A program made the translations under genes and the position numbers. Under the pieces are notes generated by a model. The model saw only the letters and a list, made by a program, of their open reading frames with translations. It made no database searches and was not told the origin of the DNA. This document shows, one piece after another, positions 1 through 64,000 of a stretch of 64,000 nucleotides of DNA. The stretch covers positions 372,001 through 436,000 of the forward strand of contig NZ_JAJKBG010000002.1 in NCBI RefSeq assembly GCF_022750635.1, given 5' to 3'. This DNA comes from Brevundimonas pishanensis (GTDB lineage: Bacteria; Pseudomonadota; Alphaproteobacteria; Caulobacterales; Caulobacteraceae). The number at the start of each line of letters is the position of its first letter. Position 1 is the first letter of the stretch.

Positions 1-266
1 CTGTTCAGGCTTCAGCCGCCGCCGCTCCGACGGTCGCCGCAACAGCACAACCCGATCAAGCTGCCTTGGCTCACGCCTTCAACCAGTTCGGCACCGACCT
101 GAAGTCGCTGCTGGCCGAAACCACCCAGGCCACGAACGCCCGCTTCGCCAAACTGGAGACCGAACTGGGCACTCTGACCAAGGCGCTCGAAGAGACCCCC
201 AACAGCTCCTACGCGCGCCGCCCGTCGCACACCGGCGGCAATGGCGTCGAACTGACCGACTGCTGA
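1..266 (+). CDS. O: Capsid scaffolding protein GpO, C-terminal fragment (partial)
   Basis: The frame is open from base 3 to a TGA at 264-266 and runs off the left edge, so only about 87 residues are seen. They comprise an Ala/Pro-rich linker followed by a helical segment (NQFGTDLKSLLAETTQAT...) of the kind found at the scaffold C terminus. In P2, O encodes an internal scaffold whose N-terminal serine protease processes the capsid; that domain is out of view. The assignment rests on position directly upstream of the GpN capsid gene plus composition. An internal TTG at 66 is not taken as the start because the frame is open upstream. Confidence 0.7.
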   Translation, partial: VQASAAAAPTVAATAQPDQAALAHAFNQFGTDLKSLLAETTQATNARFAKLETELGTLTKALEETPNSSYARRPSHTGGNGVELTDC

Positions 267-317
267 TCCCGCCCCTTCCCGCCACGCTCCACACGCCCAA
301 CCGCACCGGACCCGATC

Positions 318-1364
318 ATGAAGACGAAAACCCGCCTGCTGTATTCCAGCTATCTGTCGCGTCAGGCAGAACTGAACAACGTCGCCGAAACCACTGTCGC
401 CACTGGTGGCAAGTTCAGCATCGACCCGTCGGTTCAGCAGACCCTTGTTGGAAAGCTGGGCGAAAGCTCGGCCTTCCTCGGTCAGATCAACGTCATCGTC
501 GTTGACGAACAGTCGGGCGAGGCCCTTGGCCTTGGTGTCGCCGGCACCATCGCCGGGCGCACCAACACCGAATCCACCGACCGCGAAACGCGCGACCCGA
601 CCTCGCTGGAGGCCAACAGCTACTTCTGCAAGCAGACCAACTTCGACACCCATGTCAGGTACGCGAAGCTGGATATGTGGGCGAAGTTCGCCAACTTCCA
701 GGCGCTGATGCGCGATCAGATCCTGCAACAGCAGGCCCGCGACATCATCATGATCGGCTTCAACGGCGTCCAGGCAGCAGCCACCACGGACCGCACCACC
801 TATCCGATGCTGCAGGACGTCAACATCGGCTGGCTGCAGAAGATCCGTGCCCATAAGCCGACTGCCGTCTTCAAGACCGGCACGATCGAGGCCAACCATA
901 TCCATGTTCGCGCCACCCAAGGCGATTACAAGAACCTGGACGCGCTGGTCTATGACGCGCTGCAGAACTTCATGCCGGAATGGGCGCGCGACGACACTGA
1001 ACTGGTGGCCATCGTCGGCGGCGGTCTGCTGCACGACAAATACTTCCCGATGGTCGACGGTGAAGACAAGCCGACCGAGAAGATCGCTACCGACATCCTG
1101 ATGTCGAAGAAGACGCTCGGCGGCCTGCAGGTGGCCAAGGTGCCGTTCTTCCCTGCCGGTACCATCCTGATCACCCGCCTGGATAACCTGTCGGTCTATG
1201 AGCAGGAAAACACCCGCCGTCGCACTATCATCGACAATCCTAAGCGTGACCGCATCGAGACGTTCGAGTCGGTGAACCACGCCTATGTCGTCGAAAGCTA
1301 CGACTACGCCGTGTTGATCGAAAACATCGTCGTTGACGAGCCGGTCCCGCCCCAAGGCGGTTAA
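318..1364 (+). CDS. N: P2-type major capsid protein GpN
   Basis: This 348-residue protein is close to the length of P2 GpN (about 357). It opens with the family-like stretch MKTKTRLLYSSYLSRQAEL and contains the conserved region VGKLGESSAFLGQINVIVVD, where the family aligns with HK97-fold capsids. It forms the T=7 shell after scaffold-guided assembly. It lies 51 bp after the scaffold gene and 47 bp before the terminase small subunit, the P2 order O-N-M. Its frame is clean with dense GC-third-position usage. Identification is by family resemblance and synteny. Confidence 0.93.
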   Translation: MKTKTRLLYSSYLSRQAELNNVAETTVATGGKFSIDPSVQQTLVGKLGESSAFLGQINVIVVDEQSGEALGLGVAGTIAGRTNTESTDRETRDPTSLEANSYFCKQTNFDTHVRYAKLDMWAKFANFQALMRDQILQQQARDIIMIGFNGVQAAATTDRTTYPMLQDVNIGWLQKIRAHKPTAVFKTGTIEANHIHVRATQGDYKNLDALVYDALQNFMPEWARDDTELVAIVGGGLLHDKYFPMVDGEDKPTEKIATDILMSKKTLGGLQVAKVPFFPAGTILITRLDNLSVYEQENTRRRTIIDNPKRDRIETFESVNHAYVVESYDYAVLIENIVVDEPVPPQGG

Positions 1365-1411
1365 TCGGCCCCTCTCACCCCCTGATTAGATCAACATAAG
1401 GACGAACCCGA

Positions 1412-2320
1412 ATGACCCCCGCCGCCAAAGCCGCCGCCGCCCTCCGCGCCGAAGCCGACCACAAAGCCAGAGCCGTAGTCGCAGCGGCGGCCAAGGCGGA
1501 AAAGGCCGTTCGTAACGCCAAGCCCACGCGCCACTTCGCGGACACGCCCGTCCCCGAAGTGCGTTCTGGTCGCACCTCGCCTGCAGCCCAGGCACGGTCC
1601 TATCTGGCTGCCAGCCTCAGCACCGGCATCGCGGCCATCGCCCGCGCCCAAAGCGATATCGCCCTGTCATCGGACGAGGCGAAGATCGTTCTGCAGCTGG
1701 AAGACGATCGCAAACGCCTGAAGGAATTCAAGGCGACCGATCGCAAGATCGAGGCCAAGGCCGCGATGTTGCCCTTCTATGAGGGCTGGATTGCCGGTTT
1801 CATGGCGAACGCCAAACACGAAGCCGGTCCTATGGATCAGGTCTTCACCCAGCTGCTCGCCTGGACCATCGACGTTGGCACCTACGACGCGGCCCTGCCG
1901 ATGATCGAACACGCGCTGGATCTCGGCCTCGATATGCCTGGTCAGTTCAACCGCGACGTCATCACCTTCGCGATTGACGAGATCTCCGACGCCGCGCTGT
2001 TTGCCTTTGACCTCGGCGGTGAGCGCGCCTCGACCTTCGAAGCCGGCATCCTGCCCAAGCTGCAGGATCTGGTCGAAGTCTATGAGGTAGATCTCCACGA
2101 TGAAGTCGAAGCCAAGCTGTTCAAGGCCATCGGTCGCGCCATTTTGGTCGGAGCCAATGAAGCCGATGCCGCCCACCTTCGCGCCCGCCAACAGTCGGCG
2201 CTCTCCTACTACCTGAAGGCCATCGAGAAACACGACCGCGTCGGCGTCAAGAAAGACATCGAGAAGCTCGAGCGCGAACTGAAGAAAACCGATCCGGCTG
2301 CAGCCCCGCCTGCCGCCTAA
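1412..2320 (+). CDS. M: Terminase endonuclease/small subunit GpM
   Basis: A 302-residue protein at the M position between capsid and head-completion genes. Residues about 1-60 are an Ala/Lys-rich extension, after which the sequence follows the GpM pattern (ARSYLAASLSTGIAAIARAQ, then a central GWIAGFMANAKHEAGPMDQVFTQL region). P2 GpM is about 247 residues, so the N-terminal extension explains the greater length. With GpP (outside the window) it cuts cos sites during packaging. The start is the ATG at 1412; a later internal start cannot be excluded because the extension is low complexity. Confidence 0.85.
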   Translation: MTPAAKAAAALRAEADHKARAVVAAAAKAEKAVRNAKPTRHFADTPVPEVRSGRTSPAAQARSYLAASLSTGIAAIARAQSDIALSSDEAKIVLQLEDDRKRLKEFKATDRKIEAKAAMLPFYEGWIAGFMANAKHEAGPMDQVFTQLLAWTIDVGTYDAALPMIEHALDLGLDMPGQFNRDVITFAIDEISDAALFAFDLGGERASTFEAGILPKLQDLVEVYEVDLHDEVEAKLFKAIGRAILVGANEADAAHLRARQQSALSYYLKAIEKHDRVGVKKDIEKLERELKKTDPAAAPPAA

Positions 2321-2345
2321 CCTATCGCCCCCCGGCGCTCGGGGC

Positions 2346-2407
2346 GGGGCTGGTCCGACAACAGCGGTTTATCCGTCTGCAGCGTCCGACCAGCCCCCCA
2401 CCCCGTT
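2346..2407 (+). repeat. Long inverted repeat between M and L
   Basis: The arms GGGGCTGGTC (2346-2355) and GACCAGCCCC (2398-2407) are perfect 10-bp complements separated by 42 bases. They sit in the only sizeable gap (123 bp) of the head operon. In RNA this could form a stem with an internal loop, but no T-run follows, so it is not a standard terminator. It may be an mRNA stability or processing element; function is unknown. Confidence 0.4.
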
Positions 2408-2443
2408 ACCGGATCCGGCGACACCTGGAATCCCTCGCCTACC

Positions 2444-2932
2444 ATGTCCGGTCCTTTCTCTGCCCCTTCCAGCATCCCCGCACCCGATACCGCCCCGTCG
2501 CCGGGGTCGATCGACTGCGGCCCGTTCTGGCCGGCAACAGATCTCGTCCGCCTGCGTAAGGCCATCCGCATCGATCAAGCGGTCACAGACGAGCGGCTGC
2601 GCGATGTGGCCAAAAACGCAATCCTCGATGTCATGGATGAACTGAACGGCTGGAAGGCCGAACAGCTTGCCGCCGGTTACGCCACACTCACCGACGTACC
2701 CAGCCGCTATGACATCGATGGCGAGAGCGACTACGTCGTCCGCTGGGGCAGAGCCATTGCATCGGTCATCGCCGCGGATCTTTCCGACCGCCAGCTGGGA
2801 CAGTCCGCCCGTCAGGCTGGAATCGAGCGCGCCGAAGAGCTTTCGACCGACGCCGACATCCATCGCCGCAACGTGACGATCGCCGTTCGCGACTTCCTCG
2901 GACGCAGCCGCATCATCGCTGAGGTCATCTGA
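2444..2932 (+). CDS. L: Head completion/stabilisation protein GpL
   Basis: A 162-residue protein in the P2 L position. The core (DLVRLRKAIRIDQAVTDERL, then ELNGWKAEQLAAGYATL and a C-terminal RAEELSTDADIHRRNVTIAV) matches the pattern of head-completion proteins that plug the capsid vertex after packaging. About 30 Ser/Pro-rich residues precede the core. The stop overlaps the next start by one base (TGATG), indicating translational coupling with tail gene X. Assigned from motif resemblance and gene order. Confidence 0.85.
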   Translation: MSGPFSAPSSIPAPDTAPSPGSIDCGPFWPATDLVRLRKAIRIDQAVTDERLRDVAKNAILDVMDELNGWKAEQLAAGYATLTDVPSRYDIDGESDYVVRWGRAIASVIAADLSDRQLGQSARQAGIERAEELSTDADIHRRNVTIAVRDFLGRSRIIAEVI

Positions 2933-3156
2933 TGGCCGCCTCCAATATGATGAAGGTGTCCGCGATCGATGGCGAAACCCTCGACCAGCTGGTGTGGCGC
3001 ACGACGAGCCGCGCCTCGCCGGTTGTCGAACAAGTGCTCGCCGCGAACCCCAACCTCGCTGATGCCGGCACTTTTCTCAAGCGCGGCCAGATCGTGCTGA
3101 TACCCGCCTCGGCCAACCGGTCGGCCCCCGTCCCTATGGTTCAACTCTGGAGCTGA
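2932..3156 (+). CDS. X: Tail protein X (LysM-like)
   Basis: A 74-residue protein with the LysM-like layout typical of GpX: GETLDQLVWRTTSRASPVVEQ then LAANPNLADAGTFLKRGQIVLIP. P2 GpX (67 aa) is an essential tail assembly protein thought to contact the tail hub or peptidoglycan. The start overlaps the end of L and the stop overlaps the start of the next membrane protein, so the genes form one tightly packed late operon. Confidence 0.88.
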   Translation: MAASNMMKVSAIDGETLDQLVWRTTSRASPVVEQVLAANPNLADAGTFLKRGQIVLIPASANRSAPVPMVQLWS

Positions 3157-3401
3157 TGAGCGTGAACAAAAACCCCGTCACCTTCAGCATCAATCTCGTC
3201 CAGCTTCTGTTCGCCGTCGGCATTCAGGTTGTGATTGTCGCTGCCGCCATGGGCGCGCTGTTCAACCGCGTCGAGGCTATGGAAGTCACGGTCGAGCCAA
3301 TCACGCGGGGCGAGTTTGCCCGCCTGGACGAGCGCGTCACCCATATGCAATCCGACATCGCCTGGATCCGAGCCCACATCGAAAAGGACCGCGGTCGATG
3401 A
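3156..3401 (+). CDS. Small membrane protein, holin/antiholin candidate
   Basis: An 81-residue protein with one strong hydrophobic helix (about residues 13-35, LLFAVGIQVVIVAAAMGALF) followed by a charged, probably helical C-terminal domain (GEFARLDERVTHMQSDIAWI). It is the first gene between tail X and the amidase, where P2 has holin Y. The single helix plus coiled tail recalls haemolysin-XhlA-type helpers more than a classical class I holin. With the next gene it probably forms the membrane-permeabilising step. Function is inferred from position and topology only. Confidence 0.55.
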   Translation: MSVNKNPVTFSINLVQLLFAVGIQVVIVAAAMGALFNRVEAMEVTVEPITRGEFARLDERVTHMQSDIAWIRAHIEKDRGR

Positions 3402-3634
3402 GCGCCCCTCAACCTGAAGCCCAATGGCTCTGGCGCAGACTGTTCACCTGGATCGTCACGGCTTTCATCCTGCTGCAACTGCATCTGCTGATTGATCGCA
3501 TGCCGCTCGAGGATCTGCGCACGATCGCCGAGCGCCTCATCCTGCTGCTGGCCTCCCTGATCGCCCTTTACCTCATTGGCCCAAGTGCGGAACACATCAT
3601 CGCACTGGTCCGCGCCTGGAAAGACAAGCCATGA
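3398..3634 (+). CDS. Two-helix membrane protein, probable holin
   Basis: A 78-residue protein with two hydrophobic segments (about 14-31 WIVTAFILLQLHLLI and 45-62 LILLLASLIALYLIG) and a short basic tail ending KDKP, a class II holin-like layout. It overlaps the upstream membrane gene by 4 bp (ATGA) and the downstream amidase by 4 bp, so it sits inside the lysis cassette. The two small membrane genes could be a holin/antiholin pair; which does what cannot be told from sequence. Confidence 0.58.
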   Translation: MSAPQPEAQWLWRRLFTWIVTAFILLQLHLLIDRMPLEDLRTIAERLILLLASLIALYLIGPSAEHIIALVRAWKDKP

Positions 3635-4110
3635 CCAAGATCAAGAACGTCAAGCACCTGGTCGTTCACTGCGCCGCCACCCCGCCTTCGCGCGATATCG
3701 GCGTTGCCGAGATCCGCGCCATGCACAAACAGCGCGGCTTCAATGACGTCGGCTATCACTACGTCATCCGCCGTGATGGTCGCATCGAAAAGGGTCGCGC
3801 CGACACGGTGATCGGCGCTCACGTGAGTGGCTTCAACGCCACGTCGCTCGGGATCTGCATGGTCGGCGGCATCAATGCCAAAGGCTGGTCGGAGCAGAAC
3901 TTCACGCCGGCACAGTTCGAAGCCCTGCGCGGCCTGCTGCCCAAGCTGAAGGCCGCACACCCCGACGCCGAGATCCTCGGCCATCGCGACCTGTCTCCCG
4001 ATACGAACCGCGACGGCAAGGTTTCGCGCAATGAATGGCTGAAGGATTGCCCGTGTTTCGACGTCCGCGACTGGCTGGCCGGCAACCCGCCTCAGTTCCA
4101 GGTCCGCTAA
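3631..4110 (+). CDS. Endolysin: T7-type N-acetylmuramoyl-L-alanine amidase
   Basis: A 159-residue Amidase_2 (PGRP-fold) endolysin that cleaves the bond between MurNAc and L-Ala. Zinc-ligand candidates are His13 (LVVHCAATPPS), the His of ILGHRDLSPDTN and the Cys of KDCPCFDVRDW. That last block mirrors T7 lysozyme KACPSFDLKRW, including the catalytic Lys. NFTPAQFEALRGLLP is also shared with the T7 type. No signal peptide is present, so a holin is needed for export. It differs from P2 gpK, which is unrelated to T7 lysozyme, so the lysis enzyme has been exchanged by modular evolution. Confidence 0.92.
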   Translation: MTKIKNVKHLVVHCAATPPSRDIGVAEIRAMHKQRGFNDVGYHYVIRRDGRIEKGRADTVIGAHVSGFNATSLGICMVGGINAKGWSEQNFTPAQFEALRGLLPKLKAAHPDAEILGHRDLSPDTNRDGKVSRNEWLKDCPCFDVRDWLAGNPPQFQVR

Positions 4111-4114
4111 GATT

Positions 4115-4606
4115 ATGCCTCTGGAACTGCCTTCTCCTGCTGGATTGTCCCTTCGGACTATTGGGCTGGTTCTGGCTGCCGTTGCCACCCTCGCCGTGGC
4201 CGTGATGGGTCTGGGCGCTCTGGGCTTCAGCTTCGATCCGTTCGATCTGCAAGGCCGTAAACTCGACCGCGCCCTGGCGGGTCAGGCGACGGCGAAGGCC
4301 GAAGGCGCAGCAGCCGCGATCGAGGCCGCAGGATCCCGCGACACGACCACAAGGGTCGAGGTCGCATTGAACCAACGTTCAGCCGCGCAAGAGCGGCTCA
4401 CCGAACTTTCAGCCGCAACCAGGAGCGCGCCGGATGCGAACGAACCTATCGACCCTGATCGCATTGATCGCCTGCGCGACTTTGACCAGCAGCTGTGCGC
4501 TATTCGCCCCGCCATCTGCGCCGGCGCGTCCGATCCTACCGCCGCAACGCGAGATGCCGGCAACGGCCCTGCAGCCCTGCCAATTGGTCGGACGCCTGCC
4601 GGCTAA
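4115..4606 (+). CDS. Probable i-spanin (Rz-like)
   Basis: A 163-residue protein with one N-terminal transmembrane helix (about residues 14-36, IGLVLAAVATLAVAVMGLG). A charged Ala/Glu-rich periplasmic region follows (AEGAAAAIEAAGSRDTTTRV ... RLRDFDQQLCAIRPAIC). The ending, an (R)LRDFDxQLC-like segment, is common in Rz-type inner-membrane spanins. It follows the endolysin and contains the start of the o-spanin gene in another frame. Spanins fuse inner and outer membranes at the last step of lysis. Sequence divergence of this family limits certainty. Confidence 0.68.
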   Translation: MPLELPSPAGLSLRTIGLVLAAVATLAVAVMGLGALGFSFDPFDLQGRKLDRALAGQATAKAEGAAAAIEAAGSRDTTTRVEVALNQRSAAQERLTELSAATRSAPDANEPIDPDRIDRLRDFDQQLCAIRPAICAGASDPTAATRDAGNGPAALPIGRTPAG

Positions 4607-4784
4607 CCCGACGCAAGCCGATCTCGAAATGGGTTACGCCCTGCGCGGTGCCGAGATCCTGTCGTGCGATGCCCGTCGCGAACTGGCCGTCGACATTCAC
4701 GCCCGCCAGAACGCAGACCAGCTGCAATGGCAAGACCAGCTGACGCCGCAAAGCTGGTGGCAAAAACTTACGGGACGACGCTGA
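4434..4784 (+). CDS. Probable o-spanin lipoprotein (Rz1-like), overlapping i-spanin
   Basis: A 116-residue protein starting inside the i-spanin gene in the +1 frame, with a good ribosome site (AGGAG, 8 bases before the ATG). It has a lipoprotein signal ending LTSSC and then a Pro-rich stretch (APPSAPARPILPPQREMPA), typical of Rz1-type o-spanins, although it is longer than most. The final 178 bases extend beyond the i-spanin stop. The stop overlaps the ATG of tail gene R (TGATG). The nested architecture, lipobox and Pro-rich segment support the call. Confidence 0.7.
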   Translation: MRTNLSTLIALIACATLTSSCALFAPPSAPARPILPPQREMPATALQPCQLVGRLPANPTQADLEMGYALRGAEILSCDARRELAVDIHARQNADQLQWQDQLTPQSWWQKLTGRR

Positions 4785-5278
4785 TGCGCAAGCTCGAAAG
4801 CCTACGCAAACACATGATGGCGGCGCTCGCACACCGTGGCCTGAAGGACAATCCTTCAGACCTTCACTTCGCGATCCCGTCAGGCAGCACAATCGCCCAG
4901 AACCGGGGCGGCTCTGATCGCGGATTCGAATATAGATACACCCTGTCGATGGGCATCTTCGATTGCGCCTGGTCGTTCGATGAAATCATTCTGCCGCTTA
5001 TGATCTGGGTCGAACGTTGGCAGCCAGAACTGCTCTCGCTTGCCGCCGGCGCTGGCGGCATCGCCTGGGAAGTCGATCAGCTGGATGACGGCAAATCCGA
5101 TATTCTGGTCAAGATCCCGATCACCGAAACGGTTTTTTTGAAGATCCGACCGGATGGCGGCCACGACCTTACTCGCCCAGAGGAACCCGTCCCGTTCGCG
5201 CTCGAACCCGCGACTCCGCTGCACCGCGTCTATATGGACGGCGAACTCATCGTGGCCTGCGCACACGAGGTGGAATGA
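4784..5278 (+). CDS. R: Tail completion protein GpR
   Basis: A 164-residue protein starting at the ATG overlapping the o-spanin stop; a longer upstream frame exists but would lie wholly within the spanin gene. It begins MRKLESLRKHMMAALAHRGL and continues with YTLSMGIFDCAWSFDEIILP, matching the P2 GpR tail-completion pattern. GpR and GpS finish the proximal tail end for joining to the head. The order lysis genes-R-S is as in P2. Confidence 0.82.
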   Translation: MRKLESLRKHMMAALAHRGLKDNPSDLHFAIPSGSTIAQNRGGSDRGFEYRYTLSMGIFDCAWSFDEIILPLMIWVERWQPELLSLAAGAGGIAWEVDQLDDGKSDILVKIPITETVFLKIRPDGGHDLTRPEEPVPFALEPATPLHRVYMDGELIVACAHEVE

Positions 5279-5315
5279 CCATGCCCTCATGTAGCGAAGC
5301 GATAGGGCAAGATTA

Positions 5316-5999
5316 ATGACCGACCGCGCTGACGAACTGGCCGTCTATCGAAAGGCGGTCTCTGATTACATCGACAAGCTCGAAGCACGCGAGCGATCGC
5401 AGCTGCTGCGCAAACTCGCTTCCAACATTCGGCGGTCGCAGCAGCAGCGGATCCGCGCTCAAGTTGCGCCCGATGGTTCGCCTTGGCCCAAGCGTAAACC
5501 TCGCAAGACCCAAAAGGCCGCCAGCCGCCCGATCCGATTCCTCTACCGAAAGGGCAGCGGGAAAGAGCGCGTCGCCGATATGCGCAGCTGGGTCCGGCAA
5601 GGCGACCGCCTGACGGGCTTCGACCGCGAAGCCGATGGTCTGCGCACCTTCTTAAACAGCCGCATCGCCCGCCACCTCCCCTCAGAAGGGGGCGCGGATC
5701 CCGGCCCGATCGAGGGCAGCTTGAGAAACGCCAAGGGTGCCGTCCGACGTCGCTCTGCAGCGATGTTCTCCAAGCTGCGCACCCAGATGAAGGCCGGTAC
5801 CAACGGCGATGAAGCCTATGTCGAGTTCCGTGGCCGTGCTGCCCGCCTCGCTCGCGTCCACCATTTCGGCCTGAAGGATCGGGTCGTTCCCGGCGGTCCA
5901 GAGGCGGACTATCCCCAGCGAGAACTGCTCGGCTTCACGCAAGCCGACGACGAGGCCATCCTCGCTATGCTGCTCGATCACATGGAAGGCCGGCTTTAG
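5316..5999 (+). CDS. S: Tail completion/virion morphogenesis protein GpS
   Basis: A 227-residue protein of the phage virion morphogenesis family (P2 GpS, about 150 aa). Diagnostic parts are the N-terminal LEARERSQLLRKLASNIRRS, QQQRIRAQVAPDGSPWPKRK and the C-terminal RLARVHHFGLKDRVV with YPQRELLGF. The middle (about residues 75-140) is longer than in P2. It follows R as in P2. The next gene is not V as expected but an inserted kinase gene. Confidence 0.82.
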   Translation: MTDRADELAVYRKAVSDYIDKLEARERSQLLRKLASNIRRSQQQRIRAQVAPDGSPWPKRKPRKTQKAASRPIRFLYRKGSGKERVADMRSWVRQGDRLTGFDREADGLRTFLNSRIARHLPSEGGADPGPIEGSLRNAKGAVRRRSAAMFSKLRTQMKAGTNGDEAYVEFRGRAARLARVHHFGLKDRVVPGGPEADYPQRELLGFTQADDEAILAMLLDHMEGRL

Positions 6000-6103
6000 G
6001 CCACTGGCCGCCGATGTTTTCATTGTTTGAAGGAACTTTACATTCTTTCATACAGCGTAGATAGGAAAATACAGCCGCGCTTTCAGCGCTTGGGGAGAAG
6101 GCG

Positions 6104-7093
6104 ATGAAGCACGATTTCTTCCGACGCGTGGCGTGGCGCGGTTATGTGTTGGCGCTTGTCTGTTGGGGTGTCGCTTTCGCCGTGCGTTTTGGGCTTGCGG
6201 ACTCGTTCCCGCCAGGCTTCCCCTATCTGACCTTCTTCCCGGCAGTTGTTCTGGTCACCTACTTCGCCGGTCTGCGTCCGGCTATTTTGACTGCCACATT
6301 GTCAGGCTTGACCGCGTGGTGGTTCTGGATCGGGCCTCAAGGATTTGACCTCAGCGGTGACACTTTGGTTGCCGTGACGTTTTACATCTTTGTCGTCGCA
6401 ATCGACATCTTCTTCATCGTTGGTATGGACGGCGCGTCGCGTCGGCTCGCTCGCGAGGTCGCTCGCAATGCCGCGCTTGCAGAGAGCCGTGACATCCTAT
6501 TACGGGAGGTCCAGCACCGGGTGTCTAACAATATCCAAGTCGTGAGTGCACTGCTGAGTTTAGAAGCGCGCGCAACGGACGATCTCAGCGCCCGGAAAGT
6601 TCTGCTGGACGCCTGCGCCCGCACAGCCCTTGTCGCGCGCATCCAAAGAAGCCTAGCTGAAGCCGAGCGGCAGGCTACCGCCTTTGAAGATCTGGCACGC
6701 CTAATAGTGGACGACGCTATCGCGGCGGCAGCCCGCGAGGACGTAAAAGTTTCCATCATAAGCGGCGACGTGGCGTTGTCGGCCGAAGAGGCGACGCCTG
6801 TGGTGCTCATCATGCTGGAGTGTGTGAACAATGCTCTGGAACATGCCTTTCCGGACCGTGCGGGGACACTCACCATTGAGCTATGCGATGACGGATCGGT
6901 CCGAACCCTGGTCATCACCGACGACGGCGTGGGGGTTCGTGAAGCTGTGGATTCTGTGCACCAAAGCCTTGGATTGAAAATCATCAGCGCCCTCGCGAAG
7001 CAGTTGGGGGGACAGTGGTCGCTCCAGTCTACCAATCCCGGCACCTGTGCCCGGCTTTGCTGGCCTAGCGAGGGCTTGGCACACGAGGCCTAG
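6104..7093 (+). CDS. Membrane histidine kinase, DUF4118 + HisKA_2/HATPase (prophage cargo)
   Basis: A 329-residue sensor kinase. Four hydrophobic helices at about 11-30, 39-56, 58-76 and 88-108 form a DUF4118-type membrane module. A linker helix follows, then a HisKA_2-type phosphoacceptor (LLREVQHRVSNNIQVVSALL, His138) and an ATPase domain with N-box (MLECVNNALEHAF, Asn242/243) and G-box DDGVG (273-277). No receiver domain is attached. It has its own leader (6000-6103) with ribosome site GGGAGAAGG and visibly lower GC than the structural genes, suggesting recent acquisition. In alphaproteobacteria this kinase class commonly feeds the PhyR/EcfG general stress response; a link here is inference. 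Confidence 0.9.
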   Translation: MKHDFFRRVAWRGYVLALVCWGVAFAVRFGLADSFPPGFPYLTFFPAVVLVTYFAGLRPAILTATLSGLTAWWFWIGPQGFDLSGDTLVAVTFYIFVVAIDIFFIVGMDGASRRLAREVARNAALAESRDILLREVQHRVSNNIQVVSALLSLEARATDDLSARKVLLDACARTALVARIQRSLAEAERQATAFEDLARLIVDDAIAAAAREDVKVSIISGDVALSAEEATPVVLIMLECVNNALEHAFPDRAGTLTIELCDDGSVRTLVITDDGVGVREAVDSVHQSLGLKIISALAKQLGGQWSLQSTNPGTCARLCWPSEGLAHEA

Positions 7094-7440
7094 TTCGCCT
7101 TGCACATTCTACCGAAGAAGCGACCGATCCGCCGCAGCATTGCCCACAATCCCTGGAGACATAAGATATAGAATGCGAGGCTTGCTATGAACGGTGCCAA
7201 ACGGAAGTCGTCTTCGGGGAAGCCAATTTTGCCTTCGACCGATATGCCCGGACGATCGAATGCGAAGGGAGCTGGCCAGCCACCGTTCAAAACAGGTTTT
7301 GGGCAGTAAATATCAACGCCATCTGAGGTCTTGCCCAGATCGCAATAGATCGCCTGATCTGGCCCGTGACGTTGAATAGCGCATGAGCTGACTGACAAGA
7401 TGCTCCCCAACACCGCGATGATGACAAATCTCAATTTCAA
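7090..7440 (-). CDS. Small lipoprotein/membrane protein of unknown function (prophage cargo)
   Basis: 116 residues read leftward from a TTG start with GGGAG about 10 bases upstream. The N terminus (FVIIAVLGSILSVSSC) looks like a lipoprotein signal with cysteine 20. A second hydrophobic stretch (FIASLAFYILCLQGLWAML) lies near the C terminus. Its stop overlaps the kinase stop by 4 bases in convergent orientation. It is AT-richer than its neighbours and opposite to the late operon, as expected of a lysogenic-conversion gene expressed in the prophage. No family recognised. Confidence 0.55.
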   Translation of the reverse strand: MKLRFVIIAVLGSILSVSSCAIQRHGPDQAIYCDLGKTSDGVDIYCPKPVLNGGWPAPFAFDRPGISVEGKIGFPEDDFRLAPFIASLAFYILCLQGLWAMLRRIGRFFGRMCKAN

Positions 7441-7701
7441 CTCAACGACGCTCCCGTTAGGCGAATAAGATTATATAAAATAATCGATCCTCACCTGCGC
7501 GCCACGGCTACTCGCCCTTCGCGAGAAATTTCCGTGACCACCTTCGGCAGGCATAACCTGAAGACGGTTATACTCCAGTGGTGTTCGGGGGACGTTGAAC
7601 CGCAATGATGATGCATGCCGCCCAGCCGTCCATGTTGTGCGGGGCGGTTCTTACAACAAGCCCCCGTCAGCCCCGCCCGCGCTCGCGGTTAGCGTCTGGG
7701 C
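7441..7701. other. Intergenic region upstream of J with late-promoter element
   Basis: This 261-bp gap separates the leftward lipoprotein-like gene from the rightward baseplate genes. The part next to the leftward gene (7465-7490) is AT-rich and probably contains its promoter. The part next to J contains the 26-bp dyad at 7633-7658. No ribosome-binding site is visible immediately before the J start. No further gene seen. Confidence 0.6.
7633..7658 (+). promoter_or_regulatory. Candidate Ogr-binding late-promoter element (copy 1)
   Basis: A 26-bp sequence with dyad arms TGTTGT and ACAACA around a GC-rich 14-base centre. It is identical to the copy at 11268-11293. P2-family late promoters carry a TGT/ACA dyad centred near -55 that binds the zinc-finger activator Ogr/Delta, and an Ogr homologue is encoded at 18669-18992. 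The dyad centre is 56.5 bases before the J start codon. Confidence 0.75.
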
Positions 7702-8616
7702 ATGACCCAATATTCCGGCCCGTCAGGCGGCACGACCGCCGTTGATCTGTCTCGACTGCCCTTCCCTGCGGTGATCGAAACGCTCAGCTTCGAGCAGATC
7801 GCCGAAAGAATGAAGGCGGATCTGATCGCGCTGATCCCCGAGACCGCAGCCGTCCTGCAGGATGAAAGCGAAGTCTTGGTCAAGTTGATCCAGATCTGGG
7901 CTTACCGCGAACTCAACCTTCGCCAGCGCGTCAATGACGCCGCGAAGGCTATGAGCCTGCCCTATGCGACCGGCTCTGATCTGGACGTTGTGGCGGCACC
8001 CTTCGCCACGCGCATGATCCTGACCCCAGCCGATCCGCTCACCGGTGCGCCGGCAGTCATGGAGAACGACAGTTCGCTACGCGAGCGCGCCATGCTTGGC
8101 CCTGAAGGCTTCTCTGTCGCCGGACCCGCTGGTGCCTATGTGAAGCTTGCCCGCCAAGCCTCGCCGGATGTTCTCGACGCCTCCTGCACGTCACCGGAAC
8201 CCGGCACAGTCCTCGTGTCGGTTCTGTCGCGTGACGACGGCGGTGTCGCTGATCAGGCGCTGATCGATCAGGTCATGGCCGCCGTCTCGGCAGAAGACGT
8301 CCGACCGCTGACCGATTATGTCGTCGTGGCCTCTGCAGAGATCATTCCGTTCGAGGTCGAGGCTGTCATCAAGACCTTCAATGGCCCCGACAGCGAGGTC
8401 GTGATGACGCTCGCGCGATCGCGGCTGGACGAACACATCGCCCGTTCCTATCGCCTTGGCCGCGATATCACCCGTTCATCGTTGATCGCGGCGCTCTGCC
8501 CCGATGGCGTCCAGGACGTGAACCTGATCAAGCCGGCAGCGTCAATTGTCATCGAACCAGAGCAAGCCGCACTCTGCACCGGCATCACGATCACGCACGG
8601 CGGTCTGGCCGAATGA
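7702..8616 (+). CDS. J: Baseplate assembly protein GpJ
   Basis: 304 residues, the usual size of P2 GpJ (302). Characteristic segments are VDLSRLPFPAVIETLSFEQI at the N terminus, ELNLRQRVNDAAKAMSLPYA and the C-terminal LIKPAASIVIEPEQAALC. GpJ forms the baseplate wedge with GpI and GpW. It is the first gene after the candidate Ogr box and overlaps I by 4 bp (ATGA). In P2, V and W precede J; here they lie 3 kb downstream. If transcription starts 55 bases past the dyad centre, the mRNA would be leaderless or nearly so. Confidence 0.92.
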   Translation: MTQYSGPSGGTTAVDLSRLPFPAVIETLSFEQIAERMKADLIALIPETAAVLQDESEVLVKLIQIWAYRELNLRQRVNDAAKAMSLPYATGSDLDVVAAPFATRMILTPADPLTGAPAVMENDSSLRERAMLGPEGFSVAGPAGAYVKLARQASPDVLDASCTSPEPGTVLVSVLSRDDGGVADQALIDQVMAAVSAEDVRPLTDYVVVASAEIIPFEVEAVIKTFNGPDSEVVMTLARSRLDEHIARSYRLGRDITRSSLIAALCPDGVQDVNLIKPAASIVIEPEQAALCTGITITHGGLAE

Positions 8617-9182
8617 CCGACCTCAAGTCCGCTGATCAGACTTCGCTGTTGCCGCCAAACGCGACCGCTGTCGAGCGCGCTATCGAAACCCTCAGCCGCC
8701 GGCTGGATGACATCCCGTCCCCGTTGCGCGATCTGGTCAATCCCGAAACCTGCCCTGCCCGCTTCCTGCCGTGGCTCGCCTTCACGCTGTCTGTCGATAC
8801 TTGGAACCCCGCCTGGTCGGAGCGTGTAAAGCGCAACCTGATCGCGGCATCGATGGATCTGCACAAGCGCAAAGGATCCGCCGGATCGGTGCGGGCTGTC
8901 GTTCAAGCCTTCGGCGGTCAAATCGCCCTGCGCGAGTGGTGGCAGATGGAACCGCCGGGGCAGCCGCATACCTTCGACATAGTCCTGACCCTGTCAGGCA
9001 ATGACGGAGAAGCGGCCAGCCAGAGCTTCATCGAAGAAGTCATTGACGAAGTCGCCCGCACGAAGCCGGCGCGCAGCTGGTTCACCGTCACCCAAGGATT
9101 CCTCGCCACCGGCGCACTCCGCGCGATCGCTGCCGCCCGTCCCGCAATCTATCGCCGTCTAACTCTGACTGAGGCCAGCTAA
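8613..9182 (+). CDS. I: Tail protein GpI (baseplate wedge)
   Basis: 189 residues matching the phage tail protein I family in length (P2 I is 176 aa) and in motifs: LLPPNATAVERAIETLSRRL, CPARFLPWLAFTLSVDTWNP and WSERVKRNLIAASMDLHKRK. It starts within the last codons of J (ATGA overlap) and ends 3 bp before the fibre gene. It is part of the baseplate wedge to which the fibres attach. Confidence 0.9.
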   Translation: MTDLKSADQTSLLPPNATAVERAIETLSRRLDDIPSPLRDLVNPETCPARFLPWLAFTLSVDTWNPAWSERVKRNLIAASMDLHKRKGSAGSVRAVVQAFGGQIALREWWQMEPPGQPHTFDIVLTLSGNDGEAASQSFIEEVIDEVARTKPARSWFTVTQGFLATGALRAIAAARPAIYRRLTLTEAS

Positions 9183-9185
9183 CCG

Positions 9186-10922
9186 ATGACCGGTTTCACG
9201 ATCACCATCACCGATGCAGGGCGCGCCGCTCTGATCAATGCCCAGAACAATGGCTCGGCGGCCTTCATCCTGTCCCAGATCGGCGTCGCATCCCAAGCCG
9301 TCACGACGCCGCTGGCCGCTCTGACGGCTCTGCCGAACGAAACAAAGCGCCTCGCCACCATGGCCGGCGATGTAGTCGCTGACGATACTCTGCACGTCAC
9401 CATCCGCGATGAAACGACCGATGCCTATGCGCTACGCGCCTTCGGGATCTACACCGACACCGGCGTCCTGTTCGCAGTTTACAGCCAAGCGGACCCGATC
9501 ATTGAGAAGTCGGCCGCCGCGATGCTTCTGCTGGCCGTGGATGCGCGTCTGCTTACGCTCGACACCGACCAGATCGAGTTCGGCCCTGTCGGCTTTACCC
9601 TGCCGCCGGCAACCGAAACGCTCGCTGGTATCAGCGAGGTCGCCACGGACGCCGAAGCCGACGCTGGCACTGACAACTGGCGCTACATCACCCCGCGCCT
9701 GCTGAAGCGCGCTCTATCGGCACTTAGCGGCTTCGCGGCCATCGGCTATAAGCACGATGCAGCCGACGTCGAGACCGGCACCTTCCACGTAAGCCGGATC
9801 CCCGAACTGGCAATGAGCAAAATCACCGGCCTGGTGGCAGCGCTCGGTGCGAAAGCCGACGCCGTACACAGCCACGGCGTCGCCGCCATCGCGGGATTGT
9901 CCGACGCGCTGGCCGGTAAGGCTGCATCGGTCCACCAACACGCGGCAGATGACATCGTGTCGGGTGTTCTGGCTGTCGCCCGAATACCGTCGCTGGCAAT
10001 GGACAAGATCACCGGACTGGCCGCTGCGCTTGCTACGAAGGCAACCTTGGGCGTGAACAATGTGTTCCGTGATGTGATCGCCGGCCGCGATGCGCTCACC
10101 GGCGTCTACTACTTCGGCACCGATGCGGGCAGATGGCTTGCATATTCCAACAACCGTTTCGAACTGGTGGGTCTTGGAGGACTGACGGTCAACGGATATC
10201 CCGTATTCACGACGCAGAATTTCGATCCCAACAGCAAGGCCAATATTTATGCCCCAACCTTTGGGGGTCTAATCACGACGCCAAACGTCGCCATCAGGGC
10301 TGATGCTTCGACGTGGCGCAGTCTAAAATTCTTCTCTGGCGATGCCGAACGCCACGGCTTCATGATGGACACCCAGGCAGAAAACGCAGCCAGTGCCGGC
10401 GGCAATCTGCTCTACTATCTCGTCCGTAACGACGGCGTGACGGTCAACATGTGGCAAGGTGAGCGCGCCTCGGGTCGAATGCGTTATTTCGCGACCCCTC
10501 ACGTCAACGGGGCTGACGTATTCCACGGCGGCAACATCATCAACGCGGCGCAGTACCGGGCTAACACCGGCACCGGTGCGATCACGCCGGCGACGGTCTG
10601 GTCGGCAGCCGAGATCCAGACCATCACCCAGGACGCAATCCTGACGGTCAACCTGGGCACTGGCCTGAACTTCACGACCGTCATGACCGGCAATCGCACC
10701 CTCGGCGCGCCTTCCAATGCCAAGCCGGGGCAATCTGGCGTAATCCAGATCTGGCAGGATGGTACCGGAGGGAGAACCCTGACGTTCGACTCTGCCTGGA
10801 AGTTCGCCAACGGGCTTGTCCCGCAACTGTCGACTGCCGCCAATGCCCGCGATGTCCTGGTGTTTACAGTCATCGCATCGGGTGATGTCGTGGCCTCTCT
10901 TATGAAGGACGTCCGCCGATGA
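9186..10922 (+). CDS. H: Tail fibre protein GpH-like
   Basis: 578 residues. The N-terminal ~150 residues (MTGFTITITDAGRAALINAQ ... FGIYTDTGVLFAVYSQADPI ... FGPVGFTLPPATETLAGISE) are the conserved GpH tail-attachment domain. Residues about 180-290 contain two degenerate repeats of an AD-V-GTFxVxRIPxLAMxKITGL type, typical of fibre shafts. The distal part is unrelated to anything I recognise, as expected for a host-range tip. It binds the receptor on the cell surface. No GpG-type fibre assembly chaperone follows, so folding may not need one or it is supplied by the next gene. Confidence 0.86.
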   Translation: MTGFTITITDAGRAALINAQNNGSAAFILSQIGVASQAVTTPLAALTALPNETKRLATMAGDVVADDTLHVTIRDETTDAYALRAFGIYTDTGVLFAVYSQADPIIEKSAAAMLLLAVDARLLTLDTDQIEFGPVGFTLPPATETLAGISEVATDAEADAGTDNWRYITPRLLKRALSALSGFAAIGYKHDAADVETGTFHVSRIPELAMSKITGLVAALGAKADAVHSHGVAAIAGLSDALAGKAASVHQHAADDIVSGVLAVARIPSLAMDKITGLAAALATKATLGVNNVFRDVIAGRDALTGVYYFGTDAGRWLAYSNNRFELVGLGGLTVNGYPVFTTQNFDPNSKANIYAPTFGGLITTPNVAIRADASTWRSLKFFSGDAERHGFMMDTQAENAASAGGNLLYYLVRNDGVTVNMWQGERASGRMRYFATPHVNGADVFHGGNIINAAQYRANTGTGAITPATVWSAAEIQTITQDAILTVNLGTGLNFTTVMTGNRTLGAPSNAKPGQSGVIQIWQDGTGGRTLTFDSAWKFANGLVPQLSTAANARDVLVFTVIASGDVVASLMKDVRR

Positions 10923-11257
10923 TGCCGGGTATCCTCCCTTCGCTGCTGATGGCCAGCACTTCGACGCTTTCGGTGAAGGTTATCCCCGCAGTCGGCTATT
11001 GGCCGACGGAAGCTCCCTATCGCGTGACCACAATCGCCGAGGCGAGTGGTGGTGTTCCCCCTTACACCTACGGTTGGAACGACACCGGACCTTGGCCGGT
11101 CGGCGGGACTTACGGGGGGCAGGTTAAGGACTGGGAGCCTGCGGGCGGCGTTCCGCAGGACGCATTCGTCTCCATCCTCGTTATCGACGCAGCCGGCAAC
11201 CAGGCAACCGCTAGTGGCGAGATCCGATTGTTCATGGATGGCCCTATCCTCGGCTGA
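10919..11257 (+). CDS. Small tail-fibre-associated protein, Ig/PKD-like
   Basis: 112 residues overlapping the fibre stop by 4 bp (ATGA). The sequence is beta-rich with a pattern (ASGGVPPYTYGWNDTG, then VSILVIDAAGNQATASGEI) resembling Ig-like or PKD-type repeats on phage virions. It occupies the place of the P2 fibre chaperone G but shows no similarity to it. It may be a decoration or fibre-tip module; function is not established. Confidence 0.6.
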   Translation: MMPGILPSLLMASTSTLSVKVIPAVGYWPTEAPYRVTTIAEASGGVPPYTYGWNDTGPWPVGGTYGGQVKDWEPAGGVPQDAFVSILVIDAAGNQATASGEIRLFMDGPILG

Positions 11258-11267
11258 TCTGGCCGCT

Positions 11268-11293
11268 TGTTGTGCGGGGCGGTTCTTACAACA
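11268..11293 (+). promoter_or_regulatory. Candidate Ogr-binding late-promoter element (copy 2)
   Basis: Identical over 26 bp to the element at 7633-7658 (arms TGTTGT and ACAACA). Its centre lies 57.5 bases before the V start codon, nearly the same spacing as copy 1 has to J. As in copy 1, no Shine-Dalgarno sequence precedes the downstream ATG. Confidence 0.75.
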
Positions 11294-11337
11294 TCGCCGC
11301 CGCGCACACGCCTAACGCCTGATCCATCGTCGGCGGC

Positions 11338-11916
11338 ATGCACGGGAACCAACGCGCCGCTACCCCCTCCAACACCGATCGCGCCATTAGCGATCTGGTG
11401 CGCGAAGGCGTGGTTGAGAGCGTGGACCTGAATGCCGGCACGGCCATCGTGCGCATTGGCGATATTCTGACGCCTCCCTGCAGTTGGTCGATGTCGGTCG
11501 GCGACACCTCGATCTGGATTCCGCTCGCAGTCGCCCAGCCCGTTCTTGTCTGCTGCCCCGAAGGCGACATCGAGCGCGCCTTCATTTCCGGTTCACTCCC
11601 GACGACCGCGATGCCGCCGCTCGCGCTGGGGGAAAAGGTCGGCATCAAGTTCAAAGACGGCGCGCTGATCACTTACGACCCCGCCGCGCAGCTGCTGCAG
11701 ATCGAACTGCCAGGGCAAGCCACGATCATTGCGCCTTCCGGCGTGTCAATCGAAGCCGACGTAACCCTGCAGGGCGATCTGTCCGTCTCGGGTGACGTGT
11801 CGTGTGCAGGCACGGTGACTGGCTCGAGCGACGTGATCGGAGGCGGCAAGTCCCTCAAGGGACACAAACACACAGGCGTCGCGGCTGGCTCTGCCTTATC
11901 GGGTGCGCCCCAATGA
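11338..11916 (+). CDS. V: Baseplate spike GpV
   Basis: 192 residues, near P2 GpV (211). The N-terminal OB-fold segment (REGVVESVDLNAGTAIVRIG ... VGDTSIWIPLAVAQPVLVCC) is followed by a beta-helical stalk with the repeats SGVSIEADVTLQGDLSVSGD. The C-terminal HKHTGVAAGSALSGAPQ has the His-x-His iron-binding apex typical of GpV spikes. It forms the trimeric membrane-piercing needle. It overlaps W by 4 bp (ATGA). Confidence 0.92.
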   Translation: MHGNQRAATPSNTDRAISDLVREGVVESVDLNAGTAIVRIGDILTPPCSWSMSVGDTSIWIPLAVAQPVLVCCPEGDIERAFISGSLPTTAMPPLALGEKVGIKFKDGALITYDPAAQLLQIELPGQATIIAPSGVSIEADVTLQGDLSVSGDVSCAGTVTGSSDVIGGGKSLKGHKHTGVAAGSALSGAPQ

Positions 11917-12260
11917 GCGGCCTTCGCGCATCGAACGCCACGGCCATTGCGCCTGTCGACGACGATTATATCCGCCTTTCGGTCGCCGACATCCTGACGA
12001 CGCCGGTCGGAACGCGAGTCATGCGCCGCGACTACGGCTCGTACATTCCCGAGCTGATCGATCAGCCGATGAACGACGTGACCCGCCTGCGGATCCTGGG
12101 CGCGACCGCCATGGCGCTGTTGCGCTGGCACAAGCGGTCAAGGCTCAAATCCGTGCAGCTGAACGTCGACGGCCACAAAGCGGATCTGAAGCTGCAGCTG
12201 GTCCGCACCGATCTTCCCCGCCGCCAAACCCTCTGGGCGAGCGTCCCCCTTCTCAAATGA
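11913..12260 (+). CDS. W: Baseplate wedge protein GpW
   Basis: 115 residues, the P2 GpW size, homologous to T4 gp25 (lysozyme-like baseplate family). Signature segments are VADILTTPVGTRVMRRDYGS, IPELIDQPMNDVTRLRI and a C-terminal RTDLPRRQTLWASVPL. The start is the ATG overlapping the V stop; a longer upstream frame lies wholly inside V and is ignored. It is needed for nucleating the sheath on the baseplate. Confidence 0.92.
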   Translation: MSGLRASNATAIAPVDDDYIRLSVADILTTPVGTRVMRRDYGSYIPELIDQPMNDVTRLRILGATAMALLRWHKRSRLKSVQLNVDGHKADLKLQLVRTDLPRRQTLWASVPLLK

Positions 12261-12281
12261 TGTGTTCTTAAGGATCTGAAC

Positions 12282-13466
12282 ATGGCTCTCTCGCCTCGCC
12301 CGCACGGCGTCAAAATCGTTGAAGTCGCCGCCGGCGCAACCACCCTGGCCATCGCGGCGACCGCCATCTGGGGCATCGTGGCGACGGCTCCTGCAGCCGA
12401 CACTGACGCATTCCCTCTGGACACGCCGGTACTCGTTACCGACATCGAGGACGCCATCGTGAAGGCGGGCGCAGGCGGTACACTGGCCGTATCGCTGAAG
12501 GCTATCGGCGATCAGGCATCGGCAATCGGCGTCGTGATCCGCGTCGCCGAAGGCACCGGCGGCAACGCCGCAGACAAGGAAGCCTCGCAAATCGCAAACC
12601 TGATCGGCGGTGGCGCGGCTGGATCCCGCACCGGCATGCAGGCCATGCTTGATGCCGAAAGCGTGCTGGGTGTTCGCCCGCGCATCCTCGCCATTCCGGG
12701 CTTCAAGGATCAAACCGTTGGCTCGGCTCTCGGGCTGATCGCCGCCAAGCTGAACGCGGTCGGCTATTTCGAGGCGGGGCCGACCCGCACCGTCACCGCA
12801 GCTGCGGCGTTCCGCGCCAACTTCACCCAGCGCGAACTGTTCCTGATCTTTGGCGACTTCCAGGCTCCTGACCCCTTCACCAAGGTCGTCGGCCCGTCGT
12901 ACGCCACGGCAGTCGCGGTCGGCCTGCGCGCTCGCATCGATCAAGAGGTCGGCTTCCACAAGACGATCTCGAACGTGGCGGTGGCTGGCGTCACTGGCAT
13001 CGACACTATCGTCAGCTGGGATCTGCAGGACGAAAACACCGAAGCCGGCCTGCTGAACGGCGCCGACATCACCTGCCTGATCCGCCGCAACGGCTTCCGT
13101 TTCTGGGGCAACCGCGGCTGCTCGGAAGATCCGCGTTTCGCCTTTGAAAGCGCCGTCCGCACCAATCAGGTGCTTCGCGACACCATCGCCGAAGGGCTGT
13201 TCACCTATGTTGATCGCCCGCTCACACAGGCACTCGCGCGCGACATTGTCGAAAGCATCAATGCTCTGTTCCGCCGCCTCAAGGCGTCGGGTCAGATCAT
13301 CGGCGCTGAAGCCTACCTGACCGAAGCCAATACCGCGTCACAGTTGGCCGGCGGAAAGCTGAGCCTCGGCTATCGCTTCACCCCCGTCGCCCCGCTGGAA
13401 GATCTCGGCCTCGAGAGCCTGATCTCCGACGAATACTACGCCGACTTCAACACCCTCGCCGCCTGA
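12282..13466 (+). CDS. FI: Contractile tail sheath protein GpFI
   Basis: 394 residues, practically the P2 FI length (396). Starts LSPRPHGVKIVEVAAGATTL and includes DTPVLVTDIEDAIVKAGAGG, GRNGFRFWGNRGCSEDPRF-like core (NGFRFWGNRGCSED) and the C-terminal GYRFTPVAPLEDLGLESLIS, all diagnostic of P2-type sheath. Sheath contraction drives the tube through the envelope. A short 21-bp gap follows W and there is no separate late box before it, so it is probably read from the promoter upstream of V. Confidence 0.96.
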   Translation: MALSPRPHGVKIVEVAAGATTLAIAATAIWGIVATAPAADTDAFPLDTPVLVTDIEDAIVKAGAGGTLAVSLKAIGDQASAIGVVIRVAEGTGGNAADKEASQIANLIGGGAAGSRTGMQAMLDAESVLGVRPRILAIPGFKDQTVGSALGLIAAKLNAVGYFEAGPTRTVTAAAAFRANFTQRELFLIFGDFQAPDPFTKVVGPSYATAVAVGLRARIDQEVGFHKTISNVAVAGVTGIDTIVSWDLQDENTEAGLLNGADITCLIRRNGFRFWGNRGCSEDPRFAFESAVRTNQVLRDTIAEGLFTYVDRPLTQALARDIVESINALFRRLKASGQIIGAEAYLTEANTASQLAGGKLSLGYRFTPVAPLEDLGLESLISDEYYADFNTLAA

Positions 13467-13519
13467 TCCTCTGACGACAAAGTCAGACACAAGCCCTCGA
13501 TTTATCAGGAAACATCGAA

Positions 13520-14029
13520 ATGAAACTGCCCCGCAAACTTAAGGACATGGTTGTCCACGGCAACGGCGAGAGCTTCATGGGTGAATGCAAGACCTTCACC
13601 CGTCCCCCGCTCGAAATGGAAGGCGAGGACTATCGCGGTGCCGGCATGATCGCTCCGGTCAAACTGTTCACCGGTTTGGCTGGGCTCGAGGTCGAGCATG
13701 TCTATGGCGGCGAGATCCCCGCTCTGAATGCCACCTTCGCCGAACATGCCCTGGACGCAAGCCAGCTGCGCTTCACCGGTGCCTATCAGCACGGTGCCGA
13801 TGGCGCCTACGACCATGTCGAGATCACGGTTCGTGGCCGCACCTTTGCCATCGATGCAGGCGGTGACGAAATCGGCGGCGACACCGAGGTCACCTATAAG
13901 ACCACCTGTGTCTATTACAAACAGGTCCGCAATGGCCGCGTCGAGTTCGAGATCGATGTCCTGAACAAGGTCTTCATCGTGGCCGGCGTCGATCGCATGG
14001 CTGAAGAACGCTCGATCCTCGGCACCTGA
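13520..14029 (+). CDS. FII: Tail tube protein GpFII
   Basis: 169 residues, similar to P2 FII (172). It begins MKLPRKLKDMVVHGNGESFM and has KTFTRPPLEMEGEDYRGAGM and a C-terminal NGRVEFEIDVLNKVFIVAGV, the family signature. It polymerises into the inner tube on the tape measure. It directly follows the sheath gene as in P2. Confidence 0.96.
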   Translation: MKLPRKLKDMVVHGNGESFMGECKTFTRPPLEMEGEDYRGAGMIAPVKLFTGLAGLEVEHVYGGEIPALNATFAEHALDASQLRFTGAYQHGADGAYDHVEITVRGRTFAIDAGGDEIGGDTEVTYKTTCVYYKQVRNGRVEFEIDVLNKVFIVAGVDRMAEERSILGT

Positions 14030-14095
14030 TCTGCCTGGGCGGGTCGCGAGATCCGCCCCACTCTTCATCCAGAACATTAAGACCGGACACCCGCC

Positions 14096-14404
14096 ATGAG
14101 TGATACCACCCAGACCCAGACCGCCGTTGTTGAATTCGATACGCCACTAAAGCGCGGCGAGACGGTGATCGATCGCGTGACCCTTCGCAGGCCGCTCGGC
14201 GGCGCACTGCGCGGCGTCAAGCTTGTCGATCTCTACAACCTCGACGTCGTCGCTGTATCCAAGGTGCTGCCGCGTATCTCAGAGCCGGTGATCACCGAAG
14301 CTGAATATCTAACCATGGAAGCCCCCGACTGCGCCGCGATCGCAGAGGAAATCGTCGCTTTTTTGCTGACGAAGAAGCAGCGGGACGAAGCTGGCCTAGC
14401 CTGA
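14096..14404 (+). CDS. E: Tail protein GpE (zero-frame product)
   Basis: 102 residues, conserved tail-assembly protein of the P2 E family (LKRGETVIDRVTLRRPLGGA, then LRGVKLVDLYNLDVVAVSKV). It acts as a tail-assembly chaperone with the E+E' frameshift product, in analogy to lambda G/GT. The 0-frame stop is at 14402-14404, 37 bases after the slippery heptamer. The P2 E product is 91 aa. Confidence 0.9.
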   Translation: MSDTTQTQTAVVEFDTPLKRGETVIDRVTLRRPLGGALRGVKLVDLYNLDVVAVSKVLPRISEPVITEAEYLTMEAPDCAAIAEEIVAFLLTKKQRDEAGLA

Positions 14405-14562
14405 TTGACGACGCCATGGCCGACATCGCCATGGTGTTTCACTGGTCCCCCGACGTGATGGCCGAAATGAGCCTCGGGGAGATCGTCAGCTGGCGCGAGA
14501 AGGCCGTCGATCGCTGGAACAAGATGCACGCTGCACCTGAAAAGGGACGCGGCAAAACCTGA
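14096..14562 (+). CDS. E: Tail assembly chaperone E+E' (-1 frameshift fusion)
   Basis: If ribosomes slip -1 on T-TTT-TTG at 14359-14365, translation continues in frame for 65 more codons to a TGA at 14560-14562, giving about 155 residues (P2 E+E' is 142). The extension has the GpE-family signature DIAMVFHWSPDVMAEMSLGE and SWREKAVDRWNKM. The extension lacks its own good start and overlaps the E reading frame. It ends 10 bp before the tape measure gene. The frameshift is inferred from the conserved site and the conserved coding of the -1 frame. Confidence 0.88.
14359..14365 (+). promoter_or_regulatory. Programmed -1 frameshift slippery site T-TTT-TTG
   Basis: The heptamer is in exact phase with the zero frame of E (Ala-Phe-Leu, GCT TTT TTG). 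The same T6G heptamer is used in P2 E to E'. The -1 frame downstream encodes the conserved E' domain up to 14562. Confidence 0.9.
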
Positions 14563-14572
14563 GACCCTAAAA

Positions 14573-17128
14573 ATGTCCCGTAGTCTGCGCCTATCGCTGA
14601 TCATGAACGCCGCTGGCAACGCCACCCGCTTCCTGAAGGAAGTCAAAGGCGGCAGCGATGGCGCGTCGAAGGCACTACGGGCAGCGCGCGAGCGGGTCAC
14701 TGAACTGCAGCGCGCGTCCAAGGACATTTCAGCCTATCGCCAGATGTCGGATCGGCTGGGTCAGACCCGCGAGAGCCTGCAGGCGGCAAGGGTCGAAGCC
14801 GCAAGGCTCGCCCAGGCGCACAAGAACGCCGAGAAGCCGACACGCCAACTGACCCGCGCCTTCGAACAGGCTCGCGATCGTGTCCGTAACCTGAAGGCTG
14901 CAGAAGAAGGCCACAGCCGAACTTTGCAAGAGATCCGCGGTCGCCTCGATCGCGCCGGCTACTCGACCAAGAACCTGTCGGGTGCCGAAGCGAAGCTCGC
15001 TAACGAGACGCGCAAAGCGAACAGAGCGCTGGTCGAACAACGCGACAAACTGGCAGCGCTCGAGTCCCGACAAAAGCGCATGGCCGATGCCCGGACCCGC
15101 TACGACCAAACGCAGTCGTTTGCAGGCAAGGCTGCTGGCGCTGGCGCTGCCTCGATCGGTGCTGGCGTAGCGGCAGCGGCACCGCTGGTAGTGGCTGGCC
15201 GCGCCGCCATGAACTTTCAGGATGCCATGCTGGACGTAAAGAAGGTGGTCGACTTCGACACGCCTGAACAGTTCCAGCAGATGAACCGCGACATCATCGA
15301 TCTGTCACGGCAGCTTGCCCTGCCGGCGGAGGGCATTGCGCAGATTGTTGCAGCAGCGGGTCAAGCCAAGATCCCGCGCGATGAGCTAAAAGGCTTTGCA
15401 ACCGATGCGGGCCAGATGGCTGTTGCCTTTGGAACCACAGCCGAAGACGCGGGCCAGAAGCTCGCAACCTGGCGTGTCGCCTTTGGCATGAACCAAGGTG
15501 CGGTACGCGGGCTGGCTGACCAGATCAACTATCTCGGCGACAACGGCAACGCGACAGCCCTGGCCATTTCTGACGTCGTCACACGCGTGGGGCCGCTGGG
15601 CGGCGTTGCGGGCATGGCGGCTTCTGAGGTTGCCGCATTGGGTTCAACCATCGTCGGCATGGGCGTTGAGCAAGAGATCGCCGCCACCGGCATTAAGAAC
15701 ACCATGCTAGCGCTGACGACAGGCGATGCCGCCACCAAGAGCCAGCGCACCGCCTTCAAAGCTCTTGGTCTTGAGGCCGGCAAGGTCTCCAAAGCCATGC
15801 AGATGGATGCCGGCGGCACCATCGTTGATGTCCTCGAGCGCGTCAGCAAGCTATCGCCAGACAAGCAGGCATCCATCCTGCGGCAACTGTTCGGATCTGA
15901 ATCGGTCGCGGCCATCGCGCCAATGCTGTCGCAGCTGGACGTCCTGAAGCAGAACCTCGACGCCGTTTCCGACAGTCAGAAGACCGCCGGATCTATGGCA
16001 ATCGAATTCGAGAACCGCATGTCCGGTGCCAAAGCCGGGATGGATCGCGCAAAGCAGGGTCTTATCGGTGTCGCAATCACGGCTGGCACTCAGTTCCTGC
16101 CGACAATCGAAAGCGTGGCTAAAAAGGTTGAAACCGCATCTTCCCAGCTGACGGACTTCGCCAATAAGCATCCAAACGTGATCAAGGTCGCCGGTGCGCT
16201 GGTGGCCATTATCGCCGCTGCCCTTCTGGTGTTTGGCGCTCTAGCTATGATCGTGGCCGCAGTGCTGGCCCCCTTTGCGCTGCTGCAGTTAGCCTTGTCG
16301 ACGTCCGCAGCACTCTTTGCACCGGTCATGGCGGGGATGTCGGGGCTAGTCGCCACCACATGGGCATGGACCGCCGCGCTATTGGCCAACCCGTTGACGT
16401 GGATCGTTCTGGCTGTTGTCGCGGCTGTCGCCCTGCTGGCCGGTGCCGTCTACCTCATCTATCGGAATTGGGGCGCGATCAGCCAATGGTGGTCCTCCTT
16501 CTGGGCCTCGATGCGCGACATAGGAAGCAAGGCCATCCAAGGCCTGATCTTCCTGTTCATGAACTTTACCCCCGCAGGGCTGCTGATCCAGGCCTTCCAG
16601 AAGGTCTGGCCGGCGCTACAAGCCTTGGGGGCCAACTTTAAATCCATTGGTGCAGACCTCATCAGAGGGCTGATCAACGGCCTAATGGGCGGCCTGCCTG
16701 CCGTCCTGTCGTCAGTCACCAACATCGGCGGCAAGGTCGTCACGGCGCTGAAGAACAAGCTTGGCATCCGCTCACCGTCGCGCGTGTTCGCGGGGCTGGG
16801 CGATGACACAGTCGCCGGCCTCGCCCAAGGCCTTGATCGGTCGAGTGACCGCGCTGTCAGCACTGTCGCCAAGATCGGTGCAGGTATGACCGCAGCCCTC
16901 GCTGTCGGATCCGGCGGCGCGGCTATGGCATTCGACAACGGCCCCCAGATTGGACCAAGCGCGACGGCGCAGGCGATGGCGGCCCCTGCCCCCAGCGCCG
17001 CATCGATCACCATCAACATCTACCCCCAGCCTGGGCAGTCCCCGATCGACATCGCGCAGTCGATAAAGAGCGTCCTCGAGGGGAACAACCTGTCTGGCTT
17101 CGGCGACGATCCTGAAGGGTTTGACTGA
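14573..17128 (+). CDS. T: Tape measure protein GpT
   Basis: 851 residues (P2 T is 815). The N-terminal third (about 20-190) is coiled-coil with Arg/Ala/Glu repeats. Then comes a TP901-type tape measure core (AGQAKIPRDELKGFATDAGQ; GIKNTMLALTTGDAATKSQR). Two or three hydrophobic blocks at about 540-630 (VAGALVAIIAAALLVFGALA; LTWIVLAVVAAVALLAGAVY) may insert into the inner membrane during DNA ejection. The C terminus has the GINGLMGGLPAVL/IRSPSRVFAGLGDDTVAGLA motif. Length sets the tail length. Located after E/E' as in P2. Confidence 0.95.
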   Translation: MSRSLRLSLIMNAAGNATRFLKEVKGGSDGASKALRAARERVTELQRASKDISAYRQMSDRLGQTRESLQAARVEAARLAQAHKNAEKPTRQLTRAFEQARDRVRNLKAAEEGHSRTLQEIRGRLDRAGYSTKNLSGAEAKLANETRKANRALVEQRDKLAALESRQKRMADARTRYDQTQSFAGKAAGAGAASIGAGVAAAAPLVVAGRAAMNFQDAMLDVKKVVDFDTPEQFQQMNRDIIDLSRQLALPAEGIAQIVAAAGQAKIPRDELKGFATDAGQMAVAFGTTAEDAGQKLATWRVAFGMNQGAVRGLADQINYLGDNGNATALAISDVVTRVGPLGGVAGMAASEVAALGSTIVGMGVEQEIAATGIKNTMLALTTGDAATKSQRTAFKALGLEAGKVSKAMQMDAGGTIVDVLERVSKLSPDKQASILRQLFGSESVAAIAPMLSQLDVLKQNLDAVSDSQKTAGSMAIEFENRMSGAKAGMDRAKQGLIGVAITAGTQFLPTIESVAKKVETASSQLTDFANKHPNVIKVAGALVAIIAAALLVFGALAMIVAAVLAPFALLQLALSTSAALFAPVMAGMSGLVATTWAWTAALLANPLTWIVLAVVAAVALLAGAVYLIYRNWGAISQWWSSFWASMRDIGSKAIQGLIFLFMNFTPAGLLIQAFQKVWPALQALGANFKSIGADLIRGLINGLMGGLPAVLSSVTNIGGKVVTALKNKLGIRSPSRVFAGLGDDTVAGLAQGLDRSSDRAVSTVAKIGAGMTAALAVGSGGAAMAFDNGPQIGPSATAQAMAAPAPSAASITINIYPQPGQSPIDIAQSIKSVLEGNNLSGFGDDPEGFD

Positions 17129-17130
17129 CC

Positions 17131-17559
17131 ATGGCCCTAATCACCCTGGGGATGTTCGTGTTCGATCTCCCGACGCTGACCTATAACCAGCTGCAGCGCC
17201 GCAGCAGCTGGCGTCACCCGACCAGCGACCGTGTCGGCGCTCGCCCGAAAGGCCAGTTCGCAGGCCCAGGCGATGACGATATCACTTTGAGTGGCGTCTT
17301 CGCCCCTATCACGCTGGGTGCAGCTGATAGCTTGGACAAGCTGCGCGAAATGGCCAGCACGGGCGAAGCTTTCCCGCTTGTGGACGGCACTGGCGAGGTG
17401 TTCGGCGCATATGTGATCACGGGCATAGACGAGACGAAGCGCGCCATCATGGACAACGGTCGCCCCCGCGTGACCGACTTCAGCCTTTCGCTCAAACGCA
17501 TGGACGATGATTTGCCAGACGACGGCGAGACGGACGACGCGCCCGAGGCCGCATCATGA
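17131..17559 (+). CDS. U: Tail protein GpU
   Basis: 142 residues in the P2 U position. Family features are GMFVFDLPTLTYNQLQRRSS near the start, the central GDDDITLSGVFAPITLGA and VFGAYVITGIDETKRAIMDN. GpU is a tail terminator/completion component. It starts 2 bp after T and overlaps D by 4 bp (ATGA). The C-terminal tail (MDDDLPDDGETDDAPEAA) is acidic. Confidence 0.93.
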   Translation: MALITLGMFVFDLPTLTYNQLQRRSSWRHPTSDRVGARPKGQFAGPGDDDITLSGVFAPITLGAADSLDKLREMASTGEAFPLVDGTGEVFGAYVITGIDETKRAIMDNGRPRVTDFSLSLKRMDDDLPDDGETDDAPEAAS

Positions 17560-18581
17560 CGGGCCACTACCAGCATAGGCAGGCGGCCTGGAAGCTGATC
17601 ATCAACGGCAACGATATCGGTGCCGTGATCTCGCACCGGCTTATCAGCCTCGAACTGACCGAGAAGCGTGGCACTGACGCTGACGAACTCTCGATCAGTC
17701 TCGCGGACAACGATGGCCAGCTTGCGTTGCCTGCCGCCGGAGCCGTAATCGAACTGCACCTCGGCTGGCGAGATCTCGGCACGTCCGCAGGCGCAACGCT
17801 GATCGACAAGGGACGGTTCAAGGTCGACCAGCTGACGCATACCGGCACCCCCGACGTCCTCACCATTCGCGCCCGATCGGCAGACCTGACGCGCGCATTC
17901 AGAACCCGCCGCACTCAGTCCTGGTCGTCATCGACTTTGGGCGCAGTTCTGGCCGAAGTGGCAGGACGCAACGGACTGCAGCTGCGATGCTCGGCAGAAA
18001 AATCGGCCGTCGCCATCGCGCACCTGGCGCAAAGCAATGAATCGGACGCGGCGCTGATCGCTCGACTAGGGCGGCTGCACGATGCCGTCTCAACCGTAAA
18101 GGCCGGCACTCTGGTGTTCATGGCCTGTGGTGCGGGTCAGACGCCTAACGGCCAGCCTCTCGAACTATCCTCGATCACTCGGCTTAATGGCGATCGACAC
18201 ACCTGGGAGGCCGCAGAGCGCGGCTCATACTCCGGCGTCGTCGCGGAATGGCAGGATCGTGCAGCTGGTCAGCGCAAGAAGGTCGTCGTCGGCGATGAAG
18301 AGAATGCCAAGAAGCTCGCCCGAACCTATGCCTCTGAAGCCAATGCCCGTCGCGCTGCCGATGCAGAATATAAGCGATTGAAACGCGGTGCGGCCAAGTT
18401 CTCGCTCACCTTATGCTCGGGACGTCCCGATATCTTCCCCGAAAAAACAGTAAAAGTCGTGGGATTTAAGCCAGAGATAGATGCAACCGACTGGCTTGTG
18501 GATGAAGCGTGGCACTCCCTTTCGAGTAACGGCCTGACAACGACTCTCCAAATGGAGCGCGGCGGCAACAGTGACAAATAA
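17556..18581 (+). CDS. D: Late control protein GpD (baseplate hub)
   Basis: 341 residues of the GpD/VgrG-like hub family (P2 D is 387). Features are KLIINGNDIGAVISHRLISL, DELSISLADNDGQLALPAAG, LGWRDLGTSAGATLIDKGRF and a C-terminal VKVVGFKPEIDATDWLVDEA. It sits at the baseplate hub beneath the tape measure. In P2 the next gene is ogr, and that is also the case here (25 bp to 88 bp depending on start). Confidence 0.93.
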   Translation: MTGHYQHRQAAWKLIINGNDIGAVISHRLISLELTEKRGTDADELSISLADNDGQLALPAAGAVIELHLGWRDLGTSAGATLIDKGRFKVDQLTHTGTPDVLTIRARSADLTRAFRTRRTQSWSSSTLGAVLAEVAGRNGLQLRCSAEKSAVAIAHLAQSNESDAALIARLGRLHDAVSTVKAGTLVFMACGAGQTPNGQPLELSSITRLNGDRHTWEAAERGSYSGVVAEWQDRAAGQRKKVVVGDEENAKKLARTYASEANARRAADAEYKRLKRGAAKFSLTLCSGRPDIFPEKTVKVVGFKPEIDATDWLVDEAWHSLSSNGLTTTLQMERGGNSDK

Positions 18582-18668
18582 ACAGCAAGCTTAAGCGACA
18601 CGGCGTTGCCGTATAGCGCGGTCCGAATTATCGTCTTCCCCAAGGATGGGGCGTCATCCGAGTTCACC

Positions 18669-18992
18669 ATGTCGATTCAACAAGATCGCGTATCAAACCT
18701 TAGCGGTGGGCGTAGCAGACCGCCCCACAGCAGTGGCGGCACCATTCGCCAGATTTGCCCCCACTGCGAACACGTGGCGACAGCCCGCACGACAAGAACG
18801 ATCACGCCTCTATTCAGAGAGATGCGTTTCCAGTGCACCAACGTCGATGGCGATGATCCGTGCGGTCACACGTTTGTTGCATCTCTGGTAATTGACCGAA
18901 CCATTGTGCCGTCAGCGCGACCGAACCCGGATATCAATCTGCCAATAGCGCCGCCGCGCAAGAAGGCAGACCAGGCGATTACAGTCAGGTAG
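18669..18992 (+). CDS. ogr: Ogr/Delta-type zinc-finger late-transcription activator
   Basis: 107 residues from the ATG at 18669 (a longer frame from 18606 is possible but adds non-conserved residues). Zinc-finger ligands are CPHC, then 22 residues, then QC...C. P2 Ogr has the same C-X2-C-X22-C spacing, but the last pair here is C-X8-C instead of C-X4-C. Flanking residues (RTTRTITPLFREMRFQC; CGHTFVASLVIDRTIVPSA) are typical. It should bind the dyads at 7633 and 11268 and recruit polymerase through alpha CTD. The N terminus (about 35 residues, SGGRSRPPHSSGG) is longer than in P2 (72 aa). Its end overlaps the convergent repressor gene by 8 bp. Confidence 0.88.
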   Translation: MSIQQDRVSNLSGGRSRPPHSSGGTIRQICPHCEHVATARTTRTITPLFREMRFQCTNVDGDDPCGHTFVASLVIDRTIVPSARPNPDINLPIAPPRKKADQAITVR

Positions 18993-19278
18993 GTACTTTG
19001 TCTTTTTTAGGCTTAAGCGGCGACTGCTGCGCAGCGATGGCCAGTGCAGCTTGCCGCAAATGCCTAAGCTGTATTGCTTCCTCGGGTGGCATCAAAAGCT
19101 CATATGGCTCGATTTTCAGCCACTCGGCGATCTCATTTACAGTCTCGCGCTTGTAGGGCTGCAATCCATTGAAGACCTCAGACGCCTTACGACGGGTCCA
19201 ACCGAGTTCATTTACGAGATCGGCCTGACGCTTCTGCGCGTGGGCCATCCACTCAGATATGTGCCAGTCCATTTTCAT
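18985..19278 (-). CDS. Prophage repressor candidate (HTH/XRE type, C-like)
   Basis: 97 residues from the ATG at 19278 (alternative ATG at 19272). The HTH is at about residues 16-60 (KRQADLVNELGWTRRKASEV then GLQPYKRETVNEIAEWLKI), followed by a Lys/Pro-rich tail (QQSPLKPKKDKVPT). The longer 215-residue frame upstream runs through the operator region and the Cro-like gene and is rejected. It is transcribed leftward and divergently from the Cro-like gene at 19375 across two operators. Size and position fit P2 C (99 aa). There is no protease-sensitive RecA-type C-terminal domain, so induction is probably SOS-independent. Confidence 0.78.
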   Translation of the reverse strand: MKMDWHISEWMAHAQKRQADLVNELGWTRRKASEVFNGLQPYKRETVNEIAEWLKIEPYELLMPPEEAIQLRHLRQAALAIAAQQSPLKPKKDKVPT

Positions 19279-19312
19279 GGGTGGATATTGAGTGTTTCGG
19301 CACAACAAGTCT

Positions 19313-19329
19313 GCGCCGATTATCGGAAC
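19313..19329 (+). promoter_or_regulatory. Operator OL-1 (imperfect GTTCCG-N5-CGGAAC)
   Basis: The sequence is GCGCCG-ATTAT-CGGAAC: left arm two mismatches to the consensus, right arm perfect. It lies 8 bases upstream of the -35 TTGACT (19338-19343) of the rightward promoter, between the divergent repressor and Cro-like genes. Confidence 0.75.
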
Positions 19330-19347
19330 GAATGTTGTTGACTCATT

Positions 19348-19364
19348 GTTCCGATTATCGGAAC
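19348..19364 (+). promoter_or_regulatory. Operator OL-2 (perfect GTTCCG-N5-CGGAAC)
   Basis: A perfect dyad that extends to TTGTTCCG...CGGAACAA (19346-19366). It begins 4 bases after the -35 TTGACT, so a bound repressor would sit on the rightward promoter core. It ends 10 bases before the Cro-like start. Confidence 0.85.
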
Positions 19365-19374
19365 AAGTGTCACT

Positions 19375-19605
19375 ATGAAGCTTGGCACCTACCGACGCAC
19401 GAACAACCTCACCCTGCAGGCCATGGCCGCGCGGGTCGGCTTGGCGTCCAAGGGGCGCATGAGCCGTATCGAGCGCGGCCAAGAGCGGTGCCCCACCGAT
19501 CTCGCCATTGCCATCGATCGCGCCACTGACGGCGAAGTCACCATTGCTGATGTGCGGCCCGATCTGCGCGACCTCTGCATCCTGCGGGAGCAACGCTCCG
19601 CATGA
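19375..19605 (+). CDS. Cro-like HTH regulator
   Basis: 76 residues with a complete XRE-like HTH (about 2-55: LGTYRRTNNLTLQAMAARVG, SRIERGQERCPTDLAIAIDR). It is the first rightward gene from the promoter carrying operators OL-1/OL-2 and is probably the lytic-side regulator (Cro/Cox equivalent). It overlaps the next gene by 4 bp. In P2, cox both represses the C promoter and directs excision; whether this protein also acts on the integrase is unknown. Confidence 0.78.
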   Translation: MKLGTYRRTNNLTLQAMAARVGLASKGRMSRIERGQERCPTDLAIAIDRATDGEVTIADVRPDLRDLCILREQRSA

Positions 19606-20066
19606 CGGGTTTTCAGGAAAAGCTTGGGTCATTCAGCGCGGCTCACTTCTGTGACGACTGCGGATGGCAGGCTTGTTTGACAGCCGGCACTTGCCTTGCC
19701 GCCGCATCCAGCGCCTGCGGGGTCAGCGCCGATGATCTTGAACTGGATCTCATGCGCCCCCGCTGCAGCGCGCCCCCAATGTCAACCGATGACCTCTCGG
19801 CTCTATCAGCCGAGCTAAAACGCCAAGTCTCAAAAGATTGTTCCGCTGCGACTGCGAGCCGGCGCAGCGGACCCGACGTCGACGCACCGACCGCGCCGAT
19901 GCCTGTCGGGACGGAGAACCCGCCCCAACCCCCCGCTGTCCCGACAGGCCCCTCTTTTTTCCGGCATCGTCTGATGCCACCGCATTATGGCCCCAACCCC
20001 CAGGGTCTGACCCTTAAACAGCAGCTGCGCCGCAAGGCGCTTGATCGCGAACGACGAGATCTCTGA
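19602..20066 (+). CDS. Hypothetical early phage protein, Cys-rich N terminus
   Basis: 154 residues overlapping the Cro-like gene by 4 bp (ATGA). Residues 17-50 are cysteine-rich (FCDDCGWQACLTAGTC), with a possible metal site. The rest is Pro/Ser/Arg-rich, ending QQLRRKALDRERRDL. No family recognised. The coding frame is supported by translational coupling only. A short GGGCGC-TAA-GCGCCC hairpin begins at its stop (20067-20081) without a T-run. Confidence 0.55.
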   Translation: MTGFQEKLGSFSAAHFCDDCGWQACLTAGTCLAAASSACGVSADDLELDLMRPRCSAPPMSTDDLSALSAELKRQVSKDCSAATASRRSGPDVDAPTAPMPVGTENPPQPPAVPTGPSFFRHRLMPPHYGPNPQGLTLKQQLRRKALDRERRDL

Positions 20067-20290
20067 GGGCGCTAAGCGCCCCTCCCCCGACAAGTCCGGG
20101 CTGGGTGAGATCCATCCAATCAAAGCCAATGAGGGCGGAGACGCCCAGCCCATCGCGCTCTCCCTTTCCGTGTGAACCCCCACGGTCATCGGCTCGCCTT
20201 TGTCCAACGCTCGGCACTAGCGCCAGAGCGACTGAGATCCTGCGCGCCGCACACCAAGGTTGTCATGCGGATTCTGACGACGAGAATCCG

Positions 20291-20719
20291 ATGAATTCCC
20301 GCCAACACGCCTTCCTTGCTCGCGCCCTTCAAGATGCCTTGGGCGGCACCGACAAGTGCGTCGATCTTCTTGAAAAGACCCCATTCGCTATCAGTCGGAC
20401 TAGCCTCTATGACTGCCGAGATCCCCAAAAGGGAAAGACGATGCCGGCAGGCGTCATCACGACCCTCGAGCTAATCGCGGGCAAGAATATCTATTCGGCA
20501 GCGTTGCTACAGACCCGCGCCGCACCGACCGACGTCGAATGCGCCGTCAGCGAAGCTTGCGAGGCATCGGAGACGATGGCCCGAGTGCAAGCCATGATCC
20601 GGCGCGCCGGTGAAGATCGGATCTTCACCGAACACGAGAAACGAGAAATCGAACCGCAGCTGCAGCGCGTCGAGTCGCTGCTAGTGGGTGTCCGCGCAGC
20701 CATGGATGCTGCGCAATGA
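20291..20719 (+). CDS. Hypothetical regulator-like phage protein (CII-position)
   Basis: 142 residues from the ATG at 20291; a longer frame from 20105 runs through the noncoding leader. N-terminal half (AFLARALQDALGGTDKCVDL, then SRTSLYDCRDPQKGKTMPAG) has an HTH-like helical pattern; C-terminal half is helical. Its position between the Cro-like gene and the putative replication gene recalls phage CII-type regulators, but I see no clear family signature. It overlaps the next gene by 4 bp. Confidence 0.6.
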   Translation: MNSRQHAFLARALQDALGGTDKCVDLLEKTPFAISRTSLYDCRDPQKGKTMPAGVITTLELIAGKNIYSAALLQTRAAPTDVECAVSEACEASETMARVQAMIRRAGEDRIFTEHEKREIEPQLQRVESLLVGVRAAMDAAQ

Positions 20720-21414
20720 CCGCCGTTGCCGCACCGCTCCCTGGCAGCGCAATCCGCCGCGAACCCGAACACCGCCGCACATACCAGCGCGTCCGGCGTG
20801 AAAGCCGTTGGGCTGGCCAAGAACGCTGGCAATCCATCAGCGTCCAGCACGGCAAGGATATGGTTCTGGCCCTGCAGGTGTATCGCGAGAAGCTTCGCCA
20901 GCCCGGTCAACGTTGGGGATCTGCTGGCACGATCAGCGCCGGCGCAGTCGATCTGTATCGCCTGATGGTCAACATGGCCGTCCGTGGCCGTGGCCGTCTC
21001 GAGCCTTCGGTCGCGTGGCTTGCCGAAAAGCTGAACGTTCCGGCCAAGGTGATCCATAGCTGGAAGAACCAGCTGCACGACCATGGCTTCTTGAACTGGC
21101 AGCGCCGCTACGTAGAAGCCGGTCTGAAAGGCATTCGCGGTCCACAGGTCAAACAGATCTCGAACGCCTATTACCTCAAGACCCCTGCTAAGGCTTGGGA
21201 CGCGATATCGAAGATCATCCGCAGGCGCCCCCAGATGGCCCGTACAGCGGCTTCAGGCTCTTCGGCCCCCGCACCTCTAAGCGCAAAGGAACAGCGCCTG
21301 GAGGCCAGCCGCAAGGCCGGCAAGGCCCGTTACCTTGACGCCCTCGACACTCTTGGCGTTCACGTCGCCCTGGACTCGGCTCAAAACGACCCGTCGAAGC
21401 TGGAAGGAACGTGA
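20716..21414 (+). CDS. Winged-helix DNA-binding protein, replication-initiator candidate
   Basis: 232 residues. A winged-helix-like block sits at about residues 85-140 (GRLEPSVAWLAEKLNVPAKV then HDHGFLNWQRRYVEA), followed by GIRGPQVKQISNAYYLKTP and a Lys/Arg/Ala-rich C terminus. This layout is common in small replication or plasmid-initiator-type proteins of phages. The region downstream holds two identical-arm 19-bp palindromes. It is the largest early gene, and no gpA homologue exists in the window. The function is inferred from position and fold pattern. Confidence 0.6.
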   Translation: MTAVAAPLPGSAIRREPEHRRTYQRVRRESRWAGQERWQSISVQHGKDMVLALQVYREKLRQPGQRWGSAGTISAGAVDLYRLMVNMAVRGRGRLEPSVAWLAEKLNVPAKVIHSWKNQLHDHGFLNWQRRYVEAGLKGIRGPQVKQISNAYYLKTPAKAWDAISKIIRRRPQMARTAASGSSAPAPLSAKEQRLEASRKAGKARYLDALDTLGVHVALDSAQNDPSKLEGT

Positions 21415-21458
21415 ATCACCTGAGGGGTCAGAATCCCGCCTGATATCTATCAAATAGG

Positions 21459-21477
21459 GTCTCGCTAGTCGCGAGAC
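21459..21477 (+). repeat. 19-bp palindrome, copy 1 (GTCTCGC-N5-GCGAGAC)
   Basis: Perfect 7-bp arms with centre TAGTC. It starts 45 bases after the stop of the putative initiator gene. Copy 2 starts 43 bp later, about four helical turns, so both would lie on the same face of the DNA. Confidence 0.8.
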
Positions 21478-21501
21478 GGCTCCATTGAATAGATAAAAGG
21501 C

Positions 21502-21520
21502 GTCTCGCTGGTCGCGAGAC
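21502..21520 (+). repeat. 19-bp palindrome, copy 2 (GTCTCGC-N5-GCGAGAC)
   Basis: Identical arms to copy 1; the centre is TGGTC, differing by one base. The 24 bases between the copies are AT-rich relative to the surroundings. Confidence 0.8.
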
Positions 21521-21700
21521 AGCATAAATGCCGGATCGATGAAGCAGATCGCGGCACAAAATACAGAAACCGCAGGGCGGACAGGCTCCGCCTGCCCTCA
21601 CTTGCCTACCGGCTGCCGCGCTATGCACGGCGGCCATTGCTGTTTGAGGCCAATGGTCTTGGCTCGGCGAAGGACGAGGGGTTTCGATTTTTGAGACAAA

Positions 21701-21734
21701 GCTGCAGCCGTTCGTTTCTCTGAACGGTTGCAGC
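21701..21734. repeat. 13-bp stem hairpin
   Basis: The arms GCTGCAGCCGTTC (21701-21713) and GAACGGTTGCAGC (21722-21734) pair with one G-T wobble around an 8-base loop. On the minus strand it is followed by TTTGTC and lies 100 bases past the stop of the leftward membrane gene, so it may be a weak terminator for that gene. Confidence 0.5.
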
Positions 21735-21833
21735 GCCTGCATTAGACGGGACGGGCCATAAGGTCCGTTCCGGCTAAGGGAGACGCAGATCGGGCGCGGG
21801 CGGGCGGGCGGCGGCGGGTGGCCGGCGTAAAGT

Positions 21834-22064
21834 TTATTCAGTGATCGCGGCGCTGGGCGCGCTCTCTTCTCCAGGTGCGATAATCCCGCCGGCCACGCAC
21901 GGCCCAAGACCCAACAGCGCAATCAGCACGGCCGCATTTGGGCTGGGCAGCTTTCGCTTGGCTTGACTGATGACCAGCTCGCGAACGCCGACGACCGTTA
22001 GAACGCATCCCAGAAAAATAAGAATAATATACAACGGCTTCTCTCCCTCGGGTTTGAGTGACAT
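21834..22064 (-). CDS. Small two-helix membrane protein, possible superinfection-exclusion gene
   Basis: 76 residues from the ATG at 22064; the longer 120-residue frame would cover both operators and is rejected. Two hydrophobic segments (about 10-27, LYIILIFLGCVLTVVGV; 44-64, AAVLIALLGLGPCVAGGII) are joined by a basic loop. It is transcribed leftward, divergent from the early operon, across operators shared with the immunity switch. A membrane protein expressed with the repressor would suit superinfection exclusion, but that is inference. Confidence 0.55.
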   Translation of the reverse strand: MSLKPEGEKPLYIILIFLGCVLTVVGVRELVISQAKRKLPSPNAAVLIALLGLGPCVAGGIIAPGEESAPSAAITE

Positions 22065-22108
22065 AGCTAGACCGTTGACTCCTTTGATTACAAAGGTCTT
22101 TTCAGTTT

Positions 22109-22125
22109 GTTCCGTTAAGCGGAAC
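22109..22125 (+). promoter_or_regulatory. Operator OE-1 (GTTCCG-N5-CGGAAC)
   Basis: A perfect-armed dyad with centre TTAAG, flanked by TTT/AAA so the symmetry extends to 22106-22128. It lies 8 bases upstream of the TTGACA at 22134-22139. Confidence 0.85.
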
Positions 22126-22142
22126 AAAACAGATTGACAGCA

Positions 22143-22159
22143 GTTCCGGTTTTCGGAAC
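22143..22159 (+). promoter_or_regulatory. Operator OE-2 (GTTCCG-N5-CGGAAC) and early promoter
   Basis: A perfect-armed dyad with centre GTTTT, starting 3 bases after TTGACA (22134-22139). A bound protein would cover the promoter spacer and -10. The arrangement operator, 8 bases, TTGAC, 3-4 bases, operator is the same as at 19313-19364. Confidence 0.85.
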
Positions 22160-22188
22160 ACTCTCCCCCAAGTTGAAAGGGGGAGCCA

Positions 22189-22410
22189 ATGCTCAAACCT
22201 GTTGTCTCGAAAAATCCCAGCTGGACCGTTGGTCAGCTAACTGAACTCAAAGAACTGCACATTTCATTCCGTGGCGACCTAACCGAAGTCGCGGAAGCGG
22301 TCGGACGTCCCCGCGAAGATTGCGACGCTGCAATTTTCGCCCTCATAGGACGGTCGGCAAGGGAGGCGTTTTGCGCCCTTAATCGTATGGCCCCGAGGGC
22401 CGTCGCGTGA
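22189..22410 (+). CDS. Hypothetical small early phage protein
   Basis: 73 residues, first gene of the rightward early operon, with a strong ribosome site (GGGGGAG) 4-10 bases upstream. Pattern WTVGQLTELKELHISFRGDL then LTEVAEAVGRPREDCDAAIF suggests a short helical, possibly SANT/Myb-like DNA-binding fold, as WTxxQ-LxxL-xxG-xxxIAxxxGR is typical there. Overlaps the next gene by 4 bp. No function established. Confidence 0.65.
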   Translation: MLKPVVSKNPSWTVGQLTELKELHISFRGDLTEVAEAVGRPREDCDAAIFALIGRSAREAFCALNRMAPRAVA

Positions 22411-22760
22411 CCGAGATCCTCGACACCCAAAAACTGACCGCCGAAGTCCAAGATGCTGTCGCAAAGATCGTGATCGTCTCGATCCTTCCGATTCTTGGCA
22501 TGTGTGCCGACACAATCCGCGCCAACGGCGGCATGGGTGGCGGTAAGGCCATCGGCTTCATGACCGGTCTCGCCTTCCATCAGCGCGAAGAAGCCCAGAT
22601 CGACACAAACGAGTTCCTACACGGCCTCGGCGAAGCTTTCGGCGAACGCATGCGCCTGGAACAGCAACCCCCTCAAGCCGCAGAGGCCGTGACCGCCCTA
22701 TTCATCGAAGGCGTCCAACGCGGCTTCGGCGAGCCGCTGGCAAAGGATGGGGCGAAATAA
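22407..22760 (+). CDS. Hypothetical early phage protein
   Basis: 117 residues, coupled to the preceding gene by a 4-bp overlap and to the next one by a shared base (TAATG). A moderately hydrophobic helix ([17 protein letters not shown]) is followed by a Gly-rich segment ([15 protein letters not shown]) and amphipathic helices. Not recognised. Conservation of coupling with the following DNA-binding fusion suggests a shared role. Confidence 0.6.
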
Positions 22761-23290
22761 TGGCAGCCATCCCGACCCACTCCGCACTGGACCTGTTCCA
22801 GGAAGCTGTAAAAATTGTCGTCGGCGAACAGAACGCCTCGACTTCTCATCTGCAGCGCAAATTGCAGATCGGATACAACTCCGCCGCCACGCTGATCGAA
22901 GCCATGGAAACTGCCGGTGTCGTTAGCGCCGCCGACCATGCTGGCAAAAGATCGGTCTTGTACGCCGTCGAAGATCTCGCCGCTCGCGGCGTTGGATCAC
23001 CTCCGATCCTCAACGACCCCGATCGTGACGCATCCTTCGAAAACCCTGACGTCATGACCGCTGCCGCTCAAGGCCGCCTTCGCACCATCATCGAGCGGAT
23101 CGAAAAGCTCGAGGAAGAGAAGAAGGCGATCATGGAGGACATCAAGCAGGTGTTCGCTGAGGCAAAGGGCGAAGGCTACGACGTGAAGGTTCTCCGCAAA
23201 GTCGTCCGTATCCGCAAACAGGACAAGGCCAAGCGCCAGGAGGAAGAGGCCATTCTCGATCTCTACCTGTCTGCGCTGGGCGAGGTGTGA
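22760..23290 (+). CDS. FtsK-gamma winged helix fused to GapR (DUF2312) domain
   Basis: 176 residues with two recognisable domains. Residues about 10-70 match the FtsK gamma winged helix ([39 protein letters not shown]), which in FtsK/SpoIIIE reads KOPS/SRS orientation sequences. Residues about 100-176 are a full GapR domain ([55 protein letters not shown]), nearly identical in pattern to Caulobacter GapR, a dimer/tetramer that clamps overtwisted DNA. A linker (about 71-95) joins them. No FtsK motor is present. Presumably it binds DNA during phage replication or competes with host GapR/FtsK. Confidence 0.92.
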
Positions 23291-23292
23291 TC

Positions 23293-23598
23293 ATGAACAG
23301 GCCAAAAATCATCGCAGACCCTGCACTGTACGGTGTTCCTGCAACGCCCGTCCGCGTACTCCCCCGTCGCGTGAACCGACCGCGCCCATGGCTACTGCTG
23401 GCACCAGGGATCGCCATGGCGATCGCTGCCGCGTGGCTAGACGGCTACATCGAGCGCCCTCTGCTTCTGGCGCTGATGGTGCCCTCCGCCATCTTAATCG
23501 CGCCGATATATAGCCATCGGATCAGCCTCTACCTGGTCTATGCCTGCGTCTTCGGTGCCTACGCCTATGCAATCCATCTGTTCGGGATCTGCTGCTGA
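23293..23598 (+). CDS. Small membrane protein of unknown function
   Basis: 101 residues from the ATG at 23293; a GTG at 23287 overlapping the previous stop (GTGA) is an alternative start. About 40 basic/Pro-rich residues precede three closely spaced hydrophobic helices (LLLAPGIAMAIAAAWL, LLLALMVPSAILIAPI, YLVYACVFGAYAYAIHLF). Shares a base with the next start (TGATG). Not recognised. Confidence 0.6.
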   Translation: MNRPKIIADPALYGVPATPVRVLPRRVNRPRPWLLLAPGIAMAIAAAWLDGYIERPLLLALMVPSAILIAPIYSHRISLYLVYACVFGAYAYAIHLFGICC

Positions 23599-23972
23599 TG
23601 GCCGACAAACTAGACACCGAGATTGGTCTACGCCTTCGCAGAGCGCGCATAGCGCAGAATCTCACGCAAAAGGACGTCGCCGAGGCCCTCCGTATTTCCC
23701 CCCAAGCCTATCAGAAATACGAAACCGGCGCGGTGCGGCTGTCGCTGGCTACCCTGGCCAAACTGCAGAACGTTTTAGATCTGCCACTCGGCGGGCTGCT
23801 GCCAACCCTTCGCGCCGATGGGTCGGCAATCGATAGTCCCGAGGCTGCTATCGGCAGCAGCATCACTGGCGTCCGATTGGCTAAAGCGTTCAGCCGCCTC
23901 ACGACAGAACAGCAGCGAACGCTCCTCGACGTCGCCCATGCAATGCGTCCTGAACCATCAGCCGCGGCATGA
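23598..23972 (+). CDS. XRE-family HTH regulator
   Basis: 124 residues with a classical HTH_3 domain at about 9-65 (LRLRRARIAQNLTQKDVAEA, SPQAYQKYETGAVRLSLATL) and a C-terminal helix bundle (VRLAKAFSRLTTEQQRTLLD). This resembles regulators widespread in alphaproteobacterial chromosomes and phages. Its target is unknown; it is another candidate for binding the GTTCCG-N5-CGGAAC operators. Embedded in the early operon by overlapping start and stop. Confidence 0.85.
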   Translation: MADKLDTEIGLRLRRARIAQNLTQKDVAEALRISPQAYQKYETGAVRLSLATLAKLQNVLDLPLGGLLPTLRADGSAIDSPEAAIGSSITGVRLAKAFSRLTTEQQRTLLDVAHAMRPEPSAAA

Positions 23973-24208
23973 CCGGCTTTTACGCTCTGCCACGGCCACA
24001 TTGCCCGCTCGAACGGGCGGCGGCCGATATGTTCCGCATCCTTCAGAACCTGGTCGAGAGCCACCCGGAAGAATTGCCGGCTCTCAGTCGGCAGGCCGAT
24101 CACGATCTTCGCGAAGCCCGCGCGACCGTGGAACGCCTCAAAGACCAGCTGCTGACCCACACCCATCAACTCGACCAATTCACAGAGGGGGAAACCTATG
24201 CAAACTGA
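23969..24208 (+). CDS. Hypothetical small helical protein
   Basis: 79 residues overlapping the XRE gene by 4 bp. Mostly alpha-helical and charged (AADMFRILQNLVESHPEELP; EARATVERLKDQLLTHTHQL), consistent with a short coiled coil. It overlaps the TetR-like gene by 11 bp. Not recognised. Confidence 0.6.
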   Translation: MTGFYALPRPHCPLERAAADMFRILQNLVESHPEELPALSRQADHDLREARATVERLKDQLLTHTHQLDQFTEGETYAN

Positions 24209-24629
24209 AACGACTATCCAGCCGATCCGCTCGACCGCTGCGGCAAAGCCTAAACGCCGCAAAGCCGCGCAGGAGCGTAACCGAACTGCCGTGATCGACG
24301 CCGCGAAGGCCCTGTTCGAGCGCGACGGCTACGAAGCCGCCACGATCCGTCAAATCGCGCAGGCGGCGAAACTGTCGACGGGCGCAGTCTTCAGTAACTT
24401 TGCCGACAAGGCCGAACTCTACGAAAAGATCGTTGGTCATGCCCCGATCACTGCGGAGCAAGGCAAGCAAATGGCCGCCGCCCTCATTCGTGCCGAAGCG
24501 TTCGTTGCTAGCTTCGAAGGCGACCCGCTTCAGCACGGCATCGATAAGCTGCTCGCCGAAATGCGCGTCGCCATCGCCTGCATCGCTGCCGCGCCCGAAC
24601 AGCCAGAGATTCTCCAGGTCGCCGCCTAA
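24198..24629 (+). CDS. TetR-type regulator with shortened C-terminal domain
   Basis: 143 residues. The N-terminal HTH (about 22-70: RTAVIDAAKALFERDGYEAA, TIRQIAQAAKLSTGAVFSNF, ADKAELYEKIV) is a full TetR_N domain. The remaining ~70 residues are too short for the usual ligand-binding core (typical TetR proteins are about 190-220 aa), so it is either a naturally short phage form or a truncation. The end is in an operon with a shared-base start for the next gene, which argues against recent decay. Its targets are unknown. Confidence 0.8.
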   Translation: MQTETTIQPIRSTAAAKPKRRKAAQERNRTAVIDAAKALFERDGYEAATIRQIAQAAKLSTGAVFSNFADKAELYEKIVGHAPITAEQGKQMAAALIRAEAFVASFEGDPLQHGIDKLLAEMRVAIACIAAAPEQPEILQVAA

Positions 24630-24784
24630 TGCCGATGTACGACAACCCGATCACCGCCGATCGGCACCCGCGCTTGGTCGTTTGGGCGCAGTGGTTTCTC
24701 GCCGCCGGCTACTCCCTCACCCACGTCGCCGACCTGTTCGACTGCGACGCTCACGATCTCAAGATGGCGGTGCCTCATGACTGA
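24629..24784 (+). CDS. Very small phage protein (51 aa)
   Basis: Starts at TAATG sharing a base with the TetR stop. The 51 residues (HPRLVVWAQWFLAAGYSLTH, VADLFDCDAHDLKMAVPHD) look like a single HTH-like helical unit. Overlaps the next ORF by 8 bp. Supported by tight coupling and sensible composition; not recognised. Confidence 0.5.
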   Translation: MPMYDNPITADRHPRLVVWAQWFLAAGYSLTHVADLFDCDAHDLKMAVPHD

Positions 24785-24956
24785 AGTGAAGAAAAAGCCA
24801 AAGGAAGGCTTTGTCGATCGGATCTCGGATCGATTGGCCGATGGTCGATACCTGGTCGTCGTGCGCGTCGGGTCGAAAACGATGGGGGCATACACCACGT
24901 CGCCCCCGAAGGCTGGTGCGACTGTTCCGATTGAACGCGGGCAGCCGGTCCTATGA
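24777..24956 (+). CDS. Very small phage protein (59 aa)
   Basis: Starts ATGACTGAAGTG inside the previous gene's end. Basic N terminus (TEVKKKPKEGFVDRISDRLA) followed by a beta-like segment (RYLVVVRVGSKTMGAYTT). Its stop overlaps the next ATG by 4 bp. Function unknown; the call rests on chain coupling of starts and stops. Confidence 0.48.
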   Translation: MTEVKKKPKEGFVDRISDRLADGRYLVVVRVGSKTMGAYTTSPPKAGATVPIERGQPVL

Positions 24957-25093
24957 CGCGCTTCGGTGTCGCAGTCGACCGCACCGCTTGGCTGCTCGGC
25001 CTTGCCATCTATCCGGCAGGCCGCACCGCCTCCCTTCACATCGGATACCTCTATCTAGAGGTGCAGATCGCAGGAAGAAAAAGATGCCAGTGA
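24953..25093 (+). CDS. Very small phage protein (46 aa)
   Basis: ATGA overlap with the previous ORF; the 46-residue product (VDRTAWLLGLAIYPAGRTAS) has weak hydrophobicity. The 3' end overlaps the next gene by 10 bp. This is the least secure of the string; it could be a spacer translated only to carry ribosomes forward. Confidence 0.38.
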   Translation: MTRFGVAVDRTAWLLGLAIYPAGRTASLHIGYLYLEVQIAGRKRCQ

Positions 25094-25431
25094 TCCAGAT
25101 GCAAGAAGCCATCGCCGAACGCGCCTGTGCCGCGATCGACAACCTTCGCGCCCTAGAACTGCAGGCGGGGCTAAAGCTCTCGCCTGCAGCCGCTTGGGTG
25201 GTTGCCATGATGGAAGCCGACCGCGCTGGGGTGTCCACCGAAGAAATCCACCACGAAAGCCACACCGAGCGTCACCCGTTCTTTAGGAAAACTGACCTGA
25301 TGAAGAGCCTTGTCGCGCAGATCCATGAACGGATCAGCGGCGATGCAACGCTCACCGAAGACGGCGTCATACGCCTAACCCCGCTCGGTCGCCTTCGGAT
25401 CCGCTTAGCCATGGGAGAACGTTTCCAATGA
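25084..25431 (+). CDS. Hypothetical early phage protein
   Basis: 115 residues from the ATG at 25084, preceded by AGGAAG 9 bases upstream. Helical (EAIAERACAAIDNLRALELQ, AAAWVVAMMEADRAGVSTEE) with a C-terminal GVIRLTPLGRLRIRLAMGER that suggests a small wing. Overlaps the next gene by 4 bp. Not recognised. Confidence 0.6.
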   Translation: MPVIQMQEAIAERACAAIDNLRALELQAGLKLSPAAAWVVAMMEADRAGVSTEEIHHESHTERHPFFRKTDLMKSLVAQIHERISGDATLTEDGVIRLTPLGRLRIRLAMGERFQ

Positions 25432-25628
25432 CTGCCCCTACGAGAAGCCGCCGAAGCCTGACTTCGCTGGTTCAACGCGCCATCCAATCGGGCAATCACC
25501 GGGTCGACATCGCGCCGGACGGTATGGTCACTATCTTGCCTTTGAACGTTTCTGCTGCGCAGGCTGATCAGATTGCGCTCGATGCAGAGATCTCAGAGCT
25601 ACTGAACAATGGCCATGGTCCCCGTTAA
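25428..25628 (+). CDS. Small protein upstream of integrase, possible directionality factor
   Basis: 66 residues with a basic N-terminal helix (RSRRSLTSLVQRAIQSGNHR) and a short beta segment (VDIAPDGMVTILPL). It overlaps the integrase start by 20 bp. Small basic proteins directly before the integrase are often excisionases, but no excisionase signature is visible, so this is a weak inference. Confidence 0.58.
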   Translation: MTAPTRSRRSLTSLVQRAIQSGNHRVDIAPDGMVTILPLNVSAAQADQIALDAEISELLNNGHGPR

Positions 25629-26622
25629 AGGTGTTCACGTCGTCAAGAGTAACGGCCGAACCTACGTTTATGCCTGGCGCGGGGGGCCGCGACTTCAAGC
25701 CCAGCTGGGTACGCCTGAATTCTTTCAGGAACTGGCTGAAATCACGGCCAAAACAACCGCTCCGGATAGTCGCAAAATCCTTGGGCTGGTTGCGGATTAT
25801 CGCGGCTCGGACGACTGGAAACGACTTGCCGAGAAATCCCGAAAAAACTGGCAGCCATTTCTAGACAGCATCTGCGACACGTTCGGCTCCACAAGCATAG
25901 CCGCATTCGACCGCCCTCTTGTTCGGGTCGCTATCCGCCAGTGGCGCGACCGTTATAAGAACACGCCTCGTCAAGCCGACATGGCGCTGCAAGCACTGTC
26001 GCGCGTACTATCCTTTGGTGTTGCTGAGGGCCGCCTTCAGGCCAATGCCTGCACAGGCATTCCACGCCTCTATAAGAGCAATCGCGCAGAAATCATTTGG
26101 CTGCCTGAAGACATTCAGGCGCTATCCGAACACGCCTCCAAAGAGGTCATGTGGGCTGTGCGAGTGGCCAGTCTGACAGGCCTGCGCAAATCCGATCTTT
26201 TGAAACTGTCCTGGTCCCACGTGCAGCCCTATTCGATTGAGCGCCGGACAGGCAAAAGCAATCATCAGAAGACTGCCGTCATCCCGCTCTATCGCGAGCT
26301 GCGCGAACTTCTCGCTGAGATACCAAAGCGCGCTACCACCATCCTGACCAACACAGACGGCCATCCCTGGAAGAGCGGCTTTGATGCCTCATTCCGACCG
26401 GCCAAACTCAAAGCTGGCATAGATCACCACTTCCATGATCTGCGAGGCACCGCTGCGACGAGAATGTACATGGCCGGCCTCACGGTGCGCGAAATTGCCG
26501 AAATGTTCACATGGAGCGAAGACCAGGTCGAACGCCTGATCAAGGTCTACGTCAAAAAGGACGAGATCCTTCTGGACCGGATTCGCCGCATCGATGAGCT
26601 CGAAGCGAGAACAAAGCTGTAA
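25609..26622 (+). CDS. int: Tyrosine recombinase integrase
   Basis: 337 residues. The core-binding domain is at about 60-150; the catalytic domain has SLTGLRKSDLLKLSW (Arg-I), the beta-hairpin Lys (HQKTAVIPL), HDLRGTAATRMY (His-x-x-Arg), a Trp in the third-His position (MFTWSEDQVERLI) and the nucleophile Tyr in IKVYVKKDE. It recombines the phage into the 3' end of the adjacent tRNA-Arg gene. It starts inside the previous ORF, so it is co-transcribed with early genes. It stops 43 bp before the tRNA. There is no separate leftward transcription of int as in P2. Confidence 0.95.
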   Translation: MAMVPVKGVHVVKSNGRTYVYAWRGGPRLQAQLGTPEFFQELAEITAKTTAPDSRKILGLVADYRGSDDWKRLAEKSRKNWQPFLDSICDTFGSTSIAAFDRPLVRVAIRQWRDRYKNTPRQADMALQALSRVLSFGVAEGRLQANACTGIPRLYKSNRAEIIWLPEDIQALSEHASKEVMWAVRVASLTGLRKSDLLKLSWSHVQPYSIERRTGKSNHQKTAVIPLYRELRELLAEIPKRATTILTNTDGHPWKSGFDASFRPAKLKAGIDHHFHDLRGTAATRMYMAGLTVREIAEMFTWSEDQVERLIKVYVKKDEILLDRIRRIDELEARTKL

Positions 26623-26661
26623 AAAACGCTGTAAAAACGTTCAGCCCCAATCCCCCTAAAA

Positions 26662-26710
26662 CCCTGGCGCGCCCTGCAGGACTCGAACCTGCAACCGTCC
26701 GCTTAGAAGG
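26662..26710. other. Probable attR core within tRNA 3' half
   Basis: The border between integrase-flanking DNA and host sequence must lie in the 3' half of the tRNA gene, most likely including the T arm and anticodon segment. The matching attL copy is outside, so limits are approximate. Confidence 0.6.
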
Positions 26711-26741
26711 CGGGTGCTCTATCCGGTTGAGCTAAGGGCGC
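26665..26741 (-). tRNA. tRNA-Arg (anticodon TCT), attachment-site tRNA
   Basis: On the minus strand it begins GCGCCCTTAGCTC and ends with encoded CCA. The anticodon loop CTTCTAA gives anticodon TCT. Acceptor (GCGCCCT/AGGGCGC), D stem and T arm (GGTTCGAGTCC) are all intact, closely resembling E. coli tRNA-Arg-UCU. The 3' end faces the integrase, the classic arrangement for a tRNA att site; the prophage has restored the tRNA 3' end. Confidence 0.97.
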
Positions 26742-26817
26742 TTGGCAGTTTGGGTGCGGCGAACTGGTAAGGGGGTTCGCGATTTTCGACAAGATGTCAG
26801 TGGCATTCTGGACATGC

Positions 26818-26849
26818 AAAAGGCCAGCCAAATGAATGGCTGGCCTTTT
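26818..26849. terminator. Bidirectional Rho-independent terminator
   Basis: The stem AAAAGGCCAGCCA / TGGCTGGCCTTTT with a 6-base loop is perfect over 13 bp and ends in T-runs on both strands. It lies 20 bases past the stop of the leftward NDUFS4-like gene. Confidence 0.92.
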
Positions 26850-26868
26850 CGCAACATTGCCGCCGGAC

Positions 26869-27174
26869 TTAGTGGGTCCAGGAGACCTTGCGGTTGGTCG
26901 CAAAGTTGTCAGCGTAAGCCTTGATGATCACCGGGGCTTCGTTCGGCTCATGCAGGCGGAAGGCGATGCCGTGACGCTCGGCATAGGCCACAGCGTCTTC
27001 CTTGGTTTCGAAGGTCAGGCGCACTTGGCCATTCATGTCGGTCGTGCCGCTCCAACCCATCAGCGGGTCGTTGAAACGGGCCGTCGCCGGTTCGAACTCA
27101 AGACGCCAATCGCGCGACTTGGCCTTGCCGGACTGCATAGCGGTCTTGGCCGGGCGATAGATGCGGGCGAGCAT
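26869..27174 (-). CDS. NDUFS4-like complex I accessory subunit
   Basis: 101 residues of the ETC complex I conserved region family (NDUFS4/18-kDa type), found in alphaproteobacteria and mitochondria. Segments MLARIYRPAKTAMQSGKAKS, WRLEFEPATARFNDPLMGWS and YAERHGIAFRLHEPNEAPVI are typical. It stabilises the N-module junction of NADH:quinone oxidoreductase. The longer upstream frame is rejected because the family begins at this Met. Followed by a strong terminator; monocistronic. Confidence 0.9.
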   Translation of the reverse strand: MLARIYRPAKTAMQSGKAKSRDWRLEFEPATARFNDPLMGWSGTTDMNGQVRLTFETKEDAVAYAERHGIAFRLHEPNEAPVIIKAYADNFATNRKVSWTH

Positions 27175-27260
27175 GGGCGAAATCCTCAACAAACAGTCGT
27201 GAGGGTCCATAGCCTCCCCTGCCCGTCGGGTCCAGACTTTGCTGCGCCGAATACGTCCAA

Positions 27261-27563
27261 TCAGGCCGCGACATGTGCCGGAGCAGTGTCGATCCATCGG
27301 CGGGCGGCCCGTTGAGCCTCTGCCAACTCCTCGCTGCCCATCTCTGCGCTCATTTCCTTGCGGTATTCCCGCGCTTCGACCGAGCCCTTCATAGCGGCCA
27401 GATTGAAGATCATATGGGCCGACACACGATCCAGCGGGCACCCATCCTGTCCGGATGAATAGGCAAGACCCAGTTTAAACAAGGCCTCGCCATCCATATC
27501 GGGCGTCGGCAGCGGCAGTTGGTCGCCAGACAGATCAGCGGCCGTATCTTGAACACTAATCAT
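27261..27563 (-). CDS. Sel1-repeat-like small protein
   Basis: 100 residues from the ATG at 27563, chosen over the upstream frame because GAGGA lies 8 bases before it. The centre (GEALFKLGLAYSSGQDGCPL, AHMIFNLAAMKGSVEAREYR) reads as one or two degenerate Sel1-like TPR repeats, usually protein-binding modules. Ends AQRAARRWIDTAPAHVAA. Role unknown. Confidence 0.7.
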   Translation of the reverse strand: MISVQDTAADLSGDQLPLPTPDMDGEALFKLGLAYSSGQDGCPLDRVSAHMIFNLAAMKGSVEAREYRKEMSAEMGSEELAEAQRAARRWIDTAPAHVAA

Positions 27564-27640
27564 AGTCACATCCTCATAAGTGGGACCTTCTGTCCCGACC
27601 TCGTTGGATGCATTCAAATAACAGCGGTTTGAAATTTTGG

Positions 27641-28360
27641 TTAACGGCTACGCTGGCCAAATAGAACGCGACGCGCTGCTTCGGCATCTTTGCCGTTATT
27701 GGTGATATCCCGACGGAGTTCTGCACCAACGATCTTCCCCTTCTGAACAGCGGGACGCGTCCCTACCCGTTCATGCCAGGCTTTCAAATTAGGGAAGTCA
27801 TCGAAGCTCTGACCCTGAAGGCTCGGGATGACCCAGGGCCAGCAGGCCATGTCGGCTATGGAATACTCCCCCGCCAGATAATCCCGATCAGACAAGCGGC
27901 GATCCATCACGCCGTACAGGCGGTGCGTTTCGTTGGTGTAGCGATTGACGCCATATGCCAGCTGCCGCTGGTCGCGGATCATAGCGGGTGCGTATTGGCG
28001 GAAGTGATGTGTTTGACCGGCCATGGGCCCCAGCCCCGCCATCTGCCAGAATAACCACTGATCAACCTCGACCCGTGCGCGCTCTTCGGACGGGTAAAAC
28101 TGACCGGATTTGCGACCCAGATATTGGAGTATTGCGCCGGATTCGAAAATGCTGAGCGGTTTGCCATCGGGTCCATCAGAGTCGACGATGGCAGGCATGC
28201 GACCGTTCGGGCTCAGGGCCTGAAACGCGGCTGCGAACTGCTCACCGGTGCCGATGTTGATGGGCTTAACCTCGTAAGGAAGACCCATTTCTTCCAGCGC
28301 GATGCTGATTTTTATCCCGTTCGGCGTTGGCCAGAACCACAGTTCGATTGGGGCAGACAT
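27641..28360 (-). CDS. Glutathione S-transferase family protein (Ure2p/YghU-like)
   Basis: 239 residues starting at MSAPIELWFWP (GGGAG upstream), not at the longer frame. Thioredoxin-like N domain (IELWFWPTPNGIKISIALEE, SPNGRMPAIVDSDG, ESGAILQYLGRK) with the Asn/Thr-Pro-Asn-Gly-type glutathione site and a helical C domain (YLAGEYSIADMACWPWVIPS). This is the YfcG/YghU nu-class pattern with disulphide-bond reductase activity. Substrate not predictable. Confidence 0.88.
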   Translation of the reverse strand: MSAPIELWFWPTPNGIKISIALEEMGLPYEVKPINIGTGEQFAAAFQALSPNGRMPAIVDSDGPDGKPLSIFESGAILQYLGRKSGQFYPSEERARVEVDQWLFWQMAGLGPMAGQTHHFRQYAPAMIRDQRQLAYGVNRYTNETHRLYGVMDRRLSDRDYLAGEYSIADMACWPWVIPSLQGQSFDDFPNLKAWHERVGTRPAVQKGKIVGAELRRDITNNGKDAEAARRVLFGQRSR

Positions 28361-28511
28361 TCGATACTCCCTCACCTTTAGCGTTCAAACAGTCATGCCA
28401 CAGGCACGAATATGAACAAGACCTGCCAAATACTGACTGCACAGTTCAGTTTCGGTTCAGGCAGCAAGGCTCATGAGTTGCGTCAGACAGGATTCAACTT
28501 TGGAGGCGACT

Positions 28512-29054
28512 ATGAAGTTCGCAACTAAGGCCGCAATCGCCGCTTTGGCGCTGGCAACGACCGCCGCCCCTGTGCTGGCGCAAGCTCAAGACCGCCACCA
28601 TCGTGGTGATGATCGTCGCTATGAACGCGGTGATCGTCGGGGCGACCGAGATCGCGGTCCGGGCCGTGACATGCGTCCCAATGATCGCCCGGGTCCGCAG
28701 CACGTTCGTCCGCAGGGTCGCCCGCATGTATCGGGTCCGGCCCGCTGGGAACGCGGGAACCGTGACTGGTGGCGTGGTCGTCCCGAGTTCCGTGACTATC
28801 GCGGTGCGCGCAACGGCTATTGGTATGCACCGGGCCGCGGCTATTACCGTGTAGAACCGCGCTACTATAACTATCGCTGGCGCACCGGTGCCTACCTGCC
28901 GGCAGCTTATCGCAGCTATGAAGTTCGCGACCCGTACTTCTACGGCCTGCGTCCGGCACCGCGCGGCTACCGCTACGTCCATGCCGGCAACGACATTGTG
29001 ATGATTGCTATTGCTACGGGCCTGATCACCAGCGTCCTGAGCGGCATCTATTAA
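28512..29054 (+). CDS. RcnB-like periplasmic protein, Arg-rich
   Basis: 180 residues beginning with a Sec signal peptide (MKFATKAAIAALALATTAAP, VLAQAQ). A disordered Arg/Asp/Gly-rich region (about 28-85) precedes the RcnB/YohN core (WYAPGRGYYRVEPRYYNYRW, YEVRDPYFYGLRPAPRGYRY, VHAGNDIVMIAIATGLITSV). Ribosome site GGAGGCG. In E. coli RcnB affects nickel/cobalt efflux; in this group copies are numerous and the role is unclear. Next gene is a paralogue. Confidence 0.85.
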   Translation: MKFATKAAIAALALATTAAPVLAQAQDRHHRGDDRRYERGDRRGDRDRGPGRDMRPNDRPGPQHVRPQGRPHVSGPARWERGNRDWWRGRPEFRDYRGARNGYWYAPGRGYYRVEPRYYNYRWRTGAYLPAAYRSYEVRDPYFYGLRPAPRGYRYVHAGNDIVMIAIATGLITSVLSGIY

Positions 29055-29086
29055 GTCAGGCTCTTTCTAGTCATCGAGCTAAACTT

Positions 29087-29119
29087 GCCCCCGACAGCCT
29101 CTCGCGTCGGGGGCATTTT
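29087..29119 (+). terminator. Rho-independent terminator
   Basis: The stem GCCCCCGAC / GTCGGGGGC (29087-29095 with 29106-29114) is followed by ATTTTCTT. It ends the first RcnB-like transcript. Confidence 0.88.
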
Positions 29120-29218
29120 CTTATCTGGAATGAACTTTGTTAGTTGAACGCTCCATTCAGTCACAGTTCATGTGACGGAGTTCATTCTGAGGGCGTAATA
29201 AACGGGCGAGGTCCCAAC

Positions 29219-30106
29219 ATGAAACGTACCCTGCTTACCTTCACCGCAATCACCAGCATGCTGCTACCGCTGGCAACCCCGGTTGTGGCTACAGCGCAGG
29301 ACAGCGCTGTTCAGCGCCGTGTCGAACGCGCCCAGCGTCAGCTGGACCGCGACACCGCACGCGAGCAACGCTCGGAGCCGCGTCGCGAAGAGTCGCGTCG
29401 TCAGGAGCCTCGCCGCCAGGAACAACGCTCTCAGGAACAACGCCCGCAACCGCAGCGCAGTCCCGAAGCGCGTACTCCGGATCAGCGCAACAACTCGCGC
29501 CCGCAGTATCGCGCCGAGGACCGCAGCGGACAGCGCCCCGAATATCGCGGGCAGGACCGTCGTAACCAAAGCCCGGTCCAGCGTCGCGTAGAGGAAGCCC
29601 AGCGCCAACTGGATCGCGCCAACGGTGTCCGCCCCGATCAGCGCGATCGGGATCGTGATCGTGACAGGCGCAACGACACCCGTCGCTGGGACAGTAACAA
29701 CAACCGTCCGCAGGCCAACCGTCAGGACCGCCGCGACAACTATCGCGACTTCCAGCGCCGTTGGAATTCCGATCAATGGCGTCGTGACTTCAACCGCGAC
29801 CGCCGCTCGGACTGGTGGCGTAACGACAACCGCTTCCGTAGCTGGAGCGGTGTGCGCGTCGGCTTCTATTTCGCGCCCGGCTATGGCTACTACAGCGTCC
29901 CGCGTTCGTACTGGAACCGTCACTGGCAGATCGGCCAGTTCCTGCCGGACGTGTTCTGGCGCTATCAGGTGAACGATTATCGCACCTATGGCCTCGGCTA
30001 CCCGCCCCCGGGCACTCGCTGGGTTTACGTCGATAACTCGATCTATCTGATCGACGAATACGACGGCTACATCGTCGAGGTCATCCGCGACGCCTGGCGC
30101 TGGTAA
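29219..30106 (+). CDS. RcnB-like secreted protein with long Arg/Gln-rich region
   Basis: 295 residues from the ATG at 29219 (GAGG upstream; the longer frame lacks a signal peptide). After a signal peptide (LLTFTAITSMLLPLATPVVA) there is a 190-residue low-complexity Arg/Gln/Asp region containing two copies of an QRRVExAQRQLDR module. The C-terminal RcnB core (GYYSVPRSYWNRHWQIGQFL, YRTYGLGYPPPGTRWVYVDN) follows. Positively charged and disordered, it may bind envelope polyanions; this is inference. Confidence 0.85.
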   Translation: MKRTLLTFTAITSMLLPLATPVVATAQDSAVQRRVERAQRQLDRDTAREQRSEPRREESRRQEPRRQEQRSQEQRPQPQRSPEARTPDQRNNSRPQYRAEDRSGQRPEYRGQDRRNQSPVQRRVEEAQRQLDRANGVRPDQRDRDRDRDRRNDTRRWDSNNNRPQANRQDRRDNYRDFQRRWNSDQWRRDFNRDRRSDWWRNDNRFRSWSGVRVGFYFAPGYGYYSVPRSYWNRHWQIGQFLPDVFWRYQVNDYRTYGLGYPPPGTRWVYVDNSIYLIDEYDGYIVEVIRDAWRW

Positions 30107-30126
30107 ACTTCACGTAGAACATAAAG

Positions 30127-30161
30127 AAAGCCCCTGAAGCCTAAACTTCAGGGGCTTTTTT
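30127..30161 (+). terminator. Rho-independent terminator
   Basis: The stem AAAGCCCCTGAAG / CTTCAGGGGCTTT with loop CCTAAA and run of six T. It follows the second RcnB-like gene and lies between convergent transcripts. Confidence 0.93.
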
Positions 30162-30224
30162 GTACTCCACTGCCGCTCAAGTAGCGAATGACCGCGTCAT
30201 GAGCGTTAGCGGCAACCCGAGGGG

Positions 30225-30243
30225 TCGGGGGCGCGGCCCCCGA
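30225..30243. terminator. GC hairpin at gatB 3' end (weak terminator)
   Basis: TCGGGGGC-GCG-GCCCCCGA, perfect 8-bp stem 4 bases beyond the gatB stop on the minus strand. No T-run, so likely a Rho-assisted or processing hairpin. Confidence 0.5.
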
Positions 30244-30246
30244 GCA

Positions 30247-31740
30247 TTACAAACCGAGCTTTGCTTTGAGGATATCATTGACCGCAGCAGGGTTCGCCTT
30301 GCCGCCGGTAGCCTTCATGACCTGACCGACGAACCAACCGATAGCTTGCGGCTTCTCGGCGACAGCAGCGGCCTTGTCCGGGTTAGCGGCGATCAGGTCG
30401 TCAACGGCCTTCTCGATTGCGCCCGTGTCAGTCACCTGCTTCAGGCCGTGCTTCTCGACGACCTCTGCCGGAGAGCCTTCGCCCTTCCAGACGTGGTCGA
30501 ACACTTCCTTGGCGATCTTCGACGAGATGACGTTCGTTTCGATCAGCTCGACCAGTTCCGCAACGTGCGCTGCCGGAAGGGGGCTTTCGCTGAAGTCCTT
30601 ACCATCAGCGGCAAGACGCGCCGACAGTTCGTTCGTGACCCAGTTGGCAACCAACTTCGCGTCACGGCCCTTGGCGGCAGCTTCGAAATAGTCAGCCTTG
30701 GCCTGTTCCGAGATCAGGACGATGGCGTCGTATTGCGACAGACCGTACTGATCCATCAGGCGACGGCGCTTGTCGTCCGGCAGTTCCGGCAGGCTGGCCT
30801 TGATGCCATCAACCCACGACTGTTCCAGAACCAGCGGCAGTAGATCCGGATCCGGGAAGTAGCGGTAATCCTGCGCTTCTTCCTTGGAACGCATGGAGCG
30901 GGTCTCGCCCTTGGTCGGGTCGTACAGGCGGGTCTCCTGATCGACCTTGCCGCCGTCTTCCACGATCTCGATCTGACGACGAGCTTCGTAGTTGATGGCT
31001 TGCGAGATGAAGCGGAACGAGTTGACGTTCTTGATCTCGCAACGGGTGCCGAGGAAGCTGAAGTCGCCGGTTTCCATGAACTTGTCGTAGTTGCCGACCG
31101 GGCAAACCGACACGTTCACGTCCGCGCGCAGGTTGCCCTTCTCCATGTCACCGTCGCAGGTGCCGAGGTACATCAGGATAGTGCGGATCTTCTTCACATA
31201 GGCAACAGCCTGTTCAGGCGAGCGGATGTGAGGACGCGACACGATTTCCATGAGGGCGGTGCCCGCACGGTTCAGGTCGACATAGGAATCCGTCGGCGAC
31301 AGGTCGTGGATCAGCTTACCTGCGTCTTGTTCAAGGTGCAGACGCTCGATGCCGACGTTGAAGAAGGTGCCGTCTTCGGCCTCAACCTCGACGACGCCCT
31401 CACCCACGATCGGGTGATACAGCTGGCTGATCTGATAGCCGGTCGGAAGGTCCGGATAGAAGTAGTTCTTGCGGTCGAACTGCGACTTCAGATTGATCTG
31501 AGCGCGCAGGCCCAGACCCGATTTCACAGCCTGCTCGACGCAGAACTTGTTCAGGGTCGGCAGCATGCCCGGGAAACCGGCATCAACCAGCGAGACCTGC
31601 TCGTTCGGGCCAGCGCCGAAGCCGACGGCCGCGCCCGAGAACAGCTTGGCCTTCGAAGCGACCTGAGCGTGGATTTCCAAGCCCATGACGATTTCCCAAT
31701 CGCCGGTGCGGCCTTTGATTACAGTTGCGTTCGCGCTCAT
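30247..31740 (-). CDS. gatB: Asp/Glu-tRNA(Asn/Gln) amidotransferase subunit B
   Basis: 497 residues from the ATG at 31740. GatB_N ([55 protein letters not shown]) and C-terminal YqeY-like tail ([30 protein letters not shown]). It phosphorylates mischarged Glu/Asp on tRNA and binds the tRNA. It follows gatA by 2 bp in a gatC-gatA-gatB operon read leftward. Confidence 0.97.
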
Positions 31741-31742
31741 GC

Positions 31743-33221
31743 TCACCACCACTTAGCCGGCTTGGAAACGAAGCCAGCGGAGTCTTCGATCGCGCCTGCG
31801 ACCTTAAAGACGGTATCTTCATCCAGAGCCTTACCGATGACCTGAAGGCCGAGCGGCAGACCGTTTGCGTCCAGACCGGCCGGAACCGAGATGCCCGGCA
31901 GACCTGCCAGGTTGGTGGTCACGGTGAAGACGTCGTTCAGATACATGGTCAGCGGGTCGATCTGCTTGTCGCCCAGCTTGAATGCAGCCGACGGGGTCGA
32001 CGGCGTCAGGATGGCGTCAACCTTGCCCCAGACGTTGTCGAAGTCCTCGGCGATACGACGACGAACCTTCAGGGCGCGCACGTAGTAGGCGTCATAGAAG
32101 CCAGCCGACAGAACGTAGGCACCGATGGTCAGGCGACGTTGAACTTCCTTGCCGAAGCCTTCAGCGCGCGATGCGGCGTACAGGTCGTCCAGCGACGAGA
32201 AGTCTTCGGCGCGGTGGCCGAAACGCATGCCGTCATAGCGTGCGAGGTTCGACGAAGCTTCGGCCGGAGCGACGATGTAATAGGTCGGCAGAGCGTATTT
32301 GGTGTGCGGCAGGCTGATCTCTACGATCTCGCAGCCCGCAGCCTTGAGCCACTCGACGCCTTGCGCCCAGAGGTTCTTGATCTCTTCCGGCATGCCGTCG
32401 ACGACGTATTCCGCCGGAACGCCGATGCGCAGGCCCTTGACCGACTGACCGACCGACTGGGTCCAGTCAGGGGTCGGAACGTCAAGGCTGGTCGAGTCCT
32501 TGGTGTCGAACGAGCACATGGAGTTCAGCAGCAGGGCCGAGTCCTTGACCGTCTTGGTGATCGGGCCAGCTTGGTCGAGCGACGAAGCGAAGGCGACCAT
32601 GCCGAAGCGGCTGGCGCGACCATAGGTCGGCTTAATGCCAACAGTGCCGGTGAAGGCCGCCGGTTGGCGGATCGAGCCGCCAGTGTCCGATGCAGTCGCC
32701 GCAAGGCAAAGGTCAGCAGCAACAGCCGAAGCCGAACCACCCGACGAACCACCCGGCGTCAGAGCCGCGTCGTCGTTCTTGGCTTTCCACGGGTTCACAA
32801 CCGGCCCGAAGGCCGAGGTCTCGTTGGCCGAGCCCATGGCGAACTCGTCCATGTTCAGCTTGCCGAGCATGACCGCGCCGTCGCGCCACAGGTTGGCGGT
32901 GACGGTCGATTCATACGGCGGAACAAAGCCGCGCAGCATGTTCGAGCCAGCAGCCGTTTGCACACCCTCAGTGCAGAACAGGTCCTTGATGCCCAGCGGT
33001 GCGCCTTCCAGAGCACCACCCTCGCCCTTGGCGATACGGGCGTCGGACGCGCGTGCCTGCTCCAGAGCCTTTTCGCCCGTCACTTCGACATAGGCGTTCA
33101 GCTTGGGGTTCGAGGCTTCGATCTGCGTCAGGAAGGATTTGGTGATTTCTTCCGACGAGAATTGCTTGGACTTGAGGCCTTCAACGGCATCGGCAAGCGT
33201 CAGTTTAGTCAGGTCGCTCAT
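31743..33221 (-). CDS. gatA: Asp/Glu-tRNA(Asn/Gln) amidotransferase subunit A
   Basis: 492 residues starting at [15 protein letters not shown]. The amidase signature holds the Ser-cisSer-Lys triad region ([56 protein letters not shown]). It hydrolyses glutamine and supplies ammonia to GatB. It begins 4 bp after gatC. The frame ahead of this Met lies over gatC and is not used. Confidence 0.97.
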
Positions 33222-33225
33222 ACTC

Positions 33226-33513
33226 TTACTCCACGACCTTCGGCACGACAAAGAAGCCGTCCGTCGCCTTGGGCGCGTTCGACAGGACGTCGGCAACCTT
33301 GTCACCGTCCGTCACTTCATCTTCACGCAGACGCAGGGTCTGGGCCACATTCGAGGTCATCGGCTCGACACCGTCTACGTCCACCTCGTTCAGCTGCTCG
33401 ATCCAATTCAGGATGCCGTTCAGCTCCTGGGCCAGCGGCTCCAGTCGTTCCTCGGGGGTCTTGATACGGGCGAGGTGGGCAACCCGCCTCACCGTCGCGG
33501 CGTCGATAGCCAT
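33226..33513 (-). CDS. gatC: Asp/Glu-tRNA(Asn/Gln) amidotransferase subunit C
   Basis: 95 residues, the normal GatC size, starting [20 protein letters not shown]. Conserved [20 protein letters not shown] and [19 protein letters not shown]. GatC wraps around GatA/GatB to stabilise the complex. First gene of gatCAB; promoter lies in the 170-bp gap to the divergent gene at 33684. Confidence 0.96.
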
Positions 33514-33683
33514 GAAAGTCTCCGAAATTCCGGTAGCGCGACGATAGGGAGTCGAAGCGCCTACATTGAATATGTGGGTTACCGCCCTGCTGCCGCTTCG
33601 ACAAGCGGTTCCCACGAAAAGCGCCCCTTAGAGGCTCTCAATCTTGCATCCTTCAGGAGCCAGAGGCGTTAGCGTCGATCAGC

Positions 33684-34085
33684 ATGCGCAAATACGACCG
33701 TAGCAGAACCGCCATCATTCTAAGTGGCATTGGCGCGATCCTGCTGATGGTGTCGCTATATCTCGTCTTTCGGGCGAACCTGCCTCGACTAATCGCCGTC
33801 ATTCCCTTGGTCATCACGTGCTTGTCGCTGACCGCCTATTATCGCTTCGACGATTTCCTGTTGAAGCCTGCGGACGACGACCCCGCATCAACTCGCCGCG
33901 CCATCACCCTGTCCAACACTAGCGCCATCGGCGCACTGGCGTTCGGATGGATCAGCCGATGGGTCTATTCGGGCGATTTGATACTGATTTGGGCATTGGA
34001 TGTCGCGGGTTTGCTGGTCCTGATTTCAGCTATGGTCCGGATGATCAGGCTACGTCTCGAACGTCTTCAACGACGATCCGGCTGA
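33684..34085 (+). CDS. Four-helix membrane protein of unknown function
   Basis: 133 residues with four hydrophobic helices (about 10-28, 33-52, 78-95, 98-115: AIILSGIGAILLMVSLYLV, LIAVIPLVITCLSLTAYY, TSAIGALAFGWISRWVYS, LILIWALDVAGLLVLIS) and a basic C terminus (RLRLERLQRRSG). Divergent from gatC. Not recognised. Confidence 0.7.
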   Translation: MRKYDRSRTAIILSGIGAILLMVSLYLVFRANLPRLIAVIPLVITCLSLTAYYRFDDFLLKPADDDPASTRRAITLSNTSAIGALAFGWISRWVYSGDLILIWALDVAGLLVLISAMVRMIRLRLERLQRRSG

Positions 34086-34131
34086 TTATCGGGCAATGGC
34101 AATTGCAGCGTCACCAGGGTAAGGGATCGCC

Positions 34132-34611
34132 GTGCCTGTATATGACCTAAAAGACCTACCCGCCGCCTGCCCTCCGAACACCCCGTGGATCGGACTGGAC
34201 CTTGGCGAGAAAACCATCGGCGTCGCCGTTTCCGACGGCAGCCGCATGATTGCCAGCCCCCTCAAGCTGATCCGCAAAAGCAAGTTCACGTTGGAAGCCG
34301 AAGAACTGTTCAAACTGATGGCGGGCCGTGACGTGTCGGCGCTTGTCATCGGCTTGCCGCTCAACATGGACGGCACTGAGGGCCCTCGGGCCCAGTCGTG
34401 CCGTGCCTTTGCTCGAAACCTGGAACGCCTGCGCCCTGTCAACGTCGCGTTTCAGGACGAACGCCTGTCCACCGCGGGCGTAGAGCGCTTCCTGATCGAA
34501 GAGTTGGACCTGAACCGCAAGCGTCGCGCGGAAGTCGTGGACCGCACCGCGGCGTCGTGGATCCTTCAGGGGGCGCTTGATCAAATCCGTATTTCCAACG
34601 GCCAAATCTGA
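34132..34611 (+). CDS. ruvX: Holliday junction resolvase-like YqgF/RuvX
   Basis: 159 residues from a GTG start. RNase H-fold motifs WIGLDLGEKTIGVAVSDGSR (first catalytic Asp), VIGLPLNMDGTEGPRAQSCR and FQDERLSTAGVERFLI, then a C-terminal VDRTAASWILQGALDQ. It processes pre-16S rRNA 5' ends and may resolve junctions. Just upstream of pyrB with 91 bp between. Confidence 0.93.
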   Translation: MPVYDLKDLPAACPPNTPWIGLDLGEKTIGVAVSDGSRMIASPLKLIRKSKFTLEAEELFKLMAGRDVSALVIGLPLNMDGTEGPRAQSCRAFARNLERLRPVNVAFQDERLSTAGVERFLIEELDLNRKRRAEVVDRTAASWILQGALDQIRISNGQI

Positions 34612-34702
34612 GACATTCGGAAACCGGAAGTGACGCCATCCACCGATAGGATGGCGTCCGCCTATTCCCTCGGCCGCGAGTCACGCCTATAGCGGCTACT
34701 CG

Positions 34703-35683
34703 ATGACCCAAGCCGCACTAGTCACCGAAATCATTCAGGAGCGGCTGACGCCGTTCCCTAAGGACCACTTCCTCGCCGCAGCGGACCTGAACCCGCCCGC
34801 CGCCATGGCTTTGCTCGATCTGGCCGACGCCTTCGTCGACTTCAATCGCCAAAGCGCCAAGGGCGTCGATGTGATGCGCGGCCAGACGGTCGTGAACCTG
34901 TTCTTCGAGAACTCGACCCGCACCAGTTCCTCGTTCGAGATCGCCGCAAAGCGTCTGGGTGCGGATGTTGTGACCATGCCTGTCGCCTCTTCCTCGGTGA
35001 AGAAGGGCGAGACCCTGATCGACACCGCCGTCACGCTGAACGCGATGAAGCCGGAAATCCTTGTGGTGCGCCACTCAGCCTCGGGCGCGGTGGACTTACT
35101 CTCGCAGAAGGTCGGCTGTGCAGTTGTGAACGCCGGTGATGGGCGTCACGAACACCCGACCCAAGCCCTGCTCGACCTGCTGACCCTGCGCCGCACCTTT
35201 GGCGATGTGGGCGGCCTGACGGTGGCCATCTGTGGCGACGTGACCCACAGCCGCGTGGCTCGCTCCAACATCGCCCTGTTGCAGATGATGGGTGCCCGCG
35301 TGCGCCTTGTCGGTCCGCCGACCCTGATCCCCAGCGTCGCCCAGCGCTGGAATGTCGAGATTTGCCATGACATGAAGGAAGGGCTGCAAGGCGTTGATGT
35401 TGTTATGATGCTTCGCCTTCAGCTGGAACGCATGGCTGGCGCGCTCATTCCGTCAACCCGCGAGTATTTCCGCTTCTGGGGGCTGGACCGCGAGAAGCTG
35501 GCCTATGCCAATCCCAACGCCAAGGTCATGCACCCCGGCCCGATGAACCGCGGCGTCGAAATCGACTCCGACGTGGCAGACGACCTGTCCGTCTCGCTCA
35601 TTCAGGATCAGGTCGAGATGGGCGTCGCTGCCCGAATGGCCGTTCTGGCCGCCCTCGCCCACCGCCGCGCGGTAGGCAACTAA
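34703..35683 (+). CDS. pyrB: Aspartate carbamoyltransferase catalytic chain
   Basis: 326 residues. Carbamoyl-phosphate loop [39 protein letters not shown] (80s loop), [39 protein letters not shown] and C-terminal [20 protein letters not shown]. It catalyses the first committed step of pyrimidine synthesis. The next gene begins immediately after its stop; no regulatory chain (pyrI) is present. Confidence 0.97.
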
Positions 35684-36988
35684 ATGAACTCGGCTATGAC
35701 CAAGACCGCCATTATCAATGCCCGACTGATCGACCCTGCGACCGACTATGACGGTCAGGGTGCGGTCGTGATCGAGAACGGCAAAATCAAACAGGTCGTG
35801 CACGGCCACGGCGCTGTCGATATCGATGGTGCAAACGTCATCGACGCCATGGGCCGCATCCTTGCACCGGGTCTGATCGACATTCGCGTGAAGACGGGCG
35901 AGCCAGGCAATGAGCCCAAGGAAACTCTGAAGTCGGCAGCCCTGTCGGCAGCGGCGGGCGGCGTCACCACCATCGTCATCCAGCCCGATACTGATCCGGC
36001 CGTCGACGATCCGGCCATGATCGACCACATTCAGCGTCGCGGCGCGGCTTTGGAATTGGTGCACGTCCGCGCTGCCGGTGCCGCCACCCAAGGGCGCAAG
36101 GGCGAGCGCATGGCCGAAATCGGCCTGATGGACGAAGCCGGCGCATTGTATTTCACGGACGTCGACAATGTGATCCTGAACTCGCGCACGCTTCAGCGGG
36201 TGATGAGCTATGCGGCTTCGTTCAACGCCCTGATCGCGTGCCGCCCGACCGAGCCTTGGCTGTCGGAAGGCACGGTCGCCACCGCCGGCGAGTTGTCGAC
36301 CCGTCTGGGCCTGTCTGCCCAGCCTGCCATCGCAGAACGCATCCAATTGGAGCGCGATCTGGCTCTGGTCGAGCAAACGGGTGCCCGCTTCCTCGTGGAC
36401 CAGATTTCGACCGACAGCGCGCTTGAGGTCCTGACCCGCGCCCGCAAGCGCGGGTTGGACGTCGCCGCTTCGGTGTCGATCAACCACCTGTGCTTCAACG
36501 AGATCGACATCGGCGATTACCGCACTTTCTATCGCCTCGATCCGCCGCTGCGCACCGAGGAAGACCGTCAGGCCATGATCGAAGCCGTCCGTGACGGTCT
36601 GATCGACGTGATCACCTCGGCCCATTGCCCTGAACCCGCCGAAAACAAGCGCCGCCCGTTTGCCGAAGCTGAACCGGGTGCCGTTGGTCTTGAGACCCTG
36701 CTGGCGGCGGCGATCACCAATCTGCACCACGAAAACGGCATCGAACTGATCGACGTCCTTCGCCCGCTGACCCACGGTCCGGCCAGCCTGTTGGGCCTTG
36801 AGAGCGGTACGATTGCCGAGGGTGCCCCCGCCGATCTGGTGCTTTTCGATGCAGGCGCTCCCATCGTCGTGGATGCCGCCACACTCAAGTCCAAATCCAA
36901 GAACTCGCCGTTTGATGGGCGCCGTCTGCAAGGCAAGGTCTTGCTCACCCTCGTCGAGGGCCGCATCGTCCACGATCAACGCCAATAG
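35684..36988 (+). CDS. Dihydroorotase-like PyrC' (probably non-catalytic, ATCase partner)
   Basis: 434 residues of the multifunctional-complex dihydroorotase family, adjacent to pyrB (alternative start 35696). The zinc HxH motif is replaced: active enzymes have PGLIDxHVH, here Arg68-Val-Lys70 (ILAPGLIDIRVKTGEPG). The later His in the typical CHAED region is also absent (LIACRPTEPWLSEG), while INHLCFNEIDIG and ITSAHCPEPAENKRRPFAEA keep family shape. In Pseudomonas an inactive pyrC' (pyrX) is needed to assemble ATCase with pyrB; the same role is likely here, with a true dihydroorotase elsewhere in the genome. Confidence 0.9.
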   Translation: MNSAMTKTAIINARLIDPATDYDGQGAVVIENGKIKQVVHGHGAVDIDGANVIDAMGRILAPGLIDIRVKTGEPGNEPKETLKSAALSAAAGGVTTIVIQPDTDPAVDDPAMIDHIQRRGAALELVHVRAAGAATQGRKGERMAEIGLMDEAGALYFTDVDNVILNSRTLQRVMSYAASFNALIACRPTEPWLSEGTVATAGELSTRLGLSAQPAIAERIQLERDLALVEQTGARFLVDQISTDSALEVLTRARKRGLDVAASVSINHLCFNEIDIGDYRTFYRLDPPLRTEEDRQAMIEAVRDGLIDVITSAHCPEPAENKRRPFAEAEPGAVGLETLLAAAITNLHHENGIELIDVLRPLTHGPASLLGLESGTIAEGAPADLVLFDAGAPIVVDAATLKSKSKNSPFDGRRLQGKVLLTLVEGRIVHDQRQ

Positions 36989-37000
36989 GAGCGAATCAAA

Positions 37001-37651
37001 GTGCAGGATCTCGCGGCCCCCGCCGCAGCGACACTCGGACTGGTCACACTGGCCGGATATCTTCTTGGCTCCATCCCGTTCGGGGTGTTGCTGACCCGCG
37101 CCTTCGGGGCTGGTGATGTCCGCAAGATCGGCTCGGGCAATATCGGTGCAACGAACGTTCTGCGCACCGGTCGCAAGGATCTGGCGATCGCTACCCTGTT
37201 ACTGGACGCGGGCAAGGGCGCGGTTGCGCTACTGCTGGCCCGTCACCTGACCGGAAGCGATCTGGCCGCAGCCCTTGCCGGCGGTGCCGCCTTCCTCGGC
37301 CACCTGTATCCGGTGTGGCTCAAGTTCAAGGGCGGCAAAGGCGTCGCTACCTTCTACGGCCTGATGCTGGCCGCCACTTGGCAGCTGGGTCTGGCCGCCG
37401 CTGCGATCTGGATTTTGTGCGCGGTGCTGTTCCGCATCTCCTCGCTGGCTGCTCTGATTTCAGCTGCGATCACGCCGCTGCTGGCGTTGTCGCTGCTCAA
37501 AGTCGGCGTTGATGTGCCCAAGCCCATCTTCCTGCTGTCGATCTTCTCGGCCGTACTGATCTGGTTCCGCCACCACGAGAACATCGCCCGTCTCGCCAAG
37601 GGACAGGAACCGCGCATCGGCGCGAAAAAGTCCGGAGCTGAAAAAGCATGA
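37001..37651 (+). CDS. plsY: Glycerol-3-phosphate acyltransferase PlsY
   Basis: 216 residues from a GTG start at 37001. Motifs [20 protein letters not shown] then [20 protein letters not shown] and [20 protein letters not shown] are the three PlsY active-site motifs; at least four membrane helices. It transfers acyl from acyl-phosphate to glycerol-3-phosphate, the first step of phospholipid synthesis. Overlaps dprA by 4 bp. Confidence 0.96.
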
Positions 37652-38736
37652 CGGGCCTGCCGGAGGCCGAGCGCATTGCCCGCCTCCGGCTGGCGCGGAC
37701 CGACAAAATCGGTCCCGTCACCTTTTCCCAACTTCTCCAGCGATTTGGCTCAGGCCTCGAAGCTATCGATCGTCTACCCGAACTGGTCCGCCGGACGGGG
37801 CGTGCGGCCTATCGCGTGCCCACTGTCGACGAGGTGACGCCGGAACTGGAACGGGGCGAAACCTATGGCGCGACGCTTTTGGTTCTCGGAGACGTCGCCT
37901 ATCCGGCTCGCCTTGCTGCCATTGATCCGCCTCCGCCCGTTCTGTGGGCCAAGGGCAAGGTCGATTTGCTGAGCAGCGAAGCCGTCGCCATTGTCGGCGC
38001 TCGGATCGCATCAGCGGGGGCCATCCGGTTTGCCCGTAGTCTCGCGCAGGACCTCGGCCAACACAGCTATACAGTCGTCTCCGGCCTCGCACGGGGCATC
38101 GACACTGCTGCGCACATCGGCTCGGTCGAAAGCGGTACGGTCGCGGTGCTCGGCGGCGGGATCGATGACATCTACCCGCCGGAAAATGCCGAACTCCACG
38201 CACGCATCGGCACCGAAGGCTGCATCCTGTCTGAAAACCCTATGGGTGCCCGCGCTCAGGCCCGCGATTTCCCCCGCCGCAACCGTATCATCTCGGGTCT
38301 GACCCGTGGCGTCGTCGTGGTCGAAGCCGAGCTCAAGTCCGGCTCTCTAATCACCGCGCGGCTGGCCGCCGAACAAGGGCGCGATGTGTTCGCCGTTCCG
38401 GGGTCGCCGCTTGATCCGCGCACACGCGGAACCAACGACCTGCTACGCCAAGGTGCCATCTTGTGCGAAGGGATCGAGGACATCGAACGCGCCTTCACGA
38501 CCCTGCGCACCCTGTTCGAGCCCCCGGCATACCAGTCCTTTGAACCGGCCAATGAGGACTGCACACCAGATTTGCTCGATCAGGTCGCCGCCCTGCTCTC
38601 GCCCGTTCCCACACCTAGCGACGAGATCGCGCGCGCCTTGAACATCAGCGCCTCGGTCGCTGCGGGTGCATTGCTCGAACTCAGTCTGGCAGATCGAGCC
38701 TCTCTGCTACCGGGCGGTTTGGTCGCCAGCGCCTAG
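37648..38736 (+). CDS. dprA: DNA processing protein DprA (Smf)
   Basis: 362 residues. SAM-like N domain, Rossmann DprA core ([80 protein letters not shown]) and a C-terminal winged helix (about 290-355). DprA loads RecA on incoming single-stranded DNA in transformation. It overlaps plsY by 4 bp. Confidence 0.95.
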
Positions 38737-38737
38737 C

Positions 38738-38941
38738 TCAGGTCTGATGGCTGCGCGCGACGTCGGCAGCAACCTCCAACAGACAGGCCAGTTTCTCGTC
38801 TCCCTGCGCCCGTGCCATGACAGCCAACTCCTCCGTCATGTCCCCGACGTACTCGCGCATTTGCGAAACGCCATAAGGCAGCGCACCCGCTGCACTCGTT
38901 AAAGCACCGCCATCAGGGGACCTTCGACGTAAATTCGGCAT
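38738..38941 (-). CDS. Small conserved-looking protein of unknown function
   Basis: 67 residues from the ATG at 38941 with GGAG 8 bases upstream. Core SQMREYVGDMTEELAVMARA and GDEKLACLLEVAADVARSH resembles a family of short helical alphaproteobacterial proteins with YVxxMxxELAxMA-LA-LLxxA pattern, often near DNA or signalling genes. Convergent with dprA (1 bp between stops) and divergent from topA. Confidence 0.65.
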   Translation of the reverse strand: MPNLRRRSPDGGALTSAAGALPYGVSQMREYVGDMTEELAVMARAQGDEKLACLLEVAADVARSHQT

Positions 38942-39095
38942 CGACCAACTCCACAACCCCAGCTTCACCGTTGGTATAATCTAAGGTTGTAAAAAATTGC
39001 AATACACACGTGTTAATAGAGCGCCAAATCATGGCGCATTGACATATTGGCCGGTCACCACCACGTTCGCGCCCCGTTTTCCCGAATAGAGCGCC

Positions 39096-41750
39096 ATGAA
39101 TCTCGTTATCGTCGAGAGCCCCGCGAAGGCCAAAACTATCAATAAGTACCTGGGTCCGGACTATAAAGTCCTGGCCTCGTACGGTCACATCCGTGACCTG
39201 CCGTCCAAGGACGGCTCGGTCTTGCCGGATGAGGACTTCGCCATGTCGTGGGAAGTCGACGCCAAGGCTACCAAGCGCTTGTCCGAAATCGCGGAGGCAG
39301 CCAAGAAGGCTGACCGCGTTATTCTCGCGACCGACCCCGACCGCGAAGGGGAAGCGATCAGCTGGCACGTTCTGGAAGTCCTGAACAAGAAGAAGGCCCT
39401 GAAGGACACCGAAGTCGAGCGCGTAACGTTCAACGCGATCACCAAATCGGCAGTTCTCGAGGCCATGGCCAATCCGCGCCAATTAGATATGGAGTTGGTC
39501 GAGGCTTACCTCGCCCGTCGCGCTCTGGACTATCTGGTGGGCTTCAACCTGTCGCCGGTTCTGTGGCGCAAGCTGCCGGGCGCACGCTCGGCCGGTCGCG
39601 TTCAATCGGTCGCCCTTCGCATCGTCGTCGATCGCGAAATGGAAATCGAAAAGTTCAAGCCGCAGGAATACTGGTCGGTTGAAGCCGACCTGACTGCAGA
39701 CAGCCCGCCCTTCACCACCCGTCTGGTCAAGCACGAAGGCAAGCGCGTACAGCGCCTCGACATCGTGTCAGAGGCCATGGCGACGGCTGCCCGCAATGCG
39801 ATCAACAACGGCGACTTCACCATCAAGTCGGTCGAGAAGAAGCCGGCCAAGCGCTCGCCTGCCCCGCCGTTCACCACCTCGACGCTTCAGCAAGAAGCTG
39901 CCCGCAAGCTCGGCTTCACCGCCCAGCGCACCATGCAGGCCGCGCAAAAGCTGTACGAAGGCGTCGACGATACGGGCGGTCTGATCACCTACATGCGTAC
40001 CGACGGCGTTTACGTAACGCCCGAAGGCATCGCGCAGGCCCGTGAGGCCATCACCCAACGCTTCGGTCCGGCCTACGTCCCGTCGGAACCGCGCTATTAC
40101 AAGGTGAAGGCCAAAAACGCCCAAGAGGCGCACGAAGCCATCCGCCCGACCAACATGCTGCGCCATCCGGACAGCGTGAACCTCGAGCAGGACCTCAAGC
40201 GTCTGTACGAACTGATCTGGAAGCGCATGATCGCCTCCCAGATGGAATCGGCGCGCATGGATCGCACCACCATCGAGATCGAGACGCCGGACGGTCAGAC
40301 CGGCCTGCGCGCTACGGGTCAGGTCATTGTCTTCGACGGCTTCATCGCCGCCTATGAAGAAGGCCGCGACGAGAAGCAAAAGGGTGCCGAGGACGACGAG
40401 GACGAAGGTGGCCGCCTGCCCGCGCTGAAGGAAGGCGCGAAGGCACAGGTTCAGGCCATCCGCACCGACCAGCACTTCACCGAGCCTCCACCGCGCTTCT
40501 CGGAAGCGACACTGGTCAAGAAACTCGAAGAGCTGGGCATCGGCCGTCCGTCGACCTATGCGTCGATCCTGTCCACTCTGCGCGACCGCGAATATGTCCG
40601 CATGGACAAGAACCGCTTCTATCCGGAAGACAAAGGCCGTCTGGTCACGGCCTTCCTTGAACAGTTCTTCACCAAGTGGGTCGAGTACGACTTCACCGCC
40701 GCCCTCGAAGGCCAACTCGACGAGGTTTCTGCTGGCGATTTGAACTGGAAAGAACTGCTGCGTTCGTTCTGGGGTGATTTCCACGCCGCTACTCAAGCTG
40801 CGGGCGAACTGCGCACAACCGCCATCCTCGATCACCTGAACGAGGCACTCGGCGCGCACATCTTCCCTGACAAGGGCGATGGCAAAGACCCGCGACTGTG
40901 CCCCGTCTGTAACGAGGGCCAGCTCAGCCTGAAGACCAGCCGTTTCGGTGCCTTCATCGGTTGCTCGCGCTATCCGGAATGCAAATACACCCGTCCGGTC
41001 GCGTCGCCCGACGGTGCCGAAGGTGCCGCTGAAAGTGGCGACCGCGAGCTGGGCGTCGATCCGGTCACGGGCAAGCCTGTGCACCTGAAGATCGGTCGTT
41101 TCGGCCCATACGTAGAAACCGAAGCCGCCGAGGAAGGTGCCAAGCCGCGCCGCTCGTCCCTGCCCAAGGGCTGGTCGCCTGCGTCGCTGGATCTGGATCG
41201 TGCGCTCAAGCTGCTCAGCCTGCCGCGTGTCGTGGGTGAACACCCTGAAGACGGCAAGCCGATCACCGCAAGCCTCGGCCGTTTTGGTCCGTTCGTGGCC
41301 CACGACGGTACCTATGCAAATGTCTCGGACATCGAAGAGGTGTTCGAGGTTGGCCTGAACCGTGCTGTCGCTCTGCTTGCCGAGAAGCGCGCCGGTCGCG
41401 CAGCCCGTGGTTCCGCTGCGGCACCGCTGAAGGAACTTGGTGCCCACCCCGAGGACGGTGCAGCCGTTCAGGTCATGGCTGGCCGCTATGGTCCGTACGT
41501 CAAGTGGAACAAGGTCAACGCGACCCTGCCCAAGGGCACCGAGCCTGACGATATGACGCTGGAAGCGGCCCTGCCGCTGCTGGCCGCCAAGGCTGGCGCT
41601 GCACCCAAGAAGAAGGCTGCCGCCAAGAAGCCGGCAGCGAAAAAGCCTGCGGCTAAAAAGGCCACTGCCGAGAAGAGGCCAGCAGCCGCCAAAAAGCCCG
41701 CTGCGAAAAAGGCTCCGGCCAAGAAGGCAGCCAAGGCCGCCGAAGAGTGA
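39096..41750 (+). CDS. topA: DNA topoisomerase I (type IA)
   Basis: 884 residues. TOPRIM domain (MNLVIVESPAKAKTINKYLG; ATDPDREGEAISWH), active-site Tyr299 in ITYMRTDG, and GARSAGRVQSVALRIVVDRE. After one Cys4 zinc finger (CPVCNEGQL...GCSRYPECKYTR), three topoisomerase repeat units (KIGRFGPYVE, SLGRFGPFVA, MAGRYGPYVK) and a histone H1-like Lys/Ala-rich tail of ~50 residues follow. It relaxes negative supercoils. Monocistronic with promoter at 38990-39095; two copies of AATAGAGCGCCA (39015 and 39085) flank its leader. Confidence 0.97.
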   Translation: MNLVIVESPAKAKTINKYLGPDYKVLASYGHIRDLPSKDGSVLPDEDFAMSWEVDAKATKRLSEIAEAAKKADRVILATDPDREGEAISWHVLEVLNKKKALKDTEVERVTFNAITKSAVLEAMANPRQLDMELVEAYLARRALDYLVGFNLSPVLWRKLPGARSAGRVQSVALRIVVDREMEIEKFKPQEYWSVEADLTADSPPFTTRLVKHEGKRVQRLDIVSEAMATAARNAINNGDFTIKSVEKKPAKRSPAPPFTTSTLQQEAARKLGFTAQRTMQAAQKLYEGVDDTGGLITYMRTDGVYVTPEGIAQAREAITQRFGPAYVPSEPRYYKVKAKNAQEAHEAIRPTNMLRHPDSVNLEQDLKRLYELIWKRMIASQMESARMDRTTIEIETPDGQTGLRATGQVIVFDGFIAAYEEGRDEKQKGAEDDEDEGGRLPALKEGAKAQVQAIRTDQHFTEPPPRFSEATLVKKLEELGIGRPSTYASILSTLRDREYVRMDKNRFYPEDKGRLVTAFLEQFFTKWVEYDFTAALEGQLDEVSAGDLNWKELLRSFWGDFHAATQAAGELRTTAILDHLNEALGAHIFPDKGDGKDPRLCPVCNEGQLSLKTSRFGAFIGCSRYPECKYTRPVASPDGAEGAAESGDRELGVDPVTGKPVHLKIGRFGPYVETEAAEEGAKPRRSSLPKGWSPASLDLDRALKLLSLPRVVGEHPEDGKPITASLGRFGPFVAHDGTYANVSDIEEVFEVGLNRAVALLAEKRAGRAARGSAAAPLKELGAHPEDGAAVQVMAGRYGPYVKWNKVNATLPKGTEPDDMTLEAALPLLAAKAGAAPKKKAAAKKPAAKKPAAKKATAEKRPAAAKKPAAKKAPAKKAAKAAEE

Positions 41751-41754
41751 TGGA

Positions 41755-42135
41755 TTAGCCGGGGCTGTTACCCAGCCCCGGCCGTCCTCTGACCAGTGTG
41801 TTTTCTACGCGCCGCCCCAACGGATCGCGCCCCGACCATCGGTCACCGACCTTCGCCGGGAAATAGTCAGTGCAAAAACGGCCCAGCAGGACACGCGGGC
41901 GAATATCGTTCAAGCACAGCTTGCGGCCCTCCAATGTCCAGCGCGCGGTCACCTCGCGGCCATCAGTAAAGAACGAGCGGTATCGACCGTTGGCATCGAA
42001 CCAATGATGGACCTGACCGCCATCTCGATAGGTCGTCACGATCGTATTGCCGAAGGTCGCCGAAATACCTTGGTCGCGGGCCACGACCGGCGTTGCCAGC
42101 GCAAGCGCAGCGACCAGACACAAGAGGTTCCGCAT
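41755..42135 (-). CDS. Secreted protein of unknown function
   Basis: 126 residues from ATG 42135. Signal peptide (LLCLVAALALATPVVA), then a beta-rich domain (ATFGNTIVTTYRDGGQVHHW, DGREVTARWTLEGRKLCLND) containing two cysteines that may pair. The pattern resembles small lipocalin-like or DUF-type periplasmic proteins with a WxxEGxxLC motif. Convergent with topA; a 10-bp GC hairpin overlaps its last codons (41758-41782). Confidence 0.7.
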   Translation of the reverse strand: MRNLLCLVAALALATPVVARDQGISATFGNTIVTTYRDGGQVHHWFDANGRYRSFFTDGREVTARWTLEGRKLCLNDIRPRVLLGRFCTDYFPAKVGDRWSGRDPLGRRVENTLVRGRPGLGNSPG

Positions 42136-42352
42136 AGGCCAATCCGTCGTATCCGCGCGGGATCGCGCCAAATGTCTACGTTCGGGAAACGCTGGCGGAT
42201 TTCGAAAAAAGTTGACTGTGTCGTAGGGCTTTACCTATACCGCCCCATGCTCGGAGCAGGACTGGCGATGCGCGCCGCCCGCTCGCCCAAGAGGGGCGGC
42301 TCCGTCAGCAGAAGGCGTCGATGACGCTATCCTCTGTCCAAATCAGGACTAC

Positions 42353-43903
42353 ATGACCGAGTTTTCCAAACTGGGCCTCTCGCCCACGATCCTGCAAGCT
42401 GTCGCCGAAACCGGCTACACCGAAGCAACCCCTATTCAAGAACAGGCCATCCCGGTGGCCCTGGCAGGCCGCGATGTTCTGGGTATCGCCCAGACCGGTA
42501 CCGGTAAGACCGCTGCCTTCACCCTGCCCCTGATCGAACGCCTGTCCACCGGCCGTGCCCGCGCCCGTATGCCGCGCGCCGTCGTGCTGTGCCCTACCCG
42601 CGAACTGGCCGATCAAGTCGCCGAGAACTTTGCCAAATACGCCAAGGGTACCCGCCTGAACTGGGTGCTGCTGATCGGCGGTGTGTCGATGGGTGATCAG
42701 GTTGCCATGCTCAACAAGGGCGTGGACGTGATGATCGCAACGCCGGGCCGTCTGCTGGACCTGTTCGAGCGCGGCAAGATCCTGCTGACCGGCGTCGAGA
42801 TCATGGTCGTCGACGAAGCCGACCGCATGCTGGACATGGGCTTCATTCCCGACATCGAGCGCATCTTCAAACTGACGCCGCCGCGTCGCCAGACCCTATT
42901 CTTCTCGGCAACCATGCCGCCGGAGATTACGCGTCTGACCCAGCAGTTCCTGAAGGACCCGACGCGCATCGAAGTGTCGCGTCCGGCCCAGACTGCGGAC
43001 ACCATCACGCAATACATAACCCGCCTGCCGGTGGGCGATCCGAAGGCCAAGCGCACGGCGCTACGCCTGCTGATCGAACGTTCGGAAATCAAGAACGGCA
43101 TCGTCTTCTGCAACCGCAAGTCCGACGTCGATATCGTCGCCAAGTCGCTGACGGTTCATGGCTTCGACGCTGCGCCGATCCACGGTGATCTGGATCAGTC
43201 CCTGCGTATGCAGACCCTGGCCAAGTTCCGTAATGGCGAGTTGAAACTGCTGGTCGCATCGGATGTTGCGGCTCGCGGTCTGGACATTCCGGATGTCGGC
43301 CACGTCTTCAACTATGACGTTCCGCACCACGCGGACGACTATGTGCACCGTATCGGTCGTACCGGTCGTGCTGGTCGCTCGGGCGAGGCCTTCATGATCA
43401 CCACGCCGTCCGACGAAAAATCTTTGGATAAGGTTCTGAAGCTGATCAAGAAGGACCCGGTCGAACTGGTTCTGGAAAACGTCGACTTCACCGAGATCAA
43501 GGACCGTCCTGCTCGGAGCAGCAGCGAAGGCCGCTCGGGCCGTGGTCGTCGCGAACGTACGCGTGACGCCAAGCCGACGGAAATCGAAGACGTCGTCGAA
43601 GTCGTCGCTGTGGCTGATGAAGCTCCGGAAGGTACCCGTTCGCGCCGCTCGCGTACCCGCCGCAAGCCCGAAGCCGAAGCCGTGGCGGCTAACGAAGTTG
43701 TTGTTACTCCGGTCGAGATCGCTACCCCGGCCGAACAGCCAATCGCCGAGCCTCGCGCCGAAAAGCCGTCGCGCAATCGCAACCGGAACAACCGCAAGGC
43801 GAACTCGCCGGAGGTCTCGTTGTCCAGTCCTGCGACCCACAGCGCGGCATTCGGCGATGAAATCCCCGCCTTCCTGCGCCGTCCGGTTATATTTCCGGCC
43901 TAA
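42353..43903 (+). CDS. DEAD-box RNA helicase (RhlE-like)
   Basis: 516 residues. Q motif (FSKLGLSPTILQAVAETGYT, TPIQEQA), Walker A AQTGTGKTAAF, PTRELADQ, DEAD in MVVDEADRMLDMGF, SAT in FFSATMPPEI and HRIGRTGRAGRSG are all intact. The C-terminal ~130 residues are charged and disordered, rich in Arg/Glu with RSRRSRTRRKP, ending NRNRNNRKAN, an RNA-binding tail. Acts in ribosome assembly or mRNA decay in the cold-shock type. Confidence 0.95.
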   Translation: MTEFSKLGLSPTILQAVAETGYTEATPIQEQAIPVALAGRDVLGIAQTGTGKTAAFTLPLIERLSTGRARARMPRAVVLCPTRELADQVAENFAKYAKGTRLNWVLLIGGVSMGDQVAMLNKGVDVMIATPGRLLDLFERGKILLTGVEIMVVDEADRMLDMGFIPDIERIFKLTPPRRQTLFFSATMPPEITRLTQQFLKDPTRIEVSRPAQTADTITQYITRLPVGDPKAKRTALRLLIERSEIKNGIVFCNRKSDVDIVAKSLTVHGFDAAPIHGDLDQSLRMQTLAKFRNGELKLLVASDVAARGLDIPDVGHVFNYDVPHHADDYVHRIGRTGRAGRSGEAFMITTPSDEKSLDKVLKLIKKDPVELVLENVDFTEIKDRPARSSSEGRSGRGRRERTRDAKPTEIEDVVEVVAVADEAPEGTRSRRSRTRRKPEAEAVAANEVVVTPVEIATPAEQPIAEPRAEKPSRNRNRNNRKANSPEVSLSSPATHSAAFGDEIPAFLRRPVIFPA

Positions 43904-43984
43904 GTGATTTTTATCGCCTAGCTTAACACACAGGTTACGGGTTTTCCCTTAGGTTGCACTGGAACTGTCTCCGGGGGGAAGCCA

Positions 43985-45046
43985 ATGAGTGAGTTCGTCG
44001 ATACGGCCGTACGCGGCCCGCAGGCCTATTCACTGGCCCGTAAGGTGATTGATGCGATGGAGGCCGCCTCTGTGTGGCCGACACCGCTCAATTACGAGCT
44101 TTGGCTACACTATATTCAGGCACCTGAAAGTCCGCTGGCCGTCGAGATGCGCCGCATCTTCGACAGCAAGCTGCCGTTCACCGACACAGTCGCGGAAATG
44201 CTTGCGACCGAGTTCCTGCCGCGCAGCCGACTGTCCGAAGAAATTCGCGATGCCGGCGCGGTGCTCAACCGCGAACTTGCGGCAGTCGCTACGGCCATCG
44301 ACAAGGCTCGCGAAGTGCAGGTCCAGTACGCCGAGACCCTGTCAGAGGCCAAGGAGCAGTTTGAAGAGGCCGCTCCGCTCAGCCCGCTATCCGATCTGAT
44401 CACCACTCTCGCCCGCGCCACGCGCCGTATTCAGCGTCACACGGTAGTTCTGGAGCGCAGGCTGGAGTCCTCGCACACCGAGGTCAGCAAGCTGCGAAAC
44501 CACTTGGAACAGGTTCGCCGCGACGCCATGACGGACGCCCTGACCAATCTAGCCAACCGCAAAGCGTTTGACGAGAAACTGGACACGATCTGCGCCGACC
44601 ACGACGAGCACGGCGGCACCGTGTCATTGGCGATTATCGACATCGATATGTTCAAGCGGTTCAACGACACTTGGGGCCATCAGACGGGCGATCAGGTGCT
44701 GCGTTACGTCGCCAGCGCGATCTCGCGGATCGCCCAGATGCCGCGTGTTGCCGCCCGTTATGGCGGTGAAGAGTTCGCCATAGTCTTCCCCGGTGAGACA
44801 GCTTCGCAAGTCGAGCATGTGCTCGAAACCCTGCGCAGTGACATTGCTTCACGCGCCCTGCGCCGCCGTTCGACCAATGATGATCTGGGCGTGGTCACAA
44901 TCTCGGCCGGTGTGGCGCACCGCCATAAAAACGAAAGCCCGCTCCAACTGATGGAACGGGCCGACGCAGCGCTCTATGTTTCCAAGCGGGCCGGACGCAA
45001 TCGCATTTCCAGTGCCCAGAATATTCTGTCAGAGACGGCTGCCTAA
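43985..45046 (+). CDS. GGDEF diguanylate cyclase with alpha-helical N domain
   Basis: 353 residues. N-terminal ~175 residues are helical (AYSLARKVIDAMEAASVWPT, PLNYELWLHYIQAPESPLAV, then a coiled coil ending ERRLESSHTEVSKLRNHLEQ). GGDEF domain has DALTNLANRKAFDEKL, IDIDMFKRFNDTWGHQTGDQ and RYGGEEFAIVFPG (GGEEF at about 259-263), so it should be an active cyclase. The upstream I-site position reads QMPR rather than RxxD, so product inhibition is not expected. Cytoplasmic; layout resembles Caulobacter DgcB-type proteins. Confidence 0.93.
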   Translation: MSEFVDTAVRGPQAYSLARKVIDAMEAASVWPTPLNYELWLHYIQAPESPLAVEMRRIFDSKLPFTDTVAEMLATEFLPRSRLSEEIRDAGAVLNRELAAVATAIDKAREVQVQYAETLSEAKEQFEEAAPLSPLSDLITTLARATRRIQRHTVVLERRLESSHTEVSKLRNHLEQVRRDAMTDALTNLANRKAFDEKLDTICADHDEHGGTVSLAIIDIDMFKRFNDTWGHQTGDQVLRYVASAISRIAQMPRVAARYGGEEFAIVFPGETASQVEHVLETLRSDIASRALRRRSTNDDLGVVTISAGVAHRHKNESPLQLMERADAALYVSKRAGRNRISSAQNILSETAA

Positions 45047-45069
45047 CCGGCATCCGCCTCGACAAGGCC

Positions 45070-45894
45070 TCATTGGGCGGGGATGACCGCGCCCTGATAC
45101 TTCTGGGCGATGAAGGTGCGTGCGGCCTCGCTGCGAAGCGCGTTGCCCAGAGCGACGATGCGCAGATCGTCCTTATTGTCCGGGCGAGCGACCAGATAGT
45201 TGATGTACGGGCTGTCCGCACCTTCCAACGACAGCGCGTCTGTGCGCGGCGACAAGCCGGCATCCAGCGCATAGTTGGTGTTGATCACAGCAGCATCCAC
45301 TTGCGGCAGGATGCGCGGGATCGTAGCCGCCTCCACTTCGCGGAACTTCAGACCCTTACGATTGTCCTGGATATCCGCCACGGTTTGGAGTGCATTCTCA
45401 CCCTTACGAAGCGTGATCAAACCAGCCGACTGGAGCAGCAACAGCGAGCGGCCGGTATTCGATGCGTCATTCGGCAGAATGATTTCCGCACCATTCGGAA
45501 GATCAGCCAGCTTAGCGTGCTTTTTGGAATAGAGGCCCAAAGGCTCGACGTGAATGCCCGCAACGGTCATCAGATCGCTGCTACGGGCTGTGTTGAATTC
45601 GTCCAGATAAGGCTTGGTCTGAAAATAGTTCGCATCCAGACGCTTTTCAAAAAGCTGGACGTTCGGCTGGACGTAGTCGTTGAAGACCTTGATCTCCAGC
45701 GTCACCCCTTCGGCGGCCAACAGCGGGCGCACCATTTCCAGAATTTCCGCGTGAGGCACAGCCGTTGCTCCGACCTTCAGCGGTTTGGAAACGTCAGGGG
45801 CTGCGCCTTGCTCGCTTCCCTTGCCACAAGCTGCCAATAGACCAACGGCGGCCAAAGCAGCAGCGTTCAGGAGAAGGGTACGGCGAACAAACAT
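45070..45894 (-). CDS. metQ: Methionine ABC transporter substrate-binding lipoprotein
   Basis: 274 residues. Lipoprotein signal (LLLNAAALAAVGLLAACGKG). MetQ core (LKVGATAVPHAEILEMVRPL, NVQLFEKRLDANYFQTKPYL, LADLPNGAEIILPNDASNTG, PYINYLVARPDNKD). Binds methionine in the periplasm and delivers it to MetNI. Last gene of the leftward metNIQ set. Confidence 0.95.
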   Translation of the reverse strand: MFVRRTLLLNAAALAAVGLLAACGKGSEQGAAPDVSKPLKVGATAVPHAEILEMVRPLLAAEGVTLEIKVFNDYVQPNVQLFEKRLDANYFQTKPYLDEFNTARSSDLMTVAGIHVEPLGLYSKKHAKLADLPNGAEIILPNDASNTGRSLLLLQSAGLITLRKGENALQTVADIQDNRKGLKFREVEAATIPRILPQVDAAVINTNYALDAGLSPRTDALSLEGADSPYINYLVARPDNKDDLRIVALGNALRSEAARTFIAQKYQGAVIPAQ

Positions 45895-45913
45895 AAACAG
45901 CCTCTGGAATCAG

Positions 45914-46570
45914 TCAGCGATGCGAGACCCTAGCGACTAGCCAGTCCCCGATCATCTGGAGAATTTGTACCATAACCAGCAGAAGCACTACCGTCACGAT
46001 CATTACGTCGGTCTGGAAGCGCTGGTAACCGAAGCGAATAGCCAGATCGCCCAGTCCGCCTGCGCCCACCACCCCTGCCATGGCCGTATAGCCAACAAGT
46101 GCAATGGCCGCGACGGTCGCCGCAGCAATAATGCCGGGCAGTGCTTCCGGTAGCAAAGCGCGAGTAACGATCTGCCAGGTGCTCCCCCCCATAGCCTGCG
46201 TGGCCTCGACCACGCCGTGATCGACTTCGCGCAGGGCGTTCTCGACCAAACGGGCATAGAAGGGGGCCGTACCCACAACGAGCGGCGGAATGGCACCCGC
46301 CACCCCCAGCGACGTGCCGACCAGCAGCACCGTGACCGGCAACATTACGATCAGCAATATGATGAAAGGCAGCGAGCGCAGCACATTGACTACAAACGAC
46401 AGCACTCCGTTCAGAACCGGATTGCTGGCCAGTCGCCCCTTGCCCGACAAGAACAGCAGAACGCCGAGCGGGATACCGATGGCGAGGGTGAGTACCAGCG
46501 ATCCCGCCAACATCAACAGCGTGTCGATTGTTGCCTGACCGATGTCGCCCCAGTCCACATTATCGAACAT
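45914..46570 (-). CDS. metI: Methionine ABC transporter permease
   Basis: 218 residues, five or more membrane helices with the EAA loop (VEATQAMGGSTWQIVTRALL-type, EALPGIIAAATVAAIALVGY). MetI signature NVLRSLPFIILLIVMLPVTV. Adjacent to metN (shared base at 46570) and metQ. Confidence 0.95.
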   Translation of the reverse strand: MFDNVDWGDIGQATIDTLLMLAGSLVLTLAIGIPLGVLLFLSGKGRLASNPVLNGVLSFVVNVLRSLPFIILLIVMLPVTVLLVGTSLGVAGAIPPLVVGTAPFYARLVENALREVDHGVVEATQAMGGSTWQIVTRALLPEALPGIIAAATVAAIALVGYTAMAGVVGAGGLGDLAIRFGYQRFQTDVMIVTVVLLLVMVQILQMIGDWLVARVSHR

Positions 46571-47568
46571 CAGCGGCCTCCGACGGTTTCAACGCCGACC
46601 CCACGACTGGCCAGTTGCTCAAGAGCAGCCTCGGCATCTCCGTCTGTAAACGCAACGACTAGCTGTCCGCACGGCACGCCTCGAATGCGGGCAATGCGGC
46701 CCGACAGGATCGAGTAATCAACGCCGACGGTCCGTGCCACCCGGCTTAGTTCGGGCTCATAGGTCGAGGTGCCCTGGAAGATAAGGCGCGCGATGTGCGC
46801 GTTGGCCGGAGCCATTGCCGCATCGAACCCGTCATCGCTTTCCGCCAGCATGGCCTGCGTCACAGGATGTTGGGGGCGAAGGAATACGTCGACCGTAGCA
46901 CCCTCCTCCACGATCTTGCCGTCCTTGAGGACAGCGACCCGATCACAAACGCGACGAACCACCTCCATTTGGTGGGTGATCATCACGATGGTCAGCTCCA
47001 ATTCGCGGTTCAACTGTTCCAGCAGGCCGAGGATGTCTTCGGTTGTTTCTGGATCCAGCGCACTGGTCGCCTCGTCGCACAGCAAGACGTCGGGCCCACA
47101 GGCCAAGGCGCGCGCAATACCTACGCGCTGCTTCTGGCCACCTGACAATTGGTGCGGATATTTCTTGGCATGTTCCGCCAGCCCAAGCCGCACCAGCAGT
47201 TCTGCCGTTCGAGACTTCACCTCCGATGCCGAACGTCCTTCGAGGCGCAACGGAAAGGCAACGTTGTCTTCAATCGTTTTGGACGCCAGCAGATTGAAAT
47301 GCTGGAAAATCATGCCGATCTTGCGCCGCGCGGCCCGCAACTGAGCTGGGTTGAGTGCCGTGATTTCGGCATCGCCCACGAATATGCGGCCCTCGTCCGG
47401 GTTTTCCAGACGGTTGATCGTGCGGATCAATGTGGACTTGCCCGCGCCGGAGCGCCCCACCACGCCGAAAATCTGTCCGCGCTCTACGTGCAGATCGACA
47501 GAGTCCAGCGCAACACGTCCGCCTGCACGGCTCTGATAGCGACGCGTGACGCCCTCCAGACGGATCAT
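46570..47568 (-). CDS. metN: Methionine ABC transporter ATPase
   Basis: 332 residues. Walker A (GRSGAGKSTLIRTINRLENP), signature HQLSGGQKQRVGIARALACG, Walker B VLLCDEATSALDPETTEDIL and H-loop TIVMITHQMEVVRRVCDRVA. The C-terminal ~80 residues are the NIL methionine-sensing domain (LIFQGTSTYEPELSRVARTV). It overlaps the sufA stop by 4 bp (ATGA), so it is coupled to the suf operon. Confidence 0.96.
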   Translation of the reverse strand: MIRLEGVTRRYQSRAGGRVALDSVDLHVERGQIFGVVGRSGAGKSTLIRTINRLENPDEGRIFVGDAEITALNPAQLRAARRKIGMIFQHFNLLASKTIEDNVAFPLRLEGRSASEVKSRTAELLVRLGLAEHAKKYPHQLSGGQKQRVGIARALACGPDVLLCDEATSALDPETTEDILGLLEQLNRELELTIVMITHQMEVVRRVCDRVAVLKDGKIVEEGATVDVFLRPQHPVTQAMLAESDDGFDAAMAPANAHIARLIFQGTSTYEPELSRVARTVGVDYSILSGRIARIRGVPCGQLVVAFTDGDAEAALEQLASRGVGVETVGGR

Positions 47569-47963
47569 GAAACCTCGGTACTCGTGGCGGGAATGATGGT
47601 GACGCTCTCACCACAACCGCAGGCGTCTGTCTCGTTAGGGTTTCTAAAGACGAATTTAGAAGACATGCGGGTCGTTTCGAAGTCGATTTCCGATCCCACG
47701 AGGAACAGCACCGCCTTGGGCTCGATCAGCACGACCGCGCCCTTGTCTACGACCACTTCGTCCAGAGGTTCTACACTCTCGGCATAGGCGAAGGTGTATT
47801 CCTGACCCGCACACCCCCCATTTTTGACACCTACACGCAGACCGACGCACGGACGGTCCGCATTCGCCATCAGTTCGCGCACGCGAGCGGCTGCGGCCTC
47901 CGTAAGGGTCACAACCTTGGGACGGGGGCGGCGCGGACGGCTGGATGTCTGAAAATCGGTCAT
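47565..47963 (-). CDS. sufA: A-type iron-sulfur carrier SufA/ErpA-like
   Basis: 132 residues; the three carrier cysteines appear in GVKNGGCAGQEYTFAYA and ETDACGCGESVTI. N-terminal ~20 residues are basic (SSRPRRPRPKVVTLTEAAAA). It receives a nascent cluster from SufBCD and delivers it to apo-proteins. It is the last suf gene before metN. Confidence 0.93.
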   Translation of the reverse strand: MTDFQTSSRPRRPRPKVVTLTEAAAARVRELMANADRPCVGLRVGVKNGGCAGQEYTFAYAESVEPLDEVVVDKGAVVLIEPKAVLFLVGSEIDFETTRMSSKFVFRNPNETDACGCGESVTIIPATSTEVS

Positions 47964-47968
47964 CGTGA

Positions 47969-48367
47969 TCAGAACATATTCAAGGCCAGCTTGGCCTCGT
48001 CACTCATACGCGATTGATCCCACGGCGGATCAAACGTGAGGTTGGCACGCGCAGAGCGCACACCTTCCACATTCAGGACAGCCGCCTCGACCCATGCAGG
48101 CATTTCACCGGCGACAGGGCAACCCGGTGCGGTCAGCGTCATGTCGATGACCACATCCTTATCGTCAGAAACGTCGACCTTGTAGATCAGGCCCAGTTCA
48201 TAGATGTCGACCGGAATTTCGGGATCGTAGACGGTCTTCAATGCCGCGATCAGGTCGTCGGTCAGCTTGTCCAGCTCGGCCTGCGACAGAGCGCTTTGCT
48301 GCGGCTCGTTCCAGCTCTCGGCAAAGGCCGGGCTGTCGGTAATCGCATTGTCGGTTTTAGCGTCCAT
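47969..48367 (-). CDS. sufT: SUF system assembly protein SufT (DUF59/MIP18)
   Basis: About 132 residues from the ATG at 48367; a GTG at 48376 overlapping the sufS stop is an alternative start. DUF59 core: LDKLTDDLIAALKTVYDPEI, VDIYELGLIYKVDVSDDKDV, MTLTAPGCPVAGEMPAWVEA (with the single conserved Cys) and NLTFDPPWDQSRMSDEAKLAL. It assists maturation of 4Fe-4S proteins. Lies between sufS and sufA. Confidence 0.93.
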   Translation of the reverse strand: MDAKTDNAITDSPAFAESWNEPQQSALSQAELDKLTDDLIAALKTVYDPEIPVDIYELGLIYKVDVSDDKDVVIDMTLTAPGCPVAGEMPAWVEAAVLNVEGVRSARANLTFDPPWDQSRMSDEAKLALNMF

Positions 48368-48372
48368 GATCG

Positions 48373-49611
48373 TCACACAAAGAAGTTCCGCGCCTTGATC
48401 AGCGCATCGGCGAAGGCATCAACCTCCTCCACCGTATTATATAGGGCGAACGAGGCGCGCGTGCTCGACGTCACGCCCAATCTTTTGGCTAGAGGTTCCG
48501 CACAGTGCAGGCCCGCGCGGACCGCCACGCCATAGCGGTCCATAATCTGGGCGATGTCGTGGGCGTGTGCACCTTCGACGGTAAAGGTCAGCAAAGCGCC
48601 CTTCCCTTCGGCGGTGCCCAGAATACGCAGCCAATTCAGACCGCCCAGACGTTCGACTGCACGGTCATACAGCGCCTGTTCGTGCGCGATGACAGCCTGC
48701 GGATCGAACGACATCAGCCATTCCAGCGCCGTGCCAAGGCCTACAGCCTCGATGATCGGCGGGGTCCCCGCTTCGAAACGATGCGGCGGCTTGGCATAGG
48801 TGATGCGCTCCTGCTCGACCGTCTCGATCATCTCGCCACCGCCTTGATACGGCGGCAGTGCCTCCAGAGCCTCGCTCGTGCCGTACAGCGCGCCAATGCC
48901 GGTCGGGCCATACAGCTTGTGGCCGGTGATAACGTAGAAGTCGCAGCCGATGGCTTGAACGTCCGGTGCAGCATGAACCGCACCCTGACACCCGTCGATG
49001 ACGACCTTGGCACCCGCCGCGTGGGCCAGTCGGGTAATCTCGGCGACAGGATTGATGGTGCCCAACACATTCGACATGTGCGTCACGGCGACAACTCGGG
49101 TGCGCTCGTTCAGCAGGCCTTTGAAGGCCTCCATGTCCAGCGACCCATCGTCTTTGATCGGTGCGAAGCGCAGAACAGCACCTTTGCGCTCGCGCAGCAG
49201 GTGCCACGGGACAATGTTGGAGTGGTGCTCCATCTCGGTGACGATGATCTCGTCACCTTCCTTGATGGACAGGCCCAGACCGTTGGCGACCAGATTGAAC
49301 GCTTCGGTGCCGCCCTTGGTCCAGACGATGTTTTCCGGCGACGGCGCGTTCAGGAAACGCGCCACCGTGGCACGTGCCGCCTCAAAGGCTTCGGTCGCCT
49401 CGTTCGACAGGGTGTGAAGCCCGCGGTGCACATTGGCATAGCCGTTGGACATCACGTCGACGAAGCGGTCGATCACCACCTGCGGCTTCTGGGCCGAGGC
49501 AGCGTTATCCAGATAGACCAGCGGACGGCCGTTCACCTGACGCGACAGGATCGGAAACTGTTCGCGTACGGCATAAGGGTCAAAAGTTTTCACAGACGAT
49601 CCGTCAGCCAT
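48373..49611 (-). CDS. sufS: Group II cysteine desulfurase SufS
   Basis: 412 residues; PLP lysine in VITGHKLYGPTGIGALYG; active-site Cys in VRAGLHCAEPLAKRLG; LDNAASAQKPQVVIDRFVDV and EHHSNIVPWHLLRERKGAVL also fit SufS/CsdA. Provides sulphane sulphur for SufBCD. It overlaps sufD by 22 bp. No sufE is visible beside it, so the transpersulphurase must be encoded elsewhere. Confidence 0.96.
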   Translation of the reverse strand: MADGSSVKTFDPYAVREQFPILSRQVNGRPLVYLDNAASAQKPQVVIDRFVDVMSNGYANVHRGLHTLSNEATEAFEAARATVARFLNAPSPENIVWTKGGTEAFNLVANGLGLSIKEGDEIIVTEMEHHSNIVPWHLLRERKGAVLRFAPIKDDGSLDMEAFKGLLNERTRVVAVTHMSNVLGTINPVAEITRLAHAAGAKVVIDGCQGAVHAAPDVQAIGCDFYVITGHKLYGPTGIGALYGTSEALEALPPYQGGGEMIETVEQERITYAKPPHRFEAGTPPIIEAVGLGTALEWLMSFDPQAVIAHEQALYDRAVERLGGLNWLRILGTAEGKGALLTFTVEGAHAHDIAQIMDRYGVAVRAGLHCAEPLAKRLGVTSSTRASFALYNTVEEVDAFADALIKARNFFV

Positions 49612-50605
49612 TGGTCAACCCGTTCGCGGATGTCTTCACGCTCGATGCGGTCCACGACTTCGCCAAGGAAGGCGGTCGTCAGCAGCGCACGGGCTTCGTC
49701 TTCGGTGATGCCGCGCGACTGCATGTAGAACAGGGCGGATTCATCCAGCGTACCGACCGTATTGCCGTGTGCGCACTGAACGTCATCGGCATAGATGATC
49801 AGTTCCGGCTTGGCGTCGATTTCGGCGCGTTCACCGGCGATCAGGGCGTGATGGCCCATGCGGGCATCGGTGCCATCGGCACCGCGCTCGACGATGATCT
49901 TGCCCTGGAACACACCGCGCGAGGTATCGCGGGCCACGCCCTTGGACAGTTGGCTGGTGGTCCCGTTTGCGGCCAGATGGTCGACCACGGTCGTCAGGTC
50001 CACGTGACGCGAACCGTTCAGGACATAGACGCCGTCCAGACGGGCATCTGCGCCATCGGCATAGTGGGCCAATCGGGTCTCAATCCGTTGAAGCTTGGCA
50101 CCGGTCGAGACAACCGTCTGGGCAAGCTTGCCGCCGGCAGCCAAAGTGATTTCTGCATCAACGATCGAGACAGCGTCGGCCACGTCATCGGCGACAACAA
50201 TCCGCGTCAAAAAGCCACCAGCCTCGACCACATAGGTGAGGCGAACGTGAGAGGCATAGGCCGAGCCTGCACCTTCATAGCTTTCAACGACCGTCACCGA
50301 GCTACCGGCCGGTACACGCACGTCATAGCGGGCACTGTGGGCTGTTCCCGTGGCGTCGGACACGAAGCGCAGAGCCAGAGTTTGCTTACCCGCAGCCGTG
50401 AAAGATGCCTCGTCCGACTGGCCATTGGCGAACACAACAACGGTGTCAGCAATGTCGTCGAAGGCACCGGCGGTGCCCACATTGGCCGTAGGCGAAACTT
50501 GGGGCGCGTCGCGAAGAACGCGCGCCAAGTCGCTGTATTTCCAAGCCTCGACCCGACGTGAAGGATAGGTCGTCGGATCCAGCAGGTTCAGTTGGGCCGA
50601 TGCGC

Positions 50606-50609
<4 letters not shown>
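49590..50609 (-). CDS. sufD: SufD scaffold subunit
   Basis: 339 residues of the SufB/SufD beta-helix family: KYSDLARVLRDAPQVSPTA at the N terminus, GVARDTSRGVFQGKIIVERG, DAKPELIIYADDVQCAHGNT (conserved His) and LFYMQSRGITEDEARALLTT. Partner of SufB and SufC in the cluster scaffold. It overlaps sufC by 4 bp. Confidence 0.95.
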
Positions 50610-51355
<746 letters not shown>

Positions 51356-51368
51356 TGTTTTTGTTACC

Positions 51369-52835
<1,467 letters not shown>

Positions 52836-52838
52836 AAG

Positions 52839-53975
52839 TTACGCGACTTTCTTCACACCGGATGGGTGACGCGACTGGTGTTTTTCCCAAGCTGCGATCC
52901 AGGCATCGGCGAAGCGAACCCAATCGCTTTCGACCGTGCCCCAACCACCCGAAATCCTCACGCCGCCCGTCGCCAGGTGATCCAGCCCCATCGCCAACAT
53001 GGTCTTGGAGGGTTTCACCTTGCCCGACGAGCAAGCCGATCCGGCAGAGATCATCACCCCGGCCAGATCCAAACTGATCAATTGCTGCGGGCTGTCCCAG
53101 CCCTCTACAGCCATAAACAATGTGTTCGGCAGGCGCGGTGCGCCATAACCGACGATGGTCGCACCAGCGGCCTTTACACGTGCTTCGGCGGCATCACGCC
53201 AGGCGGAATGATCGATACCTTCGCCCATTTCGCGCTGAACGCAGATCGCTGCGGCCCCAAATCCAGCAATCCCCGGAACATTCTCGGTACCTGCACGAAG
53301 GCCGCGCTCTTGACCCGCACCATGGACGATGCGGATGGCGTTCTTGCCCTCTGCCACAACCAATGCACCGACCCCTTGGGGGCCTCCGATCTTGTGCGCG
53401 GACAAGGTGACGGTATCGGCACCCAGTTTACGGATATCGACTTCGATCTTGCCCAACGTCTGGATCGCATCGACATGCATCCAGCCGCCCTGCGCGTGAA
53501 CCAGTTCTGCAGCCCGCTCGACTGGCTGGATCACGCCGCTTTCGTTGTTTGCGTGGTGCAGGGCCACGAAGGTGCGCACACCATCGCTCAATGCGTTCTC
53601 AAGCCAGTCCAGATCAGCGACGCCCAGCCCATCGACCGGCATCACTTCGACGGGAACGCCAGCGTGAGCGGCAGCCTCAGCAACGCAAGGATGTTCGGTC
53701 GCATTGACGATCACGCGCTCGCAACCGGCAGCCACCGCACTGGCGATTGCCTGCGCGTTGGATTCCGTACCGCCGGAGGAAAAGATAATCGAGGTTGGAT
53801 CGGCTCCAACAAGCTCGGCCACCGCAGCACGGGCAGTTTCGACACGCGCACGCGCCTTTCGGCCCAAGGCGTGGACCGCCGAAGGGTTACCGCCCGGCGA
53901 CATTGCGTCGATGACAGCGTCACGCACCTCGGGTCGCACCAGACCCGAAGCGTTGTAATCCAGATAAATATTCAT
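52839..53975 (-). CDS. Group I cysteine desulfurase (IscS/NifS-like)
   Basis: 378 residues. YLDYNASGLVRPEVRDAVID, FSSGGTESNAQAIASAVAAG, PLP lysine in LSAHKIGGPQGVGALVVAEG and the catalytic Cys loop ISAGSACSSGKVKPSKTML. A second desulfurase beside sufS, second gene of the operon after the Rrf2 regulator. It overlaps the regulator by 4 bp. Class I enzymes may serve tRNA thiolation as well as clusters. Confidence 0.93.
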   Translation of the reverse strand: MNIYLDYNASGLVRPEVRDAVIDAMSPGGNPSAVHALGRKARARVETARAAVAELVGADPTSIIFSSGGTESNAQAIASAVAAGCERVIVNATEHPCVAEAAAHAGVPVEVMPVDGLGVADLDWLENALSDGVRTFVALHHANNESGVIQPVERAAELVHAQGGWMHVDAIQTLGKIEVDIRKLGADTVTLSAHKIGGPQGVGALVVAEGKNAIRIVHGAGQERGLRAGTENVPGIAGFGAAAICVQREMGEGIDHSAWRDAAEARVKAAGATIVGYGAPRLPNTLFMAVEGWDSPQQLISLDLAGVMISAGSACSSGKVKPSKTMLAMGLDHLATGGVRISGGWGTVESDWVRFADAWIAAWEKHQSRHPSGVKKVA

Positions 53976-54424
53976 GCTGCGGCGTTCACCTGCGCGTTGC
54001 GACGCTCGCGAAGACGGTTCTTCACAACGTCGTCCAGCGAGACACTGGCCAGATATCGATGGATTTCAGCGCCCAGATCTTCCCAGAGGTTATGGGTGAT
54101 ACAGCGCTCGCCTGCCATCATACAGCCACCGGCTTTGACATGGCTCTCGCAACGCGTCGCACGGATAGGCTCGTCTACGGCGAGGACAATATCGGCAACC
54201 CATGTCTCCGACGTTGCTCTCGCCAGACGATAGCCGCCCCCCGGGCCGCGCACACTCGTCACCAGATCGGCTTTGCGCAGGCGCGCAAACAACTGTTCGA
54301 GATAAGAGAGCGATATTTCCTGACGCGCGGCGATTTCGGCAAGCGACACAGCCCTGTCCGCGCCATTGCGCGCCAGATCGGCCATCGCCATCACCGCATA
54401 ACGACCCTTTGTTGAAAGGCGCAT
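53972..54424 (-). CDS. iscR: Rrf2-family Fe-S regulator (IscR-like)
   Basis: 150 residues from MRLSTKGRYAVMAMADLARN. Winged-helix with SLAEIAARQEISLSYLEQLF and LVTSVRGPGGGYRLARATSE. Cluster ligands CESHVKAGGC MMAGERC and ITH (three Cys with a nearby His) fit IscR, though the first spacing is longer (C-X8-C-X6-C). It probably senses cluster status and represses its own suf operon. Earlier upstream frame rejected: it lacks conservation and crosses the promoter. Confidence 0.93.
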   Translation of the reverse strand: MRLSTKGRYAVMAMADLARNGADRAVSLAEIAARQEISLSYLEQLFARLRKADLVTSVRGPGGGYRLARATSETWVADIVLAVDEPIRATRCESHVKAGGCMMAGERCITHNLWEDLGAEIHRYLASVSLDDVVKNRLRERRNAQVNAAA

Positions 54425-54515
54425 CGAAATCCTCAAAAAATGCACGCTTTTCAGGGTTGTTGTGGTAGAACCCGCGCCCTTACAGGCGAATGCGCGACAC
54501 TGTGGGGCTTTAGAA

Positions 54516-54539
54516 AGTCCTACTGCGTTAGTCAAGTAT
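54516..54539 (-). promoter_or_regulatory. IscR type-1-like box and iscR-suf promoter
   Basis: On the minus strand ATACTTGACTAACGCAGTAGG fits the type-1 pattern ATASYYGACTRWWWYAGTCRR in most positions, including both GACT/AGT cores. The -35 TTGACT lies inside the box; TAAAGC follows after 17 bases as a -10. Autorepression by steric block is implied. Confidence 0.75.
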
Positions 54540-54585
54540 TCTGCCGCGATGAAATACATGTTGAACGACAGGGACTCTGCGATCC

Positions 54586-55236
54586 ATGCCTGAAGTCATT
54601 CTTCCCGGTGCAGCCGGCCGTATCGAAGGCCGTTATTCGCCGGGCAAGCGCCCCAATGCACCGATCGCGCTGATCCTGCACCCCCACCCGAAAGCGGGTG
54701 GCCACATGAACAATCCGGTCGCTGTGACCCTGCACAAGCTGTTCGTAGAGCGTGGCTTTGCCACCTTGCGCTACAACTCGCGCGGCGTGGGCAAGTCGCA
54801 GGGCGAGTTCGATAGCGGCATCGGCGAACTGGCAGACGCAGCGACCGCTCTGGACTGGCTGCAAGCCAATAACCCTGCTGCGACCCAGACGTGGGTGGCT
54901 GGTTATCAGTTTGGTGCCTACATCGGCATGCAACTGCTGATGCGCCGTCCCGAAACCGATGGTTTCATCTCGGTGTCGCCGCCGTCGAACATTTACGACT
55001 TCAGCTTCCTGGCACCTTGCCCAGCTTCGGGCCTGTTCCTGCACGGCACGGCTGACACGGTCGTCCCGCCGGTGGAAGTCGAGCGCGTGGTCAACAAGCT
55101 GCGCACCCAAAAGGGCATCATCATCGATTACGAACTGGAAGAAGGCGCTTCGCACTTCTGGCAGGACCACATGGGGGCCGTCGATCGCCGCGTCGGTGCC
55201 TATCTGGACAAGCGTCTGGAAGAAAAGCCGGCTTGA
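54586..55236 (+). CDS. Alpha/beta-hydrolase-fold protein lacking the nucleophile serine
   Basis: 216 residues of the COG2945-like family: ALILHPHPKAGGHMNNPVAV, LRYNSRGVGKSQGEFDSGIG, SVSPPSNIYDFSFLAPCPAS, GLFLHGTADTVVPPVEVERV, EEGASHFWQDHM. The nucleophile elbow is GYQFGA: Gln108 replaces the expected Ser (GxSxG). The catalytic His and Asp regions are present. It may be an inactive or non-hydrolase member. Divergent from iscR; followed by a terminator. Confidence 0.88.
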   Translation: MPEVILPGAAGRIEGRYSPGKRPNAPIALILHPHPKAGGHMNNPVAVTLHKLFVERGFATLRYNSRGVGKSQGEFDSGIGELADAATALDWLQANNPAATQTWVAGYQFGAYIGMQLLMRRPETDGFISVSPPSNIYDFSFLAPCPASGLFLHGTADTVVPPVEVERVVNKLRTQKGIIIDYELEEGASHFWQDHMGAVDRRVGAYLDKRLEEKPA

Positions 55237-55315
55237 TGGCTTGTGCGGTGGCATAGCCACCGCGCCCCTATGCTCGACCCGCGGGGTCTCGCGGCTTGAG
55301 GGGCAAGTCTAAAGA

Positions 55316-55352
55316 TAAAAGGGCGCGCTTCCGGTTGGAGGCGCGCCTTTTT
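55316..55352. terminator. Bidirectional terminator between convergent genes
   Basis: GGCGCGC (55322-55328) pairs with GCGCGCC (55341-55347), followed by TTTTT on plus and preceded by AAAA for the minus direction. Confidence 0.82.
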
Positions 55353-55354
55353 CA

Positions 55355-56020
55355 TCAGCAGGGCATGGCTTGGAATCCAGCGACATACTCGGCGTATGTA
55401 TCAGGGAAGCCCATCGCTCGGCGACGCTCGTCAACATTGTCTGGATCCTCTAGATACAGCGCAACCCAACGGCCATTCTCGCAAGCGACCTGAGAGCCAT
55501 ATCGCTGTGGCCGTTGCTCGGACAAGGCCAGACGGTCGTACATCAACGCATAGGCCGGGCCAGCAACCTCGCCCTGCGCGACCAAAGGCTCGAGCACCGG
55601 CACAAAACGCCGCCAAGTCTCAACATCGGAGTGCTGGACGACATAAAAGGCCGTCGTAGCAACCTCGTCGCCATAGCGACTACGCAGATACCAGCCCTCG
55701 GGCGGCAAATGATCCAACACGATCTGGAGGTTCTTGCGGTCCTGATCCTCCATTATCGGCCTAAGAGCGGCGCGAGCTTCCGCTTTGTCTTCTACCGACA
55801 TGCTACTGCGCATGATGTCGCTGATGGCCGTGCGCGGAGCCTGATCCAGCACATAGACGCTGGCAAAGCGCGTTTTCAGGTCTGCATCCGGCGGCAGGCT
55901 ATCCAGCTTCGCGCGCTCCTGATCCATCTTCTGGACCAGTGTTACGATGAACTGGTCGGACGGTGACTGTTCTGCACAGCCTCCCAGACAAAGCAGACCT
56001 ACAGCAAACAGCCAAACCAT
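55355..56020 (-). CDS. Lipoprotein, DUF6624-like
   Basis: 221 residues. Lipobox VGLLCLGGC at residue 15. The rest is helical (LVQKMDQERAKLDSLPPDAD, IVLDHLPPEGWYLRSRYGDE, DVETWRRFVPVLEPLVAQGE) with the GWYLRSRYGDEVATTAFYVV motif typical of DUF6624. Function unknown. Precedes, in the same direction, the transporter gene by 12 bp upstream. Confidence 0.8.
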   Translation of the reverse strand: MVWLFAVGLLCLGGCAEQSPSDQFIVTLVQKMDQERAKLDSLPPDADLKTRFASVYVLDQAPRTAISDIMRSSMSVEDKAEARAALRPIMEDQDRKNLQIVLDHLPPEGWYLRSRYGDEVATTAFYVVQHSDVETWRRFVPVLEPLVAQGEVAGPAYALMYDRLALSEQRPQRYGSQVACENGRWVALYLEDPDNVDERRRAMGFPDTYAEYVAGFQAMPC

Positions 56021-56032
56021 CGCACCCGCTCC

Positions 56033-56992
56033 TTAATGCTCGGCGTCGCGCTCCACCACTGCCACCGGACGGTGAGCACGGACACACCAGATAACACTGA
56101 TCACCATCAAGATCATCGCTACGATCTCAATCGCCGTCGGTCCGCGCTGTTCCAGAATGAAGCCGTAAAGGAAGGCAAAGAGCGTTTCGAAAACGATCAT
56201 CTGACCGAGCATGGTCAAGGGCAACAGGCGGCTGGCGCGGTTCCATAGAGCGTTGCCAACGACCGATGCCAGAATCGCGATGCCGACGCTGACGGCGAGG
56301 AAGCGGGTCCACACTTCGCTGTTCATCGCGCCCATGGTCAGAGATGCAGGAATGATCAGCAGCAGGGCGAGCGCCCCTGTCATGACACCGATCAGCAGCG
56401 ACCAGTCGTGCGAGCTGACATGGCTGAGGCGCACCATCCAGCGGCTGTTTCCCACGGCATAGGCCGTCCACACCACCAGTGCGATCAGGGCGCACGCCAG
56501 CCCTATCAGCACTGTCGCCAGACTGCTGTCGGCGGCCAAATGGCCGCGCGTCAGGCTCTCCCAGCCGATGAGCCCGATAGCTACGGCGGCAACGGCGATG
56601 GGCGGGCCAACATGGCTGACAGGCGGAGAGTCCTTGTCGCGCAGCCCCCACAGCGCCACGACGACAGGCACAGCCCCGACGATCAACGCCGAGGCGGCGA
56701 CCCCTGCGAAATGCACGGAAACCACGAGGAACAGGTAATAAACTACATTGCCTGCGAGGCTCAGCCAGACCAGAGCCCACCACGTCTTGGCGTCCAACAG
56801 CGCCACCAATCGCTTCCAGCGCGGCGCGATCAACATAGCGGCAATCAGGCCATATGAGATGTAGCGCCCCGCCGCCAACAGCCACGGCGATGCTTCCGGA
56901 ACGAGCTTGGGCGCGAGGAAGACCAGCCCCCACATGGCGCCCGCGCCCAAACCGCTGAGGACGCCCCACAAACGCGCACTGGATACTGTCAC
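56033..56992 (-). CDS. DMT-superfamily (EamA) transporter
   Basis: 319 residues, ten hydrophobic helices in two EamA halves (GLGAGAMWGLVFLAPKLVPE; VVWTAYAVGNSRWMVRL; MTGALALLLIIPASLTMGAM). Substrate unknown. It starts 1 bp after the anmK stop, an arrangement suggesting co-transcription with anmK, possibly for a cell wall or sugar-related substrate (inference only). Confidence 0.85.
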   Translation of the reverse strand: MTVSSARLWGVLSGLGAGAMWGLVFLAPKLVPEASPWLLAAGRYISYGLIAAMLIAPRWKRLVALLDAKTWWALVWLSLAGNVVYYLFLVVSVHFAGVAASALIVGAVPVVVALWGLRDKDSPPVSHVGPPIAVAAVAIGLIGWESLTRGHLAADSSLATVLIGLACALIALVVWTAYAVGNSRWMVRLSHVSSHDWSLLIGVMTGALALLLIIPASLTMGAMNSEVWTRFLAVSVGIAILASVVGNALWNRASRLLPLTMLGQMIVFETLFAFLYGFILEQRGPTAIEIVAMILMVISVIWCVRAHRPVAVVERDAEH

Positions 56993-58135
56993 TTACTCGT
57001 CTCCGGGAAGAACGGTTTGGCCGCCCGTCAAAGGTTGTGTGACGCCTGTCGTGCCGGGGAAGCTGATAGGCAAACCAAGGTGGCTGCGCGCGGCCAGATA
57101 GGCGAAGGCTTCGGCCTCGATGCTGTCACCGCGCCAGCCCTTATCTTCAGCCGTTGTTACGGGCATCGACAGACGCGAGCGGATGGCATCCATCAGCGCA
57201 GGATTTCGACGTCCGCCACCGCATACGATGACTTCCTTGGGCGCTTCGCTGCAACGACCGACGCCCAGCGCCACGGCCTGAGCCGCAAACGCCGTTAGGG
57301 TCGCGGCGGCGTCCTCGATTGCCAGATGCTCGACGGCATCCAGCGAGAAGTCGAAGCGGTCGAGAGACTTCGGCCCCGTCGTCTTGAAGTACGGGTGCGA
57401 GAGGTAATCGGCCAGCACTGCCTCATCGACCGTACCGGCCCGTGCCAGTGCGCCGTTCTCGTCCATGCGCTTGCGTGTGCGCGACTGAACCAGAAGATCG
57501 ACCATTCCGTTCGCGGGCCCCGTATCGAACGCTTCAAGCTCACCGTCAGCGCGAACAAGAGTGATGTTCCCTACGCCCCCAAGGTTCAACACGGCCACCG
57601 GTCCCGAAAGGCCCGAATAACGCACCAGAGCCGCGTGATAGACTGGGGCCAAAGGTGCGCCCTGCCCGCCTGCGGCGACATCTGCGGTGCGGAAATCGAA
57701 GACAACGGGTCGGCCCAAACCGTCGGCCACCGCCTGAGCGTCGATCAACTGGACCGTGCGACCAACCTGCTCTTCGGTCGGTGCCTCGTGCAACACGGTC
57801 TGTCCGTGCACACCCACCAGATCGAGCGAAGACGTCTTCACCCCGTTCATCGCCATAAACGACAGCGACGCGGCCAGATGTGCGTCGGCCACCGCAGCGC
57901 GCGCGTCGTCAAAGCTCTCCGGCTCTTCCTCGTCGCGCTCCCAGTCGAAAGCGTCTTCGATGGCGTATTCGAGGGCCTCGCGCGTGTCGGGGTCCAGCTT
58001 CATCTCGCCTGCTGGACCGAACCCGATAATGTCGTGCCCGTCCGTCTCCAGAACCGCCATATCCACGGCATCCAGAGAAGTGCCCGTCATGAAACCGAGC
58101 ACGCGAAGGGTCTTGTTAGAAGCTTGAACCGTCAT
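56993..58135 (-). CDS. anmK: Anhydro-N-acetylmuramic acid kinase
   Basis: 380 residues from the ATG at 58135. Motifs GFMTGTSLDAVDMAVLETDG, LVGVHGQTVLHEAPTEEQVG, VFDFRTADVAAGGQGAPLAP and AVLNLGGVGNITLVRADGEL, FDTGPANGMVDLLVQS. It converts anhMurNAc from peptidoglycan recycling to MurNAc-6-phosphate. Divergent from tyrS; a 9-bp inverted repeat lies in its promoter region. Confidence 0.96.
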   Translation of the reverse strand: MTVQASNKTLRVLGFMTGTSLDAVDMAVLETDGHDIIGFGPAGEMKLDPDTREALEYAIEDAFDWERDEEEPESFDDARAAVADAHLAASLSFMAMNGVKTSSLDLVGVHGQTVLHEAPTEEQVGRTVQLIDAQAVADGLGRPVVFDFRTADVAAGGQGAPLAPVYHAALVRYSGLSGPVAVLNLGGVGNITLVRADGELEAFDTGPANGMVDLLVQSRTRKRMDENGALARAGTVDEAVLADYLSHPYFKTTGPKSLDRFDFSLDAVEHLAIEDAAATLTAFAAQAVALGVGRCSEAPKEVIVCGGGRRNPALMDAIRSRLSMPVTTAEDKGWRGDSIEAEAFAYLAARSHLGLPISFPGTTGVTQPLTGGQTVLPGDE

Positions 58136-58149
58136 GCGGCTTGACTGCC

Positions 58150-58192
58150 ACGTCACGTTAGCCGTAGCTAGATGCATGATCGCACGTGACGT
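58150..58192. repeat. Inverted repeat upstream of anmK (ACGTCACGT...ACGTGACGT)
   Basis: Perfect 9-bp arms at 58150-58158 and 58184-58192, separated by 25 bases, in the 178-bp region between divergent anmK and tyrS. Centre-to-centre distance is 34 bp (about three turns), as for a dimeric operator pair. Confidence 0.6.
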
Positions 58193-58313
58193 TCTTTTCG
58201 TGACCTATTATTACGGCCTCGCCTAAGCGAGCGGCCGCGATCTTTGCCGCCCATTCCTTGGCGGCTGTATTCTCCGGAAAAATAGCCGCCGTTCTGACTG
58301 TAACGGATCTGCT

Positions 58314-59570
58314 ATGACCGAGACCGCCTTTAAGTCCGACTTCCTGAAGACCCTTCAGGAACGTGGCTATATTCACCAGATTACCCACCCGTCCGAACTG
58401 GACGAGGCTGCGGCAAAAGGTGTTGTCACCGGCTATATCGGCTTTGACGCAACGGCCCCGTCGCTACACGTCGGCTCGCTGATCCAGATCATGATGCTGC
58501 GTCGTCTCCAGCAGGCCGGCCACAAACCGATCGTCCTGATGGGTGGTGGCACGACCCGCGTCGGCGACCCCACGGGCAAGGACGCCTCGCGCCCGCAACT
58601 GACCGATGAGACCATTCAGGCCAATATCGACGGCATCCAGAAGGTCTTTGCCAAATTCCTGACGTTCGGTGATGGCCCGACCGATGCTGTCATGCTGAAC
58701 AATGACGAGTGGCTGTCCAAGTTCGGCTATGTGCAGTTCCTGCGCGACTTCGGCACCCACTTCACCATCAACCGCATGCTGGCTTACGACTCGGTCAAGC
58801 TGCGCCTCGAGCGTGAACAGCCGATGACCTTCCTCGAGTTCAACTACATGCTGATGCAGTCGGTAGATTTCCTGGAACTGAACCGTTCGCACAATGTCAC
58901 CCTGCAAATGGGCGGCTCGGACCAGTGGGGCAACATCACCTCGGGCGTGGACCTCGTGCGTCGCGTGGACCAGAAGTCGTCCTTCGGCCTGACCACGCCG
59001 CTGCTGACGACCGCGTCGGGCGGCAAGATGGGCAAGACCGCTGGCGGCGCGATCTGGTTGAACGAAGAGCAGCTCAGCTCCTACGACTACTGGCAGTTCT
59101 GGCGTAACGTTGAAGACGCCGACGTCTGTCGCTTCATGCGCCTGTTTACCGACCTGTCTCTGGAAGAGATCGCCGCGTTCGAGGCCATGGAAGGCGCTCA
59201 AATCAACGAAGCCAAGAAGGCCCTCGCCGACGCCACCACCACCATGATGCACGGTGAAGAAGCGGCCAAGGCTGCCCGCGCTGCTGCTGAAGCCGCGTTC
59301 GAGAAAGGTCAGTTGTCCGCTGACCTTCCGACGGTCGAACTGCCGCGTGACGAAGTGTTCGGTGCCATGATCGCTGCCGTTCTGACCAAGTCTGGCCTCA
59401 GCCAGTCCAACGGCGAAGCGCGCCGTCTGGCCCAAGGCGGCGGTCTGCGTCTGAACGATGTGGCCGTCACTGATGGCGCACAACTGGTGACCGAAGCGGA
59501 CATGAATGCCGATGGCGTCATCAAGCTGGCCGCCGGCAAGAAGAAGATCGTGCTGGTCAAGCCGGTCTGA
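58314..59570 (+). CDS. tyrS: Tyrosyl-tRNA synthetase
   Basis: 418 residues. HIGH-like HVGSL ([20 protein letters not shown]), [44 protein letters not shown]-like [11 protein letters not shown], and an S4 domain at the end ([20 protein letters not shown]). Charges tRNA-Tyr. Followed by bcp 51 bp downstream. Confidence 0.97.
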
Positions 59571-59621
59571 TCAAACCGAATGAGGCCCGCGCGGGTCGTC
59601 GTATTTCCTGAGTTAAAGCAG

Positions 59622-60089
59622 ATGACTGAATTAAACACCGGCAATCCGGCACCCGCGCTGGTTCTTGCGACGGATGGCGAAGGCCAGTTCGACCTCGCGG
59701 CCCACAAGGGTCGCAAGGTCGTGGTCTATTTCTATCCCAAGGCCGACACGCCCGGCTGCACAACTGAGGGTCAGGACTTCTCTGCCCTCGCCGATCAGTT
59801 CGAGGCTGCCAACACCGTCGTCATCGGCATCTCGCGCGATCCCGTGAAAAAGCTCGATAAGTTTAAAACCAAGCATGGCCTCAAGGTTATCCTTGGCTCG
59901 GACGAGGAAGGCGTCGTGACCGAGGCGTGGGGCGTTTGGATCCTCAAAAAGCTTTATGGCCGCGAATACATGGGCATAGAGCGCGCCACCTTCCTGATCG
60001 ACAGCCAAGGCGCAATCGCCGGGGTCTGGCACAATGTGAAGGTCAAAGGCCACGCTTCAGCTGTGCTGAAGGCTGCGCAGGCCCTTTAA
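59622..60089 (+). CDS. bcp: Thioredoxin-dependent peroxidase Bcp (1-Cys type)
   Basis: 155 residues from ATG 59622. Peroxidatic Cys46 in FYPKADTPGCTTEGQDF; the position of the Bcp resolving Cys (five residues on) is Gln51, so resolution must be by an external thiol. SRDPVKKLDKFKTKHGLKVI and LKKLYGREYMGIERATFLID fit PRX_BCP. Reduces hydroperoxides. Confidence 0.95.
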   Translation: MTELNTGNPAPALVLATDGEGQFDLAAHKGRKVVVYFYPKADTPGCTTEGQDFSALADQFEAANTVVIGISRDPVKKLDKFKTKHGLKVILGSDEEGVVTEAWGVWILKKLYGREYMGIERATFLIDSQGAIAGVWHNVKVKGHASAVLKAAQAL

Positions 60090-60225
60090 AAGAGCGGCCG
60101 ATTGGAAAAACACACATTTCTCCATTTGATCGAACATCGATTTACCGTTGATATACCCAAGCTGTAACAAGGTTCGGTGAGTCGGTTCATCAAAAGCGCG
60201 ACCTTGCGCCCCCCCGGAGGTTTGT

Positions 60226-60993
60226 ATGTTTAATAAGGGTAAGCCCTATGTTCCGCCCCCTACCCGCGCGATGGGTACAGCAAGCGGTCATGACGACCTT
60301 CATGATCTGGACGACGCAGAACTCGAACTAGACACTGAAGTCCTCAGCGATATCGAACCCGCTACACCATCTACGGCCTATAGCCACGCCGCCGAGGAAC
60401 GAATGGGCAGTCACGAAGACCAGGCCGCGGAAGAGTCCGTGATTCACGTGGCCCCTACCTCTTCCGCCCAAGTGAGCGAAGATCCTGGTCCTGCCCCCGC
60501 CCCTGCTACTGCTCCGCAGGGCCTTTCCGACACCGTCGGGCAGGGTGGCGGCGCTCGCTCCTCCGGTGGCTGGGGCAGCGGACGCACAGGCGGTGCTGGC
60601 GGATCCGGTGGGTCCGGCGGCGGTTTTGGATCTAACCCTTCACGTCCTAGTAGAGAGGCGGCTTCGGTGCTCGGTAACGGAATGACCTTTGAGGGCGACA
60701 TCTCTGGTGTCGGCGAACTCGTAATCGAAGGCACTGTGAAGGGCGACGTGCGCGTTTCCCAGGTGCTGATCAACGAGAAAGGCGCAGTCGAGGGCACCGT
60801 TCACGCTGACGTTCTGGATGTGCGTGGTCGTGTCAGCGGTGCAATCGTTGCCAAACAGGTTCACCTGCACGCCTCGTCCCATGTCGAAGGCGACATAACG
60901 CAAGAACAGCTGGTGATCGAACGCGGTGCATGGTTCTCGGGTCGCTCGACCCAAGCCAAACGTGGCGAAGAAGCACCTGCAGCCCAAGACTAA
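60226..60993 (+). CDS. Bactofilin
   Basis: 255 residues. Residues about 1-145 are disordered (Gly/Ser/Pro and acidic). A right-handed beta-helix bactofilin core (~146-240: GNGMTFEGDISGVGELVIEG, TVKGDVRVSQVLINEKGAVE, GTVHADVLDVRGRVSGAIVA) follows, then a short charged tail. Polymerises without nucleotide; in Caulobacter it places stalk-forming PBPs. The N-terminal stretch is longer than in Caulobacter BacA (161 aa). Confidence 0.93.
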   Translation: MFNKGKPYVPPPTRAMGTASGHDDLHDLDDAELELDTEVLSDIEPATPSTAYSHAAEERMGSHEDQAAEESVIHVAPTSSAQVSEDPGPAPAPATAPQGLSDTVGQGGGARSSGGWGSGRTGGAGGSGGSGGGFGSNPSRPSREAASVLGNGMTFEGDISGVGELVIEGTVKGDVRVSQVLINEKGAVEGTVHADVLDVRGRVSGAIVAKQVHLHASSHVEGDITQEQLVIERGAWFSGRSTQAKRGEEAPAAQD

Positions 60994-61011
60994 GCGGTCT
61001 GCATAAGCAAC

Positions 61012-61043
61012 AAAAAAGGGGATGGCGTGCCATCCCCTTTTCT
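61012..61043. terminator. Bidirectional Rho-independent terminator
   Basis: AAAAGGGGATGGC-GT-GCCATCCCCTTTT; 13-bp perfect stem with A and T tracts, placed between convergent bactofilin and prfB. Confidence 0.93.
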
Positions 61044-61061
61044 AATTTCTGACCTAACAGA

Positions 61062-62175
61062 TCAGCTATCGCGCGTTTCGCCCACGCGTGCCGCCAGAGC
61101 GGCACCCATGAAGGCATCGAGATCACCGTCAAGAACACCTTGGGTATCCGAGGTTTCGACGTTGGTGCGCAGGTCTTTGACCATTTGATACGGCTGCAAA
61201 ACATACGACCGGATCTGGTGACCCCAGCCGATATCGGTCTTGGCATCTGCCAGCGCCTGAGCCGCAGCCTCGCGCTTTTGCAGTTCCAGCTCGTACAGAC
61301 GTGCACGCAGCATCTTCCACGCTTGTTCGCGGTTCTGATGCTGCGAACGGCCTGCCTGACACGCCACAACCGTATTGGTCGGAATGTGGGTCAGTCGGAC
61401 AGCCGAGTCCGTCTTGTTGATGTGCTGACCACCCGCGCCAGAAGCACGGTAGGTGTCCGTGCGAACATCGGCAGGGTTGATGTCGATCTCGATGGTGTCA
61501 TCCACCACAGGCGACACGCCGATCGAGGCGAATGAAGTGTGGCGCTTGGCTGCCGCGTCATAAGGGCTGATGCGGACCAGACGGTGCACGCCCGATTCCG
61601 ACTTCAGCCAGCCATAGGCGTTCGGGCCCTTCACCAGAATGGTGGCGGACTTGATACCGGCTTGTTCACCCGCTTCTTCCGCTTCAAGCTCGACTTCGTA
61701 GCCGTGGGCTTTGGCCCAACGCGAGTACATGCGCAGCAGGATACCGGCCCAGTCGTTCGACTCGGTACCACCGGCACCCGAGTTCACTTCCAGATAGGCA
61801 TCATTACCGTCGGCCTCACCCGAAAGCAGCGCTTCCAGTTCGGCGCGCGCAGCACGCTCCTTGATGCCACGCAGCAATACGCGAGCTTCTTCGAGAGCGG
61901 CTTCATCGCCTTCTTCGTCGGCCATTTCAGCCAGCATCAGGCCGTCTTCCAGATCGCGTTCCATCTGTCTGACGGTATTGATCTGGCCTTCCAGACGCGA
62001 ACGGTCGCGGCTGACAGCTTGGGCTTGTTCGGGATCGTCCCAAAGCGTCGGGTCTTCAACGCGGGCGTTAAGCTCGTCGAGCTTTCTTAGAGCGACATCC
62101 CAGTCAAAGTCGCCTCCTGAGCAGAGCAACGCTCTGCTCGATGTCGGCCTTCATGGCCTCGACATCCAGTCTCAT
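61062..62175 (-). CDS. prfB: Peptide chain release factor 2 (with +1 programmed frameshift)
   Basis: Start codon at 62173-62175; 23 codons run to CTT, then in-frame TGA at 62104-62106; shifting +1 past it continues for 347 residues to 61062, about 370 aa in all (E. coli 365). GGQ motif ([20 protein letters not shown]) and class-specific region reads SPY ([16 protein letters not shown]) where RF2 usually has SPF. It releases peptides at UGA/UAA. Autoregulated through its own UGA. Confidence 0.96.
62103..62118 (-). promoter_or_regulatory. prfB +1 frameshift signal (AGGAGG ... CTT-TGA-C)
   Basis: Minus strand reads AGGAGGCGACTTTGAC: an internal Shine-Dalgarno (62113-62118) three bases before the CTT-TGA-C slip site. 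Identical in layout to the canonical E. coli element. Confidence 0.95.
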
Positions 62176-62284
62176 CGCAAACTCCTACGCGATTTACGGT
62201 CCCTCGGCGCGGCGCGCACGAGGATCGAAAGATAACGGCGCACTCGTGAGACGAATGCGCCGTGTTGAGGGTCTAACTAATGCG

Positions 62285-64000
62285 TCAGTACAATCCGCTC
62301 AAGTCCTCAGGGACTTCCTTGCGCGGGGGCGTCGCAGGCGTGGCCGGCGCTTGGGTCTGAGCCGGTGCCGCAGGCGCATTATTCTGCTCGCGAGCAATGA
62401 CATCGTTGTAGGCTTGCGGACCGGTCGGCTCGACACGCACCGGATCGGCGCGGACGTTACGCTCGGTGCCCGGACGGAAGGCTTCTTCAATGCCGTTCAC
62501 GGTCTTGAAGATCGCATTCTTGGGACGGACAAGCGGACGGGCCGGACGCGAGCGTAAGGCCGTTTCCATAAACTCGCCAAAGATCGGCACGGCTGCCGAC
62601 GCACCGGCTTCCCCTGAACCCAGCGAGCGGTTGTCGTCAAAGCCGACGAATACGCCGACGACGATATCCGACGAGAAGCCAACGAACCATGCAGAGCGAT
62701 ACTCATTGGTCGTGCCGGTCTTGCCGCCGACATTCGGGCCCAGGCCGCGAACGCTGGCAGCGGTGCCGCGCTGAACAACGCCTTCCAGCATGGAGCTGAT
62801 TTGGTACGCCGTGATTGGATCGATCACCTGCGTTCCGCGCGGCTCTAGGCGAGGAGATTCCTGCCCTGAGAAGCTACGCGAGCATTCGCGGCAGGCACGA
62901 CGGTCCGCACGGTGGATGGTCTTGCCATAGCGGTCCTGCACCACCTCGATGAGATACGGATCGACGCGACGGCCGCCGTTCACAAAGGCCGAATAGGCTG
63001 CGGTGATCTGGTAAGGGGTGGTTTCCCCTGCTCCCAACGACATGGCGAGGTTAGGCTGCATGTCGTCCACCACGCCCATGCGCTTGGACAGGTCGACGAT
63101 GCTCTTCATGCCAACAGCCTGCGCCAGACGGACAGTCATGACGTTGCGCGACAGTTCCAGACCACGGCGCAGGGTTTGCGGGCCATAGAAGCGACGCGAA
63201 TAGTTCGACGGCGTCCAAGGCTTGCCGCCCGGACCGCCAGGGAAGCTGATCGGAGCATCCAGAACAATCGACGCTGGCGTGAAATCGCCCTCGAGCGCGG
63301 CGGCGTAAACGAACGGCTTATAGGCCGAACCCGGTTGACGGCGTGCTTGGGTGGCGCGGTTGAAGCTGGACAGCGCGTACGAATAGCCACCGACCATTGC
63401 CAGTACGCGGCCCGACTGCGGTTCAATCGCCACCAGCGCCCCATTGACGGCAGGCACCTGACGCAAGGCGAACTGGCCGCCGGAAGGCTCAACGAAGATC
63501 AGGTCACCGCGCTTGAGCGGTTTGCGCGAATTGTTGGACCAAGCCACGTCCGCGGCCAGAAGGGTGCCGCTGCGCTGTTCTTTTGCGGTTCTCACGCGAA
63601 CGGTGCTGCCTTGCACGCTTTCGACGGCAGCGGCTTCCCAGGTGCGGCGCTCTGGCGGCGTTTGGCGGCGCAAGGCTTCTTCTTGCCAGCCATCGGCAAA
63701 ATCGGTTTCGCCCCACGCACCGCGCCAGCCGTGGCGGCGGTCATAGTTTTCCAGACCGCGCATCAGGGCCACGCGAGCAGCCGACTGCAGTTCCGGATCA
63801 AGCGTCGTACGGAGATAATAGCCGCCGCGGTTGACCTCTTCCTGACCGAACATGGAAATCGCCCGACGGCGGGCTTCTTCAACGAAGAAGTCGGCATCGG
63901 CATATTCAGCACGGCGCGGAGCGGCCCGGGCGTTCAGAGGACGTGCCTGAGCGGCGTCGCGCTGTTCGGCCGTGATAAAGCCGGCATCCTCCATCTGGCC
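62285..64000 (-). CDS. Class A penicillin-binding protein 1A, C-terminal part (partial)
   Basis: 571 residues are visible; the frame continues past the right edge so the start and most of the glycosyltransferase domain are missing. Transpeptidase motifs: SxxK in PGSAYKPFVYAAALEG, KTGTTNEYRSAWFVGF. An OB-like insert (GTLLAADVAWSNNSRKPLKR) is as in PBP1A/MrcA. C terminus is Pro/Ala-rich (NAPAAPAQTQAPATPATPPR). Cross-links peptidoglycan. Downstream of prfB stop by about 110 bp in the same direction. Confidence 0.93.
   Translation of the reverse strand, partial: GQMEDAGFITAEQRDAAQARPLNARAAPRRAEYADADFFVEEARRRAISMFGQEEVNRGGYYLRTTLDPELQSAARVALMRGLENYDRRHGWRGAWGETDFADGWQEEALRRQTPPERRTWEAAAVESVQGSTVRVRTAKEQRSGTLLAADVAWSNNSRKPLKRGDLIFVEPSGGQFALRQVPAVNGALVAIEPQSGRVLAMVGGYSYALSSFNRATQARRQPGSAYKPFVYAAALEGDFTPASIVLDAPISFPGGPGGKPWTPSNYSRRFYGPQTLRRGLELSRNVMTVRLAQAVGMKSIVDLSKRMGVVDDMQPNLAMSLGAGETTPYQITAAYSAFVNGGRRVDPYLIEVVQDRYGKTIHRADRRACRECSRSFSGQESPRLEPRGTQVIDPITAYQISSMLEGVVQRGTAASVRGLGPNVGGKTGTTNEYRSAWFVGFSSDIVVGVFVGFDDNRSLGSGEAGASAAVPIFGEFMETALRSRPARPLVRPKNAIFKTVNGIEEAFRPGTERNVRADPVRVEPTGPQAYNDVIAREQNNAPAAPAQTQAPATPATPPRKEVPEDLSGLY

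Follow-up and report, generated by a model that had tools for sequence, protein, structure and literature searches.

The gamma domain of the FtsK translocase is reported to bind KOPS as a trimer before the FtsK hexamer assembles (PMC5357621). GapR of Caulobacter is a tetramer that binds DNA through phosphate contacts (PMC7498317, PMC7373187), prefers overtwisted DNA and helps gyrase and topoisomerase IV (PMC8510090, PMC8360656). Each has been met separately in phages. A gamma domain on a small terminase has been proposed to mark a loading site (PMC8190038), and the GapR of Erythrobacter phages was reported as the first in a phage genome, in a paper in which the word FtsK is absent (PMC12185513). 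In the open-licence literature searched (FtsK gamma, GapR, RdgC and phage or prophage), no description of a gamma–GapR protein was found. One such protein is encoded in the genome of Brevundimonas pishanensis (2,916,570 bases in 17 contigs). Coordinates refer to the window, that is, the whole 64,000-nucleotide stretch of DNA analysed; negative positions lie upstream of it.

Domain composition of the fusion protein

The gene and the parts of its product are as follows.

22760..23290, + strand: FtsK_gamma–GapR fusion gene, 176 aa (open frame; Pfam)
22790..22963, + strand: FtsK_gamma winged helix, residues 11–68 (PF09397, 7e-24; structure match 2ve9)
22964..23065, + strand: stretch between the two Pfam matches, residues 69–102 (71–98 with pLDDT <50; Pfam, AlphaFold)
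23024..23287, + strand: segment of the same extent as host GapR from its residue 2, residues 89–176 (80/88 identical)
23066..23281, + strand: GapR domain, residues 103–174 (PF10073, 1.7e-33)

The frame is intact, with no internal stop, and its start codon agrees with that of relatives P0001–P0010. The initial annotation had recognized an N-terminal FtsK gamma fold and a full GapR domain near residues 100–176, and had proposed a Pfam search for both; FtsK_gamma scores 83.8 bits (cut-off 30.6) and GapR_DNA-bd 114.5 bits (cut-off 22.6), and a chance match is excluded for either domain. The ATPase motor of the FtsK translocase is absent, as had also been claimed: only these two families exceed the Pfam cut-offs in the protein, three further rows lying below their own. 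The score against the NCBIfam GapR equivalog NF052541 is 147.2, against a cut-off of 140.

The solved relatives identified by sequence are GapR 6ozx (3.5e-33) and FtsK gamma 2j5o and 2ve8 (about 5e-11). In an AlphaFold model built on a 14-row alignment (mean pLDDT 71.7, pTM 0.37), the gamma half is confident, residues 71–98 are uncertain and the GapR half forms three helices. Over 58–59 columns the gamma half superposes on 2ve9, a gamma bound to KOPS, with an rmsd of 0.5–0.7 Å (Foldseek), and the first 13 matches to the model are all FtsK gamma. GapR is missing from the 50 Foldseek matches listed, and the GapR half is therefore assigned on sequence.

Location within a P2-like prophage

The prophage location given in the initial annotation is confirmed by the following features.

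318..18992, + strand: P2-type prophage genes: head, tail and Ogr-like (Pfam)
22407..22760, + strand: ORF next upstream, 117 aa, without a family match, whose stop overlaps the fusion start
25609..26622, + strand: prophage integrase at the right end (PF00589, 1.1e-15)
26661..26711, no strand: attR-type 51-bp exact repeat of the tRNA-Arg(tct) 3' end; second copy starting at window -10389

The 51-bp repeats at 26661 and -10389 bound an element of 37.05 kb in tRNA-Arg. Its P2-type capsid, GpL, Tail_P2_I, GpU, GpD and Ogr/Delta genes (Phage_cap_P2, Phage_GPL, Tail_P2_I, Phage_P2_GpU, Phage_GPD and Ogr_Delta, all over the Pfam cut-offs) show that it is P2-like. In the part of the prophage inside the window, Pfam gave no initiator family for 20716–21411 that could be set beside P2 gpA, and the PHROG match there is weak (0.0012). 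Amid the structural genes lies a membrane histidine kinase gene (6104–7093; HisKA_2, HATPase_c and DUF4118), which is probably prophage cargo.

The fusion gene, which overlaps the genes on either side, belongs to a tight, rightward, mostly overlapping block that runs from 22189 to the end of the integrase at 26622. This agrees in part with its earlier assignment to an early operon; however, the putative replication genes and the CII-like gene, the latter matched only weakly (0.0033), lie at 19375–21414 and are parted from the block by a gap containing a minus-strand ORF (21834–22196). A promoter scan of 21300–26800 found no sigma-70-like promoter, a result that says little for this organism.

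Genes for an HTH protein (23598) and a TetR-like protein (24198) surround the fusion gene. Such company would suit a plain phage regulator, in which gamma would do no more than anchor the protein to DNA, as winged helices commonly do, and phage promoters would be under its control; T4 DsbA, described as a GapR homologue, is suggested to recruit RNA polymerase to late promoters (PMC7824862). We consider this unlikely, as it would leave unexplained the presence of gamma on RdgC and on terminase proteins (PMC8190038).

Conservation of functional residues

Residues 89–176 of the fusion are identical to host GapR (residue 2 to its end) at 80 of 88 positions (91%), with 81.4% identity at the DNA level. 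The comparison of the host gapR gene with this half of the fusion gives a dN of 0.061 and a dS of 1.32, so that protein change has been constrained in one or both of them. Most of the differences from host GapR are conservative. The residues of GapR concerned with DNA contact, salt bridges and ring closure have been named (PMC7498317, PMC7373187); in an ungapped alignment with Caulobacter GapR, those at K34, K42, K49, K56, K60, R63 and K66 and at R26, E28, E31, E47, R65, D68, Y82 and E88 are all identical in the fusion. The sole change among the published ring and DNA-contact residues compared is that of K59 to R.

The gamma half is identical to the gamma domain of host FtsK at 39 of 65 positions. 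With an identity of 80/88 to host GapR as well, both host proteins could be mimicked, and the fusion might then take over the host, competing with FtsK for KOPS or entering host GapR rings and poisoning them, so that segregation and division are halted after induction. The retention of the functional GapR residues, with mostly conservative changes elsewhere, is more in keeping with a ring that works than with one that poisons, and we regard a take-over of this kind as rather improbable.

Gamma residues are numbered here as in E. coli FtsK, anchored on residues 1289–1297, RQFRIGYNR (PMC5052618), for which the fusion has RKLQIGYNS. Segments from 59 FtsK, 39 gamma–GapR, 36 GapR–gamma, 13 RdgC–gamma and 19 other gamma proteins were compared after removal of identical segments within each group; FtsK was assigned by frame and origin and is mostly alphaproteobacterial. 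The QR-G-N core (Q32, R33, G38 and N40 of the fusion) is invariant or nearly so in alignment A1, and in the 39 gamma–GapR segments it is kept at Q1288 (97%), R1289 (92%), G1294 (94%) and N1296 (97%), together with R1320 (100%).

Position 1297 behaves differently from the core: it is R (88%) or K (11%) in the 59 FtsK segments and R (25%), S (25%), K (20%) or A (17%) in the 39 gamma–GapR segments. The fusion has S at this position (S41), in place of the Arg/Lys of the FtsK sample, and the motif read by its gamma may consequently differ from KOPS or be lax. Positions 1296, 1300 and 1303 of FtsK gamma contact KOPS. The loss of Arg at 1300 was considered as a fusion-specific loss of KOPS reading and rejected, as host FtsK also has T there; the FtsK sample has S (54%) or T (42%). 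Position 1292 is Q in the fusion and in host FtsK alike.

The gamma residues reported to touch XerD are Q1288, R1289, R1292, I1293, G1294 and N1296, of which R1289 is the most important, R1297 making no XerD contact; KOPS is bound by the same surface (PMC5052618). Since one surface serves both, conservation of the gamma core cannot separate a role in KOPS reading from a role at XerD.

Occurrence of the pairing in other phages and genomes

Further fusions were sought with gamma and GapR profiles built from relatives of the fusion protein. A protein search gave 14 gamma–GapR and 29 GapR–gamma proteins among the best 120 of 1043 relatives. An alignment search, in which 7996 candidates were scored, gave 58 fusions (21 gamma–GapR and 37 GapR–gamma) among the best 120 of 1166. 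All 173 protein ids together comprise 21 gamma–GapR and 41 GapR–gamma proteins and one protein with two gammas, with linkers of 28–112 residues in the former order and 12–158 in the latter. Eight records of annotated phages, all Rhodobacter phages, cover at least 80% of the fusion query.

A gamma-seeded scan of viral sequences recovered 66 contigs, in which gamma is joined to GapR in 29 (23 gamma–GapR and six GapR–gamma) and lacks GapR in 37. Fifteen of these 37, and so of the 66 overall, encode RdgC–gamma proteins, called with a profile made from seven Pfam-confirmed cases; the other 22 have neither GapR nor an in-frame RdgC, and 11 of them were scanned with Pfam. As the contigs include near-copies (L191/L192/L195/L196 and L200/L202/L204) and seeding with gammas of fusions favours fusions, these counts are not natural frequencies. 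In two of these 22, L247 and L249, the frame with RdgC overlaps that with gamma without being the same, which may represent a split RdgC–gamma. Gamma is also joined to VapE-like (L205), ribosome modulation factor (L189) and pyrophosphatase (L212) domains, and lies within frames of more than 2000 residues in L224 and L243.

Other searches returned few fusions. Two GapR-seeded viral scans gave one (L065) among loci L006–L153, and a search with the gamma region gave eight protein matches, one of them a fusion. GapR was found in the gamma frame at none of the at least 80 loci listed in a profile scan of genome contigs (A4); 68 of the loci listed are long frames with a C-terminal gamma and 12 are others, all of which are read as FtsK. 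One further GapR–gamma frame (G574) appears among the matches listed from 385 genomes of the class, a lower bound, and a second gamma–GapR frame, of 208 aa, was found in another genus of the same taxonomic order (G703:C1, locus L389). Between gamma and GapR in L065 (7998–8741) and P0148 there is a Cys-rich stretch of CxxC pairs that looks zinc-ribbon-like by eye, and P0132 is a tandem GapR–GapR protein of 179 aa.

No constant neighbour gene was recognized in the 34 loci compared. The commonest neighbour families are one present in 12 loci on either strand, perhaps antisense noise of the crude ORF caller, and the integrase family of the window, present in 10.

The fusion is thus not a one-off: both gamma–GapR and GapR–gamma recur. 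The architecture, presented in the initial annotation as unfamiliar, is already clustered as phrog_4212, a family that contains both domains and has no function label. That related viruses have joined the same parts in both orders suggests that the pairing does something useful. The opposite view, that the fusion is meaningless or decaying, could appeal to the 299 genomes of the family, among whose listed matches (a lower bound) the own genome alone matches residues 1–176; with both orders recurring, the core residues kept and the frame intact, it is very hard to credit.

A tree of 138 GapR domains (66 standalone, 37 gamma–GapR and 35 GapR–gamma; 72 columns) bears on how often the parts were joined. 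It includes one in three of the standalone protein ids and a single copy of each sequence in a given state, and omits the GapR-only loci L006–L153; P0121 has no row of its own and is covered by its locus, L005. Eight of the 134 inner branches of this quick tree are starred, stars with long rows deserving less trust, and the starred branches force at least five changes between the fused and standalone states, or at least six for gamma–GapR, each of which may be a gain or a loss. Over 72 residues, the GapR domain of P0002 does not differ from that of a standalone GapR of the genus. The GapR half of L194 is 89% identical to a standalone GapR, compared with 67% to the nearest fusion of the same order and 72% to the nearest of the other order; for L253 the values are 93, 64 and 72%. 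Several fusions therefore look to have arisen independently, on thin support. The GapR domain of the window fusion is 90% identical both to host GapR and to that of fusion P0001, and its own joining need not be recent.

KOPS, dif and Xer recombination in the host

The KOPS octamer GGGNAGGG occurs 99 times on the + strand and four times on the – strand in the first 360 kb of the contig, and once on + and 24 times on – in the 116 kb sampled past the switch, near which the GC skew also flips sign. The prophage carries seven copies, which follow the host polarity. Sites for a KOPS reader therefore exist in both.

The dif site of the genome lies at C10:352418–352445 (window -19582), near the polarity switch. 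The dif core pattern was found once each in 19 of 31 genomes of the genus, compared with 1/31 for the reversed control, and the own 28-base form has no match at three or fewer mismatches in the 30 other genomes. The central bases of the own dif are CGAATA, those of the other 18 matching genomes of the genus being GATATA, GACATA or GAGATA. The CGAATA centre could be the trace of an element that made use of XerCD at this site, or the outcome of drift.

A dif-like sequence, a weak lead only, is present in the prophage.

7154..7181, + strand: dif-like sequence, intergenic, with the genus centre GATATA

This site was first spotted with a dif template and only afterwards scored with a matrix of 13 distinct dif sites of the genus, by which it reaches 10.1 bits, against 30.1 for dif and 1.6 for the next unrelated site in 476 kb; a score as high was seen in one of 100 Markov prophages.

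These sites bear on the suggestion that the fusion hijacks Xer recombination, in which a ring would bring gamma to XerD and activate XerCD in place of FtsK, whether at the dif of the host or at a similar site of the phage, and so resolve phage multimers or disturb chromosome dimer resolution. The XerD-touching residues Q1288, R1289, I1293, G1294 and N1296 are kept in the fusion (compared with PMC5052618, Table 1), and a nine-residue peptide of the gamma surface, fused to XerC, is reported to suffice to stimulate recombination (PMC5052618). Moreover, the distance from dif to the start of the prophage is 9.2 kb, and the dif-like site within the prophage is second only to dif in 476 kb. Nevertheless, the kept residues do not discriminate, the same surface reading KOPS, and several other observations point away from this role. 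The best XerD candidate of the host (314.6, below the curated XerD cut-off of 329.6) has A and S where E. coli XerD has the chief contacts of R1289, namely E183 and E184, which were expected to be kept, so that the E. coli gamma–XerD contact may not carry over.

On a softer dif matrix, best scores average 9.47 in fusion loci (n=32), 9.85 in shuffles (n=25), 8.33 in 147 GapR-only viral loci (overlapping contigs included) and 9.58 in 37 further loci with gamma. Against the 19.1 of the window site, scores of up to 19.6 were seen among the shuffles and of up to 21.7 among the GapR-only loci. There is thus no dif-like excess in fusion loci, and relatives, of which only part of each phage is covered, give no support to a phage dif-like site as a general partner. 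Closeness to dif was likewise rejected as a rule: in the other chromosome with a fusion (G703), the gene lies at 3.203 Mb, distant from the skew switches, some 0.4–0.8 Mb from the nearer one on sparse sampling. Sites in tRNA genes near termini often hold prophages. Taken together, a hijack of Xer appears quite unlikely.

Possible function

The reading that we prefer, a real possibility though short of probable, is that the fusion is a motorless analogue of FtsK, a GapR ring whose tethered gammas choose its loading place. Its parts are evident from the sequence, and what follows concerns how they might work. Four fusion subunits, possibly mixed with host GapR, would form a GapR ring, which would thereby carry up to four tethered, flexible gamma domains. 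In FtsK, gammas jointly bind the 8-bp KOPS and set the motor ring down facing one way; those of the fusion may likewise set down, or hold, a motorless ring at KOPS-like octamers. While the phage is replicated or transcribed, the ring could then help gyrase and topoisomerase IV where DNA is overtwisted. The protein would work as FtsK minus the pump, or as GapR plus an address label.

Small terminases are rings. RdgC is also described as a ring, of dimeric form (PMC11390915). It is because gamma turns up time and again on DNA proteins of the ring type that loading is a likelier role than an action on Xer, a take-over of the host or plain regulation. Against loading counts the KOPS polarity of the prophage, which host adaptation alone explains.

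More tentatively, FtsK_gamma may be a portable loading address for DNA-encircling proteins, by which passive rings are set at oriented octamers in phage or host DNA. Phages would have taken gamma from the motor ring of FtsK and attached it to three or more DNA proteins unrelated to one another, namely GapR (in either order), RdgC and the small terminase, the fusion being the motorless FtsK among them.

The fusion is small and soluble, and the activity of the protein to which its gamma is joined is known, so that the roles in ring loading, Xer recombination and host block become testable. If loading is its role, orientation can be read without the motor, and nature possesses a sequence-addressed sensor of overtwisted DNA.

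Relationship to described systems

The closest counterpart of the C-terminal half is GapR (UPF0335/DUF2312) of Caulobacter crescentus, with which the fusion shares the complete domain, the ring and DNA-contact residues and a score over the NCBIfam equivalog cut-off. It differs in having a gamma winged helix added at its N-terminus through a linker, and in being prophage-encoded in a genome that has a separate GapR besides. The N-terminal half has the fold and the QR-G-N core of FtsK gamma (PF09397; 2ve8, 2ve9 and 2j5o). Unlike FtsK, the fusion has no motor, has S for R at 1297 and is joined to GapR.

T4 DsbA is, as stated in PMC7824862, a phage-encoded GapR-like ring; no gamma domain is mentioned in that description, which is the basis of the comparison. 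The RdgC–gamma proteins of viral contigs (e.g. L220) also place gamma on a ring-forming DNA protein, but the partner is RdgC and gamma is C-terminal. The small terminase of Bacillus phages Sam46 and Sam112 is, like the fusion, a phage protein with an N-terminal FtsK_gamma; its partner, however, is Terminase_2, and the role proposed there is in packaging (PMC8190038). The members of phrog_4212 and gp60 of Rhodobacter phage RcKemmy have gamma and GapR in the same order as the fusion, gp60 differing in its length of 444 aa, its two gammas and a long C-terminal extension. The borrowing of FtsK_gamma is thus already published, the pairing of gamma with GapR being the part for which no description was found in the literature searched, and we therefore call the fusion a member of the group of phage proteins that borrow FtsK_gamma.
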